In this document: positions 1 to 64,000 of the stretch, one piece after another
How the letters are laid out: each line of letters begins with the position of its first letter
Numbering within the stretch: the stretch's first letter is position 1
Source of the DNA: Siphonodentalium dalli
Lineage: Eukaryota > Mollusca > Scaphopoda > Gadilida > Siphonodentaliidae
DNA length: 64,000 nucleotides
Assembly (NCBI GenBank): GCA_032622095.1
Contig: CP136061.1
Location: 88,652,983-88,716,982 of the forward strand
Direction of reading: 5' to 3'
Position numbers and translations under genes: made by a program
Notes under the pieces: model-generated
The model's database searches: none
What the model saw: the letters and a program-made list of their open reading frames with translations, nothing else
What the model was told of the DNA's origin: nothing

Positions 1-547
1 GGCGGCCATCTTAGTTAAATGTGGTAATTTTTTCTGTCAAAGTGAAGCTTGTTATCATAGTATCACAACAGTAGAGAAATATTATATTTCCTACCATAAA
101 TTAACTACTAGCTATTAATCAAACTGATTCAGTGCCTACTCTGAAAGTTTTGATGGCGGCCATCTTGATGACGTCATAAATCCACCCAGTCGCGACCCCC
201 AGGTGTCTAACATTTGTTTTCTGGTGCCCGAGATATCAAGCAACATCATGAGCATAGTGGCTATATTTCTTCACAAAATGCACACGGGAGCCACAAAATG
301 GACATAAGAGCCTCTACCAGAACAGTTGTACTGAGAACTGAGATACGATGTTTCCGATAGTACTCAGAACATCGTGAAGCATTTATATAGTATATTGACC
401 GTTTCTATACTAAATGGATTCTTCGAGTCAGTTAAAACGTGTAAATCGGAATGACCTAGTATTCATTTGGAGGGATTTTAAGGTGATAAAAATGTGAGAA
501 AACCAAAACGACAGATAAATAAAAGTGCAGAAGGAGCCCTATTTATT
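1..547. other. non-coding, dispersed-repeat-like sequence
   Basis: No convincing frame. A short motif GGCGGCCATCTT occurs at the very start and again near 154, suggesting the edge of a dispersed repeat. Confidence 0.5.
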
Positions 548-1478
548 GAGGGTAATGTTTAGATAATAAGTTCAGCAATTATCTGAACATTTCCTATATG
601 AAATAACAACTCGTCAATGATGCTTTAGTATAGAAAGGGTTAAACTTATTATCTGAACATTTCTTATGGGATAACTACTCACCAATGATGCTTTAGTATA
701 GAAGGGGTTAAACTTATTATTTGAACATTTCCTATGGAATAACTACTTATCAATGATGCTTTAGAATAGAAAGGGTTGAACATATTATTTGAACTTTTCC
801 TATGGGATAACTACTCATCAGTGATGCTTTAGTATAGAAGGGGTTATACTTCTTATCTGAACGTTTCCTATGGGATAACTGTTGATCAATGATGCTTTAT
901 TATAGACAGGGTTGAACTTATTATCTTAACATTTCCTTTGGGATAACCACTCGTCAATGATGATTTAGTGTAGAAGGGGTTAAACTTCTTATCTGAACGT
1001 TTCCTACGGGATAACAATTCATCACGTGTGCTTTAGTATAGACAGGGTGAACTTATTATCAACATTTCCTATGGAATAACTACTCATCAATGATGCTTTA
1101 GTATAGAAATAGTTAAACTTATTATCAGAACATTCCAATGTGGATAACAACTCGTCAATGAAGAGTTAGTATAGAAAGGGTTAAGCCTATTATCTGAACA
1201 TTTCCTATCGGATAACTACTCACCAAAGATGATGTAGTATAGAAGGGGGTTAAACTTATTATCTGAACATTTCCTATCGGATAACTACTCACTAATAATT
1301 ATTTAGTATAGAATGGTTGAACTTAATATCTTAACATTTCCTATGGGATAACTACTCACTAATGATGCTTTAGTATAGAATTGTTTAATAAGGTAACTAC
1401 TCACTAATGATTCTGTAATACATAATGGGTAAACAAGGTAACTACTCATCGGTGATGTTTTAGTATAGAAAGGATTAA
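548..1478. repeat. about 68-bp tandem repeat, about 13 diverged units
   Basis: Units contain, in order, GGGTTAAACTTATTATC, TGAACATTTCCTATGGGAT, AACTACTCATCAATGATG and CTTTAGTATAGAA. The TTCCTAT landmark recurs near 592, 661, 729, 797, 865, 932, 1001, 1065, 1202, 1269 and 1337. Later units (1380-1478) are truncated. Confidence 0.93.
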
Positions 1479-1483
1479 ACACA

Positions 1484-1690
1484 GCTGAAGACCATAGGGA
1501 GCCTCGCATAAATAAGAGAATGAATGCACTGGCTTATAGGCTCAATGTATAAATAGCGTTTGGCCAATGTATCCTCTTATATTCGCGGGTCTTCGTGTGC
1601 ATGGGAGACTCGCATATATAAGAGAATGCATTGACACAGTGTTTTCGAAAACTTTTAGGAAGCTCCAGTTATGGGAAGGGTTAAATTTAA
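1484..1690 (+). repeat. dispersed repeat family R1, copy 1
   Basis: Shares blocks with 15826-16075 in the same orientation: AAGAGAATGCA, CTCTTATAT, and the end AGGAAGCTCCAGT followed by ATGG. Internal short inverted copies of the AAGAGAATGCA/TGCATTCTCTT motif suggest a MITE-like or foldback element. Confidence 0.75.
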
Positions 1691-1914
1691 ATCAAAACAT
1701 CGTGACGTAATAATTATATAGTTATATTATATTAAAGTGATGTGAAACACTCTGGTAGGGTGATCAAATATAAATGAAGAACAATCTTGTTCAAATAGTA
1801 GTTTAACAGATATGATATCCAAATTGACAACAAACACACCGTCATTCTGATATATTAATTAAATGCAGTGACTCTCGATGGCGAAATTGTTTTCGTTAGT
1901 TTATCGCCGATAGA

Positions 1915-2090
1915 TGCGTCCCGAATCGAGTAGTAAATATTTACAATTGAGCGTTGTTCAGACGATGTTTTCTATGGACTGGTACGGTCGATTTGCTTCA
2001 CATTTCGGCAATGTTGGTAGAATGCTACATTCCTCCAGTTGGCATAGTGCAAGGATACTAACTGATAAGTTACACGCACCAGAAGAAGTA
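1915..2090 (+). repeat. dispersed repeat family R2, copy 1
   Basis: Matches 63335-63500 in direct orientation, sharing AAATATTTACAATTGAGCGT, GTTCAGACGATGTTTTCTAT and ACGGTCGATTTG. The 116-codon frame across this copy is not kept in the other copy, so it is probably not coding. Confidence 0.8.
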
Positions 2091-2334
2091 TATATACCTT
2101 TAAAGGGGCTCAATGAATTCGAACATCAATTTTATAAAGTATTTAAAACGCTCTCACGGTGGAGAATCACGTGGTTTCGAGGTTGGTGGGTACCACGCAT
2201 TCAAAATTTGCAACCGCACATAAACCTAATATTCGAGGAACTGACACAAAACTTAGCAGTTTGACTGTTACGCGCATATGCTGGTTTTATTTTTGAAACA
2301 AGTTGATACCTTAATTGTTCCGAAATACTTAGTT

Positions 2335-2450
2335 GTTTTCTATAACATTCTGACCAAAGTTGCCAGTCGGAGGTGCGTGGAGTACACCAGTCTATACATC
2401 TTGGAGAACCCTTCGACTGACAACTTTGGTCAGAATGATATAGAGCAAAC
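2335..2450. repeat. inverted repeat with 35-bp arms
   Basis: Arms 2335-2369 and 2414-2450 share CTGACCAAAGTTG / CAACTTTGGTCAG with flanking matches, separated by a 44-nt loop. Likely a small foldback or MITE remnant. Confidence 0.85.
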
Positions 2451-2626
2451 AAATATGAATTTGGATCTAAATTAGGTATCAGCTTGTTTGAAAATAGCAT
2501 CTGCTCGGAGCTGTCAAAATAATATGTAATATGTCATATCTTAGTTTATCAACTTTTTTCCTCGCGTCTGGTCGCGTTTTAGATCGCCTCGGCCATTTTG
2601 AATGTGTGATACTAATCAACTCGAAA

Positions 2627-2697
2627 CCACGTGATTCCCCTCCGTGAAACCACGTGATTCCCCTCCGTGAAACCACGTGATTCCCCTCCGTGAAACT
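2627..2697. repeat. 23-bp tandem repeat, three copies
   Basis: Three near-identical units of GAAACCACGTGATTCCCCTC plus CGT. A related inverted stretch occurs at 2157-2180. Confidence 0.93.
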
Positions 2698-3743
2698 ATC
2701 ATCAACAAGTGCACGCAAAAACGTATATTTTTTCAATATTAATAACTGTCCAATTGCGCACATCAAACCCATTACGTTTCAAATTCAATTCAATTTAATT
2801 ACTCTTCATCATGTTGGATATTACAGAGTATACGTGGATAGTCACAACATAATAATACACGATATAGTATTTAGTCTGCGATGCATGAGGTTTTTTGAGT
2901 GATTATTCTGTACAGGATAATACACAATATAGAGTGAAATTTTTAAATTCAACAATTATTTAATTCAACAACCCATTGTGGTGTCCTAACGTGTCCGGTT
3001 ATAACATGCCTCAGAGAGTATGAATAATGGCATAACCATTTTAATGAACAGTGAAAGGTGTTTTGTTCTCTTCCCATTTCCTGAGTTGAATAGTTCATTT
3101 AGTTTAATAATATTCGGTTTTTGGTAGAAGTATAGGGCTTTATAAATCTCTCTCATGGTATTCATCACCGAGTTCTAAATTACATAAAGTACACTTTCTG
3201 TCTGAGTAATCTGAACCTATTCAGGATCCAGATTCAACTGACAACTTACTTACTTACTTACAACCGATTTCCGACAGCACTCTGAAACATCGTGACGAAC
3301 ACTGTAAATCATGTATATATTACTTATTAAACACTGTGGTCATATCCGTCAGATCCTCTTCGACGGTCGCTGGAGTAGCTGGAAAATATCATAACCGATA
3401 AAATCATGCTTAAACTGTGTTTCATCGTATTGGTGGTACTTGGTGAGTAACTATTTCTAACAAAAGTATTAACTATTTAAATTATATCTATCTAAATTCT
3501 GTATACATTTCTCAGTAAGAGTCGTTGCTAGAGGGTCGCTTCTGTTGGGAGAGGGTGTCCACCAAAGAATGTTTAACTGCACCCCTTCAACCACACCCAA
3601 ATTCCCTTCAACCATACACAAATTCCCAATTTCAAAGTTTCCGTACAACATGACATAAATTCACTGCTGTGACCATTAGGTCAAAAAGAAATAAGGAAAT
3701 AAATACGACTGAAGAGTTTTTTTTTTGTCTGCTGATGGGTGTC

Positions 3744-4524
3744 ACATAACATCACAGACGCTATAACACCACAGACGCTATAACATCATAGATGCTATAA
3801 CATCACAGATGCTATAACATCACAGACGATATAACATCACATATGCTATAACATCACAGACGCTGTAACACCACAGACGCTATAACATCATAACATCACA
3901 TACGCTATAACATCACAGACGCTATAACACCACAGACGCTGTCACATCACAGACGCTATAACATCATAACATCACAGACGCTATAACATCACAGACGCTA
4001 TAACATCACAGACGCTATAACATCATAACATCACAGACGCTATAACACCACAGACGTTATAACATCACAGACGCTATAACATCATAACATCACAGACGCT
4101 ATAACATCACAGACGCTATAACATCACAGACGCTATAACATCATAACATCACAGACGCTATAACATCACAGACGTTATAACATCACAGACGCTATAACAT
4201 CATAACATCACAGACGCTATAACATAACAGACGCTATAGCATCACAGACGCTATAACATCATAACATCACAGACGCTATAACATCATAACATCACAGACG
4301 CTATAACATCACATACGCTATAACATCACAGACGCTATAACATCATAACATCACAGACGATATAACATCATAACATCACAGACGCTATAACATCATAACA
4401 TCACAGACGCTATAACATCACAGACGCTATAACATCATAACATCACATACGCTATAACATCACAGACGCTATAACATCACAGACGCTATAACATCATAAC
4501 ATCACAGACGATATAACATCACAG
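3744..4524. repeat. 17-bp minisatellite with 8-bp spacers
   Basis: Basic unit ACATCACAGACGCTATA repeats about 45 times. Many units are separated by a short ACATCATA spacer, giving a composite 25-bp or 42-bp period. Confidence 0.96.
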
Positions 4525-7500
4525 GTGAGCAGTTTGAGTTATGCTTCATTTTGGTATCCACGCGATTCCACAAAACATCAGGCTCATGCAATATACGCTT
4601 CCTTGTTGTATAGATCACATATCTAGTATTTCATGGTGTTAATAATATATATGTAGTTATATAAAATATAGTCATTCCCTGACAACTCATGCAAACACTC
4701 ATTTTATTAACCCATCTTGGCGAGTTCAGTGGAGACCGATGGCGATTCCTGCAGTTACTTGTCTGTTTCCACTGAACTCATTTTTTTTATTCACGTATTT
4801 TTGATGAGATGACAAACTGCGAGATGGGATGAAATGCGGAAGAGAATGAGAATCTGCGGAACAAGATTTGAAATAAAACCGCTCGTTCTTAATGCTATTT
4901 TATGTCACAATTCAAAGAGTAGTGGAAATATTTGGAGAACAAAATACATTCCCTGTATAACAAATACATTTCCCTGTAGAACAAATACATTTCCTACATT
5001 TTTATACATGATACCCCCATTATATTAATACATGTAGTTGTTCGAGTTTCGCAGTAGAGCGAAAAACATTTGTCTTGTACGATACGGATTAATAAATGGT
5101 GGGGCAAGTAGAGTTTTTTATCGAACACGTGACAGTGATGGCCAATCAGAGATGAGTTTCTGGTTATGCGTGTCACATGTTCTGGGCGGGTCAGCAGGTC
5201 CCCAGCACAAAAAATCACCCCGCCCCAACAAAACTTAATCCTATAGAAAGGTATCCAACTTGGCCGGGGCTAATTTGTTATATTTTATTTTAGTCCACAA
5301 ACAGGTTCAAAATACGCTAAAAATATTTGTTTGTTACATAAATGCCTGATATATAGGTAGAAATATATTTTATTACTCTTCAATTTGATTATCCCGTGTA
5401 CAAATTGGTTCAGAAAAACTCCGGTTATGAGCACAGGTCTGACACAACCGGCTGTTAAAATCACTTGTTCGAGATGGTGTCCGCTAAATTGGGTCAGAGA
5501 GTTTGATTTTTACACCGAGTTGTTCAAATTGTGAAATTGGTAAAAGGTTTCAAGCTCTACTTTTATTCTTTCTAAAATCAGATGACACAACAAGAGCATA
5601 TCCAACAAAATAAAGATTTCTGGAGCATCAGATTTGGCCCACAAATAATTGTTGATAAATCTAGAGATTCCAAAGCATTTATCATTTTATGATTTTATTT
5701 TCTCTACAAATCATAACATTCACATGAAATTCAGATTTGTGTTACAACATGAACAAATTGTGTACAGAATGACAAATTTAGTTGGAAACAATAATGAATT
5801 CAAACTACTTATGTTGTTCATATTTCAAATGCTCAAATCGTGGAAACAATAAAAAATAGTTGAATTTCAGTTTTAATCGAATATCTTGAACATGGGATAG
5901 CATCTGAACTAAAACTTTCCATTTTAGTATGTCCACAAGTCCAGAGAATATAGCCATATAGAACATAGTGACATTTTCTTCTAATGTGATGAAACAAAAC
6001 AAACGAAAAGTACCATTGGCATGTTAGAATAAAGCGCTTTTTGCCAAAATGTTTTGAATAATTATCGAATTTGGCTCTTCTTCACAGGTGGTTGCTTTCA
6101 AATATATCATTTTCTATAAACGATAGGATATCCATCTAGTATGAACTTTGCAAAATTGCTCTCTGACAGCCATTTTGGATCTCAAAAGGGTGGGAGATTT
6201 ACCATAAAATTTACTGACCTGAATAATATTCAGTCACTAACCATTCCATTACCAATATCTGAAGTTATAGTCTAGTCGATTTAGCCAATTTCGTACCCAA
6301 ACCCGGAAGAAATTGTGTCATTCGACGCGGGGAACATGAAATGAAATCACTGTCAAAATGGCCGCAACTCCAAGACATGCCACGGCGATATCTTTTTATG
6401 TACATAGATCACTAAAACATATCAATCTGAATAATATATCGGTCGCTGCAACCCAAGAAACACCCAATGATTTACATCTTTAAAGTTTGGGTTTTCTGCT
6501 TCGAATACCTTCAAACGTTGGGCTAAACAAATCAATTTCGGTCATGCAACAGGCGAAGAAATGTTATACCAAACAGTGCGTTGCAATTTAAATCGGCTTA
6601 TTGATTAATTATTGAATTTAACGCAGAAACCTAAGTGGATATCCTTACGGTATAAATACTTGCTACATTTCCGGGATTTTAACACTTTCCATGATAACAT
6701 ACCACACGCATATGCCGAAATGCTTATTATACTAACCTCATCAATAAATTAGCACTCATCTCACCATATCAAACTGAAGCTACTTAGTGAATTTTATGTA
6801 AACCAATTGAAACCCGCTACCAAGCCCGTTTCTTATCAGACTATTTTGTTCAAATTCCTTCAGTCCGCACTTTACAACTCGAAAATGCTACCACGCAATG
6901 CCCAGACACAGATTTATTCACTCATGTGGTCAAAGTATGACATTGGAGCATTGACATGTATGTTTACAAATAGTAATACATAAATTGTACGCATGCCCAA
7001 TATTAGTTTGCAGAATATTTTTGTTTGATAATATCTTACCAAATACCCACATATTTGTGCTGAATATCAGGTTATCAGCATTTAAATCTGTTATTTGAGA
7101 GTTGCCCATTCACTCACTGTTGTGTACACCAGACATATGTAACAGAAGGGATAAACAAGTTGGCGCGGTTGCAGAAAACGTAGTACCGTTCGTGTATATG
7201 TGCCTTTGGTGAATATAACTAAATATAATGTCCAGGTTAGTCAGTCTCTGCCATAGAGTGTGCAGGCATTTTTTTTACCAGTTTATAATATATTGAAATA
7301 GTCGATTGGTACTACTTTGATAGTGTTTTGATAAATTGCGTGCATAGTATACCACCATTCAATCTTGTGGTAAAATCTAAATATTCGTGTGTCATCACTT
7401 GATCTGAGCCAGTTTAACTAAATTTGTGAGAAACGGACACTACACATTTTACCCAGTAGTATATGTTTATATTTCTCATATCGTTCTTTGGCAGTGAATT

Positions 7501-7754
7501 TTGAAAGTTATCATGTTGTATAAATCAAAATAAATGATGATCTGCCACATTCGTGGGAATGATCTCAGCAGATATACTAATGCTTCTAGAAATTGTCACA
7601 TAATTAATAATTCCATGTTGAATCCAATAAAACTGTGTAATTACACATCTATTGCACGATTCTAGCTAGAGGAAACAGCATAACTAAAATCGTGTTGTTT
7701 CTTGACTTCTGGGCGCCAAAATATCCAGATTTAATGGCTGTGTGAACCCTACTT
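4525..7754. other. non-coding AT-rich stretch, no gene seen
   Basis: Only short, shadow-like frames are present, without coding character or paired splice sites. At 6260-6340 a diverged copy of a repeat (TCGATTTAG ... CCCGGAAGAAATTGT) occurs; its inverted partner is at 8200-8290, so these two may be the ends of a decayed 2-kb element. Confidence 0.5.
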
Positions 7755-7760
7755 TCGCTT

Positions 7761-7794
<34 letters not shown>

Positions 7795-7885
7795 GCTATC
7801 TCGCTCCCCCTCTATCTCACTCGCTCTCTCTCTCTCTCTCTCTTGCTCTCTAGCTCTATCTCTCTCTCTTTCTCTCTCGCTCTTG
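7755..7885. repeat. (CT)n microsatellite
   Basis: Long CT dinucleotide run, interrupted by short TAGCTCTAT and CGCTC segments. Confidence 0.95.
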
Positions 7886-9940
7886 AGATAAATCATAGAG
7901 ATAATTCGTGTGTCTCTGATTAGAAGTTTGCTCTTGTATGACTAGCTAATCAATTTGAAACGTAAATGTCATTCGATTTGGCCAATTTTGGAGGCCATTT
8001 TGGGACAGACATTCTACGTATGGCTTACAACTATGCATTGTTTGTGTACCTTTCAATGTATTACTAATTTAGTACTAAATGGCGCACCTACCGCAGACAT
8101 TCAGGTTTTTCCGATACCGACGGCCATCATGGACGCAATGTTGAATTTTGAATTTCCCCCAAGATGGATTTTGTTGGATTTTTGATATATTATTTGTGCA
8201 GTAATTGCCACGTTGAATGACACTAGAATCGTTCAGTAACAATTTCTTCCGGGTCCGATACTAAATCGACCAGACCATTACCAAATTTGCTCCTGCCAAG
8301 ACTTATAGTGTTGAGCTTAAATAGACAATCGGGATAATGTCGCGATAGTCTCTGGATACAAATTAGCAATGCCAAGTCTGTGTTAATTGGTGACAAACAA
8401 TAATTATTGCTGGTATACCAGGTAAAAAGATTTTGCAGGTTAGGTTGACATTGTGTAGATCAAGACAGCGTGCAGACCGGTGAGACCAACTCTGTTAACG
8501 GGTGGCCAGTAGAAATGCTGAGACCAGGCCCTCATGTTATTGTGACCGACATAGATCGAGATCAAGTCTATATTTAGATTGAAAACATGGCTATGACGTA
8601 ACTCCTTTGTTCATCGAATCCAGTTTATAGGATAATGGATGGTTATTGTCGAGATCGTACATTATTTTTCAAACAACGATTCACTATTTTAATATTGGAC
8701 GCTCAATATCCAATTTAATGAACGGTTATTTTGCTGCGGACGATTTAATTTTATATGACATGCATGTATGATACCATAATGTATGCACGTAGCTATCTAT
8801 AGACAACTGTTGTCAAGTATAATATCGCTCTGATTGATTGCTATAACATGACAGGACAGACAGGTTGGTGTGAAATGGGGGGGGGGGCGTACAACTTTAA
8901 ATTACAGGCATATCGTTTCATGAATATGCATTGAATTTGCAACTATTAAAATTCCTCGAATCTGATTCCGTTCCCGTGTGGCATGTTGTAGCACCACTCA
9001 TGATAAAATGTTAAATATATATAGTAATTTACATGTAAATGTAGTCCTTCGATCTTCAGTATTACCCGCGATCTCAAACTACAAGATCGCCAAATATCCG
9101 ATTTTGCACACCGCTCGCACCAATCTGCCATTCAATGTATAATTCTCCGCAAAATCAGAAATATGCCGCATAAATAATTTAATACAAATGCCGAAATATG
9201 AGGGCAAAACTCCCGATGATATTCGTAAATCTATCGCAGAAGGAGCTCATGGTCGATACGTAGTGTTCATTCAACGGTCGGAAACGCAATGGGGTTAAGA
9301 TGTCACGCCATCTGTGCAGCCAATGAGCGAGCGGATAGGGCCGAGCACATGGTACAACTCAGGTGTCTTGACCCAATTTCGGGTTAATCCATTCTGATAA
9401 GAGGTGATGCATCCAACAAATGGACTCGGCCATGTTTTAAGTCAGATATAGCTCCAAACTGTACATTATTTCAGCGAATGGAACGATCTCGACCTACGGT
9501 CTCGATTGATCCATTCCCTGAAATAATGTACAGTTTTCAGCCATTATCATATACGTATTAAGTAGTGCTTCCCTTGTGCTCTTAGTAAAACTAACAATAC
9601 AAACTGACACCATTTTAACATTATAACACGGGCTCCGTTCCTTCTTTCAGCGCACACACGACTCGCACAGCAACAACAAAAACATCAAAGGGACACATCG
9701 GGACTCCCCCATGCACCATATTAAAGCTCGCGGGATCTTCCCCTAACAACTCAATTCAAATCAATTCAATTCAAGATATAACATTTAATTCAATTCAATT
9801 CAACCTTTGCCGTGTCCAGACATGACGTTTTTTTTATTTTATTTTTTATGTACAATACCTTCAAACAACAAACCGTGGGATGAAGGAGAAGATCACTCGA
9901 TGTTATCTTACATCTCGGGCGCTCCGCGCCCATCTACTAC
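7886..9940. other. non-coding; contains a hairpin
   Basis: No gene seen. A G-run lies at 8877-8887 and AATTCAATTCA repeats at 9745-9805. An inverted repeat is at 9456-9537: AAACTGTACATTATTTC pairs with GAAATAATGTACAGTTT around a CGATCTCGAC...GTCTCGATTG centre. Confidence 0.55.
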
Positions 9941-10072
9941 CCTTACCTCTTAGTAAAACGAGGAAACTGGCAGCGGCTCAAGTATACAACCAAATAAAGA
10001 ATATCATCGTGGTATAGCTCGCACTTTGACTGTCTGTGTGACCCGCCGTCATGAACTGGTCGCCTTTAATGC

Positions 10073-10597
10073 AGGGTTCACGCTGTTACTGGCCAATTCT
10101 TTTCGAAAATGGCCAAAAAATATTTCATTAAGCCAGTGTTTTTTACCCCAAAAACGGAAATCTAATTCAAAAACCTAAATTGATTTTGTAACGGGAGCGA
10201 CATTGGAATCAAATTTATAGTATGATCATCTGCTAATTGATTTGATGATACAGATTAATGGGTAACAATAGGCACTCATGGCTGCGCACTATCAAACAAT
10301 GTCATAACACAGTAATGCGGATAACAATAATGAATCCAGCGTCTGTTATAAGGCTGAAGGGTAGATGGTGGGTAGTGGTATATTGTCAAGTAACAATGGT
10401 GGGATTAAATAATTCTAGACACCGTATTTGAAGGTACGAACATACTTATATAAAACGTTAAATGTTAAATAAAACAATAATATTCATTAATAGTGAAACC
10501 AGAAAATGAGGATTTAATTTAGCCAAAGGTTTTTTTATTTGACAAAAACAATCAAAATTGGCCAAAACAAAAGACTTTTCTGCCTAGAGTGACATCT
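10073..10597. mobile_element. candidate hAT-like MITE
   Basis: The left end CAGGGTTCAC follows CTTTAATG, and the right end (reverse complement CAGATGTCAC) precedes CCTTTATG, so an 8-bp duplication is plausible but not exact. Subterminal GGCCAA motifs occur on both sides. The element overlaps the AATAAA that would end the transmembrane exon's transcript. Confidence 0.4.
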
Positions 10598-10617
10598 GCC
10601 TTTATGGCATGCTGACA

Positions 10618-10943
10618 TTAGATCGCTCGGCTAGTTGGTACCCCTGTTGTACGTTGTAGCATCCCTTTATATAAGTGTTCATGAAATATAACTTTCATGT
10701 CACTTATACAAATTCCAGCAAAGAGCGCCACACATAATGCAATGATCGGTGAGCTGATCAGTATTCCAAACATGCTTCCATCATAGCGGCTGATCTTCGT
10801 GTCTGTATACCGCCGAGTCTTGGTGGGATCTATCTTCAGACTTCCGGTTATGTCCTCCGCCCTATTATGTAACCCAGTCATGTCGATCACAGTGTCACTC
10901 ACGCAGCGACACCTGGTGTATATAGAGTGGAATGTGTTGCTTC
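10618..10943 (-). CDS. terminal exon with transmembrane segment, cell-surface protein
   Basis: An open reading frame of about 108 codons begins after a good acceptor (polypyrimidine-poor but ending TTCCAG at 10947-10944) and ends in a stop at 10618. It reads as a juxtamembrane region with a Cys-x-Cys pair (TRCRCVSD), a hydrophilic stretch with TKTRRYTDTKISRYDG, then a hydrophobic span of about 20 residues (GILISSPIIALCVALFAGI) and a short tail. From memory, lophotrochozoan surface proteins often have a similar stretch (Thr/Ser, Tyr, Arg, Asp) just before the membrane span. An AATAAA lies on the minus strand at 10539-10534, about 80 nt past the stop. The phase-1 start fits the phase-1 donor of the CTLD exon at 23424. 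It could instead belong to another gene. Confidence 0.5.
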
Positions 10944-13900
10944 CTGGAATTGATATAAGGGTATACACTCTTATAACAAAAGTGTATAAATTATATACAA
11001 TATGTTTAAATTTTTTATCTTAATACTCTAGTAGCTCATCGTGGTTTTGTATGCACGTGTATGTCCGAGCAATACTCTTCATGAATCCACTAATTGAAGG
11101 TACACGAACAATATTTGGTTGGTGACACATTTCCCATTGAGGGCGAAATGGGTCAATTGGCCACGCCCCTTTTTGTGCGAAGTACTACCACCCGCCGTGA
11201 CTATATCTCCAAAACCGTTGAACATAGGGGGTCGTGTGACCACTCAAAATGTGCGGAATGGCCACACTATGGGGAGTCAGTGAAACATTTTCATATCCAA
11301 AAGAAGTCAATGGTTTTTAAGATAATTGCCAAAAACCGATTTCAGCATGTTACGCACCACAAGTATACAATACCACCAAGGCCACAGCACATGTATGACA
11401 CCTTTTAAAGAACTATCCCCATTCTCTGATCGACTTAAGAACACAATTGACCACACACAATGGGATTAGCTGGAAATTGCTGCTGAGGATGTGTTGACCC
11501 CGACACACAATGTGAGCTCTTCCCGACTGAACATGCCTTGGAAACTGGTGTGCTTTACCAAAAATCAAGTAAAAATTGTGCTCTAATCAACAGAAATGTA
11601 CAGATTGAACAAGACAAGTTTCAAAATTTGTTATCAACATTTAACAGCTGATCTGATTTAAGTGACCAAGCTATGAAACATGCTAAACACTTTTACTAAA
11701 TGGAATGACCAGCTGTTTGCTTCATGCAGCAGCCACATGTTGCGATCTTAAAATGGGTATTGCATCTGGGCATAGTAAAAACATGTTGTAATCAGATGAG
11801 AGATGACCATATATACCAGTATATATTTCAGAAGTAATCAATTCTTCCAAAAGGACACCTCATCTCACAAAAAGTTTTGGGAAATTATGGAATCATCACT
11901 ATTCAATTAATAGTAGAATGAGCCTTTGTCAGTCCCACATTAGTTTTGATTGGCCATGATAGTTGCAGCACTTGCAGGCTGGAGAAGATGAGGGTCTATA
12001 ATTTCACTAACATAATTCTTCATAATAGCTAATAGCCCTCATAACTTACCATTTTAAAGATATTTTCATTCTCAATACCATCTCAGGTTAAGTGGTCCTG
12101 CTAATTTTATATTATGCTGATGGGTACTGCTGAATTGCTATGATGTTTGGATGTCAAAGCGATTCTGTTGAGAAATAGTACCATCATTTTACCTAAAGTT
12201 GGTTATTTTGCATTGTTTGGCTAATCCGAGCAATTTGTGCAAAAGTCAGTGTATGTATGAAACATTCGAGAACATATATACTTCAAAATATGAAATGTGT
12301 ACGCTGCTGTTTGGTAAACAACAGGAATAGTCATCTCAAGTATGGCCAGTTTGTAAAAACCAGCACCCATTATTAAAATATTTCACAATATACATGTTTT
12401 TTAATGTTTTCTACATATAGTGGCTTATCCTCGATTTGTTCAGATCGCTTTGCTCTACCTGACTATCATACCAAATTTATTAGCATCACCACTAAACTTG
12501 GGATGAATACTGCCAAATGAATATATTGTGATATATTGGGCAGTGGAAAAATAATGGTTGAGTCTTTTCTAAATATAATTCTAGTAAAACCTACACAATA
12601 CCGTCTTGGTCTGATAAGACTCAGAGTCATGTTTATTTAGGAGTATAGACATGAAGTCCACCAGTCTCATGAAAATTAAATGGGCTCTGCACTAGTAACA
12701 TCTGGGTTCCTGGGACCCATTAATATTGACAAATGCAAACACAAATGAAAAATACATAGTAACTTTCCTCAAACATAGATTATAACCTGACAATCTCTGT
12801 GTTAGAATCAGTGCAGACATGTATATGTAGGCATGGCCATAACATGTTTTTGAAATACTGCAGAGTGCAGACCATAAATTTCACTAGAATATACATGTAG
12901 TTACTGCATGTACATCACACACATAAGGCGACTGACACACATGCACGTACCTGCATGGTTCATAATATTTGACATTTAAAGTATATATATATCCTGTGCC
13001 TATAACATCAAACCAAACGGTTTACAGTACTTTTACTGGCACATATACATACATAAAAAATAAAAGTCAATTTAAAGGGACGAAATGAAAAATATATTTG
13101 TGCAACTATAATGGAGATCTATATTGCATTACAACATCCATACATCTACTAAATCTACAACATCCACAAATCTACAACATCTACAAAAACATCTGACTAT
13201 CATAGTCATTGGTAAAGTGATCATTTTTCCTTGATAAGTTGAAACATGAGGGAGGATTGCATAGCATGGCTACCTGCAGAATGTAGATTTGTATGTATTT
13301 ATATCTGCATATCAACTGATGCTTGTATTTTTCTTCTAACTCACTCTGAGCTCACGACGCAACATGATTGCATTCGGAATTGCAAGCATATAAAGCTAGA
13401 TACTTTAGAATCAAGGTTGCCAAATAAATTTCCATGAACCTCACATGAACTCACTCAGTTGAACACAAGGAACGATTGTCAAGTTGGAAAATATTCTGAA
13501 GCCCTATATTTTTAATGTGTGGATTTATTATAACTGGACTAAAGCCCTTATAAAATAATCTGAAGGATTAGATTAGTCTTTATTACTGGATATCACACCA
13601 ATAATCAATAGACATGTATTGTTAGTTTTGAACAGGACAATATATTTTAATATTACTGCAACTGCATCTTTCTTATGACTTATTTTCTTACAAACTCCCA
13701 AATTTGAACCAGAAACAATTTAGGGCAAATATACATCTACGTGTACATATACATATACATATATCAGGATATAAAAATAGGCAATCATGCCAGGTTAGCC
13801 ATTATTTGTTCTAGAATAATGTACGTTTTAGGGAAACTGTAGAACCTTTAAACAAAATGGTAATGCAGCCAATCAAAATTGATGTGGGACTGATAAAAAC

Positions 13901-16900
13901 ACAACCTGCTCGACTACCGAATCATACTGATTGATCAAAATGTAGTAACTCAAGATTTACTAAACCTACTTGTGGGCTGAGTATAATTCAATTCAACATT
14001 AGAATACCATAAAACACCCTATTCTCCCATAAGTTTAAAGAAAATAACACATTGAACTCATTTACAAGTATATTGCTAATGTGATATATGTCATTCCATT
14101 TATAACCATTTTGGCAGCCATCTCACATCAAAGGCCATGAAATCTAGATAACAAAACATGAACTACATTCAAATGATATCACCAGGTAACCTTTTTGTAG
14201 GAGATTTAGGTTACTGATCAAATACCCTATAATTGATGATTTCCTCAACATCTTTGTTATTGGGAAAATGTCTGTTTTTCTACGACCTATATATTCCATC
14301 CAAAAACCTTATTTTCAGGGTAAAGAGCGCATTGAAGGTCAATCCCATCCGAAAATGGGACAGAAAATATCAGAAATGATACCTGTATGTGGCACCGATG
14401 GATATAGGTCAATAAAATTTTAATTGGGGGCTCAACTTTGAGATAAAAGTGCTGAACCCCGAAATTGGGGTTCAGGCCCTCAAAAATGGATTATTTAGTT
14501 TTTTTGGCAAAATATCTTTAAAACCATTGACTTTTGGATATGAAAATGTATTACTGACTCCCCATAATGTGGCCATTCCGCACATTTTGAGTGGTCACAC
14601 GACCCCCTATGTCCAACGGTTCTGGAGATATAGTCACGGCGGTTAGTAGTACTTCGCGGAAAAAGGGGCGTGGCCATTTGACCCATTTCGCCTTTATTGG
14701 GAAATGTGTCACCAACCAAATATTGTTCGTGTACCTTCAATTAGTGGATTCATGAAGAGTTTTGCTCTGGATATACAAGTGCATACAAACCCACCATGAG
14801 TTACTCTAGTATAAACAAAATTGTGTAGAAATGACACTCAACATATGGAATTTTCTCAACATTGAATAGTGAATGTGTGAGTATGTTGTAGCTAGTAGAT
14901 GACATATGTTCTATTCGAGACACAAACCTCGTAAAAAGCTACCATATTAAAAATCTGGCAGCAACTTTAAAACTTGATACAAATACAGGGTAGCATAAAG
15001 TTTTAAAGCGACTGCCAGATTTTAATATGCATGGTAGCTGATATTATGTATGACTAACTTATATTTTTAAAATATATAACCCTCTGACTCTATGTCGCGT
15101 CGCTGACACCATGTTCGCCAACTAATCAAGTAATGGGGTGTGTTAGTTGTCATCACTAATTTCGCCGAAATTTAACAACAGAAAACTGTTGTGTTGTTTA
15201 TTATCGTGAGGTGTTGAATACCTATTGTTGTATTAATAACATTTATGGTGTGAAGCCCGGTTGTTGACAAGGGCAGCCTACGACACATTACGTAACTGAC
15301 ATGCCTGATTGCCATCGATGCTACATCGAAATATAATTATATTATTGCATTTACGTATTTCGTCTCACAGATCGCCTAATCAACATAATATGATATAACC
15401 AGTACATAGATTAAGGTTTTTACGACCAGTAATCGCCTTTATACAACCATCACCATTTAATCAGCGCTCCCCATACAAATTAAATTTAGGTTGTCATTGT
15501 ATGATGTATCCGAAGTAGTAAACCCGCGTGTCCATAAGCGGCGATATTTCGTCGCCCCCACTACGTCGATCTATTCAGCGCTTTTTGAATTAGATTTCTG
15601 TCTCCATTTGTGGGAAAATGTTTGGCCAAATAAAATGTTTTGTGGCCACTTTCAAAAAAAAAAACGCTGCACGAGCATTTGCATGACTGATTCTTATCAT
15701 ATATTTGAAGGCTAATTTCTGGCAAAATATATCAGTTGTATAAAAACTCGAGGAATTACACAGAAAATGTCAGACCAACTTGCATCTATGGAACCAAGCA
15801 AATCATCATTCATTTCTTAACCCTCTCGTGGCGGGAGATTTGCTGGCGCATCATTACAGATCATGTGCCAGTGCATCCTCTTATATATGCGATAGGGAGC
15901 CTCACGTAAAAACGAGAATGCACTGGCTTGCAATATAAAGGTAAATATTGTTAGGCCGATGCATTCTCTTATATATGCGAGGCTCCCTGTGGGAGACGGG
16001 GGTATATAAGATAATGCGTTGGTACAGGATTTTCGCAACATTTCAGGAAGCTCCAGTCATGGAAGGTTTAAATGGAAATTTGTAAGCATAACAGTGCCAT
16101 CACCGATACAGCTACGATGAATACAATCATGTGAATGTGATGTGACATTTTGGTTCGCCAATGACTGGATATTGATAAACAACAAACTAGCAAGTCTGGG
16201 CTATACCTGTTGCTGTCGCTGTTACTGTTGTTGTTGTAGTTGTTGTTACTTTTGTTGCCGTTGCCGATATTCTCGTTACTGGTTTTGTTGGTGGTGGTGC
16301 CGTTGTTGTTGTTGTTGTTGGTGGTGATGGTTGTTGGGCTTTTGTCATCGTTGTTGTTGGCGGCATTGGAGTTGTCGATGTCGTTTGTGGTGGTGGTGAT
16401 GGGAGGCGTGTCATCGTCAGGGCCGTTGTTGTTGGTAAAATCGTTGCTGTCGTTGTTGTATGTGTTACTGTTGTTGTCGTTGTTGTTGTTGTTGTCGTCG
16501 TCGTTGTTGTCGTCGTCGTTGTTGTTACTGTTGTTGTTATTGTAAATAATGTTGTTGTTGTCGTTGTTATTATTTTTGGTGTTGTTGTTGTCGTCGTCGT
16601 TGTCGTTGTTGTTGTTGACATCGTTGTGGTGGTGGTCGTGGTCGTATCGGGTATGGCGTCTTCAATGTGCGGAGCGAAACATGGTAAGATATCGTTATAA
16701 CAAATCGATGAATTATCTTTTATATATAACCCATCGTCCGTATGCGTGTCTGTGAGAGTAACCCGCTCACGTTTGACGTGTTTATAACTTTTCAACCATG
16801 CTTCGCGGTTCACACGATGTGCCCTCAATAACACACACCACTACATTCATCTCTCAAATACATGAATATCGCCAACAAGCGTCTATGTAACCTAGTATAC

Positions 16901-19900
16901 CATTATTCATATGGTTAGTCATTTCCTGATATGGTATAACAAAGAGCGTTTGGCTCACTTCAGTGCGATAACAACCAGGGACATACTGTTGATTTTCTCG
17001 GTATATAAAGTTTATATATCCATATTTCGTTTTATCATATGACTCAATCATTATTTACGTTGTTTACTATGTCATAAATCAATTTCATATGAATTACTAG
17101 TTCATATCACCTTGGTTTGTTGACAAAAAGTGTGTTCTGATTGGCTGAATGGCAGCCGGGGCCGAGACTAAATGTAGGTCAAATTCGTGCGCGTCAAATA
17201 CACGAATCAACGCGATGCCGAAATTCTCGCAATTATAATCTTGAAATATATAGTTTTGGACATTGTTATACGATAAATAGAATATGTAATTCGTATTTAT
17301 CTAATAAACATACGATATAATGTCACAAACTGAGAACAGAATAGCGCACTATATCTTCGCGTGCATATTATTTCTGCTAGTTCACCAGATGTAATTGGGC
17401 TTCCGGTGCAATGAAGTGACGTCACATTAACCTTTTGCTGCCGACGTCATATAGCTATTTAGTTATGTATGTGCGTTTTGGACATCATAATCAATTTATA
17501 GGTGCCATATGATAAATAGAATATGTAAATCGTGTTTCTCTAATATGATATTTATGAAACTCGTCACGAATTTTCAGTTTTCTCTCGCCGGAGGCTCGAG
17601 AAAACTGAAAATTCTTAGACTCGTTTCATAAATATCATATGAGAGAAACACTCATTTCATATCCTCTATTTATCGACCTATCTTGGTCTTCAGTTGAATT
17701 ATGACATAGCATTAATTTGATGGTCCAAATGAGACGTGTCAGTTTAATTCTTATGATATACTGTGGAATTGGTCATCAAACATGATGAGGCAAAGGAGTT
17801 TGGTTGGTTTACTGAAGGAAGCGGCATAACTATATATACTATATATCATGCACATGGCATGGATTGCTATAGAGTTATCTCAGTGCTCTCATACTAAATT
17901 CACACTCTGCGGACCTCATTCTGCCCATGTCCGGCACCATATTATCAGGCCTGCTCAAATGCAAACAGACAGAAAGCGGGAAACGCCAAAAACCATTGTC
18001 TATGCCGAGCTATTGTAGAATACCATACAATCTGATAAATTATCTGAAATGAGCAGACCGAAAAACTCACACCTGGGTTATCTGAAACTGTCAATGATCT
18101 CATTCAGCTGTGAATAGGACAGAGGCAGAAGTCATGAACTGTATTCCAAAACAATTTCAAAGAGTATGCTGACAATATCAGGCAAACTCATCAAGCGGAA
18201 ATTCAGGAGCTGAAAAGCTAGAAACTAAAGATGAGCAAATTAAATAAATAACTAAAATAATTATTTTACTGAGCAGAAACGTTTGATCGTGAAATGCACG
18301 GCACGAGAAACAGCATCATATTTTGGAATTTATTTTCAGGTCCGATAATTCAACAAGCACATGGGAGTGATGGGACATTAACACAAGTGGGGTGATAACC
18401 GATTTCTTCATAATCCACTTTGGAATTCAATTGAAAGTTGGGATACTGTTAGGTCCCAGCCTTTGGGGAAGTCCCTGTATGTCAAGGAGGCCAAACAAAA
18501 TCTAGTAAATATGATACAGAGCCCACTGAGGCTAGAAAAGCTCAGCTGCGATACAATGCAATATATAGTTATGAATATTGTGCATGTCCACTGTCTCCTG
18601 CGCGTCCTGTTTTCATAATTGAATTATCAGTGTGTATATTAATATACAAGTATAGGCAGTCAGTTGGACTGTTCATTATTAATTTGTGAGCTATTTTTCA
18701 CCGACTTTTTGCTGCAAATCATAATAAGCCATTCTGAACATTTTTGTTAGCATTATATCACTATACGGTTGATCATCTTACATTTCTGGAAATGTGAAAC
18801 CGAATCCGGGACATAAATCGAACCCATCTGATATATCCACAATGTCCATATTTCACTACATCATTATGAGTATTAGGTGTGGTTGTAGTGATATGCACCA
18901 CAACCATATATTTTCCAAACTCAAACTTGTAGCTATGGTCACGTCAAATAGGGTGCCTTTCATTATTTGTTTATATGTCCGCTATAACAAGCTAGGACCG
19001 GAATATTCCAAGACGTATACGCAGCAATAGATTGATGTACTGTTATACTTCTTCACCCTCTCTCTCTCTCTCTCCCTCTCTCTCTTTAACTCACTCTCTT
19101 CCTCTCTCTATCTCTCTCCTATCTCAACCTCTCTCATACTATATAACCCTCACTAGCACTGTATCTCCATAGCTGTTCCACTCCTTAGTTGAGTCACTGT
19201 AAGTATTGGTTATTTTGTGAATTCGATATATTATGTAGTTTGCTCACGTTACTTTTTGTCACCTTTCGTATTTTACATTTATGTTTGGAGAAGAGGAAAG
19301 GTTAAGGAGGCGCTCCATTCGTGAACTCATATAACAGACAAAACATCAACCTGGTTATGAATGATAGTTTATAGACTGAATCAATGCACACCATTTATCA
19401 AATCTCAAGTTGCCTCCCTGCCTTCATCCACATAGTAGTTGCCACAACATAGAATTAATGTAACTTTCCTGGGTTATGTTAAAGTACAAACAGACGAGGG
19501 ACTTGGTAACAGACAACTGATGTGTAACAACTATCAACAAATAACTCTGAACAATGTAATCCGAGATTCATAATCGAAGAACACTTTTCTTTGTTGCATT
19601 GACATGTAAGTTTGTGACTGTGGTACTTGTAATTTTCTTTGAGCCACACTCGACATGACACCATTGACTTCTTGCACAAACTATCGCTGCGAGCATCTGT
19701 ATAATTCCTATCGAAAGCCCGATGTTCGTACTGAAACCGGCCAACAACTTGCTCTTGCGTTACCATTGACATGGTCTTCGACACCGATAAGCTTTTAGTT
19801 AAAATATCAACCTGATATATTATCAATGATATTTCCCCATGCTATAGTATAGGTTTGAATATTTTTTTCTAATTGTTTACGATTAAGAAGGCATTCGTGA

Positions 19901-22900
19901 ATCTTTTTTTTAAATATCGATTTCAAATTGTGAAAAATTGTTATCCTCTATAACAACTGTATGTTATAGTATTATAAAAACACATGTTCACCCTTACAAT
20001 ATGAGAGACAGATAATTATTATGCAATCATGTGGTTTAATCAAAACAAAAATAACTATATTCAAGTCTGGTCATTGGAGAGTTTGACAGGAAATATTTGC
20101 AACAAACGCACTGTATTATCAAGCTTATGAACCCACCTAGGGTATGCGCTCACTTTACTATCTGAAATAAAGTCTCAGAGAAAATTAAATTAAACATTTC
20201 TCATTGCATATTTTAGTTTTTGGTGGAAATTTTCAGAATTATTTTTTGTCGTGTGAAGGACCAAAACAGACCACCTAAAACAACATAAATATTATTCAAC
20301 CACGTTTTCAATACTAATTGATCTCTTCAGATATTATGTTGTTTTATGGTTACTTTTCTTCCAAAAAAAAATAGTTCTACATAATATGCAGTGAAAAATG
20401 CTTTATTTATTTAAATTGAGCGCACACATTGAGTTCATCTGCTAGATGACGCAGTGCGTTTGTTGCAAATACTTCCTTCAAGCTATCTAATTACCAGACT
20501 TGAATACTATTGATTATATTTTCGTTTAAACCACATTTTGTTTACATAAACGTGAATATTTTGGCTGCTCCGCTCTAACCAGATCCTCTTCTATATATCC
20601 GTTCCGGTTACCAGTGAGTAAAATGGATTTCCGATGTTGCATCTGAATTCCTTCGGATAGGAATACCCTGCCAATAACCTTACTGTCAATTAACCTTCAT
20701 TGCATATGTACCTAGATAAATAAACAAGACTCATGCTAAATTTTGCAAAGCAATTAAATTTGAAACTAACAACTCAGTGTTACAACCTAAATCTATTAGG
20801 AACACTTCAATAGTCGTGTGTATATTTTGAAACTAAATTCTTTTCAACTTGAATGCATCATCTATAAATAGGCATATGAACATATACGAGCCCGATAACC
20901 ATTCACCTGATGATATTTTGGATGGCGCTATTATCAAACCAATATCCTACCTGGAACGTTCAAGAGCGGACCTGTATCAATTAAATTTAAAATGAACATC
21001 CCATAATATCATGATAGTAGATTTATATATTCATTGGGCATGCAATTATATGGTTGGGCATGTTATGATTCTGTACCTCGCATGACTTTCAATATTCGGA
21101 ATCTGCCAATCGAAATGAAGTTAATGTCACTTTATCTCTTGTTACTAGATGTATATATGCTCCTATGTAGTAATATGCATGCATGTTGTACGTGTAATAT
21201 GCAAATAACATTACAGTCATTATCGGGTTTAAAATGTTTGATACACATTGCAAGAATATTCGGCACAAAGTGCATAAATCTTTTGAAAAATATCATGTAT
21301 TGAACCGTAACAGCCGATATTGGTTTGAAATAGATAAGTAACACACAAGTTGTGATTATGAGGATAATGCTCCAAATTCTCAACCCCTATCGGGATATTT
21401 CCTACCCTATTGTACAGAATAATATAACAAGTACACATTATACTCAGTATTTCGTATTTAGAATGCGTTTCACACTGGACGTACCCACAACACAAATGAA
21501 TTATGTTTACATGGGTTGATTTGCAATGCTCACATGTTGATACTCACACGATAACGCAATATATCCGAGTTAATTGTGATATAAAATTCAGCTTTCCGTA
21601 AAACGCAACTTCTTCAGCCTCTTTTCAGTCAGAAAAGTTAAATGACCAGATACTCCGATATATTATTATTTTAGAGTTTCCTTATTCCAATGCATGGTAC
21701 GTACTGTATAATATATATGTTTAGATTATAAATAATGGTACCTAATAGCAGCCCAAGTCTGAAGTTTGCCGATGTAAAATCTAAACATCCCCAGTATGAC
21801 ATATAATGCAACGTGGTGCTTTCCAACACAATGTGCCAACAAAACAACATCAACCCAACCAATATCCCAAGCTGTTGTGGACTGTGAAGACTTTGTCTAG
21901 CCTTTAACAAGCACAAACCCTACCTGTTTCACACAAACCCTACCTGTTTCACACAAACCATACCTGTTTCACACAAACCCTACCTGTTTCACACAAACCC
22001 TACCTGTTTCACATAAACCATACCTGTTTCACACAACCCCTACCTGTTTCACACAAACCCTACCCCATTCACACAAACCATACCTGTTTCACACAAACCA
22101 TACCTGTTTCACGCAAACCCTACGTGTTTCACACAAACCCTACCTGTTTCACACAAACCATACCTGTTTCACACAAACCATACCTGTTTCACACAAACCC
22201 TACCTGTTTCACACAAACCTTACCTGTTTCACACAAACCCTACCTGTTTCACATAAACCATACCTGTTTCACACAACCCCTACCTGTTTCACACAAACCC
22301 TACCCCATTCACACAAACCATACCTGTTTCACACAAACCATACCTGTTTCACACAAACCCTACGTGTTTCACACAAACCATACCTGTTTCACACAAACCC
22401 TACCTGTTTCACACAAACCTTACCTGTTTCACACAAACCCTACCTGTTTCACATAAACCATACCTGTTTCACACAAGCCCTACCTGTTTCACACAAACCC
22501 TACCCCATTCACACAAACCATACCTGTTTCACACAAACCATACCTGTTTCACACAAACCCTACGTGTTTCACACAAACCCTACCTGTTTCACACAAACCA
22601 TACCTGTTTCACACAAACCTTACCTGTTTCACACAAACCCAGCCTGTTTCACACAAACCATACCTGTTTCACACAAACCCTACCTGTTTCACACAAACCA
22701 TACCTGTTTCACACAAACCCTACCTGTTTCACACAAACCCTACCTGTTTCACACAAACCCTACCTGTTTCACACAAACCCTACATGTTTCACATAAACCA
22801 TACCTGTTTCACACAAACCTTACCTGTTTCACACAAACCCAGCCTGTTTCACACAAACCATACCTGTTTCACACAAACCCTACCTGTTTCACACAAACCT

Positions 22901-23738
22901 TACCTGTTTCACACAAACCCAGCCTGTTTCACACAAACCATACCTGTTTCACACAAACCATACCTGTTTCACACAAACCCTACGTGTTTCACACAAACCC
23001 TACCTGTTTCACACAAACCATACCTGTTTCACACAAACCTTACCTGTTTCACACAAACCCAGCCTGTTTCACACAAACCATACCTGTTTCACACAAACCC
23101 TACCTGTTTCACACAAACCATACCTGTTTCACACAAACCCTACCTGTTTCACACAAACCCTACCTGTTTCACACAAACCATACCTGTTTCACACAAACCA
23201 TACCTGTTTCACACAAACCCTACCTGTTTCACACAAACCCTACCTGTTTCACACAAACCCTACCTGTTTCACACAAACCCTACCTGTTTCACACAAACCA
23301 TACCTGTTTCACAAAAACCCTACCTGTTTCACACAAACCCTACCTGTTTCACACAAACCATACCTGTTTCACGCAAACCCTACCTGTTTCACACAAACCC
23401 TACCTGTTTCACATAAACCCTACCTGTTTCACACAAGGCGACGATATCCTTTCCCGGGTTGACACATGCTCTGTCAGAGAACTGGGGTATTTCGCCGTTC
23501 CAATTATACGACCACAAATAGGCGCACACGTTTGGACCGTCATTCGGCTCACCGGAGCCCCACGCAGAAACAATTTGAACTGGACGACTATCCCACGTCA
23601 ACCAATTTTCGTTGACGTCAGCCGTAATACCCATCCAGAATCGGATGGCAGTCGTCCCGCTTTCCACCCTGTAAAGTAAAACAAATTATAGGAATTACAC
23701 ACACAGATACACGCGCGCACACACTCACCCTAACACAC

Positions 23739-23771
<33 letters not shown>

Positions 23772-24360
23772 GACGAACACAGACGACGGGTTTTAGATAT
23801 ATAGATAATCCGACTGTGTGCTAATGTGTTGTGTCAGCAGTCATGGCGAATTGAGTTGTGTTATCGGGTACTGTTATCTATTAAATATTTTTGGAACCTC
23901 TGTCTGTCTGTCTGTCTGCATGTATGTATGTATGTGTGTTATAGACTCGAAAACTACTCGACCGATCCGATCCTACTTTGATCCCGGGAACAATATGGGT
24001 GGGTCCGATTTCAAGTCGGACCGTGTCCGTGACCTTGGCCTCGCTCATATAGGTATGTTTCTGGACCTCGACCGATCCGACTCAAATGTAGACCGAATAG
24101 GTTCGATATCTTTAATACTATATTTCTTTGAAACAAATGCAATTAAGATGAGTTTCAGGTTTCTATACACACTTACACGAAGTTCCTCAGAAATTCTAAA
24201 TGTGTACTATCTTGGATGACGAATGGCATCCCGTTTCCATTGGAACAAATGTCGTCCGCTTCCGGTTTGGAGAGGAAACTTGCATCATTGATCCAGTAAC
24301 ATTTACTGAGATCGCTATTGGGTGTCATATTCAATTCCGGGCATGTGGCTCCGAAAATCC
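10618..24360 (-). CDS. C-type lectin gene model, possibly with a transmembrane tail (three exons)
   Basis: Proposed minus-strand gene joining 24360-24177, 23668-23424 and, tentatively, 10943-10618. Phases agree at every junction: exon A starts in phase 1 and ends in phase 2, exon B starts in phase 2 and ends in phase 1, and the TM exon starts in phase 1 and runs to a stop. Acceptors (TTGTAG, TTTACAG, TTCCAG) and donors (GTAAGT, GTAGGG) are canonical. The product would be an extracellular CTLD followed by a short Cys-x-Cys linker, a membrane span and a short cytoplasmic tail. A signal-peptide exon ending in phase 1 should lie above 24360; I could not find it. The last intron would be 12.5 kb and contains the minisatellite and several transposons. 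Joining to the TM exon is inference; the two CTLD exons are much firmer. Confidence 0.5.
11024..14812. mobile_element. 3.8-kb element with about 310-bp terminal inverted repeats
   Basis: The left arm (about 11024-11345) and right arm (about 14495-14812) are close inverted copies, sharing for example TTCATGAATCCACTAATTGA, GGTACACGAACAATATTTGG and GTGGTCACACGACCCCCTAT (the last on the plus strand of the right arm). The outer edges read CTCTAGTAGCTCAT and, inverted, CTAGAGTAACTCAT, flanked by TA, so a TA target duplication is possible. The 3.1-kb interior has no transposase that I can recognise, so the copy is non-autonomous or decayed. The 104- and 81-codon frames in the arms are mirror images of each other and are repeat sequence. 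Confidence 0.8.
12083..12330 (+). repeat. copy of the 54.9-kb MITE family, nested in the 3.8-kb element
   Basis: Shares AAGTGGTCCTGCT, GCTGAATTGCTA, GGCTAATCCGAGC and GAAACATTC...GAACATATATA in order with 54899-55095. The far end is not recognisable. Confidence 0.65.
14938..15039. repeat. inverted repeat, about 40-bp arms
   Basis: AGCTACCATATTAAAAATCT pairs with the sequence ending ATGGTAGCT, and AACTTTAAAACTT pairs with AAGTTTTAAAG. The centre is about 20 nt. Confidence 0.9.
15040..15825. other. non-coding, no gene seen
   Basis: Nothing beyond a poly-A tract at 15654-15664. A 74-codon frame here lacks splice signals or a recognisable product. Confidence 0.5.
15826..16075 (+). repeat. dispersed repeat family R1, copy 2
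   Basis: Direct partner of 1484-1690, somewhat longer. It holds GTGCATTCTC / GAGAATGCACT type inverted sub-motifs and ends with CAGGAAGCTCCAGTCATGG. Confidence 0.75.
16200..16650. repeat. GTT/GTC trinucleotide repeat block
   Basis: About 450 bp of GTT with GTC, GTG and GTA variants. The minus strand gives a Thr-rich frame (215 codons) and the plus strand Leu-rich frames. Frames open on both strands are expected from the repeat itself, so no gene is called. Confidence 0.92.
17034..17690 (+). repeat. dispersed repeat family R3, copy 1, with long hairpin
   Basis: About 650 bp, matched closely in the same orientation at 44156-45400. It contains a hairpin at about 17540-17655: GTGTTTCTCT and GATATTTATGAAACT on the left pair with TTTCATAAATATC and GAGAGAAACAC on the right, and TTTTCAGTTTTCTC pairs with GAGAAAACTGAAAATT around CGCCGGAGGC. 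An internal direct repeat, GATAAATAGAATATGTAA, occurs at about 17270 and 17508. Confidence 0.92.
17700..20020. other. mostly non-coding; one Cys-rich frame
   Basis: A (CT)n tract lies at 19057-19135. At 19740-19479 on the minus strand a frame preceded by an acceptor-like CGGTTTCAG holds eight cysteines in about 65 residues (including CQCNKEKC) and ends in a stop. It could be an exon of an extracellular protein, but I recognise no family and give it low weight. Confidence 0.35.
20029..20536. mobile_element. inverted-repeat element, about 0.5 kb
   Basis: Arms 20029-20113 and 20452-20536 are inverted copies, sharing ATGTGGTTTAA, TATTCAAGTCTGGT, and ATTTGCAACAAACGCACTG. No target duplication was clear. 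Likely a MITE. Confidence 0.8.
20540..21911. other. non-coding, no gene seen
   Basis: Several 80-90 codon frames overlap on both strands, with no domain, splice pair or codon bias to support them. Confidence 0.5.
21912..23437. repeat. 20-bp minisatellite (about 76 units) derived from a splice donor
   Basis: Perfectly phased 20-bp units, plus-strand consensus CCTGTTTCACACAAACCCTA, run for 1.5 kb. Read on the minus strand each unit contains AAACAG followed by GTAGGG, GTATGG or GTAAGG, which is the exact exon/donor junction of the lectin exon that borders the array. A few variants break the donor (units with CCCCATT, TACGTG or AGCCTG). Higher-order structure is present: 22561-22760 is repeated essentially exactly at 22981-23180, and the CCCCATT variant recurs at 22061, 22301 and 22501. 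Confidence 0.97.
23424..23668 (-). CDS. C-type lectin domain, second exon (ligand-binding half)
   Basis: This exon carries the WMGI strand, the long-loop motif GSGEPNDG (an EPN-type calcium/sugar site, usually associated with mannose-type binding) and cysteines in NVCAYL, RACVNPG and ALCETG that complete the canonical disulfides. The usual WND motif is replaced by a sequence reading FSD, so calcium binding at the second half of the site is uncertain. The acceptor is TTTACAG just above 23668. The donor at 23424/23423 is CAG followed by GTAGGG. Joined to the upstream exon the frame is open across the junction (NFV then VESG). There is no stop codon, so translation must continue into another exon. 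The last 14 nt of this exon are the seed sequence of the adjacent 20-bp minisatellite. Confidence 0.85.
23690..23775. repeat. (CA)n microsatellite
   Basis: CA/CG dinucleotide tract with short interruptions, inside the intron between the two lectin exons. The same intron also holds a short CTGT/ATGT repeat at 23900-23940. Confidence 0.9.
24177..24360 (-). CDS. C-type lectin domain, first exon (N-terminal half)
   Basis: The exon encodes about 61 residues with the start of a CTLD fold: a Cys before the first strand (TCPEL), the KCYW segment, an alpha-helix region (SFLSKPEADDIC) and a following G-rich turn (SNGNGMPFVI). This matches the spacing of long-form CTLDs, with three of the expected six cysteines here. 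The acceptor is a pyrimidine-rich stretch ending TTGTAG before 24360, and the donor GTAAGT begins at 24176. C-type lectins of invertebrates bind glycans outside the cell, often in immunity or recognition. No signal peptide is on this exon, so an upstream exon is expected. On the minus strand at about 24510-24460 there is a faint copy of this exon's start, perhaps a decayed duplicate. Confidence 0.82.
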
Positions 24361-24904
24361 CTACAATAGAATAAAAATACAAATTGTTCAGAGTGCTACG
24401 AGGAAATTTTGTGTCATCGATTGACTAACAATTACCGAGAATACCATAAAGTGACACATATATAATTATGGGGCATATCGCTCCTCCAAAAATACCAACA
24501 AGAGAATACACATGAACTCTGATCTTATTTAACATTGAACGTCAATCAATCGACACACCATTAATCGACACATTAACACACCCAATCATATAGTTAGACT
24601 GTTATGCTATATTTGCACACAAAATGTGTAAACTATTTCCTTCGGTGTCATCAGGTCATATAACACGCGGGGGTATTCCCCGCGACCACTACATGTGTAC
24701 ATATATTTATTTTCTGTCTCGGGTTACGATTAATCGGATACTCGATCAATCGTCGGTTAGTATAACATTCACTAATCGACGATAACTGGATAATCGATTA
24801 AGACGAGATTCGTTGAGAGGTATTTATGTTGATACAGTTCCGCATTAAACCGTTTGCATCGTATTTTTTTTTGTTGTGCAGTAGAATTAGGTAAACTTTT
24901 TGGG

Positions 24905-25160
24905 GTGTCTCAGCCCTCCCAATAGTTGGAAATTTCATACATACCAAACATTGGTGGACATTTCACACAAACAATAGGTTGAATTGTCCACGTAGTTTGA
25001 TTTTCCAACAATTAGTTAGCGGGAATTTGTTGTTTTTATACCAACATTTGCATATTTTCCTACTTTTGGTAAAAATGTTGGACTGATATGGCCATCAGTT
25101 GGACATTTTCCAACCTTAGTGGGTGTCAGGTTGGAATTGTCCTACAATTGGAAAGCTTGA
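24905..25160 (+). repeat. dispersed repeat family R4, copy 1
   Basis: Inverted partner of 61745-62010. Shared blocks include GGAAATTTCATAC, GCATATTTTCCTACTTTT and AACCTTA.. with GTTGGACATTTTC.. segments. Confidence 0.75.
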
Positions 25161-25683
25161 GGCCAGTCTAGATGCTAGGATATTTCAATTTTCATGCTCA
25201 GATTTCAAATACTGTCAACCACATTGAGCATTAAAAGCTGCTAATTAATTTAAGAAAAACAAATCTTGTGTCAATTTCCCTAAACAACCATATGTTAGTA
25301 TTTTTGCATTGACAGATTCACATTTCAGCATTTCTCATGGATTCCGTTCCTGACCTCGCTAGTGGCCACAGAAGACAACCGACCATTTATAATAGGCTAC
25401 CACCCAGACCTGTGAGGGAACAATTGTGGGAAATAAAACCCCAAAGGGGAGGGGGTCCTCAAATGGAATTACTCAAACTTGTGAGTTTGTTGTGGATCAA
25501 ATGGGGGGTGCAGTGGAAGTTCCAAGGAGGACACTCCCAACGGAAACCCTTTAATCACGTCTCTAAATATTGGAAGACATGATAAATCCGAATATCGTCA
25601 AAACATAACATTCAGGATTAAATGTAACTATAAACATTGTCAGGATACTGGTTACTATGAAGTATTGTGTTTGGCGTGTTACT
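25161..25683. other. non-coding, unrecognised frame
   Basis: A plus-strand frame at 25337-25582 (starting MDSVPDLASG) matches nothing I know and has no clear splice sites. Confidence 0.35.
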
Positions 25684-28600
25684 CTGATAAGATAAGATAA
25701 GTTTAATAGGCAAAACATCCTTATAAGGACAGTATGCAAACATAATATATAGTTGTACATTGAACAATATAATAAATGATATAATAATAGATGGTAATAT
25801 ATAACCTTAGTAAAGCTGAATGTGCATAGGGTCGTCTCGTCTTCATTTATGCATTAATTATGAGGCGATGCTGATCGCGTGCGGAAAATAATTTTCGGAT
25901 TATATGACATATTGAAGTGCATGAGTTTGAAATATTGTTGGATAGTATTTTGACAAGCTGTTCAGTTTGTGTCATGTTTTCAAAGTCTGGGAACTGTGTC
26001 TTCATAAGAGTTATTAGTTCAAGCCCCGGCGTGCGGTAAGCACTACATTCCAAAAGAAAGTGTTTTTCATCTTCAATAGCATCATCGGAACAAAATATAC
26101 ATAGTCTTTGTTCCAATGCCGTCGGTGGTTGTGTGTGGCGTCCCTTTTCAATAGCCTGTTTATGATTACTTATACGTGAAAACGATTCTATTTTCTATTG
26201 TTGGTGTGTGAAGAAGATAAGATTTCGTACTCAAGTTTGAAAAGTAATTTATTACTTCCCGTTTTTGAGCATTCATCAGAGAGACTCTGTCTGAAATATA
26301 TATAATAATCTTCAATAAGATTTCTTTTGAATTGACTCAGAACTGGACCCGGATTTTGTTTTAGGTCTGCAATATTCCACCCCAGTGATTCTGCCGTTTT
26401 GAAGATTGATTTCTTAACCGATGCCACTTGTTGTTCCAGCGCAGCATTACGGAGCAGATTACAGTCCGACCGTGAACTTATCTTAATTACATAAGATGAA
26501 AGTCTGCATGCCACGTCAATAAATAGTGGGTGGCTCCCTAACTCAGCGCGTACAGCGTTGTTCGAAGAACATCTGCCGACTCCGAGTAACCGCTTACAAT
26601 ATTTTATGTGTACCTTCTCACATGGTAGGCGATCGTGATTTTTAGTGGTTATTTCCACACCCCATATTTCGCTACCCTATAACAATATCGGCTTAATTAA
26701 TCTATCGCAGAGTTTTAAAGACGTCACTAGTGGAATCGGTGCGTCGTTTGTACATGCGTTAAATAGTGAATGCATTGCTTTGAGTCCTTTAGCACTCAAT
26801 TCTTCCATTGCATGTGAGCATCTACCCGTATTACTAAATTTAATTCCAAGATAATTGTATTCATTAACATTTTCCAATTTTTGATTTCCAATGTGAAAGT
26901 CTGGTGAAGTTTTAGCTTTCCTACTTCTAAACACCACACATTTAGTTTTATCAGTGTTCACGGTGAGTTTATTGGTCTCAGTGTATCTATTTAGTCTCAT
27001 ATTATTCTGTTTAGACAGCGCTGTAGCCCACTCGGAGTATCCGAAAGTAAAACTAGGTCGTCAGCGAATAAAATGTGATTAAGTGTATCATTGCCTAAAT
27101 GGACAGCATCGCAAGGACTGTCAAACTCTTTTTTAATGTCATCAATAAAGATTTTGAACATGTTTGGGGACAATATGTATCCTTGCCTAACACCTATCGC
27201 GGATAAGCATGGAGGCCCCAACCCTTTGTTTGTTTTGGTGATATAGTAGCTATTGTCATATAGTGACTGTATTATCCGTAATATGAGTCCCTTAATGCCC
27301 GCGCATTTTTTTTTTTGAAAAGTATTTGTCTGTTTACTGTATCGAACGCTTTTCTGAAATTTATGAATGCAGCATATATGGGCTTTCCCAATCGTTTGTA
27401 TTTTTGAATGGCCGCGTGCAGAACAAACGCTCCATCAATGGTGCTCTTCCCTTTCGAAAAACCAAATTAGTTTTCGCTGATATTATTGTTTGCATTTAAA
27501 AAATCGATTAACCGACGATTAATTATTTTGTTAAACAATTTACCGACCGCCGATGATACTGCTATTGCCCTGTAGTTATTGGGATCACTTTTGTCTCCTT
27601 TTTTGTGAATTAAAGTGAGGGTAGATTCGCTCCAATCACTCGGACAATGTCCTGTCTCCAGAATTAAGTTAAACAATTTTACAATTTCATCAATTATCAG
27701 TGGAACGAGCGACTTAAGCAATTCGTTCGAAATTTGGTCGAGTCCAACCGCCTTTCCGTTTTTTATATCTCTTGTAGCGTCAAGAACTTCCTCTGTCGTG
27801 ATATCATCATTATTAATAGCTTGATTGCAAGTTTTATATGTGTCCGAAGATAATCCACAATCTGGATTATCAGGTTTCGGACAATAAAGCTCAGTGAAGA
27901 AATCAACTGATCGATCAGCATCAAGTTCATTTTGTGAGACCGGTCTCTGCCTCATTTTTGTTATGATTTCCCAATATTGTTTTGGGTTGGTTGTCTCTAA
28001 CGTATCTAGTTTACAATATATATCTGCGTAAAATGCTCGTCGTTTAGCCTTCAGCGCCTTTTTGTACGCTTTTCGTTTCACATGGTATCGCGTTCTTAGG
28101 TTTGGGTCAAATGGGTTATTCCTGAGTCTATTGTTTTCTTCTTTCATAAAAACCATTTCTTGTTCTAGCTGTTTGAATTTCTCATTAACTTCTGAGTCAC
28201 GGTTGAGTTGGTTTGTTTTGAACTCTTCAAATAGCTCTTGTAGTTCCGAAATTGCAATTTTAAGCTTTAAACATGACAATTTCTCACTGTAATTTCCACC
28301 GGTTTTCTTCTGTTTTCGTTCGAGCATTGGGGTAAGCAGGTTGATAACTTGTTTGGGAATTTGTTTGTTTTCAGTCTGCGGTGTGGTTGAAAATGTAATC
28401 GGGGAGTGTGCATTTGGAACATCCTCCCAGTAAATGTCGTGTCCATCATCGTTCTTAGGAGTTGACGAGGTTATTACCTGCTCACACTCCGAGGGCACTG
28501 TCTTTTCCTCAGAAAAACCTGATTCCCAGATGTTGGGTAGTGTTTTAGTTGTCCACCAAGTGATATTTTTCTTAGATCCTTGGATCATCATTTTGTTTTT

Positions 28601-29060
28601 AGTCCTATATACGTGAATTGTCACTTTTCCACCTTTACCGGGGTCACGTTTCGATAGACATCAATTCTTTCATCCACTATAACGTTCATTTTGTCTTTTC
28701 CTATTATCCAATGTGCATTATTTATTTCCTTTTTCAATGAGTCATCCCAATACATTGAACACAGTCCAATATAGTATATATTGTAACTGTCAGAGTCTAA
28801 GTCTATGGTCACGCAACGACCTCCATCTTTGATTTCCGTTTGGTATTTGTTTTCCTCATCATACGTTAACTTTTTCTTTATTAGTTTATCGAGATTAAGA
28901 ATATAATTTCGATCACTCACTGTTCCTCTGGTAGAATTACTTGACTTTTGCTCAAACAAACGAACCGATTATGGCACAACAGTTGTTACATCAGTGTCCT
29001 CAATAACATCGAATGTGTCATCAAAATCCGTGTAATCGAATGTTTTCATGATAATATCCA
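25684..29060 (-). mobile_element. decayed LINE (non-LTR retrotransposon), minus strand
   Basis: Reads from an N-terminal ATG near 29049 through reverse transcriptase to a C-terminal zinc-knuckle, then a short AT-rich 3' region ending in three GATAA units (CTTATCTTATC on the minus strand) at 25685-25700. A short tandem-repeat tail is typical of LINEs of the CR1/L2 kind, but the clade is not settled. The copy is inactivated by several stops and frameshifts. Confidence 0.9.
25847..29049 (-). pseudogene. LINE polyprotein pseudogene: coiled coil, RT, C-terminal CCHC-like; endonuclease missing
   Basis: Segments in order on the minus strand: an acidic N-terminus (29049-28969), an unknown domain of about 110 residues (28959-28621), then 28624-27467 with TIHVYRTKNKMMIQG, a coiled coil (SELQELFEEFKTNQ... 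to LEQEMVFMKEENNRL) and the first RT motifs (GKAVGLDQISNELL, LIHKKGDKSDPNNYRAIA). RT continues at about 27463-26680 with KGKSTIDGAF, FRKAFDTV, GVRQGYILSP and the catalytic FADD box (FADDLVLLS). The end is ALEQRLCIFC...HFLLEC at 26130-25847. Breaks: stop near 28967, frameshift near 28640, TAA at 27469, frameshift at the T-run near 27310, TAG at 26679, frameshift near 26190. No APE endonuclease domain lies between the coiled coil and RT linker, where one is normally expected. Confidence 0.88.
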
Positions 29061-29947
29061 ATATGTTCGATCTAATGATCCAAGCTAACTAAGAATATAA
29101 CTAATTTAAATAATATAACTAAGAATATAAAATCCAGTATATAATTCGATCTGTCGGCTTGCCAGCTCCATTGGCTTCCTTAATTAGTTGCGCATGACTG
29201 CTCGCAGCAGTTAATTGAAAATACGTCCGCTCACATCGAAGGTCGAGTCTTGTAAAGTTACATGGACCAAATAAAATTACATGGATCGGTTTTCAAAAAA
29301 AGAACTTTTAGAATGTAGCACCAGATAAAACAAGCCGCTACTCTCATCCGCACACGAGTAAGTAACGCTCCTGTCTTTAATAAATGCGCATGCTCGTGAC
29401 GAAATTGGCATTCTAGTTCATAGCTGATTGGTCCATTTCTTTCTGGATTTTTTTGAATTTGATACTGCGGGGACACGCGTTAAATTACCTGATATTGGAA
29501 ACACATGCATGTAATTATGCAACAATACCTACTAGAATTCATATGGAATGCTGAACGTTTCGGCGCTTGGAAGTTTCGGCATTTGGGTTTGCGGCTCGGC
29601 ACCTGAACGTTTCGGCAATTGTTAATTTTCGGACTGACGAAACTATCAGTGATGACTAAAAGTTATTTTTATTTTCATTATCATGACAGTTTTATATATA
29701 GCGATTAACCAATTACTTGCTGCAACACGCTTTTTAACATTACAATATTCTACAAACCAACCACTGAACCGGCTGCAGCCATTGCATGCGCTGCTCTGGT
29801 TTGATACTCATCAGTATGAAAAGCTGACTTGTACTCGTTTATCGCATGAGTGGTGCGAAGCCGACACAGTGCGAGCATCCTTGTTCAAGGGTCATAACTT
29901 GGCGTGAGATTTGATACAGCGATCAATTCGACATTTGCACGCCGCTC
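29061..29947. other. non-coding; short GTTTCGGC repeats
   Basis: GTTTCGGC-type motifs recur at about 29555-29625 at roughly 20-30 nt spacing. No gene seen. Confidence 0.5.
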
Positions 29948-29950
29948 TAA

Positions 29951-30052
29951 AGGTCAATCCACACCGGGCGCGAGCGAGCGATTATAACGGTCGTTTTCTG
30001 TCGTCCGTAGCAGTTCAAAGCGCGCGATTTTTATATTCACACTGCAAGCGAC
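29951..30052 (+). repeat. Harbinger left TIR
   Basis: Terminal inverted repeat partner of 33607-33708; target duplication TAA lies immediately outside. Confidence 0.95.
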
Positions 30053-30210
30053 TGAATCGCTGACCACGAGGCGATCACAGCAGTGATTGTATGCTTCGCC
30101 GAATTCTCGCTTTGTTGCAAACCAGCGAGATACTTGGGCCGCTCTCAAATAGGGTGTTTATCCGACCGTATTTGTTATATTTGAGGACGACACATTCATT
30201 TGTCGCCGCG

Positions 30211-31550
30211 ATAATTGAGGACTTTAGCGACAGGCTAATAATCGAAGTACAACGCCATGTGTGTCTGTATGACACAAAATCTCAAGAATACAGGATAAAA
30301 AGAGAAGAGAGAATACATGGGAAGCGATTGCCGGAGTAATAGGATCGTCGGGTTAGTTTTTTTAAAATTAGAATTCCATTCCAAATAGGCATACCAAGCT
30401 TGTGAAGTCACTTTGTCCACATTAAAATGAACTGCCACCCCTCCCCGATAAAAAAAAACTCACAAACTGGAATTATAGAATGAAATTCAATTAAACGCAA
30501 TTGCTATGAGATTCAGAAAGTCCATTGCACATTCCACTTGACATATTATAGTTGACAATGACATGAGTTTGAAAATCCCATATATGTATATAGTGAGCAT
30601 ATGATATTTAAAATGTCCAAATACATTACATATGCCTGCAATTCAAAACTATTTTTAGCTTTGAAATTTACATGTTCAGTTATAATTTTGAAACTATGTG
30701 GCGCCGTTCTCCTATCTATTACCTATTTTGTGATATCAAGAACTCATTTAGTGTTATCATAAAATGAATTATTGATATCACTAAATAGGTAATAAATAGA
30801 AAAAACGGTACCTTCCACCCCCCTAAAAAAAACAGTACATGTGATGGTTAAAAATAATGCATATTTTTGTTTATTTTCTCAACAGCTCAACAATGTAAAG
30901 ACAAATGGAAGAATCTAAGAGACCATTTCACTTGACACCACAAACATGTAACAAAAACTCGCAGTGGACAGGGAACATCTATAGGAAAACAGTGGAAATT
31001 TTACAAAAGCCTGCTGTTTCTGAAATCGACATCTGAGCCACGGGAAACAGCCTCAAATATTCAGCCTCAGGAAACTGCCTCTGATGTCTCCCTAGATGAT
31101 GAAAGTGTGCACCATGAGTCTTCTTCGGATGCCGAAGATGGTGACGAGTTCGTTAGTGAACCAGCAGGGGTGTCTCAGTCGGTTGGTGTTCCATTCGCTT
31201 GTAGAAAAAAACGTAGAGCGAACGACTACTTCAATGAAAAGATGCTGAAAGTAGCCCAGCAACTTGTTGAAGACCCCGTACCTCCGGCGAATGAACAACC
31301 CCCTCCAACACAAACGCCGCCACCTGATGACGAGATCACGCTGTTGTTGGAGAGTCTGTCACCATCCATGCGATCCCTAACTCCATACAAAAGATCGTTG
31401 GCAAAACTGCGAATTGAGTATATTATCCATGAACTTTCCTATGGACCATCTACTAATCCATTTGGTGCCGCAACGCCTCCTGTTATAACCCCACAAGTAC
31501 AGGACCAGCCTACCGCCGAGGAAGTTCAGGATTTATCTGTTCAAAAATAA
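30211..31550 (+). pseudogene. Harbinger accessory protein, MADF + BESS, broken
   Basis: Exon 1 (about 30211-30350) encodes the first half of a MADF domain: EDFSDRLIIEVQRH, then CLYDTKSQEY, and after a one-base deletion near 30292 TWEAIAGVIGSS. Its donor is GTTAGT near 30351 and the acceptor is TTTTCTCAACAG near 30885. Exon 2 continues the domain with QQCKDKWKNLRDHF and GKQWKFYKSLLFL, then an acidic linker, a basic KKRR patch and a C-terminal BESS-like motif (EITLLLESLSPSMRSL) before the stop at 31550. MADF/BESS proteins bind DNA and bring the Harbinger transposase to the ends or nucleus. Damage: no ATG at the expected start, the frameshift, and a TGA directly after DHFT. Confidence 0.85.
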
Positions 31551-32314
31551 ATCTACTCTACCTGATACATGTGTCTTTAATGTCGCCCCATTATGGTACA
31601 TCGATTGTAATGCCAGAATGTAAATGTTCATAAATTGTTCCCTGATCAAATTACCCTACGCCCACTACTTCATATACTCGATAGTTGGCCCCAATATATG
31701 TCATATTTCAAAAATAGAGACTGAGGATGATTACGACTAAAATCTTCCAAAACCAGTATAATTATATAAACATTTAAAACCTGATTCCGAATTTTTTAGT
31801 AATATTATCTCGTCTCTAGTTTTCAAATTCTTACTTCGGATCCAAATGCATAATTTAATTCGATGTGAACCTGAACCAAAGGAGTCCAGAATAAATGTAT
31901 TGTTCGCATGAAACCCAACTGCACACAAAACTTGGCCCTCGGGCAACAATATAATTCAGACATTTGGTACCAAGTTTTTGGTTCTTCACCAGGAGTTAAC
32001 TGAGAACACTATCTTCACCAAATAATTAAACCACATTTATTTGTGTGGTTCTTCGTGACTGAAATTCCACCTTAGATTACAACTCAGTTTATTTCTTGTT
32101 AACAACCAAAATCATGGACCGAATAATCTGCTCCATTTGCCTTCTGTAGCTTGTGAATTATATTTTGGTATAATCAGGGGAAATGATAAAGAATATAACG
32201 AGGCTAGTTCGTTCCAAAGACGTTTTCTTAAACATGAGACAATACATTCATCAACTGAACAAAATTATCAAAAGCTTACTCCATACATTGATATTAAGTG
32301 GCACATGCCATCTC
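31551..32314. other. Harbinger internal spacer between convergent genes
   Basis: AT-rich, no domains seen; likely holds the 3' ends of both transposon transcripts. Confidence 0.5.
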
Positions 32315-33521
32315 CTATTGCCAGGCAACGCGACCTCTTTCGGAATTGAAATAGTCGCGAAACTTCTCCCGCACAGCAGTTGCCCTTCTCCCAGTACGGT
32401 TTCCCACATGTTGTCGAACATCTTCAAAAATACTGTTTGTTGCAGTCGTGTCGAAAGAAGACACATCATCGTCTATTGATAAAATGAAATTATGCAAAAC
32501 CACAGTCGCCTTTACAATTTTGTCCTCATTTTCTGGATTTAAGCGAAATCGTCGCTGAACAATCTCAAATCTCTGGGCGAGGATCCCAAATGCATTTTCG
32601 ACAACCCGGCGTGCTCTCAAAAGTGTGTAGTTGTAGATTTGTTTGCTCTTTTGTCAAATTCCGACCTGGATACGGTTTCATCAGATAGGATTTTAGAGGA
32701 AACGCATCGTCTCCAATGATTGCAAAAGGCATTGGCTAATCTTGATTGTTTCCGGGCAATGGTGCATCAGGCGGAATGTGCATCGAACCAGAATCAAATC
32801 CTTTCCTCAAGTTGGACTCACGAAATACACCGGCATCATTATGGCAGCCATAACCCCCGATGTCCACGGTGATGAATCGGTAGCGGGCATCGACCAGAGC
32901 TTGCAAAACCGTAGAAAAGTACCCTTTGTAGTTCCGGAATTTTGTTCCGGAATTTGGCGGTGCAGTTATTTGAATATGCTTTCCATCGAGGGAACCAATG
33001 CAGTTTGGGAAGTTCCATTCCTGGGCGAAGGATGCCGCTGTGTCTTGTCATGTGCTAGCTGTAGGTTCTGGTAAATAGATACCTTGCAGGACATCCGAAA
33101 TTGCTACACATGTCTCGACCACGATTTCTTAGACCGTTGAGTTCCCCAAACGGAATCCAACATCTAAGGTACGGAAGGATTCGCCAGATACCAAACACCT
33201 CAAACATACTACCAAGCGTTCTTCGGAGGGCACTGCTTGGCGGAAGTTTGTGTCTTGTTTTGAAATAGACAACTCCAGTTGCCGATGCCGCTGGTCGAAT
33301 TCGTCCACTCCCATGCGACAAAACTGTTTGAATTTATCCTGATAGTCTCGTAAATCACACACAAGCGTCTTGTAGGCTCCCATTAAGCCCCTTTTTTGGT
33401 TCAAATGATGCACCCAGAATCTTCTCTGACTTTCGATTCACTTCCTAAGTAGCATTAAAAGACAAGCAGCAACAAATTTTCCCTTTTTCAAACGCCTAGC
33501 TCTATTATTGACAGCATCCAT
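32315..33521 (-). pseudogene. Harbinger DDE transposase, broken
   Basis: Reads from an ATG at 33521 through RRFWVH (33430s), the helix-turn-helix region (CRMGVDEFDQ, ISKQDTNFR, EERLVVCLRCL, GESFRTLDVGFRLGNSTV), then the catalytic core. First Asp is in GSLDGKHIQI (about 32990), second in GYGCHNDAGVFR (about 32840), and the Glu in RRVVENAFGILAQRF (about 32600), so all three DDE residues are still encoded. It ends at 32315. The frame is interrupted by a TGA before RRFWVH, a stop just after the STV segment near 33129, a stop near 33060, a TAG at 32738 and a frameshift near 32625. This belongs to the DDE_Tnp_4 family by its motif order. Confidence 0.9.
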
Positions 33522-33606
33522 CGCGGTATCATGTCGGCTCAGTGACCCAAAATGATGCACTCAAACGATTATATACCCTGACTATCGCGCGCGACGAAGA
33601 GATTTC

Positions 33607-33708
33607 GTCGCTTGCGGTGTGAATATAAAAATCGCCCGCTTTAAACTGCTGCGGACGACAGAAAACGGCCGTTATAATCGCTCCCTCGCGCCCGGTGTGG
33701 ATTGACTT
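33607..33708 (-). repeat. Harbinger right TIR
   Basis: Inverted copy of 29951-30052; TAA follows at 33709-33711. Confidence 0.95.
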
Positions 33709-33723
33709 TAAGACTCACAATTG

Positions 33724-33807
33724 ACTAGCGACGCGTTGCGAACTCATATCGCTGTGTTTACATCGAATACAAGTCCGATACGCTAATCACTGGACCACGG
33801 AACTTCA
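33724..33807 (-). ncRNA. tRNA-like sequence, likely SINE remnant
   Basis: On the minus strand, GTGGTCCAGTGATTAG resembles a polymerase III A box with D-arm, CGGACTTGTATTCG resembles an anticodon arm (TGT, as in tRNA-Thr) and GAGTTCGCAAC resembles a B box. The stems no longer pair well, so this is probably a tRNA-derived SINE, not a working tRNA. It sits 16 bp outside the Harbinger right end. Confidence 0.5.
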
Positions 33808-33809
33808 CT

Positions 33810-35190
33810 CAATATATGAATATATAATATTCAAGACACTCTATACTTCAATAAAATGTTTTAAAACATTTATAATGGAACAAGTGCTAACTTTGGCGTT
33901 GAACATATACTTATCACAAGTCATACTCACTAAGCTATGATAATATCTGGTCCCAAAGTACCCAATAAGTGATAGAAAATTGTACACCAGCCTTCCAGTT
34001 GTGCCCGCAACAATAACGAGCATTACGTATTACGTCTAAACTATTCCTGATAATTGAGGCATCAAAAGAGAGCGTGTCTGTAATATCTCGGAACTTTGAA
34101 ATCACAATGTCGTAGCCGCTATAACATGCCTGTCACATGATGTATGCCTCACGACAAAGCTATAAAACACAGAATGTGTTTATTATACACATAGGTCATA
34201 TCGAAATTGAGTATTTTCATATTTTTGGATGCCAAAAATATGAATATTTGTTTCAATGTTTTGAAAATTTCCAACCCTTACTGTCAAATTTTCATTTAAC
34301 TTCAGTATTTTATTGAACTAATACCACTGTAATAGTAGTATCTACATAACAACGGCTCCGACCTTTCAAAACTCTAGTATGCACCGGAGAGCCATCAATT
34401 ATGGACCGTTTTTTGTGGACACATCACTGATTTTGTCCAGCCAGAATGCTGGAATGCCTAAATTAATTAATGGGAATCCATATGATATTATCTGCTTGTC
34501 ATCATGTATGATCACATCACATAAAATGAACAGCAGATAATTCCAATGTCGTAGTGAGCTTGAGAGTATGTTCGTAATCTTTCTTAATTCAGTTTAGGGT
34601 AGTGTTTTTCCTCAAGTTAATGAATTTCTTGTTAAGTATTTGACTGACATGGGAATTAGTGTTTCGAAAAGAATAGAGCAAAATGCGGTTAAGTAATAGA
34701 GTGAAGACGTAAATCATGCGACGAAATATATTCAGCAACATGATAAAAGAAGAAAGTGACTGGGCGAAACTAAGTCATATGGTGCTGAAACACGGACAGA
34801 GAGGCATGGTGGTAGCTAACGACAAAGCGAGAGCAAGCACCATCGACCAGAACGTATGCCGTTGCATCGAAAGAATTCATATTGAATTAAAGTTTTGTTA
34901 AGTATCACCATGTCATATCAATCTTTATTATAATGTTCATAATGTCCGGAATCGAGCACACGAGTGTAATAAATATTAAGTACATGTCAGATAACGGTCC
35001 ACTAGTGCTAATTTGAATACAGATTAAGGCATCGCGTCTCTAGATGTTGGACATAATGACGACCAGAAGGAGTCAATTATGGGTAAGTTTCGTTAAATTT
35101 TATCAGAAACATCCCATATATACTGAAACCATTTCGTATCAGTGGTCAGGTGTGAAACCATATATTATATTCATCACTATCCGGCAATAG
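33810..35190. other. non-coding, no gene seen
   Basis: A small hairpin (TTTTCATATTTTTGG/CCAAAAATATGAA) is at 34214-34245. Otherwise only short frames. Confidence 0.5.
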
Positions 35191-35192
35191 TA

Positions 35193-37041
35193 ACTTAGTG
35201 GCCGGAATCGTCATATCCGGTTTAAACCTCCGAGTTTAAACCTGGTTCAAAACTACATTGGCGGTCCAGCCAAACCGGGTCTAATGGGGGGGGGGGTTTT
35301 GTCGTTCAGTTACCAACTAATTGACAACTCGAGTTGGTGATATGAGCATACAGTCAAACTACCCTCTAACCTATCGGACCAAAAGACAGGCCGATATAAT
35401 GGTTATTGACTTGTCATAAATTATCGCGAACACGTGCACGCTCATTGGATTTATTCATTGAGAAATAACTATTGCTCATGGATCATTAATCCGATCTCTT
35501 TGTGGGTTTAAATCAATCTGACAAAGGGCATGTTCCCCAACAGGGGTTTCACGCGCTGTTTATCATTGTTTGTGATAGATTTTCTGCAAGATGCTTACCC
35601 GCAAAGACACAATTTGGTGTATTTACATGTATATATGTATATATTAAAGGGCATGGGAGCTATCTATATGTATGTCCGTTTGTCTGTTCGCAACTGTTTT
35701 AAAACTGATTTAAAAATAAGAAAAAATTTAATTTTAAAAAAATGAAAACATTGTGCTGTTAAATTGAGTAATGAGTTGTATCTAACAAGAAACAATATTT
35801 AAAATTTATCTTAATATTTGTTTGTTTTAAATTTAATAAAAAAAAATTTATTAAAATGTTTAAATGATCAAAATGTGCGCAAATGTGACGCAGGCTCATG
35901 TCACACGAAGGGGCCGCAGGCCCCTCTGACGCTGAATAAAGGCTCAATTAATCGAGTCAATCCTGGACCAAGAGGGCAGTCAAGTAAAAGCAATTTGCTT
36001 TTGATTGCACGCCAGAAGCGGCATCTGAACTGTTTGAAGTGGGCAACCATGCAGAGGCACAGCTTTTAATAAAGAAATATATTACATTCGTTGTCTTTTT
36101 TTTCATGTAATAAATTTTCCGTCATGCAGAAAATCAAAACGTTCCCAGGTTTTAAACTGGTGGAATATCATGGGAATTTATGGGCGGAGCCAGAGTAAAG
36201 CTTTGTGGCATTATATACATCAAAATATGTTATCAAATTTGACTCATATAGCAATATAAGGTTAGGATTGCAAACTATGTGTATAGCATATCTGGTCATG
36301 CAGTAGCATCGTTTTGGTGTCAAAATTAAAAAGTTCATCCCTTCAAATGAATTCGTAGAAAACACCAGTATATGTGATTGCCACAAGCCAAAAAAAAACA
36401 AAAGATAGTTGTAAAAATAATATTGAAGGAACATATCCATATCTGAGCAAAGCTCGCGTGCGAATGAGTCAAATGTGACATGATAACACCGTTCGGCAGC
36501 CGCCACATAGACACGCCCTCACTCGAGATAATTTACAGCTCCACCCTTTGACTGATTGTTTGACAATTCTAAACCGCGATGACGAAAAGACGGATTCGTC
36601 ATCTCAAGTTAAGCCTCGGTAAAGCTGGTTTATCTGGACCGCCGAATAAGATGGTTCAGTTGCCGGTTTAAGCTTATAAAACACAAACAAAATATCGAAA
36701 TTGACAAAAACTTATCCCCCACACGCTTTATAGGCGTGAGTGCTTCTCGCTTATAAATTTTCAATCAAAATATGGTCGCTGTCGTAATTATTGATTTTCG
36801 CAATCAATAAAACGAGGCGGTCCGCATTAGGAAAGTACGATTAATTATCTCAACGATACAGCGACACTACTGCTAAACCACTGGACTGGCTGGACCAGGT
36901 ATAAACCAGAGATGACGAATGCGTCACTTGGACCTGCGGTTGCGGGTTTAAACCACGGATTTAGCTTACTCATGGAGTTTTAAACATAGAGGTTTACGTA
37001 GACCAGGTTTAAACCTGAAATGACGAATCGGGCCAGTAAGT
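35193..37041. mobile_element. 1.85-kb TIR element with repeated subterminal motif
   Basis: The left end reads ACTTAGTGGCC then GAATCGTCAT, and the right end inverted reads ACTTACTGGCCCGATTCGTC. AGGTTTAAACCT palindromes lie just inside both ends. Further inverted copies of the GATTCGTCATCTC and TGGACC modules lie at 36589-36660 and 36880-36935, so a second, smaller element of the same family may sit at 36589-37041. No transposase frame; no clear target duplication. Confidence 0.65.
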
Positions 37042-37199
37042 CATAAATAACGGGGATGTTGCCCATCTCATTCGCTGAAGTTCTAACTACCAAATAGGTA
37101 TATTTTCAATGCTATGTCACTAAAACTGCTCTTATCGAATAAAATTTATAGATATTAGCCCATATGTCATATGATAAAATTCATCCATATGGTATCCAA

Positions 37200-38062
37200 A
37201 TACATCCAATATGTGTCTGAAACCACCAAACGAGTGTCCCAATCTTACGACTGTTCAAGCCACTCAACGATGCCAAAGACTACCCACCTGGTATCCCGAC
37301 CCAACCATAGATTGCCCCAATACATACACCGTGTGCCATACACCAACCAACTATTGTCACAAGTGGCCACACAACATGTGTACTAATCCATCAAACTTGC
37401 GTTCCAATACACAACACGAGGGTCCGAACCATCAACTAGTGTCCTCAACAACCCAACGAACATTCCAAACCATCCAATGATTGCACATGCCCCACACTGA
37501 GGGTCAAAAACAGCCCAGGTAGTGTTCCATACATTCCAGCGTGTCGTCACACACCACTGTATGACTGCACCAAATTATCATATAGTAACCCAAACCCACA
37601 TAGTTAATGTCACAAACCTCAGTGTTGGTGTCCCAAACCACCCAACTGGTGTCCCAAACAACAATGAATGTCCGAAACCATCCAATGAGTGCACAAACCA
37701 CACAACCAGTACCCAAAACCAACGTAGTGCCTCATACAACCCAGCATGTGTCACAACCCACTCACTGAGTGTTCCGTGAGTTCCAAAACCACATGTTGAG
37801 TGTCAGACCCAGTATCCGTATGCATATGAATGTATGTATGTAAGTGTTTTATGCCATCCAATGAAGACTCAAACGACACAACAGGTGTCACAACTATACA
37901 TATATTATCCTAAACCATCCAACGGGGGTGACCCAACCACCATATGACTGCGCCAAACCATAACATGAGTAGCCCTAGCCACACGTGTGTGTCACAGACC
38001 AAACACGCAGTACCACAAACAGTCTAACGGGTGTCTGATAACACACAATGGGTGCTTCAAAC
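37200..38062 (+). repeat. degenerate 20-22 bp minisatellite, left part
   Basis: Units of roughly CCAAACCATCCAACGAGTGT repeat with heavy divergence. The same consensus resumes at 43899-43930 on the far side of the hAT element, showing that the array was split by the insertion. Confidence 0.8.
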
Positions 38063-38230
38063 CAGGGTTGGGGCGATTACATGCCAATGTAATCGATTAC
38101 GATTACAATTACTTTTGATTTACATGATTACGATTACGATTACTGATTACATTTTTTTCGATTACGATTACGATTACAATTACTTTAGTAAATGTAATCA
38201 ATTACTTTTTGAATACATCTGATTACAATT
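38063..38230 (+). repeat. hAT left subterminal ATTACG repeats
   Basis: Many copies of GATTAC and GTAATC in both orientations directly inside the terminal repeat, mirrored at 43725-43898. Such arrays serve as transposase binding sites in hAT elements generally; that role is inferred here. Confidence 0.85.
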
Positions 38231-38639
38231 GTTAGTTTCCAACCATTTTGATCGCATGGGAATAAATAATGAAATAGTTCAAATTAACATTTCAAATTTG
38301 ATTGAATAAAGACATCACTGCATAACATGGAAACAAGAAACGACTGAAACAATAGAAAGAAGCAAGCAATAAACATATAAACTTTTAACATTTACATATA
38401 TTGGAAAGGTTTCATCATGAAGTTATGCACCAACTTATTGGGAATACATAATGTTTTATGTGTATTTATTTATGTAAATATATTTTAATATATTTTTAAT
38501 TTTCTTACATGCATTCAAACTAACGCATAATATTTATGAAAATATCACCAGAAACAATTAGAAATTATTTGCATGTTCTGTTAGATTCAATACCCAACAC
38601 AATGAAGATAACACTAATATATATTTGTTGATCATCCAT

Positions 38640-38830
38640 TGTTAATCCTGATGAGGATTAAATGAGGCTTAACTCCATGAGTGCAGTAAATGACAGGCTT
38701 ATTCTCACTTTGCCGACGAGCATGCAGAAATATTGCCGTCAAATGAGTCAGGGTCGCACCTATAGTCTGTGTCAATTAAAGAACGGATTGCCTCCGAGAT
38801 CTGTTTCAGCGTGCCGGATGAATGCGTTTC
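38640..38830 (-). other. exon-like frame split by the LINE
   Basis: On the minus strand, joining 41855-41819 to 38846-38710 (removing the LINE and one duplication) gives one frame of about 60 codons (HEHENRLSYDYSFETHSSG... to FDGNISACSS). It ends at a good donor-like GTGAGA at about 38708. I recognise no family. It may be a captured host exon or part of the hAT's own gene. Confidence 0.35.
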
Positions 38831-38846
38831 AAATGAGTAGTCATAA

Positions 38847-41800
38847 TAGTTACACAGTACATAAACGTTCTCGATGCTGACACAGTTGAACCCGGAGTTT
38901 CCGACCACCAAGCTACTTATGTTACAATATCATGCGACTATGATCTGTCTCCCACAACAAAACGCAGAATATGGAATTACAAACTTGCCAACTTTGAAGA
39001 AATGAACAGTATTTTTTCGTTAGTAGATTGGAATAATATCCTAAACAGAGGCGATACTCATTCAATTGAAAGTAAAGTTGCAACTGCTGAAAAAATAATT
39101 CATAGTACGATGGAGAAATGTGTGCCAAACCACATAGCTACAGTCCGACCGAACGATAAACCTTGGTTTGACAGTCCATTGAGACTGGAAATTAGACGAC
39201 GAGACAGGTGGCGAAAGAGATCCATGAAATCAAATCTTCCCAATCACTGGGCACAGTATAAAAAATTCCGAAACACTGTTAATAATATGAAAAAATTTGC
39301 AAAGAAACGATATTTAGAAGAAGTTCAAACAAATCTCAATCACGCCCATGATTCGAAATCGTTTTGGAAAATCACAAATGAAATTCTCTGTGAGAAACAT
39401 AAATCAAATACCATACCACCACTACAACTTGAAGATAAATTTGTCTACAATGACGCAGACAAAGCAAATGTATTAAATGGGATTTTTATAGATAATAGTA
39501 AAATTAACGACCACGGTCAGCCTATTCCATATTTTCCCATGCGAACAGACAAGGAAATAAAGTCGATCTCGATCACACAAGATGATGTGGAGAAAATTCT
39601 CAGGGAATTGAATACTAACAAAGCTACTGGCCCAGATGGTATAAGCAATTCAATTTTAAAATGTTGTCACAAAACACTCTCGTTGCCGCTGTATATTATC
39701 TTCAAGCACTCCCTGGACACATGCACTTTCCCATCTCAATGGAAAGTTGCTACCGTAATTCCAATCTTTAAAAAAGGTGAGAAAACCGACCCATGCAATT
39801 ACCGACCAATATCACTTCTATCGTGTGTGAGTAAAATACTAGAAAAGATTGTTTTCCAGAAAACGTACGACTACTTTATGGAGAACAGCCTACTGTATAA
39901 ATATCAATCTGGTTTCCGCCCAGGACACAGCACTACTCACCAATTATTGGAAATATTTCATTACCTGAGCAAAAATAGGAGTGAATCGAGGATATCTATA
40001 GGTATATTCTGTGACATATCTAAAGCATTTGAACGAGTTTGGCATAAAGGACTAATTCACAAATTACGCAATTATGGTATAAACGGTAAATTACTTTCCT
40101 GGTTCAATGACTACATCAGTAATCGATTTCAACGCGTTCTAGTCGGATCGGAATATTCTACCCCATCACAGCCATCCTCTGGTGTTCCACAAGGGTCAGT
40201 CTTGGGCCCTTTTCTATTTTCAATATTCATCAACGACATAGGTGATAACATGAAATCAAATGTTCGTTTATTTGCTGACGACACTTGTATATTTTATTCA
40301 CTACCATCATTTGAAGACCTCGTGATTCACATGAACAACGACCTAAGATCACTCGATAGATGGACTAACAACTGGTTGGTTTCCCTTAACTCATCGAAAA
40401 CGAAAGCGATAATATTCCAAGGTCAGCAATCAACATGCCAGCGCACAGCAGATCTTATATTTTGTTCTAACAAAATTGACATAGTTGAGGACCACCGACA
40501 CCTCGGAGTAATTTTCCAGTCCGATCTCAAATGGAACCTTGTTATCGACAACATCTACAAGAATGCATGCGCTTTGCTCTCACAAATACGCAAATTAAAA
40601 TATTTGTTATCAAGAAAAACCCTCGATACCATGTTTAAAGCTCATGTATTACCTATACTAGAATATGGCAACTGTGTATGGGATTCTTCCCCTGACAGTA
40701 TTAAATCAACATTGGACATACTTTACTATGATGCAGCGCGGGTGGTTTCAGGCCTAACAAGATCTTCGTCAAACGCGACACTGTTAAAGGAACTTGGATG
40801 GCAACCGCTACAGCAACGTAGGGATGCACAAAAACTATGTCTAATGCATAAAATTGTTAACAACAAAGCCCCTCTATTCCTAACCGAACTGCTTCTACCT
40901 CGTGTCGGAGATATCAGCCGGTATTTTTTACGCAATTCAGATGATTTAGAAAACTACTTTTGTTATCTCGAAGCTTTCAAGAAAACATTCTTCCCGAGCA
41001 CGATTAATGTCTGGAATGTCTTGTCAGACGAAATAAAAGGTAAAACATATGACACTTTTAAATCTACAATTGTCCCAAAGACCAAGATTCCGTTACACGT
41101 TCATCTCGGCGACCGTAAGATTAATATCATACATTGTCGAATCAGGAACAATTGTAGCGACCTGAATTATGATAAACTTACTAACCACATCGCTGATGAC
41201 GCCATGTGCGCCTGTGGAAACCCTGTTGAAGATGCCGAACACTTTTTTATGCATTGCCCCTTTTATATTCATCATCGCACGGATTTGGTACAAACGTTAA
41301 GATCATTTGGTGTATTATCATATGAAGTTCTTATCAAAGGAGATATTACCCTAACACATAATGAGAACAATTTAATTATAGAAGCAGCTCTGACATTTAT
41401 CAAATTGTCTGGCAGGTTTGCAACTTGTTGCGAATGACCTCACGTTAATCCACTAATACGATTGACCGGCCCCTTGCCATGTCCCCACACACCGCCTATT
41501 ACCGTAACACAATCGACCCCCCTATATAGTTGTTCTCGAAGCGTGAGAACATCCAATTTCTATTTAATAACCCTCCTATAGTCAAGCCCCATTCAAATAT
41601 TCCCTAATATGTATAAAAACCCCGCCATCGTCATGCCCGTCATACCAAACCTATTTATAAATATTACTCTGTTTACATATGTTTGAATTTATATTTGCTG
41701 TAGGGAGCGGAGGTCCAGCTAAGTTTCCAGAACTTGTCCTCCAATCCCTAATAATAATGTATTAATATATCCATTATACATGACAATAAATATGTTTAAA
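38847..41800 (+). mobile_element. 5'-truncated LINE insertion with target-site duplication
   Basis: Flanked by an 18-bp duplication, TCAAATGAGTAGTCATAA at 38829-38846 and the same with one change (A to G) at 41801-41818. The 5' end falls inside the endonuclease domain. The 3' end is an AT-rich tail containing AATAAATATG without a long poly-A. Truncated 5' ends and a duplication of this size are typical of target-primed reverse transcription. Confidence 0.93.
38867..41437 (+). CDS. LINE ORF2 fragment: end of APE endonuclease, complete reverse transcriptase
   Basis: The frame is open from the truncation point (38867) to a stop at 41435-41437, about 856 codons, without internal stops. It begins with the last endonuclease motif (GVSDHQATYV; the SDH is an active-site signature). 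The first ATG is at 39002. Counting from it, the RT domain has NKATGPDGIS (about 206), KGEKTDPCNYRPIS (about 259), catalytic Asp338 in FCDISKAF, GVPQGSVLGP (about 394) and FADD at 424-427. It then has a thumb/linker and a C-terminal CACGN...HFFMHC knuckle near 740-760. The motif set resembles the Jockey/CR1 side of LINEs. Lacking most of the endonuclease and the 5' promoter, it cannot be autonomous. The intact frame points to a young insertion. Confidence 0.92.
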   Translation, partial: VLDADTVEPGVSDHQATYVTISCDYDLSPTTKRRIWNYKLANFEEMNSIFSLVDWNNILNRGDTHSIESKVATAEKIIHSTMEKCVPNHIATVRPNDKPWFDSPLRLEIRRRDRWRKRSMKSNLPNHWAQYKKFRNTVNNMKKFAKKRYLEEVQTNLNHAHDSKSFWKITNEILCEKHKSNTIPPLQLEDKFVYNDADKANVLNGIFIDNSKINDHGQPIPYFPMRTDKEIKSISITQDDVEKILRELNTNKATGPDGISNSILKCCHKTLSLPLYIIFKHSLDTCTFPSQWKVATVIPIFKKGEKTDPCNYRPISLLSCVSKILEKIVFQKTYDYFMENSLLYKYQSGFRPGHSTTHQLLEIFHYLSKNRSESRISIGIFCDISKAFERVWHKGLIHKLRNYGINGKLLSWFNDYISNRFQRVLVGSEYSTPSQPSSGVPQGSVLGPFLFSIFINDIGDNMKSNVRLFADDTCIFYSLPSFEDLVIHMNNDLRSLDRWTNNWLVSLNSSKTKAIIFQGQQSTCQRTADLIFCSNKIDIVEDHRHLGVIFQSDLKWNLVIDNIYKNACALLSQIRKLKYLLSRKTLDTMFKAHVLPILEYGNCVWDSSPDSIKSTLDILYYDAARVVSGLTRSSSNATLLKELGWQPLQQRRDAQKLCLMHKIVNNKAPLFLTELLLPRVGDISRYFLRNSDDLENYFCYLEAFKKTFFPSTINVWNVLSDEIKGKTYDTFKSTIVPKTKIPLHVHLGDRKINIIHCRIRNNCSDLNYDKLTNHIADDAMCACGNPVEDAEHFFMHCPFYIHHRTDLVQTLRSFGVLSYEVLIKGDITLTHNENNLIIEAALTFIKLSGRFATCCE

Positions 41801-42831
41801 TCAAATGAGTAGTCGTAAGATAAGCGATTTTCATGTTCATGCACTCAGCCACATTTCTTGCCTTATATGGTTTGTAACGGCAATTCGTATTCATATTTAT
41901 TATTTAAACAAAGCTATACTGTATATTGATCTTTGGCATGCATAATGCTCGTCGAAACAATCTTTCCCCAACGCGTGGTCCACTCTAAACTGCCTGTGTA
42001 GAATCGATGCGACAAACCAGCTCCGTTAAAGCTGACTGAACACCCAATAGCCCTCTTCAAGTGAATGCAGCATCAACACTCACTGTAGTCAACTGTCTCT
42101 CTAGTGGGGGCTGCCCTCTTCAGCTGAGACTTCTAGTCTCGTTGCAAACTGTTCTGAAGATGTCCAATTGATTCTGCGACAATAGTCACAAGAAAACCAA
42201 TGTCAGAAATGGTAACGCGCTCAAGATCATATATTATATATCCATGTTTGTAAATATAGAATATAAAATATATTGGTTTCGCGAATGACCAACTCAGAAT
42301 TCCGTTAAAATAACAATAACAACCAGCACATAATTAACAAACCGGCGGCCGACTCGGCCTTCTCCGACCACAACCTCAGTGGGCTGCAGAACGAAAGTGT
42401 CTATAAAAGTTGAAATATAAGACTTACAAATTATCTTTTTCATTTCTTTTATTTGTAATTGACATACCTTGTCACAAACCAAAAATCAACATTATTGACA
42501 TAATAATGTAAAGGACAATAAACGAAATTGAAATTCCCAACTACACCTTTTACCGGACTCGGCCTCCTGGTCGCGCAGTTCGACTTTTAAACCGGAAAAA
42601 AACAATTATCTATAAATAAAATATGCCCAGCGGACCACAGCTATCTATAATTTGGAGAACAGTATAGACGCGGCGCGCGCTAACAACAACTCAACGTTAA
42701 AGACGATAAGGTGTTGCTGCTGTAGAACTACCTTTCTGATTCGGTAACTATACTTTCATCGACTGTCATGTTGCTCGAGTAACATTTACATTGTTCTGTT
42801 CCATGCAAATAGTTGGACGTCTCGTCTATAG

Positions 42832-43068
42832 TCATATATATCCTGTCGATATCGACAGGATATCAGGAAACATGATGTGGGATTACCATATGCCCGCCAC
42901 TTCAACTTACCTGACCATTCAGTTAAAGACATTCGTCTACAGGTATTGTGTGGTGGTCTGCCCGTGCGTGAGGACCGCAGAATCAAAGAGCAACAAATGA
43001 TAGATGCATTCGGGAGCCTGCATCTGGGCATCAATAAAGATGCTGACTTTATGGCCAAATGGTTATAA
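42832..43068 (+). pseudogene. GIY-YIG-type C-terminal fragment (retroelement remnant)
   Basis: About 78 codons reading CRYRQDIRKHDVGLPYARHF, then NLPDHSVKDIRLQVL and EDRRIKEQQMIDAFGSLHL ending INKDADF and a stop. The HFN-x-P-x-HS-x-x-D pattern followed by a basic helix and a GIN-type end resembles the region after the GIY-YIG nuclease in Penelope-like and related invertebrate retroelement proteins (from memory). The nuclease core itself is absent. A perfect 24-bp palindrome (TATCCTGTCGAT and its mirror) is at 42840-42863. Confidence 0.5.
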
Positions 43069-43215
43069 CTTACTAGATATTATATTGCGCGCCATTTTTA
43101 TATAAGCAGTGATTACGTCACATTACGCGCCATTGATATAACGTTGCATCTTGTATATGTAACTGTGTAACGTTGTATTATATTCATTGTGAGTGAACTT
43201 GAGAAAGGCGAAAAT

Positions 43216-43265
43216 ATATATATATATATATATATAGCTATATATATATATATATATATATATAT
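43216..43265. repeat. (TA)n microsatellite
   Basis: TA run with a central AGCT, itself palindromic. Confidence 0.95.
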
Positions 43266-43906
43266 ACCCAACTACAAACGATACATGCATGATAATACAT
43301 TTTATTCACCATGGGCATTGTTCCAATACAGCTAATGTTAAAACTAATTTCAAATTAGACTTAAATTACTATAAACAGTAGGCATGCCATTTGGTGTTAT
43401 TGCTGTCCATCTAAGGCATCGAAATTATTTAAAATACATTGATAGAAAATTCCATGTGCCTTTCCAAAATAACGCGTCTTTGTCACAACATTGTCATGTT
43501 ATTTTATACATGTATACTTGAATATCACCATATCACCTTCAATTGTGTGTTATTACCTGTGTCCACTGCCAGAATGTACATACACACTGTACCACTAACA
43601 TAACACATGACAAAATTGTACTAACTTTCTAATCTGCTGTGTGTATAGTTGTACACTCCACAGTACCACAGTATGAGACTATGAGTATCCAATAGCCATC
43701 TATATGGATATTTTAGTAAAAGTAATCAAAAAGTAATCAAAATGTAATCATGATTACAGTTACATTTGAAAGTAATCGATTACGATTACGATTACTTGTA
43801 ATGAAGAAATTTCATGATTACTGATTACAGATGATTACTCCAAATTGTGCAATCGATTACTTTGATTACGATTACTGATTACGATTACCCCAACGCTGCT
43901 TCAAAC

Positions 43907-43935
43907 CACCTAGCCGGTGTCCTAATGAATCTATG
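43907..43935 (+). repeat. degenerate minisatellite, right part
   Basis: CACCTAGCCGGTGTCC continues the 37.2-38.06 kb array after the hAT duplication. Confidence 0.7.
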
Positions 43936-44155
43936 ATAAAAATAATTGAAAAAAAAAAACAATTAGAAAAATTGTCTTAACTTTGTTCCCAAATTGAGGA
44001 TTTACAAATATTTAAAACAAACTACGAAACTGAATCATATGTAGTTATGAACCTTTATCGTGGGCATAGCTCGATTTTTTCCCAGTGTAGATGCATTATT
44101 CGGCCTTTAAGGATTGAAACTGGTCGATATAGAAATGAAAAAGTGCATAACTGAC

Positions 44156-45400
44156 TTTATCATATGACTCAATCATTATTTACATTGGAAACAATGTCAT
44201 AAATCAATTTCATATCAATTACTAATGCATATCACCTTCCGATAATTTGATTGGTTTGTCGACAAAAAGTGTGTTCTGATTGGCCGAATGGCAGCCGGGG
44301 GCCGAGCCGCATATCTGACTAAATGCAGGTCATTTATTTGTATTTATATTTATGTATCTCAAATGCCATGTATATTGGTTTATCGAGATTAAAGAATTAA
44401 AGGCACGTGCGGCCTTAATTGTCGAAAATATTCATATTTGTTCCAAACATCGCAAACAGAATAACATTAAAACGCATACAGTTCCGTTCATATATACCAT
44501 GACCATCGCGTAAACAGCATGTTATCATAAAGACCTACTATATTTTACCTAAGCAAGAGCCTGATTGTGTTATAGAAGACAGCACAATGATACTGGCTAA
44601 TCACACACACATGACATAAACGCTCTTTATTAGTTCCATATCAGGTATTCACCAACAAAGAACGCTCTTTATGTTTACCATCATAATATAAACAAACACC
44701 AGAAAAGTAACTTTTTATGCTTTTGTTTACATAACAATGGTCAAACATATGACCATAACATACTGTTTATGCGATATTTCTTATTTGTATACGGACAAAG
44801 TCTATCTACATTTTGATGTTCTTTCTGTTTGTGGCGGTTTTTGACGGGTGGAGATATTTTCACAGGATACCCACCGCCAAGGCCAACCGTGTCTTTAAAG
44901 GTCAAATTCGTGCGCGTCAAATACACGAATCAACGCGATGCCGAAATTCTCGCAATTAAAATCTTGAAATATATAGTTTTGGACATTGTTATACGATAAA
45001 TAGAATATGTAATTCGTATTTATCTAATGAACATACGATATAATGTCACAAACTGAGAACAGAATAGCACACTATATCTTCGCGTGCATATTATTTCTGC
45101 TAGTTCACCAGGTTTAATTGGACTTCCGGTGCAATGAAGTGACGTCACATTAACCTTTTGCTGCCGATGTCATATAGCTATTTAGTGATTTGTGTGCGTT
45201 TTGGACATCATAATCAATTTATAGGTGTCATATGATAAATAGAATATGTAATTCGTGTTTCTCTCATATGATATTTATGAAACTGGTCACGAATTTTCAG
45301 TTTTCTCTCGCCGGAGGCTCGAGAAAACTGAAAATTCTTAGACTCGTTTCATAAATATCATATGAGAGAAACACTCATTTCATATCCTCTATTTATTACA
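44156..45400 (+). repeat. dispersed repeat family R3, copy 2, carrying an insertion
   Basis: Matches 17034-17690 from TTATCATATGACTCAATCAT to CACTCATTTCATATCCTC, including the long hairpin (45255-45372). Unlike copy 1 it is interrupted at 44338-44892. Confidence 0.92.
44332..44898. mobile_element. 0.55-kb insertion in R3 copy 2
   Basis: Copy 1 reads ATGTAGGTCAAATTCG. Copy 2 reads ATGCAGGTCA, then about 555 bp, then AAAGGTCAAATTCG. The duplicated AGGTCA (6 bp) on both sides fits a target-site duplication. No TIRs or frame are obvious inside. Confidence 0.7.
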
Positions 45401-45544
45401 TGATCCTACCGTTAATCCATTCAATAAACCCATTCTATAAATTGTGATATTAAACGTTTAGTCGGATTCCTTATGTCGCAAAAAATGGTCGAGCGTTTTC
45501 GGAATGTTAAAAGCGATATGAGAACAGTTTCTATACCACCAGTG

Positions 45545-46430
45545 TGTCTATTTTCAGAATATACCTGTTTCCAGCTTGATATTTTAGTGGAAACAGGTTT
45601 GTGTGGGGCTTTTGTTTGTGTACCCCTCTATTTTTTTCCCGTCCACCTGGTAATAAAAACATGCTGTTACGCATAGCAAGTTCGGTAAGTGGCTTTCTTT
45701 GTTCTTGCAAATCGAAAAACATGGGGAGATCTTGCCACAAATTACTTAATTACATATCTTAATGTGGAATTTTATCAAAAATCATCAGACGAATTGCATT
45801 TATGACTTCATTTTCAATTTTCTTTCTCAAATATTAAGGTATTGTATATTCTTAAAATGAGCTATATCACATATGGACGAACATGAACAATCTACAAGGA
45901 TATCTTGTTCATATGCCACAAACAAACTTCGATACATCGATTTTTGGTAAAGATATCGCAGAAAAGCTACCCCTACCCCCACCCTCGCTGATTTCAGAAG
46001 TCAGATTCCTTTGGTCGAAAACAACGGTCGCGCCATTTCGGATTGTCTAAGACAACATGCGAATTGTTTATTTGTCAATATCGTGTCTACTTTCAGAGTT
46101 TACCTGTGTCCAGTTGAAATTTTATTGGAAAAACAAGTTTTTGGACTGTTTTAAGAATTTAACGAGCGTTTGCTTATTGTACACATATTAATCCTCATAA
46201 CTAACCTTCTGGTGGACTGTGCTAGTTGAAATTAACAATAGTATCAAATATGGCGGTCTACTTTCAGAGTCTGCTTGTTCCAGTCTGACATTTTATTGGA
46301 AACAAATTGTTTGGACGGTTTATAAAATTTAAAGAGCGTTTCCTGATTATACAGATATTAACTAACGCGATTAGCCTTTTCATGAATTGTGCAAGTTGAA
46401 ATTGTGCACATACGTCAAGTATGACTCTGA
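45545..46430 (+). repeat. degenerate about 171-bp repeat, three copies
   Basis: TCTACTTTCAGAGT-TACCTGTGTCCAG type blocks begin near 45549, 46086 and 46257, each followed by TTTTATTGGAAA and, in the last two, GAGCGTTT and TACA.ATATTAA. Confidence 0.7.
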
Positions 46431-46915
46431 GATGTATTTTTGAGAATGGTGCCGTCAGATAAGTCTCCGCTGGTACAGTACCACAGTTGCGAACAAAACT
46501 AACGTTGGATCCTATAGAGAGTTTGACAATTTACTCAAATGTTCACAGTGGTGGAACTTAATGGCTATCATATATGCATGGCTCTTATATGTAATCTATC
46601 GTAGATACACGATTTTACAAAATTAACATGCAATATAGTCAGGCTACCAGATACAGTAGTTGAAAAAATGTGGTTCACAACAATCATATAAATCACAATC
46701 ACGTGCTTCAGTGATAATGTCCACTATTATACAAATGCAATGTTTATCAAGACTAAAGTTTCAGGGTGCCGTTGTAAAATTGATTGATGGTGCTTTTTCA
46801 TCAATTGACAAAATTAATGTTTATTGCCAGGACGAAGTACCGCATATATAATACGGAGTTGTGTGCTAACAAATCTGGGAGTCATATTTATGTAAGTGTC
46901 AGTCAAAACTTTTAG

Positions 46916-48053
46916 GACATGGGAATATTTATTAATTGCGTGGCCATGAAATAGTAATTCGTGGCCACGAAATAACTAATTCGTGGCCATGAAATAACTA
47001 ATTCGTGGTCACGGAATAGATAATTCGTGGCCACTAAATAACTAATTGTGATATACGATCGTCAGTTACTGTTGTAATGGAAGCGGATATAGATGATCTG
47101 GTTGTAGTTGTCCACCATCTTGGCATGAGCCACGGCGATTTGAGATAAAGCGTGTTGTAGGGTGCCCGTAAAACAAATTAAGTAATCACCCCTTTCACCA
47201 ACCCGATCCAAAGTTGCCGCCGTCCTGGGGGTGGGTACATGGGCACCCACGACATTCAGTATATCTTGGGGGCACAATACAGCACCAATTATACCACACC
47301 AAACGGTTAAGGGTTCGAGAAATTGTATAGGTGTCATATTTGAACCCATCTGGGGTGGCCATTTTGGATCGGGGATGGTGAAAGCGGGTGAACATTTAGT
47401 TTGTCTCAGGGGTCACCCTACAACACACTGTATTCGACCTAAATGTGGGGGGATTGCATGGTACCATATATGGACCCCTCCGTCAGTTATCATTTTCGCT
47501 CGAGGGGGCTGAAGGTGTGAACATTTAGCTTTCTTTGTGAACCACGGTACAACACTCTTTATTTGATCTATGTCGGTCAAGTGATCGAGAAATAATGTGT
47601 ACCCCATTTGACCCCTTCTGAGCGGCGACCATTTTGGATCGGGAATGGTTGAAAGGGGTGAATATATATAAGCTTGTTTTGGGCCCACCCTACAAAATCC
47701 CTTATTTGACTTAAATCGGCCAATATGCCGAGAGATATGGCATTCCCATTCGATCCCTTGTGGTAAAAACTACTGAATAGTAAGTTTGTCTTGGAGCCAC
47801 CTGACCCGTGTTTCCCCGTTAAATTCTCTCTGGGATAGTTTATATATGACGTCCATACCCCCATAGAGCCCGGGTCCCACGCCATAAGTGGTTTATAGTA
47901 GCCTCTCTGCGATCGTACGCATTCATTGTTTCTAAAACATCGTCAAGTTAGTGTAACCATACCGTAAAGGTATCTGGTTATATATGGCCACGAATTAGTT
48001 ATTTCGTGGCCACGAATTAGTATTTCGTGAAATAAAAAACAAATTCTCATGTC
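46916..48053. mobile_element. 1.1-kb MITE with tandem repeats in its inverted ends
   Basis: Outer ends read GACATGGGAAT and, inverted, GACATGAGAAT. Inside the left end are five tandem copies (46937-47052) of a 22-bp unit, ATTCGTGGCCACGAAATAAC plus TA. Inside the right end are two inverted copies (47984-48030). The interior has repeated CCATTTTGGATCGG...GGGGTGAA modules in both orientations (47190-47220, 47357-47390, 47630-47665), which explains the overlapping frames there. Confidence 0.8.
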
Positions 48054-48059
48054 TCAGCC

Positions 48060-49200
48060 ACCGTAGCTTATGGAACATTCTGTTTTAGTATTAAATTTGG
48101 AGAAACCCGACCGCATCAACGTAACAACTACAACAACTCATCTATGCCAATTATATGTTTAGCCAAATAGATGTGGATAGGGTGGTATTGTTTAAAAATG
48201 TTAAACAATGTTATCATGTCCATGTTTATTGGTAAATATTGCTGGGCTTATATAGATGGTTGTTCTATAATTCCTGGTCGGGTTTATCAAAATTGGGAGT
48301 TTAAATTATGTTCATCTGAGTATAAAGAAAACACTTTCTCCGTCCACTCGATACCTCCCCCGGGATACATGTTTCACATACTAAATTAACATCTTAGTCA
48401 ACATAACAAATTTATCTCTCAAATACTTTGCCACAAGAATAAAAATAAATTGTCAGTATAAATAGACAAGACATCTCTGGACACTTTCTAAGAGATAATT
48501 TATTTATAAGAAGATATATATGTGCATTATGTGCTTGGTCTTATATATAGTGCAACACAGTAAGATACAAGTGACACAGTGCCGGGACAATACTGTGTCG
48601 AAGAAAATAGTTAAGGGGACCCTTCCATCATCCTTCATAATGTATCATGACTCCATCTGTTGTGAACAAACCATCGAACCAGGCTTAATGGATCGTTCTC
48701 CCCCAATAATATACTTGGCTTTGAACCGGCCATGGTATTTTCCCGTAAATGAGATAGTGTCTATAGTCAGATTGTATTGGTTATGTTCAAATGGTGACAC
48801 AGATATGAAACTGTACATGTTTGTGCCCCGTGTGCCATTGATCATTATAAGATCGAGAAACTTAGTCTAGGGAATTACCAGGAATTCACTGGAAATTGCT
48901 ATTATAGCTTATAGGGTCGTAATTCAACGTTTGCGTTTGCGATACAGCTAATACCCAAATGTGAAATTTGAGATATACCTGATCGTCAAAGTGAACCAGA
49001 TGTCTTATTTGAGGTTAGCAACGGTTGCTAACCAAATACCACAATTGTGTACTAATCATTTATTGGTATTGTCTTAATTTAGTCAGTGTCTAATGACATG
49101 GTGCTGGCTTTGTTCAAAGTTGGGCACATGCATGTCTAAAACTATATATGCAGCCATGTTCTGCATAGGCCACTGATCATTATAAGATCGGGAGACTTTG
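48060..49200. other. no convincing gene
   Basis: Opposing frames at 48520-48870 (plus) and 48845-48645 (minus) overlap. Neither has a domain or good splice pair. Confidence 0.4.
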
Positions 49201-49206
49201 CCACCG

Positions 49207-49278
49207 GACCCGATAGCTCATTAGTAGCGGTTACAAAGCACCTACTCGGAATGCAGGAAATGCATATATGGTTGATAC
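49207..49278 (+). ncRNA. tRNA-like sequence, possible SINE head
   Basis: GACCCGATAGCTCATTAGTA resembles an A box and D-arm, followed 45 nt later by GGTTGATACC resembling a decayed B box. Stems are weak. Confidence 0.35.
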
Positions 49279-49336
49279 CTATTTTACTCATTAAGCTCTA
49301 CTCTGGTTGAAATTCGAATTTACTTGATTTTCACAG

Positions 49337-49553
49337 CTACACACGAAGCGTGGAGATTAACTGTGGTCAGAATATTGATGGTGAATGTTGGGTTTCAGTC
49401 GCTGCACTGAAGTTGGTCAAATGTAACTGGCGTGGGAAGCGTGAAAGCAAAGCCTATACCGATATAGTAAAGATCTCAGCTGCACCGAAATGTCCGTTTA
49501 TCAGTAGCACAAATCCTGAAAAAACGCAGATTCTCTCAGTGCATGTGGGATAG
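49337..49553 (+). CDS. candidate terminal exon, Cys-containing protein
   Basis: A clear acceptor (TTGATTTTCACAG, ending 49336) is followed by 72 open codons in phase 1 (YTRSVEINCGQNIDGECWVS, then ALKLVKCNWRGKRESKAYTD and KCPF) and a TAG at 49551-49553. An AATAAA lies at 49690, about 137 nt downstream. The four cysteines suggest an extracellular domain. I do not recognise the family and found no matching upstream exon. Confidence 0.35.
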
Positions 49554-49959
49554 ACTCCTATGACAACTATTGAGTTAATGACAGCGAACAACTACCATCT
49601 ATACCTGTGTATTTGTGACACTACACCCCGTTATGATCAACGATGTGGTTTTAAAACTAGTCAGTGGACAACAATACGGACAAGTATCAAATAAAACAAT
49701 GATATAATATGCAATCACGTCGTGAACAGTCTTGTTGTGAATATTTTCATTTGATTGAACAGACTGCATATTATCGAAACTACAAAACCATTCAACACTT
49801 ACTTTTGCCAATTACTGTATCTTGATGCATAACTATATCATATGTTGCAACTATTAAATTACGGATAGTTACAGTGGGTCCAACAGGAGTGTTAAACTTC
49901 ATATATTTGCGCACGATTGCCAATAAGTGATATTACAATCAACGTTTGAGCATAACACG

Positions 49960-50300
49960 AAAGTCTCCATAGGGTTCGGTGTTAAATTTTGATCACAACT
50001 GTAGCCAGCAAGAATCATCTGATCACATCCATTCCTTTCAAAACTACGTCTGTGTTTCATACTTATTATTTTTTAGGAATATCAGTACGCGCATATCATC
50101 ATACGCGAAATGGCGCCATCTACCCAAAGTACTAGAATCTCCATAGGGTTAAGTGTTAAATTTTGACCACAACTGTAGTCAACGGGAATGAACCGATCAC
50201 ATCAAAATTTTCAAAAATATCTAGTAGTTTGGAGAAGTTTCAAATCGCACCGATCACTATACGCCAGATGGCACCATATACCGTTTTCTGTAAATACGAA
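49960..50300 (+). repeat. diverged tandem duplication, about 175-bp unit
   Basis: TCTCCATAGGGTT followed by GTGTTAAATTTTGA and CACAACTGTAG occurs at about 49965 and again at about 50140. A third partial unit may follow at 50215. Confidence 0.7.
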
Positions 50301-50586
50301 ACGCTCTCTAAATGATGTTGACCCCGATTGAGGCCGACCCGCCAAAATTAAAGAATGGAAACAAGTCAATCCCAAAAACACACCTACTAGGCATACAGAA
50401 TCCGTTTTCAGATCGCTTTTAACAAACCAAAAATGCAATATGACATATGACATAAGGAATCCGACTAGTTCGTTCAATAAAAGGAAATAGTGCCAGGTGA
50501 CCTTTGACTTCTGGTTTGTCGTCTGTTTACATTCCGTACACTACGGCTCAAAATACTATGGCTTCCAATATTCCAAACTTTAATAA

Positions 50587-51255
50587 ATGAAAAGTTATGC
50601 CATTAAATACACGCCATTAAATATGCCAAAGAGTCTTTATTTATCTGGGACTATTTCTTTACGCCGGCAAACAACGCAAATTTACGTGAATGCCTCTGAG
50701 TTGTCATACATGAATTTTGTCGAGGAAAGCATATTCCCATCAAAACACTCTTGGAGAAATATCGTCCGTTTATCTGTAAGAGTGTATGATGAATACAAAT
50801 GGCTCTCCACTATTAACTCTGAATTGTCCTTATCCAAATATAGTTAAATACAGTATAACCTAGCTCCATCCAAGCTATGGAGAACATGTCAACTTTATCC
50901 CGAGGAGAAATTTTTCTACCTCATGTTAGCAAGGGTAATTGCACAGACTGCTTACGAGAACGCTGGTGTCTGTCGCCTTTGTGCGTCCAACTATTCTTGT
51001 TTAATTGAGCATATAATCATACATTGCAATTCTCTGTCAGCTCTCAGGAATGAAATATGGTATGATATCATAAAAGTATATGAAATTGAGGCCTTCGTAA
51101 TACTTGATTCATTGTCACATGCCATACAGCTTGCCACATTTCTGGGTCACTTTCCTTCTGAACTGAATGTATTCTCTCTTAGCTCAACACAAGACTTAAG
51201 GTTCTTCATGAAAGCTACACATATTCTATGGTTCTTGTTTCGTCGCTTAGAGTAG
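50587..51255 (+). pseudogene. LINE 3' remnant (C-terminal zinc-knuckle region)
   Basis: Two frames (50587-50847 and 50923-51255) are in the same phase, separated only by one TAA at 50845-50847 and 75 open nucleotides, giving about 222 codons in all. The later part reads APSKLWRTCQLYPEE, then VCRLCASNYSCLIEHIIIHC followed by LSALRNEIW, a pattern typical of the C-terminus of LINE reverse transcriptase proteins. No RT motifs remain, so this is a strongly 5'-truncated copy. Confidence 0.6.
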
Positions 51256-51384
51256 ATTATCTTCGACACGTAAAACTTATGTGACAATACAGAGTATTTA
51301 TATCTTGGGTTTGTTTTATATTACACTTGATATAGTACACTGGCATAATGTGTATATTATAACGAGTACGATTCGTGTGCTCGG

Positions 51385-51490
51385 TGAGGGAGAGAGCGAG
51401 AAAAGAGAGAGAGAGAGAGCGCGAGTGTGTGTGCGAGCAAGAACGAGAGAGATTGACAGAGAGAGTATATACAGACGGAGGGGGAGACAT
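51385..51490. repeat. (GA)n microsatellite
   Basis: GA-rich tract with GTGTGTGCGAGC interruptions. Confidence 0.9.
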
Positions 51491-51613
51491 TCGGAGATAT
51501 ACGAGGATTGTTAGGAGTGAGCGTGCGCGTTCAAGGGTGTGGCTAGGATTGAGTATCAGTTTGTTTATTACTTGTTTGTGATGTAATTTGTAAAGGATAA
51601 TGTTCGAAGCAGA

Positions 51614-51672
51614 GGGAATTCGGTAAAAGAATAGACGAGGGCTTGCCCGAGTCTATTCTTTACCGAATTCCC
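51614..51672. repeat. hairpin repeat, GGGAATTCGGTAAA arms
   Basis: GGGAATTCGGTAAAAGAATA pairs with the inverted copy ending CCGAATTCCC, around GAGGGCTTGCCCGA. Typical of a short foldback repeat. Confidence 0.92.
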
Positions 51673-51679
51673 GACGCTG

Positions 51680-52825
51680 AGAATATTATCTGACTTAAAA
51701 CCCACTCATTGAATTGTCGTTGGAGCCAACTATCAATTGTGTCTGGCCCAAAGCTCTGCCTTGATTACCTGAGTACACGCCCACAGTTCAGCACGGACAG
51801 TTTGTGATGTCCGTGTTGTCCACGATGAAAAGCAACACATTTCAATTATTATTTAATTCGAATTAGGACTCGCCAGTTGAGGGACGTTTCTTCCAAAGTT
51901 TGTCGTTGCGCTTTGGATTCGGACAGTGTATGTGAGCAATATCTTACTATATTTCTTTCTTGATTTAAAGATGCCCCATCTAATTCGACATAAAATACGT
52001 TAACATTCCATAATAATTTATCAGGCTCCCGTACCCCCGTATATATCATTTCCCATATGTTCAAACCCTGGGAGCCTTTTCTATTATCTTCTGATGGGGT
52101 TGAAGATTGAACAAACCATGCAGGGAATATATTTCTGTGTTAATACTTGTTCCTTGAATATAAATTCCCAGCTCGAGGTTGCAAGATTTGTGTAGCTTTG
52201 TGAGCCAACATCAACGAAAATTCCAACTTTCCAAGCGACGCATAGTACAATCGATTAAATAAATTAAAGTCCCCCAAACCATGCAAACTCGAGTTAGGAC
52301 CTTTACCTGCTATAAAATACAATGTTATTACGGAACAGTTATAACCGAGCATTATGTTAACTGCATTTTTTTTTCAATGTTATAAAACTTCCCTGTCAGA
52401 GCAACAGAAAGTTACCATGTTTTGAACTAGTGGAGTATGATATCTTGGCGAAGCCAGAGTAGATATGCATGACATGTCTATACCCATGGGTATACGCTAT
52501 TCTGTTTCAATTTGATACTGGAAATGTTATATTTTTTCTGTGCTTCCCCATTGTATTAAAAATAACCATGTGAGCACTTTCTCGTTCAATAAGTAACGTA
52601 TAGTTAAAATCTGTGTTAAACGGTTTTGTGTTTATTTGACCGACTTAGGGACGTATTTAGATGTTATCTATATGTGTTTTAGCCTGTCTGCGGACTTTTC
52701 TAAATAGTCCAAAGAGCTGTTGGTGTTTTTGTATCAAAGTTTGAAGAAATTTTATTTTATTTTTTGGCGTGGCAATATAAAATCAAAATCGCTAAATATT
52801 TGTGAGTTTTAATTAGCTCAGCAAA
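51680..52825. other. non-coding
   Basis: No gene seen. At 52400-52460 a segment (TTTTGAACTAGTGGAGTATGA and GCCAGAGTA) is a diverged relative of 36138-36200, so a dispersed repeat passes here. Confidence 0.45.
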
Positions 52826-52829
52826 TTAA

Positions 52830-53253
52830 AGGTACTCAATCCGATTAAGCACCCCTAAATTACTATTTCTGTGACTTCAGGGGTAAACAAAATATTTGAT
52901 TCGAGTCGAGGAACCCATCCATCAAAGCTCAGAGTTATTAGATATTAATTTTTAAAGTTTGCAATTATTGCCCCTAAGTTTGTAATTTTCTCGAGATGTA
53001 TAATTTTCACAGAAACACTTATTCAAACAGGCGAAGCTGGATAACTCTAAAATCAAGTGTATTAATAACGCAATGAGACCATCCTTTTGACGGCGTGTTT
53101 CTGGGCCAGAAACAATAGAAATAACAAAACATCAAAAAACAATCTGATCACTATGAGCGTTGATAGATAGGTTACTCGTCTCGAATCAATTATTTTTTAT
53201 CCCCGAAGCCAAAGAAATAGTAATGTATAAGGGCCTGATCTGATTGAGTACCT
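52830..53253. mobile_element. TTAA-flanked MITE (piggyBac-like), copy A
   Basis: Ends AGGTACTCAATCCGAT / ATCTGATTGAGTACCT are flanked by TTAA at 52826-52829 and 53254-53257. Inner arms share AAATATTTGATTCGAGTCGA and the inverse. Same family as 59622-59958. Confidence 0.9.
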
Positions 53254-53364
53254 TTAAGTGTTCCGATATTTAATGCAGCTTGCCGACACGCTATATTGAG
53301 TCGACTTACATGATTGGGGGGAGCCACTCTATGACGTCACTCAGTCGATTTAATCCCTCGTGTA

Positions 53365-53430
53365 TTCGTAAAAAATAATGCCGGGCATTCTTAAAAAATA
53401 ATGCCCACGGGCATTCTTAAAAAAGAATGA
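53365..53430. repeat. 22-bp tandem repeat, three copies
   Basis: GGGCATTCTTAAAAAATAAT-type units. Confidence 0.8.
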
Positions 53431-54469
53431 CTGTTGGCGTTAAAATAATGTTCATGCGATCAAAACGCTTGAGCGTTCTGCCAGATAAGAGCCCTGTCCG
53501 GACAAAGGGATAACACGCCGGTGGGTTTTAAGTTTTTGTAATGTATACCATCTTCATTCTTCGACCAATTCCTATTTATCTGTGGTGTTTCGTTGATGGA
53601 TAAACATTAGCAATTGGAAACAATTGTGAGAGTATACGTTTAAATTTCGTAATTGTATGGATGGCGATCATGGTCTATTGCATTGTGTGCACTAGTTTAA
53701 GCTGCATGTGAGACGACTATAAACACACATCCATCAGCGTACAACGTGCTGGCACTGCCTTTGTTAAAATTGCTTTTCGCACTTTGCTGCAGTTATGCCC
53801 TGGGCGTCTGACTTGTTATTGTCCCGTCACGCTGGTTCTCGTTCAGTCTCGCTGGTTCTCGTTCTCGTTCATTACTTACAAGCACGCGTTATTTCTTCGG
53901 ATTATGTCAATTTTTTTTTACGGTTGCTGTCGTAAAACCGACTAAAAGAAGAAAATATAGCTTGAGGCGATATACCGACTATTCAAGTAATCCAATACCG
54001 ACTACACGGTATTAAAAATAAAACCGCGGTATGACTAAATACCGAAAAACCGTGAAGCCCTACCATCTTGTAAATATGTTGACCATCCTGGGTCTATGTT
54101 TCCTATGTATATTTGTTTGTGTCAAATAACTCTTCATTTATGGAGGACAATTAAAGAATATATATATACTAGCTGGTGGACCCGACTTCGTCCGGGCTGT
54201 TTCCCCTCTGCTTTTCGGCGAATTGCGCGATTTGACCTTGAATTGACCATTTTGAAGGTCAAGGTCAGGTCGGTGTCACGATTTTACCCGTCCAAAACAC
54301 TCCCTGGACAAAAGCACCCATCGAAATCCGTCTGGTTTTACCCGATCTGACCTTGAATTGACCATTTTCAAGGTCAGGTCGGGGTAACGATTTGGCGGTT
54401 TTGACCCGTCCAAAACAAAGACCCTTATGATGTGGTGTCAGACCGGTTTTCCGAAGACCTATTACTACG

Positions 54470-54640
54470 AAGGCCCACAACTCCGAAGACCTGATTCTCC
54501 GACGGCCCACAACTCCGAAGACCCGATTCTCCGACGGCCCACAACTCCGAAGACCCGATTCTCCGACGGCCCATAACTCCGAAGATCCGATTCTCCGAAA
54601 GCCCATAACTCCGAAGGGCCGATTCTCCGAAGACAACTCG
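54470..54640. repeat. 32-bp tandem repeat, about five copies
   Basis: CTCCGAAGACCCGATTCTCC then GACGGCCCACAA, with the last copies diverged. The minus-strand frames across it are repeat artefacts. Confidence 0.95.
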
Positions 54641-54898
54641 TTTCATATACAACTCGTCCAGTAAATTATGCCAAAGGCTCGGCCTAGACCTAATATACTG
54701 GACTCGTTTTGTAAATCCGTTAGAAACTGGAGACTCGCTGTAGATCCTCTATATATTGTATAGATGTATGTAGATGAGTGAATTTAGAGATAATTCAGTC
54801 ATAATTCTAGTCATAGGTTCTAATGTTTATTTCACCGTTGGGAAGTCGGCCCGCATCGTGCTGGCCTCATGCTCGGGCGCTTCATTCGTACGTTGTCA

Positions 54899-55257
54899 CC
54901 CCTGGTCAAGTGGTCCTGCTGAATTGCTACGATGCGGGTAGGGAAAACTGATGCCGTTACGACAATATACCGTTATTTTTTCTAAAGTTGTCATTTAGCT
55001 AATCCGAGCGATTTGAGAAAAACAGTGTGTATATGAAACATTCAAGAACATATATATTTTTGAAAAATATAATAATGCCTGCGCTGGTGTTTCTAAAACG
55101 ACGTGAATAACCATCTTGATACAACTACATGTAATACAAGCATACAAAAATATAACTGTACGATGTGTTAACAGCATCAGTTTGCCCTAACATCATAATA
55201 GCAATTCAGCAGGACCCAACCGCATCATAGGACATCAGCAGGACCACTTGACCTGGG
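54899..55257. mobile_element. MITE with 20-bp TIRs
   Basis: The left end CCTGGTCAAGTGGTCCTGCT matches the inverted right end CCAGGTCAAGTGGTCCTGCT. An inner inverted GAATTGCTA motif is also present. Related sequence at 12083-12330. Confidence 0.85.
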
Positions 55258-55370
55258 ATGGTTGTTCTCCACCGGACCTGAATTCACAAAGCTGATTTGT
55301 AGTGTCGATCCTGTCTCGAATGCCTGAGACTAATTAATTACATAGTCCTAACTCCTTGAATGCCATAACT

Positions 55371-55900
55371 ATTAAAGATGGATTATCTCTTTAGATAATA
55401 AATTTGAAATAGTTGCGTGGGTATAAAATAATAAATATGAACTGAAGACCCCTGTCCGGAAAGGTTTCTATCAATTAATATTGATTTTATTTCGAATATT
55501 TTATTGGGACCGTTTATTTGTCTATTTTTAGAACAAACCATTCGGGTGATATCATATAGCGATAGGGAGCATTAGGCTGTTCCTATGGCTACATACCGAA
55601 AGTCAAATGTTCCAGATTGATTGGTTGTATTGTTTTATTCCATAGTTATAAGCGATAATGAGTATAATTAATGTTTATTTGTGACAAATTTACACCATAA
55701 TATTTCTGGTCTCTGTTAACAGTAACCACTATTGTTTGTTTGCTAAACGACCACACCTTTTTAGGCAAGAAAATATTCGAAATAAAATGAATATTAATCG
55801 ATAGAAGCATTTCCGGACAGGAGTCCTTGATTCGGATATAACATTTTATACCCCGGTAACTATATAATACATGTTTACAAAGAGATAATCCACCTTTAAT
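55371..55900. repeat. inverted repeat with about 136-bp arms
   Basis: Arms 55371-55507 and 55765-55900 share ATTAAAGATGGATTATCTCT (AAGG variant inverted), CCTGTCCGGAAA and TTTATTTCGAATATTTT. Likely an old foldback element adjoining the hAT MITE. Confidence 0.85.
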
Positions 55901-55970
55901 GTATAGTAGTCTTACTCCACACCTACAATGTTCAAGAAAACACATTGTGTGCCTTGATGCAGACATCAAG

Positions 55971-56442
55971 AGGGTTCGCGAAAATTACATTTGCCAAATA
56001 TTTTGCCAAACTAAAATATTTTTTGCCAAATTCTTCTAGAAATTGCCAAATGCTATCAATTTCTGCAACATTGAGTCATATATTTCGACAATCGCTGTTT
56101 GCGCGACTGTTGATATCGATGTGATTTAGAAGGGTTCGTTGTTTCATCAGGAGGGCACGAATTAGCTGTTATTTCCACCACAATACATACTAGTTATCCC
56201 TCCGTCCGTCGATACTAATCGTAACGGATTAACTCCATCTTTGTAGAGGTGTTAACTTTTCCTTAACCTTATAACACACCACTATTGCAATTATATTGGA
56301 AACGTTTCCTGAAATGATTATTATTGATTGACCAATATTTATCATTTCCCTAGCATAATTAAAAGTGATTTGCCAAAGCTATTGCCAAATGAAATTTTTG
56401 TTTGCCAATGGGAATTATTTTTGCCATTGGCGCGAACCCTGC
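55971..56442. mobile_element. hAT-type MITE, 0.47 kb
   Basis: Ends AGGGTTCGCG and CGCGAACCCTGC are flanked by the 8-bp duplication ACATCAAG (55963-55970, 56443-56450). The interior ends are rich in TTGCCAAA motifs in both orientations. The minus-strand frame ending at 55646 starts in the left flank. Confidence 0.9.
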
Positions 56443-56719
56443 ACATCAAGCGAATAGCTAGAAACACACAAAACCCGTTCTCTTCATCGTACCACTTATT
56501 TGGAATTGCACAAATTTGTTCAATTGTATTACGCAAAAACATAATTGGCCGAAATAAGGGTAATTGGGTTATAATATTTTCCTTACCTCGGATAAAATGG
56601 TATAATCTAAAATGGCATCATTGTGGGCGGTGTTGTCATGTATGCCCTTGCAGAATTATTTTGACTCATTGAGATATGTCAATTTTCACCCTTTTCAACA
56701 TGAGGAAGTTTTGAAAGAG

Positions 56720-56905
56720 TAAATCTTAATTATGCTTAAGCGTAATTGAATTACAATTGAGCGTAATTAAAGCGCGAGTATAATTCTTTATAGCATGAAA
56801 ATGAATTATGCTTTTAAAAGAGTAATCCAATACGCTCAAACATAGATCAATTCAATTGCGCTTATTAGGTAGTAAAAATGCGCTTAAGCACGTAATGCAA
56901 AATTT
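56720..56905. repeat. imperfect GCTTAAGCGTAATT repeats
   Basis: Several direct and inverted copies of TTAAGCGTAATTGAATTAC-like words, resembling the subterminal repeats of a hAT element. Confidence 0.55.
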
Positions 56906-57216
56906 GAATTATGAAAATGAAAATTACTTTATGTATCGAGTCATAAATTAATTGCCATTATAATTACCATGGTGTTGGCACCATTCATAGAGCGCATGCG
57001 TGTATTTTACACTAATCCATGGCTCAAATTCATTTATTTGCTGCATATATTTTGTTGAGTATAATAGGAGATGGTCCCATAAATGGCCTGATTTATTGTA
57101 AATTATTTATTATTTGCATCTATGTCTATATTTGCGAATATTTGTCTACCTGCCAGTCTAACTGTCCGCTATATAAATTAACAGTCGACATTATAGAGGG
57201 CTCCAAAGGGGTCTAA

Positions 57217-58578
57217 GGGTGGATACACACATGCATGTAATCTCTGTAAATATCGTGTATTTGGCGTTTTACATGGATCATACACACCCTGTAATATGTG
57301 TCCGCTGACAACCCAATCATTGCGACTGTGTTTGACCACAGTGAGTTAAACTCGGAACCGCTGAAGAGCGGTTGACTGGGACGAAGTCGTCAGGCCGCTT
57401 AAAATAATTATTCGCGCGATAACTCAAATGGTCGACGTTCTGTTTAAATCATTGTCAGTCTTCTATTGATGTTAATACCAGTGATGGCCTCTTCCCCAAC
57501 GCAGGGGGCTGTGAGCCCCAACATGCACGGGGAGCTATATATTTCCCAGAAGCTACCGAATTCACCATTGCATATTTCCTCGACGGGGGTGTGCATGCAG
57601 CACCCTGAGTCCTGACACCCTGCTTTATAAATATCGTAGTCATGTCTGTCGTGTCTGTTTTCTACGAGTGATTAATCTAATATGCAGCAATTTATGCTAT
57701 TCATATCATTATGAACATATTATACAGCTTTAAATTTGAATGCATGGTGTTGCTGTTTGTCTTCATTCGGCGAAAGGGTTGCCTAGCTACGAGTTCCCAA
57801 CTACGTCACCTTTCCTCTCTTGTGTTATACAGTTATACATGTATACGCAAAATTTACAACTATGGAATATTTAAGTAAAACATTATATTGTAATTCTTGC
57901 CCAGATATCCCGGCTGATACATTCAATTAACTCCCTTAGTTATTGGAAGCTTTCGAGAACCAGCCCCTCCCCCAATCATGGATTATGGTCAAAAATGGTA
58001 TAATTCAAGCTTGTGACAGTTAGGAGCTTGCTCAACCTTTGGCTTGAGAAACATATATATCAATGGGGGGGGGGGGTGTCACTCTTTTTAATTTCAACGC
58101 TGTACCTGCATTATTTTTTGGGCGCTATAATGAATATTTGCAATCCCAATTGAATTAGTGTTATCACATGAGCTCGCCCTTAAATTATCAGAGAAATCTC
58201 AACAAGCCGGTATCATCCTATAAAAGAATTCTGCATATTTTATTTTTGTTTTGGATGACCCTGTTTCCAAGAAATGACAGAAACAAATCAAGTATAAAAT
58301 CGACCGGCTCTATTCCACTGTTCGAAATGAATTATAACTCGTGAAAAACAGCAACATATATCAGACAAGAATTACTCATTTCGGCATCCATGAAAGAAGA
58401 CATGTTTATGACTGGCCTGAAATTTCTTGATGGCAGTTTGTTTGATAATGGCTTATAACTACTCACTGGTGAAATTGACCTCTCGCGCGCAGGTGATTAA
58501 TTTTGTCAATTATTGGTGTGGCCATGTAAAATGCATGTATTTTACATACAGACATTACATGCATGTGTGTATCCACCC
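57217..58578. mobile_element. 1.36-kb TAA-flanked TIR element (Harbinger-like), copy 1
   Basis: The left end GGGTGGATACACACATGCAT and the inverted right end are identical over about 25 bp. TAA flanks both sides (57214-57216, 58579-58581). No transposase frame. Confidence 0.85.
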
Positions 58579-58581
58579 TAA

Positions 58582-60060
58582 GGGTGGATACACACATGCA
58601 TGTAATTTCTGTATGTAAAATCCATGTATTTTACATGGTCACACCAATCATTGATAGCATTAGTCGCCTGCGCGCGATCGAACAATTTCATCAGGCGAGA
58701 CAAGTGAGCAGTTATAAGCCATTATCAAACTAACTGCTATCAAGAAATTTCAGGCCAGTCATAAATTCTTTCATGGCAGCGAAATGAATGAATCCTGTCT
58801 GATATCTGTTGCTGTTTTTCACGAGTTTTAATTCTTTTCGAAAAGTGGATTTGAGTCCGTCGATTTTATACTTGATTTGTTTATCGTCATTTCAGGGTCA
58901 TCCAAAATAAAAAAAAAAATGTGTAGAAATTGAAGCTCTAGCTTTTAGGGCGATTGCATGCGATACACGAGTGTTTAATGTCCATTAACAATCCGATATG
59001 GTGCTCTAATGCCTTGAATAACAGGCATTGGGAAATTAAGACAGACAATACCGATTCGTTGAGATGCCTAGGATAGTTTAAGAGCGAGCTCATATGATAA
59101 CATTCAATTGGGATATCCATGCAAATATCCATTGGAGCGCCAAAAAATTAATGCAGGTACAGCGTTGAAAGTAAAAAGAGTGACCCCCCCCCCCCCCCTC
59201 CCCCCCCCCCCCCATTTTCACCCATAATTTACATAACAGAATATGTTTCTCAAACCAAAGGTTGACCAAGTTCCTAAATGTCACAATTTTAGCTTGTACG
59301 CGCTTGAATTATAACATTTTGGACCATAATCCATGATTGGGGGAGTGGGCTGGTTATCGAAAGCTTCGAATAACTAAGGATTTAGTTGAATGTATCAGTC
59401 CGGATTATCTGGGCATGAATGCACAATATGTTTAACTTAAATATTCCATAGTTCTAAATTTTGCGTATACATTTATAACACAAGAGAGGAAAGGTGACGT
59501 ATAGAGCTAGACAACCCTTTCACCCGAATGAAGACACACAGCAAACCACCTTCTGTACTCTCAAATTTAATGCTATGTTCATAATTAGATGAATAGCGTA
59601 AATTGCTGAATATTATATTAAAGGTAGTCAATCCGATCAGACGCTCCTAAATTACTATTTCTTTGGCTTCGGGGGTAACAAATATTTGATTCGAGTCGAG
59701 GAACCCACCCATCAAAGCTCAGAATGATTAGATATCGATGTTTGAAGTTTTGCTGTTTCTATTGTTTCTGGACCAGATCTTATCCAGGACCACGTGCTCA
59801 AACGGACAAATTGTGGTTGTAAGATGGATAACTCGAAAATCAAGTGGTTATTATTGTCTGAGCTTTGATGGGTGGGTTCCTCGACTCGAATCAAATATTT
59901 GTTACCACCGAAGCCAACGAAATAGTAATTTAGGAGCATCTGATCGGATTGAGTACCTTTAATCACTCGTAGCAAACAGACACGACAGAAATGATTGTCA
60001 ACTACAATATTTATAAGCCAGGAGTGGCTTCGTGGATGGGGGGATTGTCAGGACTCAGGT
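58582..60060. mobile_element. second copy, head-to-head, truncated, with a nested MITE
   Basis: Starts GGGTGGATACACAC at 58582 directly after the shared TAA and mirrors copy 1 outward to about 57597. The match is interrupted by about 150 bp unique to this arm (about 58915-59050) and by the MITE at 59622-59958. The far terminus expected beyond 60060 is missing. Confidence 0.85.
59622..59958. mobile_element. TTAA-flanked MITE (piggyBac-like), copy B
   Basis: Ends AGGTAGTCAATCCGATCAG and CTGATCGGATTGAGTACCT, flanked by TTAA (59618-59621, 59959-59962). The mirror position in copy 1 (57671-57674) has a single TTAA and no insertion. Confidence 0.95.
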
Positions 60061-60109
60061 GATGTACAGTACAAGGCCCGTGGTTTTTTACATGTCCACG
60101 GAAGACCCC

Positions 60110-60400
60110 GCGCGATTTTTCCGTGTTCAAAATCTAAACTCGCCAAGAACACGGTCTGGGTAAACGTGTTCAATCGTGTTCAGATTTTGAACACGCTCTG
60201 ATCACGTTTGAACACGCTCTGATCACGTTTGAACACGGAACATCCACGCTATGATCACGGTACGACGAACGGGTGACCACAGCCAAATGATCACGTTTGA
60301 ACACGGAAATCCACGCTATGACCACGGGTGACCACGGCCATACCACAGGTGACCGCGACATGAACACGGAGGAACATGGCTGAACACGGAAACATCGCTG
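60110..60400. repeat. GTGTTC/GAACAC short-motif repeats
   Basis: TTTGAACACGCTCTGATCACG is repeated in tandem at 60193-60230, followed by diverged TGAACACGG and GTGACCACGG units. Confidence 0.75.
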
Positions 60401-60428
60401 GCGGCCGGAGCTTGGCAAGCCGCGGTGG

Positions 60429-60715
60429 CAGAGCTCGCGGTGTCCGTTACGTAATTAATTATCACCTCCCTAGTCCAAAATATATTCTCGAAATTGCTGC
60501 TCAAATTGGCAAATGAGCAGCATCATTTTATTTAACCGAAATTTTATCGAAATTCAACCCGTCGATTGTAAAAATTGGCCAAGAGAAAGTAAAGCTACCA
60601 ATATACCGCGATTACTCATAAAAAATAACTAATATATGGGAGTCGGAGGGAGTCGGAATGGTACCGATACACATGCATTATTTCAAGAAGGGTGCTAACT
60701 TAATACTAAACTCTA
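60429..60715 (+). repeat. dispersed repeat family R5, copy 1
   Basis: Direct repeat of 63047-63318, from GAGCTCG through CGTTACGTAATTAATTATCA to GGGTGCTAACTTAATACTAA. Only short indels separate the two. Spacing of 2.6 kb could suggest an LTR pair, but no gag/pol or primer-binding site is visible between them. Confidence 0.88.
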
Positions 60716-60719
60716 ATAT

Positions 60720-61289
60720 TTTGACAGGAACATATGACTATATATATTTATTGAATCTTATAGATTTACATCTTCCTGTTGTTAGATCGAAAATATCTTG
60801 ACGGGACCTTTGATAAATGTTCAATTTAGTTTCAATTTAGAATTTGTCTGGTATCAATGTCCGTTTAGTTTTAAACAAACCTTCGAACGTTGTGTCGGAT
60901 TAGAACCTTTCTCCAATATATTTACACGAACATATGAATATTTAATATGTATTAAAATAATAATATATTCTGACCTGATATAATTCGCTTCATAGAAACT
61001 ATTTCGATGGATGGATGGCTTCGTTTTGCTAATTATTATAATCGATATCCGTAAACAGCGCAGAGGGTTTCAGCTCAAAATGTCCCTATTTTAAATTTGA
61101 TTTTACTGCAATATTTTGTTTACAGAAATATCTTATTATGTTTTATATATATTAAACGACTAAAATATTCAAACTGATAATCGGTCGTTTCAAGCATGGC
61201 AATTATGTCCACGGAAACTTATTTATTGTCAGTTTTGTTAACCTACATGATGTGGGTGGGGTTAGGGTATTTACTGTTATTGATGACCA
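60720..61289. other. non-coding, no gene seen
   Basis: AT-rich stretch between the R5 copy and the TAA-flanked MITE; only short frames. Confidence 0.5.
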
Positions 61290-61292
61290 TAA

Positions 61293-62274
61293 GGCTGCGT
61301 TTATACTGCTGTAGAAATGTATACAGATCTGTATGAAGTCACGTGTCGCGCATTACTGTGATCACAACATGATTACTAATATTGAACGCTCGCTGATCAG
61401 TACTCTGGTAATTGACAATTTACTGCGAGTCGTGTCAGTTTAGGCCAGACATAAACATGTATCAACTATCAGCAGATAACAGCGATTTGGTATGTGCCGC
61501 ATGTATTTAAAGTGTACCCTTATACCACTTGATAATGGTTCGAAGAAAGAATGAAAATCATGCAGTTACCCTACAACACCCTTTATTTGACCAAATGTAG
61601 TAAAATTTCCAACTGATGACAATTCCAATGACAATGTTGACCAATTTAGGACAATATTGTTTTCTTAAATTACATGCAGTTTTTATATATAGCTGTTAGA
61701 CAATAAATATGATGATGATGACTGGCCACGGGGAGGGACCAGGACGCAATCTTTCCAAGTGTTGGACATTTTCAACATGACACCCGCCCCTATGATAAGG
61801 TTGGAAAATTTCCAGCTGATGGCCATTCAAGCCCAAAATTTTGATAAAAAGTAGGAAATTATGCAAATATTGGTCCGAAAACAATACCCCCCCCCCCCCC
61901 CCCCCAAATAAAATGTTTGAAAATCAAACTACAAGATCATTTTCAATCTATTGTTGGTTTGGAAATTACAACTAATGTTGTGTAAGGTATGAAATTTCCA
62001 ACCGTTGAACAAGTTGCCACGTCCCTGTCCGTGTTCAATATTCGAAATACACGGGTTGAAATGACAACGAAAACATTCGCCAAGCCCGAGTAACAATTAA
62101 TCAAAACTGATTTGCCTGTCGCAATGCTTCGGCGTTTACCGTGACGTTAGCGGACACGATTTTTGCTCACACGAACTAATACCGTTTTCTTTCTGTGTGA
62201 ATTTCTATATCAACCTGTTTACACTAGTCTGCGTGTAGATCTGTGTACATTTCTATAGCAATGTAAATGCACCC
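61293..62274. mobile_element. TAA-flanked MITE, about 1 kb
   Basis: The left end GGCTGCGTTTATACTGCT and the inverted right end GGGTGCATTTACATTGCT, then TAGAAATGTA.ACAGATCT, are inverted copies. TAA lies outside both (61290-61292, 62275-62277). It contains the inverted R4 copy. Confidence 0.8.
61745..62010 (-). repeat. dispersed repeat family R4, copy 2
   Basis: Inverted partner of 24905-25160; interrupted by a C-run at 61888-61905. Confidence 0.75.
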
Positions 62275-62279
62275 TAACC

Positions 62280-63040
62280 TGCGTGTGTACATTCGACCTC
62301 ATGTCAAGTGCCCTCCCATAAGTTTTACGATAATATTTATTTTTATATACTTTATTGAAATTAATTAACGTATGGGTCAATTCAAGTTTCAACTTTTAAA
62401 ACACAGTGGCCAGTGATTAGTTGGTCAGCTGATTATGAAACACCAGTGTTTTGAAAACACATTGGCTTCTTCATAGCATTATGATATAACACCATGCAGA
62501 CACCATCGAAAACAAAGAGGTCAGCTAAATTAAGTACAATTAGACAAATAGTGTAGATAAGGTTCGTATTGTGGCTTAGTGTGGTATTGCAAAATTTAGT
62601 TTTTTTAATTTAAATTTAAATTTTTTTAAATGATTTTTCACCAATGCAAATGAAATAGTCCTGGTAAATTCAAAAAAGAGACTAAAATTAAATTTTATTT
62701 TTTGGAAAGTTATATACATCAATACAACTATAACGGTAAGTAAAACAAGATCAGTAGGAAGACGACCAATCCTGGCCATACTGGCCCTGTACAAAACAAA
62801 TTCTCCACTTGTTAAAAGGGTGCCATTTCCTGCTATGCGTTTCAAAAAGCGGCGATGGGTGAAGTCAGCGAAAAGGAAACCGCCGATTTTTTTTATATGA
62901 GATATGGACATTTGTACTAAATTAACTCATTCGATGTCAGGTTCGGTCGTACCAAGAAGAGGATTGTTCCCCGCCTGTGCATTGGGTATGTGGCATCACA
63001 ACCACCCGCGCTTACAATGAAATATATATTTATATTGGAG
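62280..63040. other. non-coding
   Basis: A minus-strand 111-codon frame at 62911-62576 is Phe/Lys-rich with no recognised domain and probably spurious. Confidence 0.4.
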
Positions 63041-63046
63041 GAGGAG

Positions 63047-63318
63047 CTCGTGGTGTGTGCGTTACGTAATTAATTATCACCTCCATAGTCCAAATTATAT
63101 TCTCGAAATTGCTGCTCAAATGGCAAATGAGCAGCAACATTTTATTTAACGGAAATTTCATCGAAATTCAACCCGTCGATTGTGAAAATTGGCCCAGAAA
63201 AAGTAAAGACACCACCACACCGCGATTATTCATAAACAATAACTTATATATGGGAGTCGGAATGGTACCGATACACGTGCATTATTTCAAGAAGGGTGCT
63301 AACTTAATACTAAATAAA
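63047..63318 (+). repeat. dispersed repeat family R5, copy 2
   Basis: Direct partner of 60429-60715. It runs almost directly into the R2 copy at 63335. Confidence 0.88.
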
Positions 63319-63334
63319 TCGAATATATGGTACC

Positions 63335-63500
63335 GAGATGTAAATATTTACAATTGAGCGTAGTTCAGACGATGTTTTCTATGTAGTGTTACGGTCGATT
63401 TGATTCAGATTTTCGGTGATGTTAGTATAATGTTACATTCATCCAGTTGACATAGCACCTGAATGCTAACTTATCAGTTTAACGCCCCCGAAAGTTGTCC
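63335..63500 (+). repeat. dispersed repeat family R2, copy 2
   Basis: Direct partner of 1915-2090, with in-frame stops where the first copy is open. Confidence 0.8.
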
Positions 63501-64000
63501 ATAATATGTCTTTAACGGTATCGTCTCGGGGCATCAAAAATATGACATACTAACGAAGTACTTGAGCGCTATGGCATAAATGAACGGTTCGCACTTCAGT
63601 AACCTTCCTCGTTTTGTTATAGACGCGGGTGTTCAGCGCGTGTTAATTGAAATGCGAATATCCATATAACCAAAGTTATTAAAAAACATTTGTTTCCATT
63701 CCTTAGTTTTCAGTGCCTGATCACGTCAATACTATTGATATGTGATAAGATACATTGAAGACAATGACAAACATGTCACGGTCCAATATAACACGAGAAA
63801 GAGTCCGATGAATGTATCCGGTTCAATCGAAACGATGTTTAGTAAAACGATCGACCATACTCAGAAAGAACATTACAGATGTCGATGTATTGGCTGCGGA
63901 CACACGTACCACAGTAGCGATGGCATAGTAGGTGTGACAATTTGTGATGGTGGAATTTTGTGACAATTTGTTCGTCATAATTCTGTGCCATAGCTATCCA
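63501..64000. other. no confident gene
   Basis: A plus-strand frame at 63742-63963 has a Cys cluster (YRCRCIGCGH) before its stop, but no splice support or recognised family. Confidence 0.3.

Follow-up and report, generated by a model that had tools for sequence, protein, structure and literature searches.

What happens to splicing, and to the encoded protein, when the 5' splice site of an exon is followed by dozens of copies of itself? This question is raised by a 20-bp minisatellite found in the window, i.e. the whole stretch of 64,000 nucleotides that we analyzed. The initial annotation saw in it an array of functional-looking donors downstream of a C-type lectin exon, some of them stronger than the real one, and proposed that the choice between them could create alternative C-termini.

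Position, register and composition of the array

The minisatellite lies at 21912..23436 and, read on the minus strand, consists of 76 units plus a 5-nt partial copy, the unit comprising the end of an exon and the sequence after it. TRF described it with a period of 20, 76.2 copies, 92% matches, no indels and a score of 2588, which is the highest of the 49 TRF rows in the window; this length is that of one haplotype in one assembly. The array starts inside C-type lectin exon B, and the junction stays in register across the 76 units. The founder unit, TTGTGTGAAACAG|GTAGGGT (23417..23436, minus strand), has 13 nt in exon B, covering the codons L-C-E, and 7 nt past it. The unit is made of an exon end and a predicted intron start, as the initial annotation stated, but the 14 + 6 cut that it gave is mismatched at its first base, the exact one being 13 + 7.

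As read along the minus strand from the exon onward, the junction is CAGGTAGGG in 31 units, CAGGTATGG in 27 and CAGGTAAGG in 6, which makes 64 of 76 units with CAG|GTA(G/T/A)GG. The donor is altered in the other 12, which read CAGGCTGGG (4 units), CACGTAGGG (4), GGGGTAGGG (3) or CATGTAGGG (1). This confirmed the presence of a repeat array with dozens of donor-like sites, a good donor being kept in 64 units. CAG|GTA is intact in all of units 1-18, the earliest altered donor being that of unit 19, and pairwise identity between units averages 0.93. The many donors are copies of one junction and not 76 independent coincidences.

We considered the possibility that the unit is a satellite common elsewhere and unrelated to the exon. 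A blastn-short search of the window with two units gave 93 matches, 17 of them outside 21880-23460 and the longest measuring 13 nt. No exact match was found in viral contigs (two-unit pattern) or in prokaryote genome contigs (one-unit pattern). The window has no second array of this unit, and within the window and these contigs nothing showed the unit to be a common satellite. Other minisatellites of the window are located at 578-1380 (68-bp unit), 3746-4524 (17/59-bp) and 54450-54632 (16/32-bp).

Opposite the array, the plus strand is nearly stop-free and contains an open frame of 592 codons that would encode 20-residue repeats (21901-23679). This frame probably does not represent a gene, since about one in five random 20-mers (19.8% of 20,000) likewise had a strand with no stop in any of its three frames. 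At a distance from the array, an 866-aa open frame (38837-41437, plus strand) contains a reverse transcriptase domain (RVT_1, E = 2e-32), and DDE_Tnp_4 pieces, presumably from a Harbinger-like transposase, together with an oppositely oriented BESS-motif open frame, are found at 32315-33047 (minus strand) and 30936-31550 (plus strand).

The lectin exons and the predicted junction

Two open exons predicted to encode a C-type lectin domain (CTLD) are present on the minus strand. Exon A (184 nt, 24177..24360; acceptor score 3.24) is entered in phase 1 and left in phase 2, and is followed by the donor GTAAGT (CGTGTAAGT, PWM score 2.99). Exon B (245 nt, 23424..23668; acceptor score 4.72) ends with ...VALCET|G in phase 1. 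When joined and extended with the read-through tail, the two exons matched Pfam Lectin_C (PF00059) with 28.2 bits, exceeding the curated cut-off of 22.6 (E = 3.4e-6, profile positions 6-92 of 107). The joined exons also matched lithostathine in the PDB (E = 3.5e-6), and the C-type lectin assignment made by the initial annotation was thereby borne out. Neither exon A nor exon B gave a match singly at E 0.001. The six cysteines of the two exons are arranged as in a long-form CTLD, and it is from this pattern that we assigned the last CTLD cysteine, which presumably is that of L-C-E and lies outside the stretch matched by Lectin_C.

No further CTLD exon was found in the window below E = 1 (2947 six-frame pieces of at least 15 residues). 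A search for an upstream signal-peptide exon gave none in 24362-40000 when thresholds were strict, and two poor candidates in 24362-34000 when they were relaxed. A PDB search with a 62-aa C-terminal piece returned one match, an antibody chain (E = 0.44), which we ascribe to chance, and none of 4 pattern stretches in viral contigs was confirmed as a relative of exon B. Just upstream of exon A, the segment 24425-24535 (minus strand) possibly contains a degenerate partial copy of the 5' boundary of this exon (acceptor and first codons). Its score of 32 was the best among 845 tiles, unrelated tiles scoring up to 30, and it was not retrieved by blastn; either chance or an ancient duplication, here of the other boundary type, could account for it. 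Within the predicted intron between exons A and B, the stretch 23697-24140 contains an (AC)n tract and a TCGGATCGGTCGAG motif that occurs twice and may be part of a mobile element.

The putative authentic 5' splice site of exon B, CAG|GTAGGG, spans 23418..23426 on the minus strand, its GT beginning at 23423. Extracellular modules usually have phase 1 on either side, and so does the CTLD exon pair, at the entry of exon A and at the exit of exon B; this agreement points to a real donor. Judging from the sequence, the end of exon B is predicted to be a true exon-intron boundary.

If so, the array would occupy 1512 nt of a candidate intron of 2473 nt (20951..23423, minus strand), followed by a candidate terminal exon at 20385..20950. 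The acceptor of this exon, at 20950, scored 5.9, which ranks third among 700 AGs scored between the array and position 8000. It is the best acceptor between the array and position 19500 and the only one to reach at least 4. The candidate exon would reach a stop in phase 1 after GRILV and would have its approximate 3' end near AATAAATAAA (20402-20411), the sole such decamer on the minus strand of the window. We regard this decamer as weak evidence for a 3' end because a single AATAAA is frequent, with 77 occurrences on the minus strand of the window. Variant hexamers resembling poly(A) signals are present on the minus strand at 21659 (AATATA), 21131 (GATAAA) and 21022 (TATAAA), and no Pfam domain was found at E 0.05 in the three minus frames of 7001-21999.

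Strength of the donors and predicted coding outcomes

Donors were scored on the basis of 5' splice site frequencies, and pairing was assessed as U1 duplex energy. The putative authentic donor, CAGGTAGGG, scored 6.17 with a duplex energy of -11.2 kcal/mol. CAGGTAAGG was stronger (8.02, -11.5 kcal/mol) and CAGGTATGG, the sequence of the GTATGG units, was weaker (5.04, -7.7 kcal/mol). The idea that some units surpass the real donor was thus correct for 6 of 76 units and incorrect for the 27 GTATGG units. Outside the array, the score of CAGGTAGGG is reached or exceeded by 8 donors on the minus strand (62,475 nt) and by 4 on the plus strand. About 0.005 such donors would be expected within 40 nt of the last cysteine, a figure somewhat weakened by the fact that the site was originally chosen for its donor-like look.

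As acceptors, the array units scored -1.91, a value equaled or exceeded by 596 of 3037 other minus-strand AGs, and the weakness of these acceptors suggests that splicing within the array is unlikely. The RNA of 23300-23460, comprising the exon end and the first units, did not fold better than shuffled sequences (z = 0.68, 145 of 200 shuffles folding at least as well), and no known structured RNA (at Rfam gathering scores) or tRNA was detected.

The coding outcome was computed for the 76 donors, 10 of which were listed individually. With donor 1 the exit phase is 1, and with donor 2 it is 0, after the addition of TGRVYVKQ. Donors 3-76 all give the same end, TGRVYVKQVGFV, because a TGA at 23389..23391 (minus strand, as read from the sequence), which is also the stop of the read-through, precedes each of them. 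Diverse repeat-coded C-termini, as put forward in the initial annotation, are therefore ruled out by the sequence: there are only three coding outcomes, and from donor 3 on a single tail. The three minus-strand frames of the array contain 41, 41 and 39 stops.

Messages in which a donor located at least 55 nt past a stop is joined to a downstream exon are expected to undergo nonsense-mediated decay. This distance from the TGA is reached by 71 of the 76 donors, and the use of any of these is predicted to lead to message decay. From the layout of the stops, no more than a few protein ends are predicted, accompanied by decay products, rather than a family of tails.

Origin and likely behavior of the array

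The simplest direction of copying would be from the gene to the array, since the exonic part of the unit, L-C-E, encodes the expected last CTLD cysteine. When the array is collapsed to one unit (...gccTTGTGTGAAACAGGTAGGGTttgtgc...), TTGTG is found at either end of the 20-nt period; the chance of an extension of at least 5 nt is 0.0046 if equal base frequencies are assumed. Direct repeats at both ends are the expected trace of slippage, and it is for this reason that we propose such an origin. A block of 12 units recurs exactly at units 14 and 35, a 12-unit repeat being found in none of 2000 shuffles of the unit order (mean 4.6, best 11), which suggests turnover. In a lag test covering 1-39 units, z did not rise above 2.5, the highest values being 2.17 (lag 10) and 2.13 (lag 21); the array therefore has recurring blocks without a regular higher-order repeat.

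Selection on the extra donors is not suggested by the pattern of variation, as the donor positions are not depleted of it: by a hand count from the variant types, in which each change was assumed to have arisen once, 6 of 11 changes fall in the 9 donor positions of the 20 (P(<=6) = 0.83). We gave little weight to the intact donors of units 1-18, because altered units are spread in blocks.

The anatomy of the array is of a known kind. Human IFI6 (6-16, G1P3) contains a minisatellite with a 12-nt unit in 26 copies. Several splice donors are reportedly supplied by it (Turri et al. 1995). The likeness to the lectin array is that both are minisatellites with donor-like units; the difference is that the use of downstream units is reported in IFI6, where isoforms are described in which two downstream repeat units act as splice donors (PMC4526556), whereas it is only possible in the lectin array. 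Decoys are thus not always silent.

The closest parallel that we found is with the "mirages" of lancelets, described in one report as tandem duplications that resemble minisatellites, are unstable in length and cover exon-intron boundaries of globin genes (BflGb6/BflGb9) and of Adh3, many of the units having AG/GT and those of Adh3 measuring 10-72 bp (PMC3087553). According to its authors, Adh3 data and globin RT-PCR suggest that regular splicing is undisturbed (PMC3087553). Another report states that no aberrant mRNAs arise from the Adh and troponin C mirages, and describes similar imperfect repeats over PGBD5 splice sites (PMC3902484). Like the units of mirages as described there, those of the lectin array lie in tandem across an exon-intron boundary, often have AG/GT and fall, with 20 bp, within the Adh3 range. 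They repeat exon and adjacent intron in exact register (13 nt + 7 nt, the boundary being predicted) and carry splice signals in many but not all copies (64/76 against 12/76). The turnover typical of minisatellites is a further likeness, suggested here by the recurring 12-unit block. The units differ in number, 76 compared with 6 and 3 in two BflGb6 haplotypes (PMC3087553), and in the gene, which here is a C-type lectin gene; the group reported to have mirages is that of the cephalochordates.

Two more distant cases can be compared. Reports on intron gain from tandem repeats deal with the AGGT model and with 24-nt repeat introns in Schizosaccharomyces (PMC4974935, PMC3629103). These cases also involve short tandem AGGT units in or beside an exon, but there an exon gives rise to a new intron, whereas the lectin unit already has a donor and its acceptors are weak. 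Variable repeats at human exon-intron boundaries may likewise, according to another report, cause novel introns (PMC2812944). The prawn Rlec C-type lectins also have variable tandem repeats, of 30/33 bp and coding, in exon 2 (PMC7536079); the unit of the lectin array, with its 20 bp, is not a multiple of three and has many minus-strand stops. No report of the present array was found in the literature listings searched, few papers of which were examined, in passages. Its length and its number of near-consensus donors are what stand out.

We consider it likely that the array is a long minisatellite of the mirage type, in which donor 1 is used and the other units are near-neutral decoys. A 20-bp segment across the 3' end of the CTLD exon and the start of its intron would have been tandemly duplicated, probably via slippage between the TTGTG microhomologies, after which additional unequal exchange or the duplication of blocks would have brought the number of units to 76. 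We infer that the exon's own donor (unit 1) is most likely still used, with splicing to the 3' exon, and that the remaining units are intronic and close to neutral. If splicing leaked to donor 2, a few residues at the C-terminus would differ, and if it leaked to donors 3-76 it would produce one identical short tail, with decay predicted for 71 of the 76 donors. In this gene the array is probably harmless.

It appears unlikely that exon B is instead a terminal exon, in which case there would be no intron, the protein would end with ...LCETGRVYVKQVGFV, the donor-like motif would be incidental and the array would be 3' untranslated sequence with dozens of U1-binding-like sites. CTLD proteins often end shortly past their last cysteine, and the read-through stop 12 residues past the last E, together with the poly(A)-signal-like hexamers downstream on the minus strand, fits such an arrangement. 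Yet donors of the quality of CAGGTAGGG should occur only about 0.005 times per 40 nt, the phase-1 donor suits a 1-1 module, and the 3' untranslated region would extend over about 3 kb to AATAAATAAA at 20402-20411, the nearer hexamers at 21659, 21131 and 21022 being possible signals. A working multi-donor array, in which several units are used and array length adjusts how much of the message is productive and how much decays, would agree with the good donors of 64/76 units, 6 of them better than the authentic one, with CAG|GTA in all of the first 18 units and with the precedent reported for IFI6 (PMC4526556). We nevertheless regard it as quite improbable: the coding outcomes are only three, the donor positions show no more conservation than other parts of the unit, the intact early units may stem from duplicated blocks and not from selection, and lancelet mirages reportedly do not give rise to aberrant mRNAs (PMC3902484).

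A reading in which the array is a length-encoded brake on the lectin gene, with dozens of strong decoy donors competing with the real one, nearly all of them past the shared stop, so that more decay would follow from each added unit, seems very unlikely; if it held, allele length, possibly changing in body cells, would set lectin output. Finally, it is hardly credible that the array is an intermediate of intron gain, spliced out between the GT of one unit and the AG of a later one, as in the Rogers model and the repeat introns of fission yeast. CAG|GT is indeed present in 64/76 units and precedents exist (PMC4974935, PMC3629103), but an ordinary donor is already available at the junction, and the array acceptor lacks a pyrimidine tract and scored -1.91, compared with 3.24 and 4.72 for the CTLD acceptors.

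With 76 near-identical units, 64 of which carry good donors, this locus offers a natural system for studying the choice that the spliceosome makes among near-equal donors. If its host is not a lancelet, it would widen the range of mirage-type arrays.
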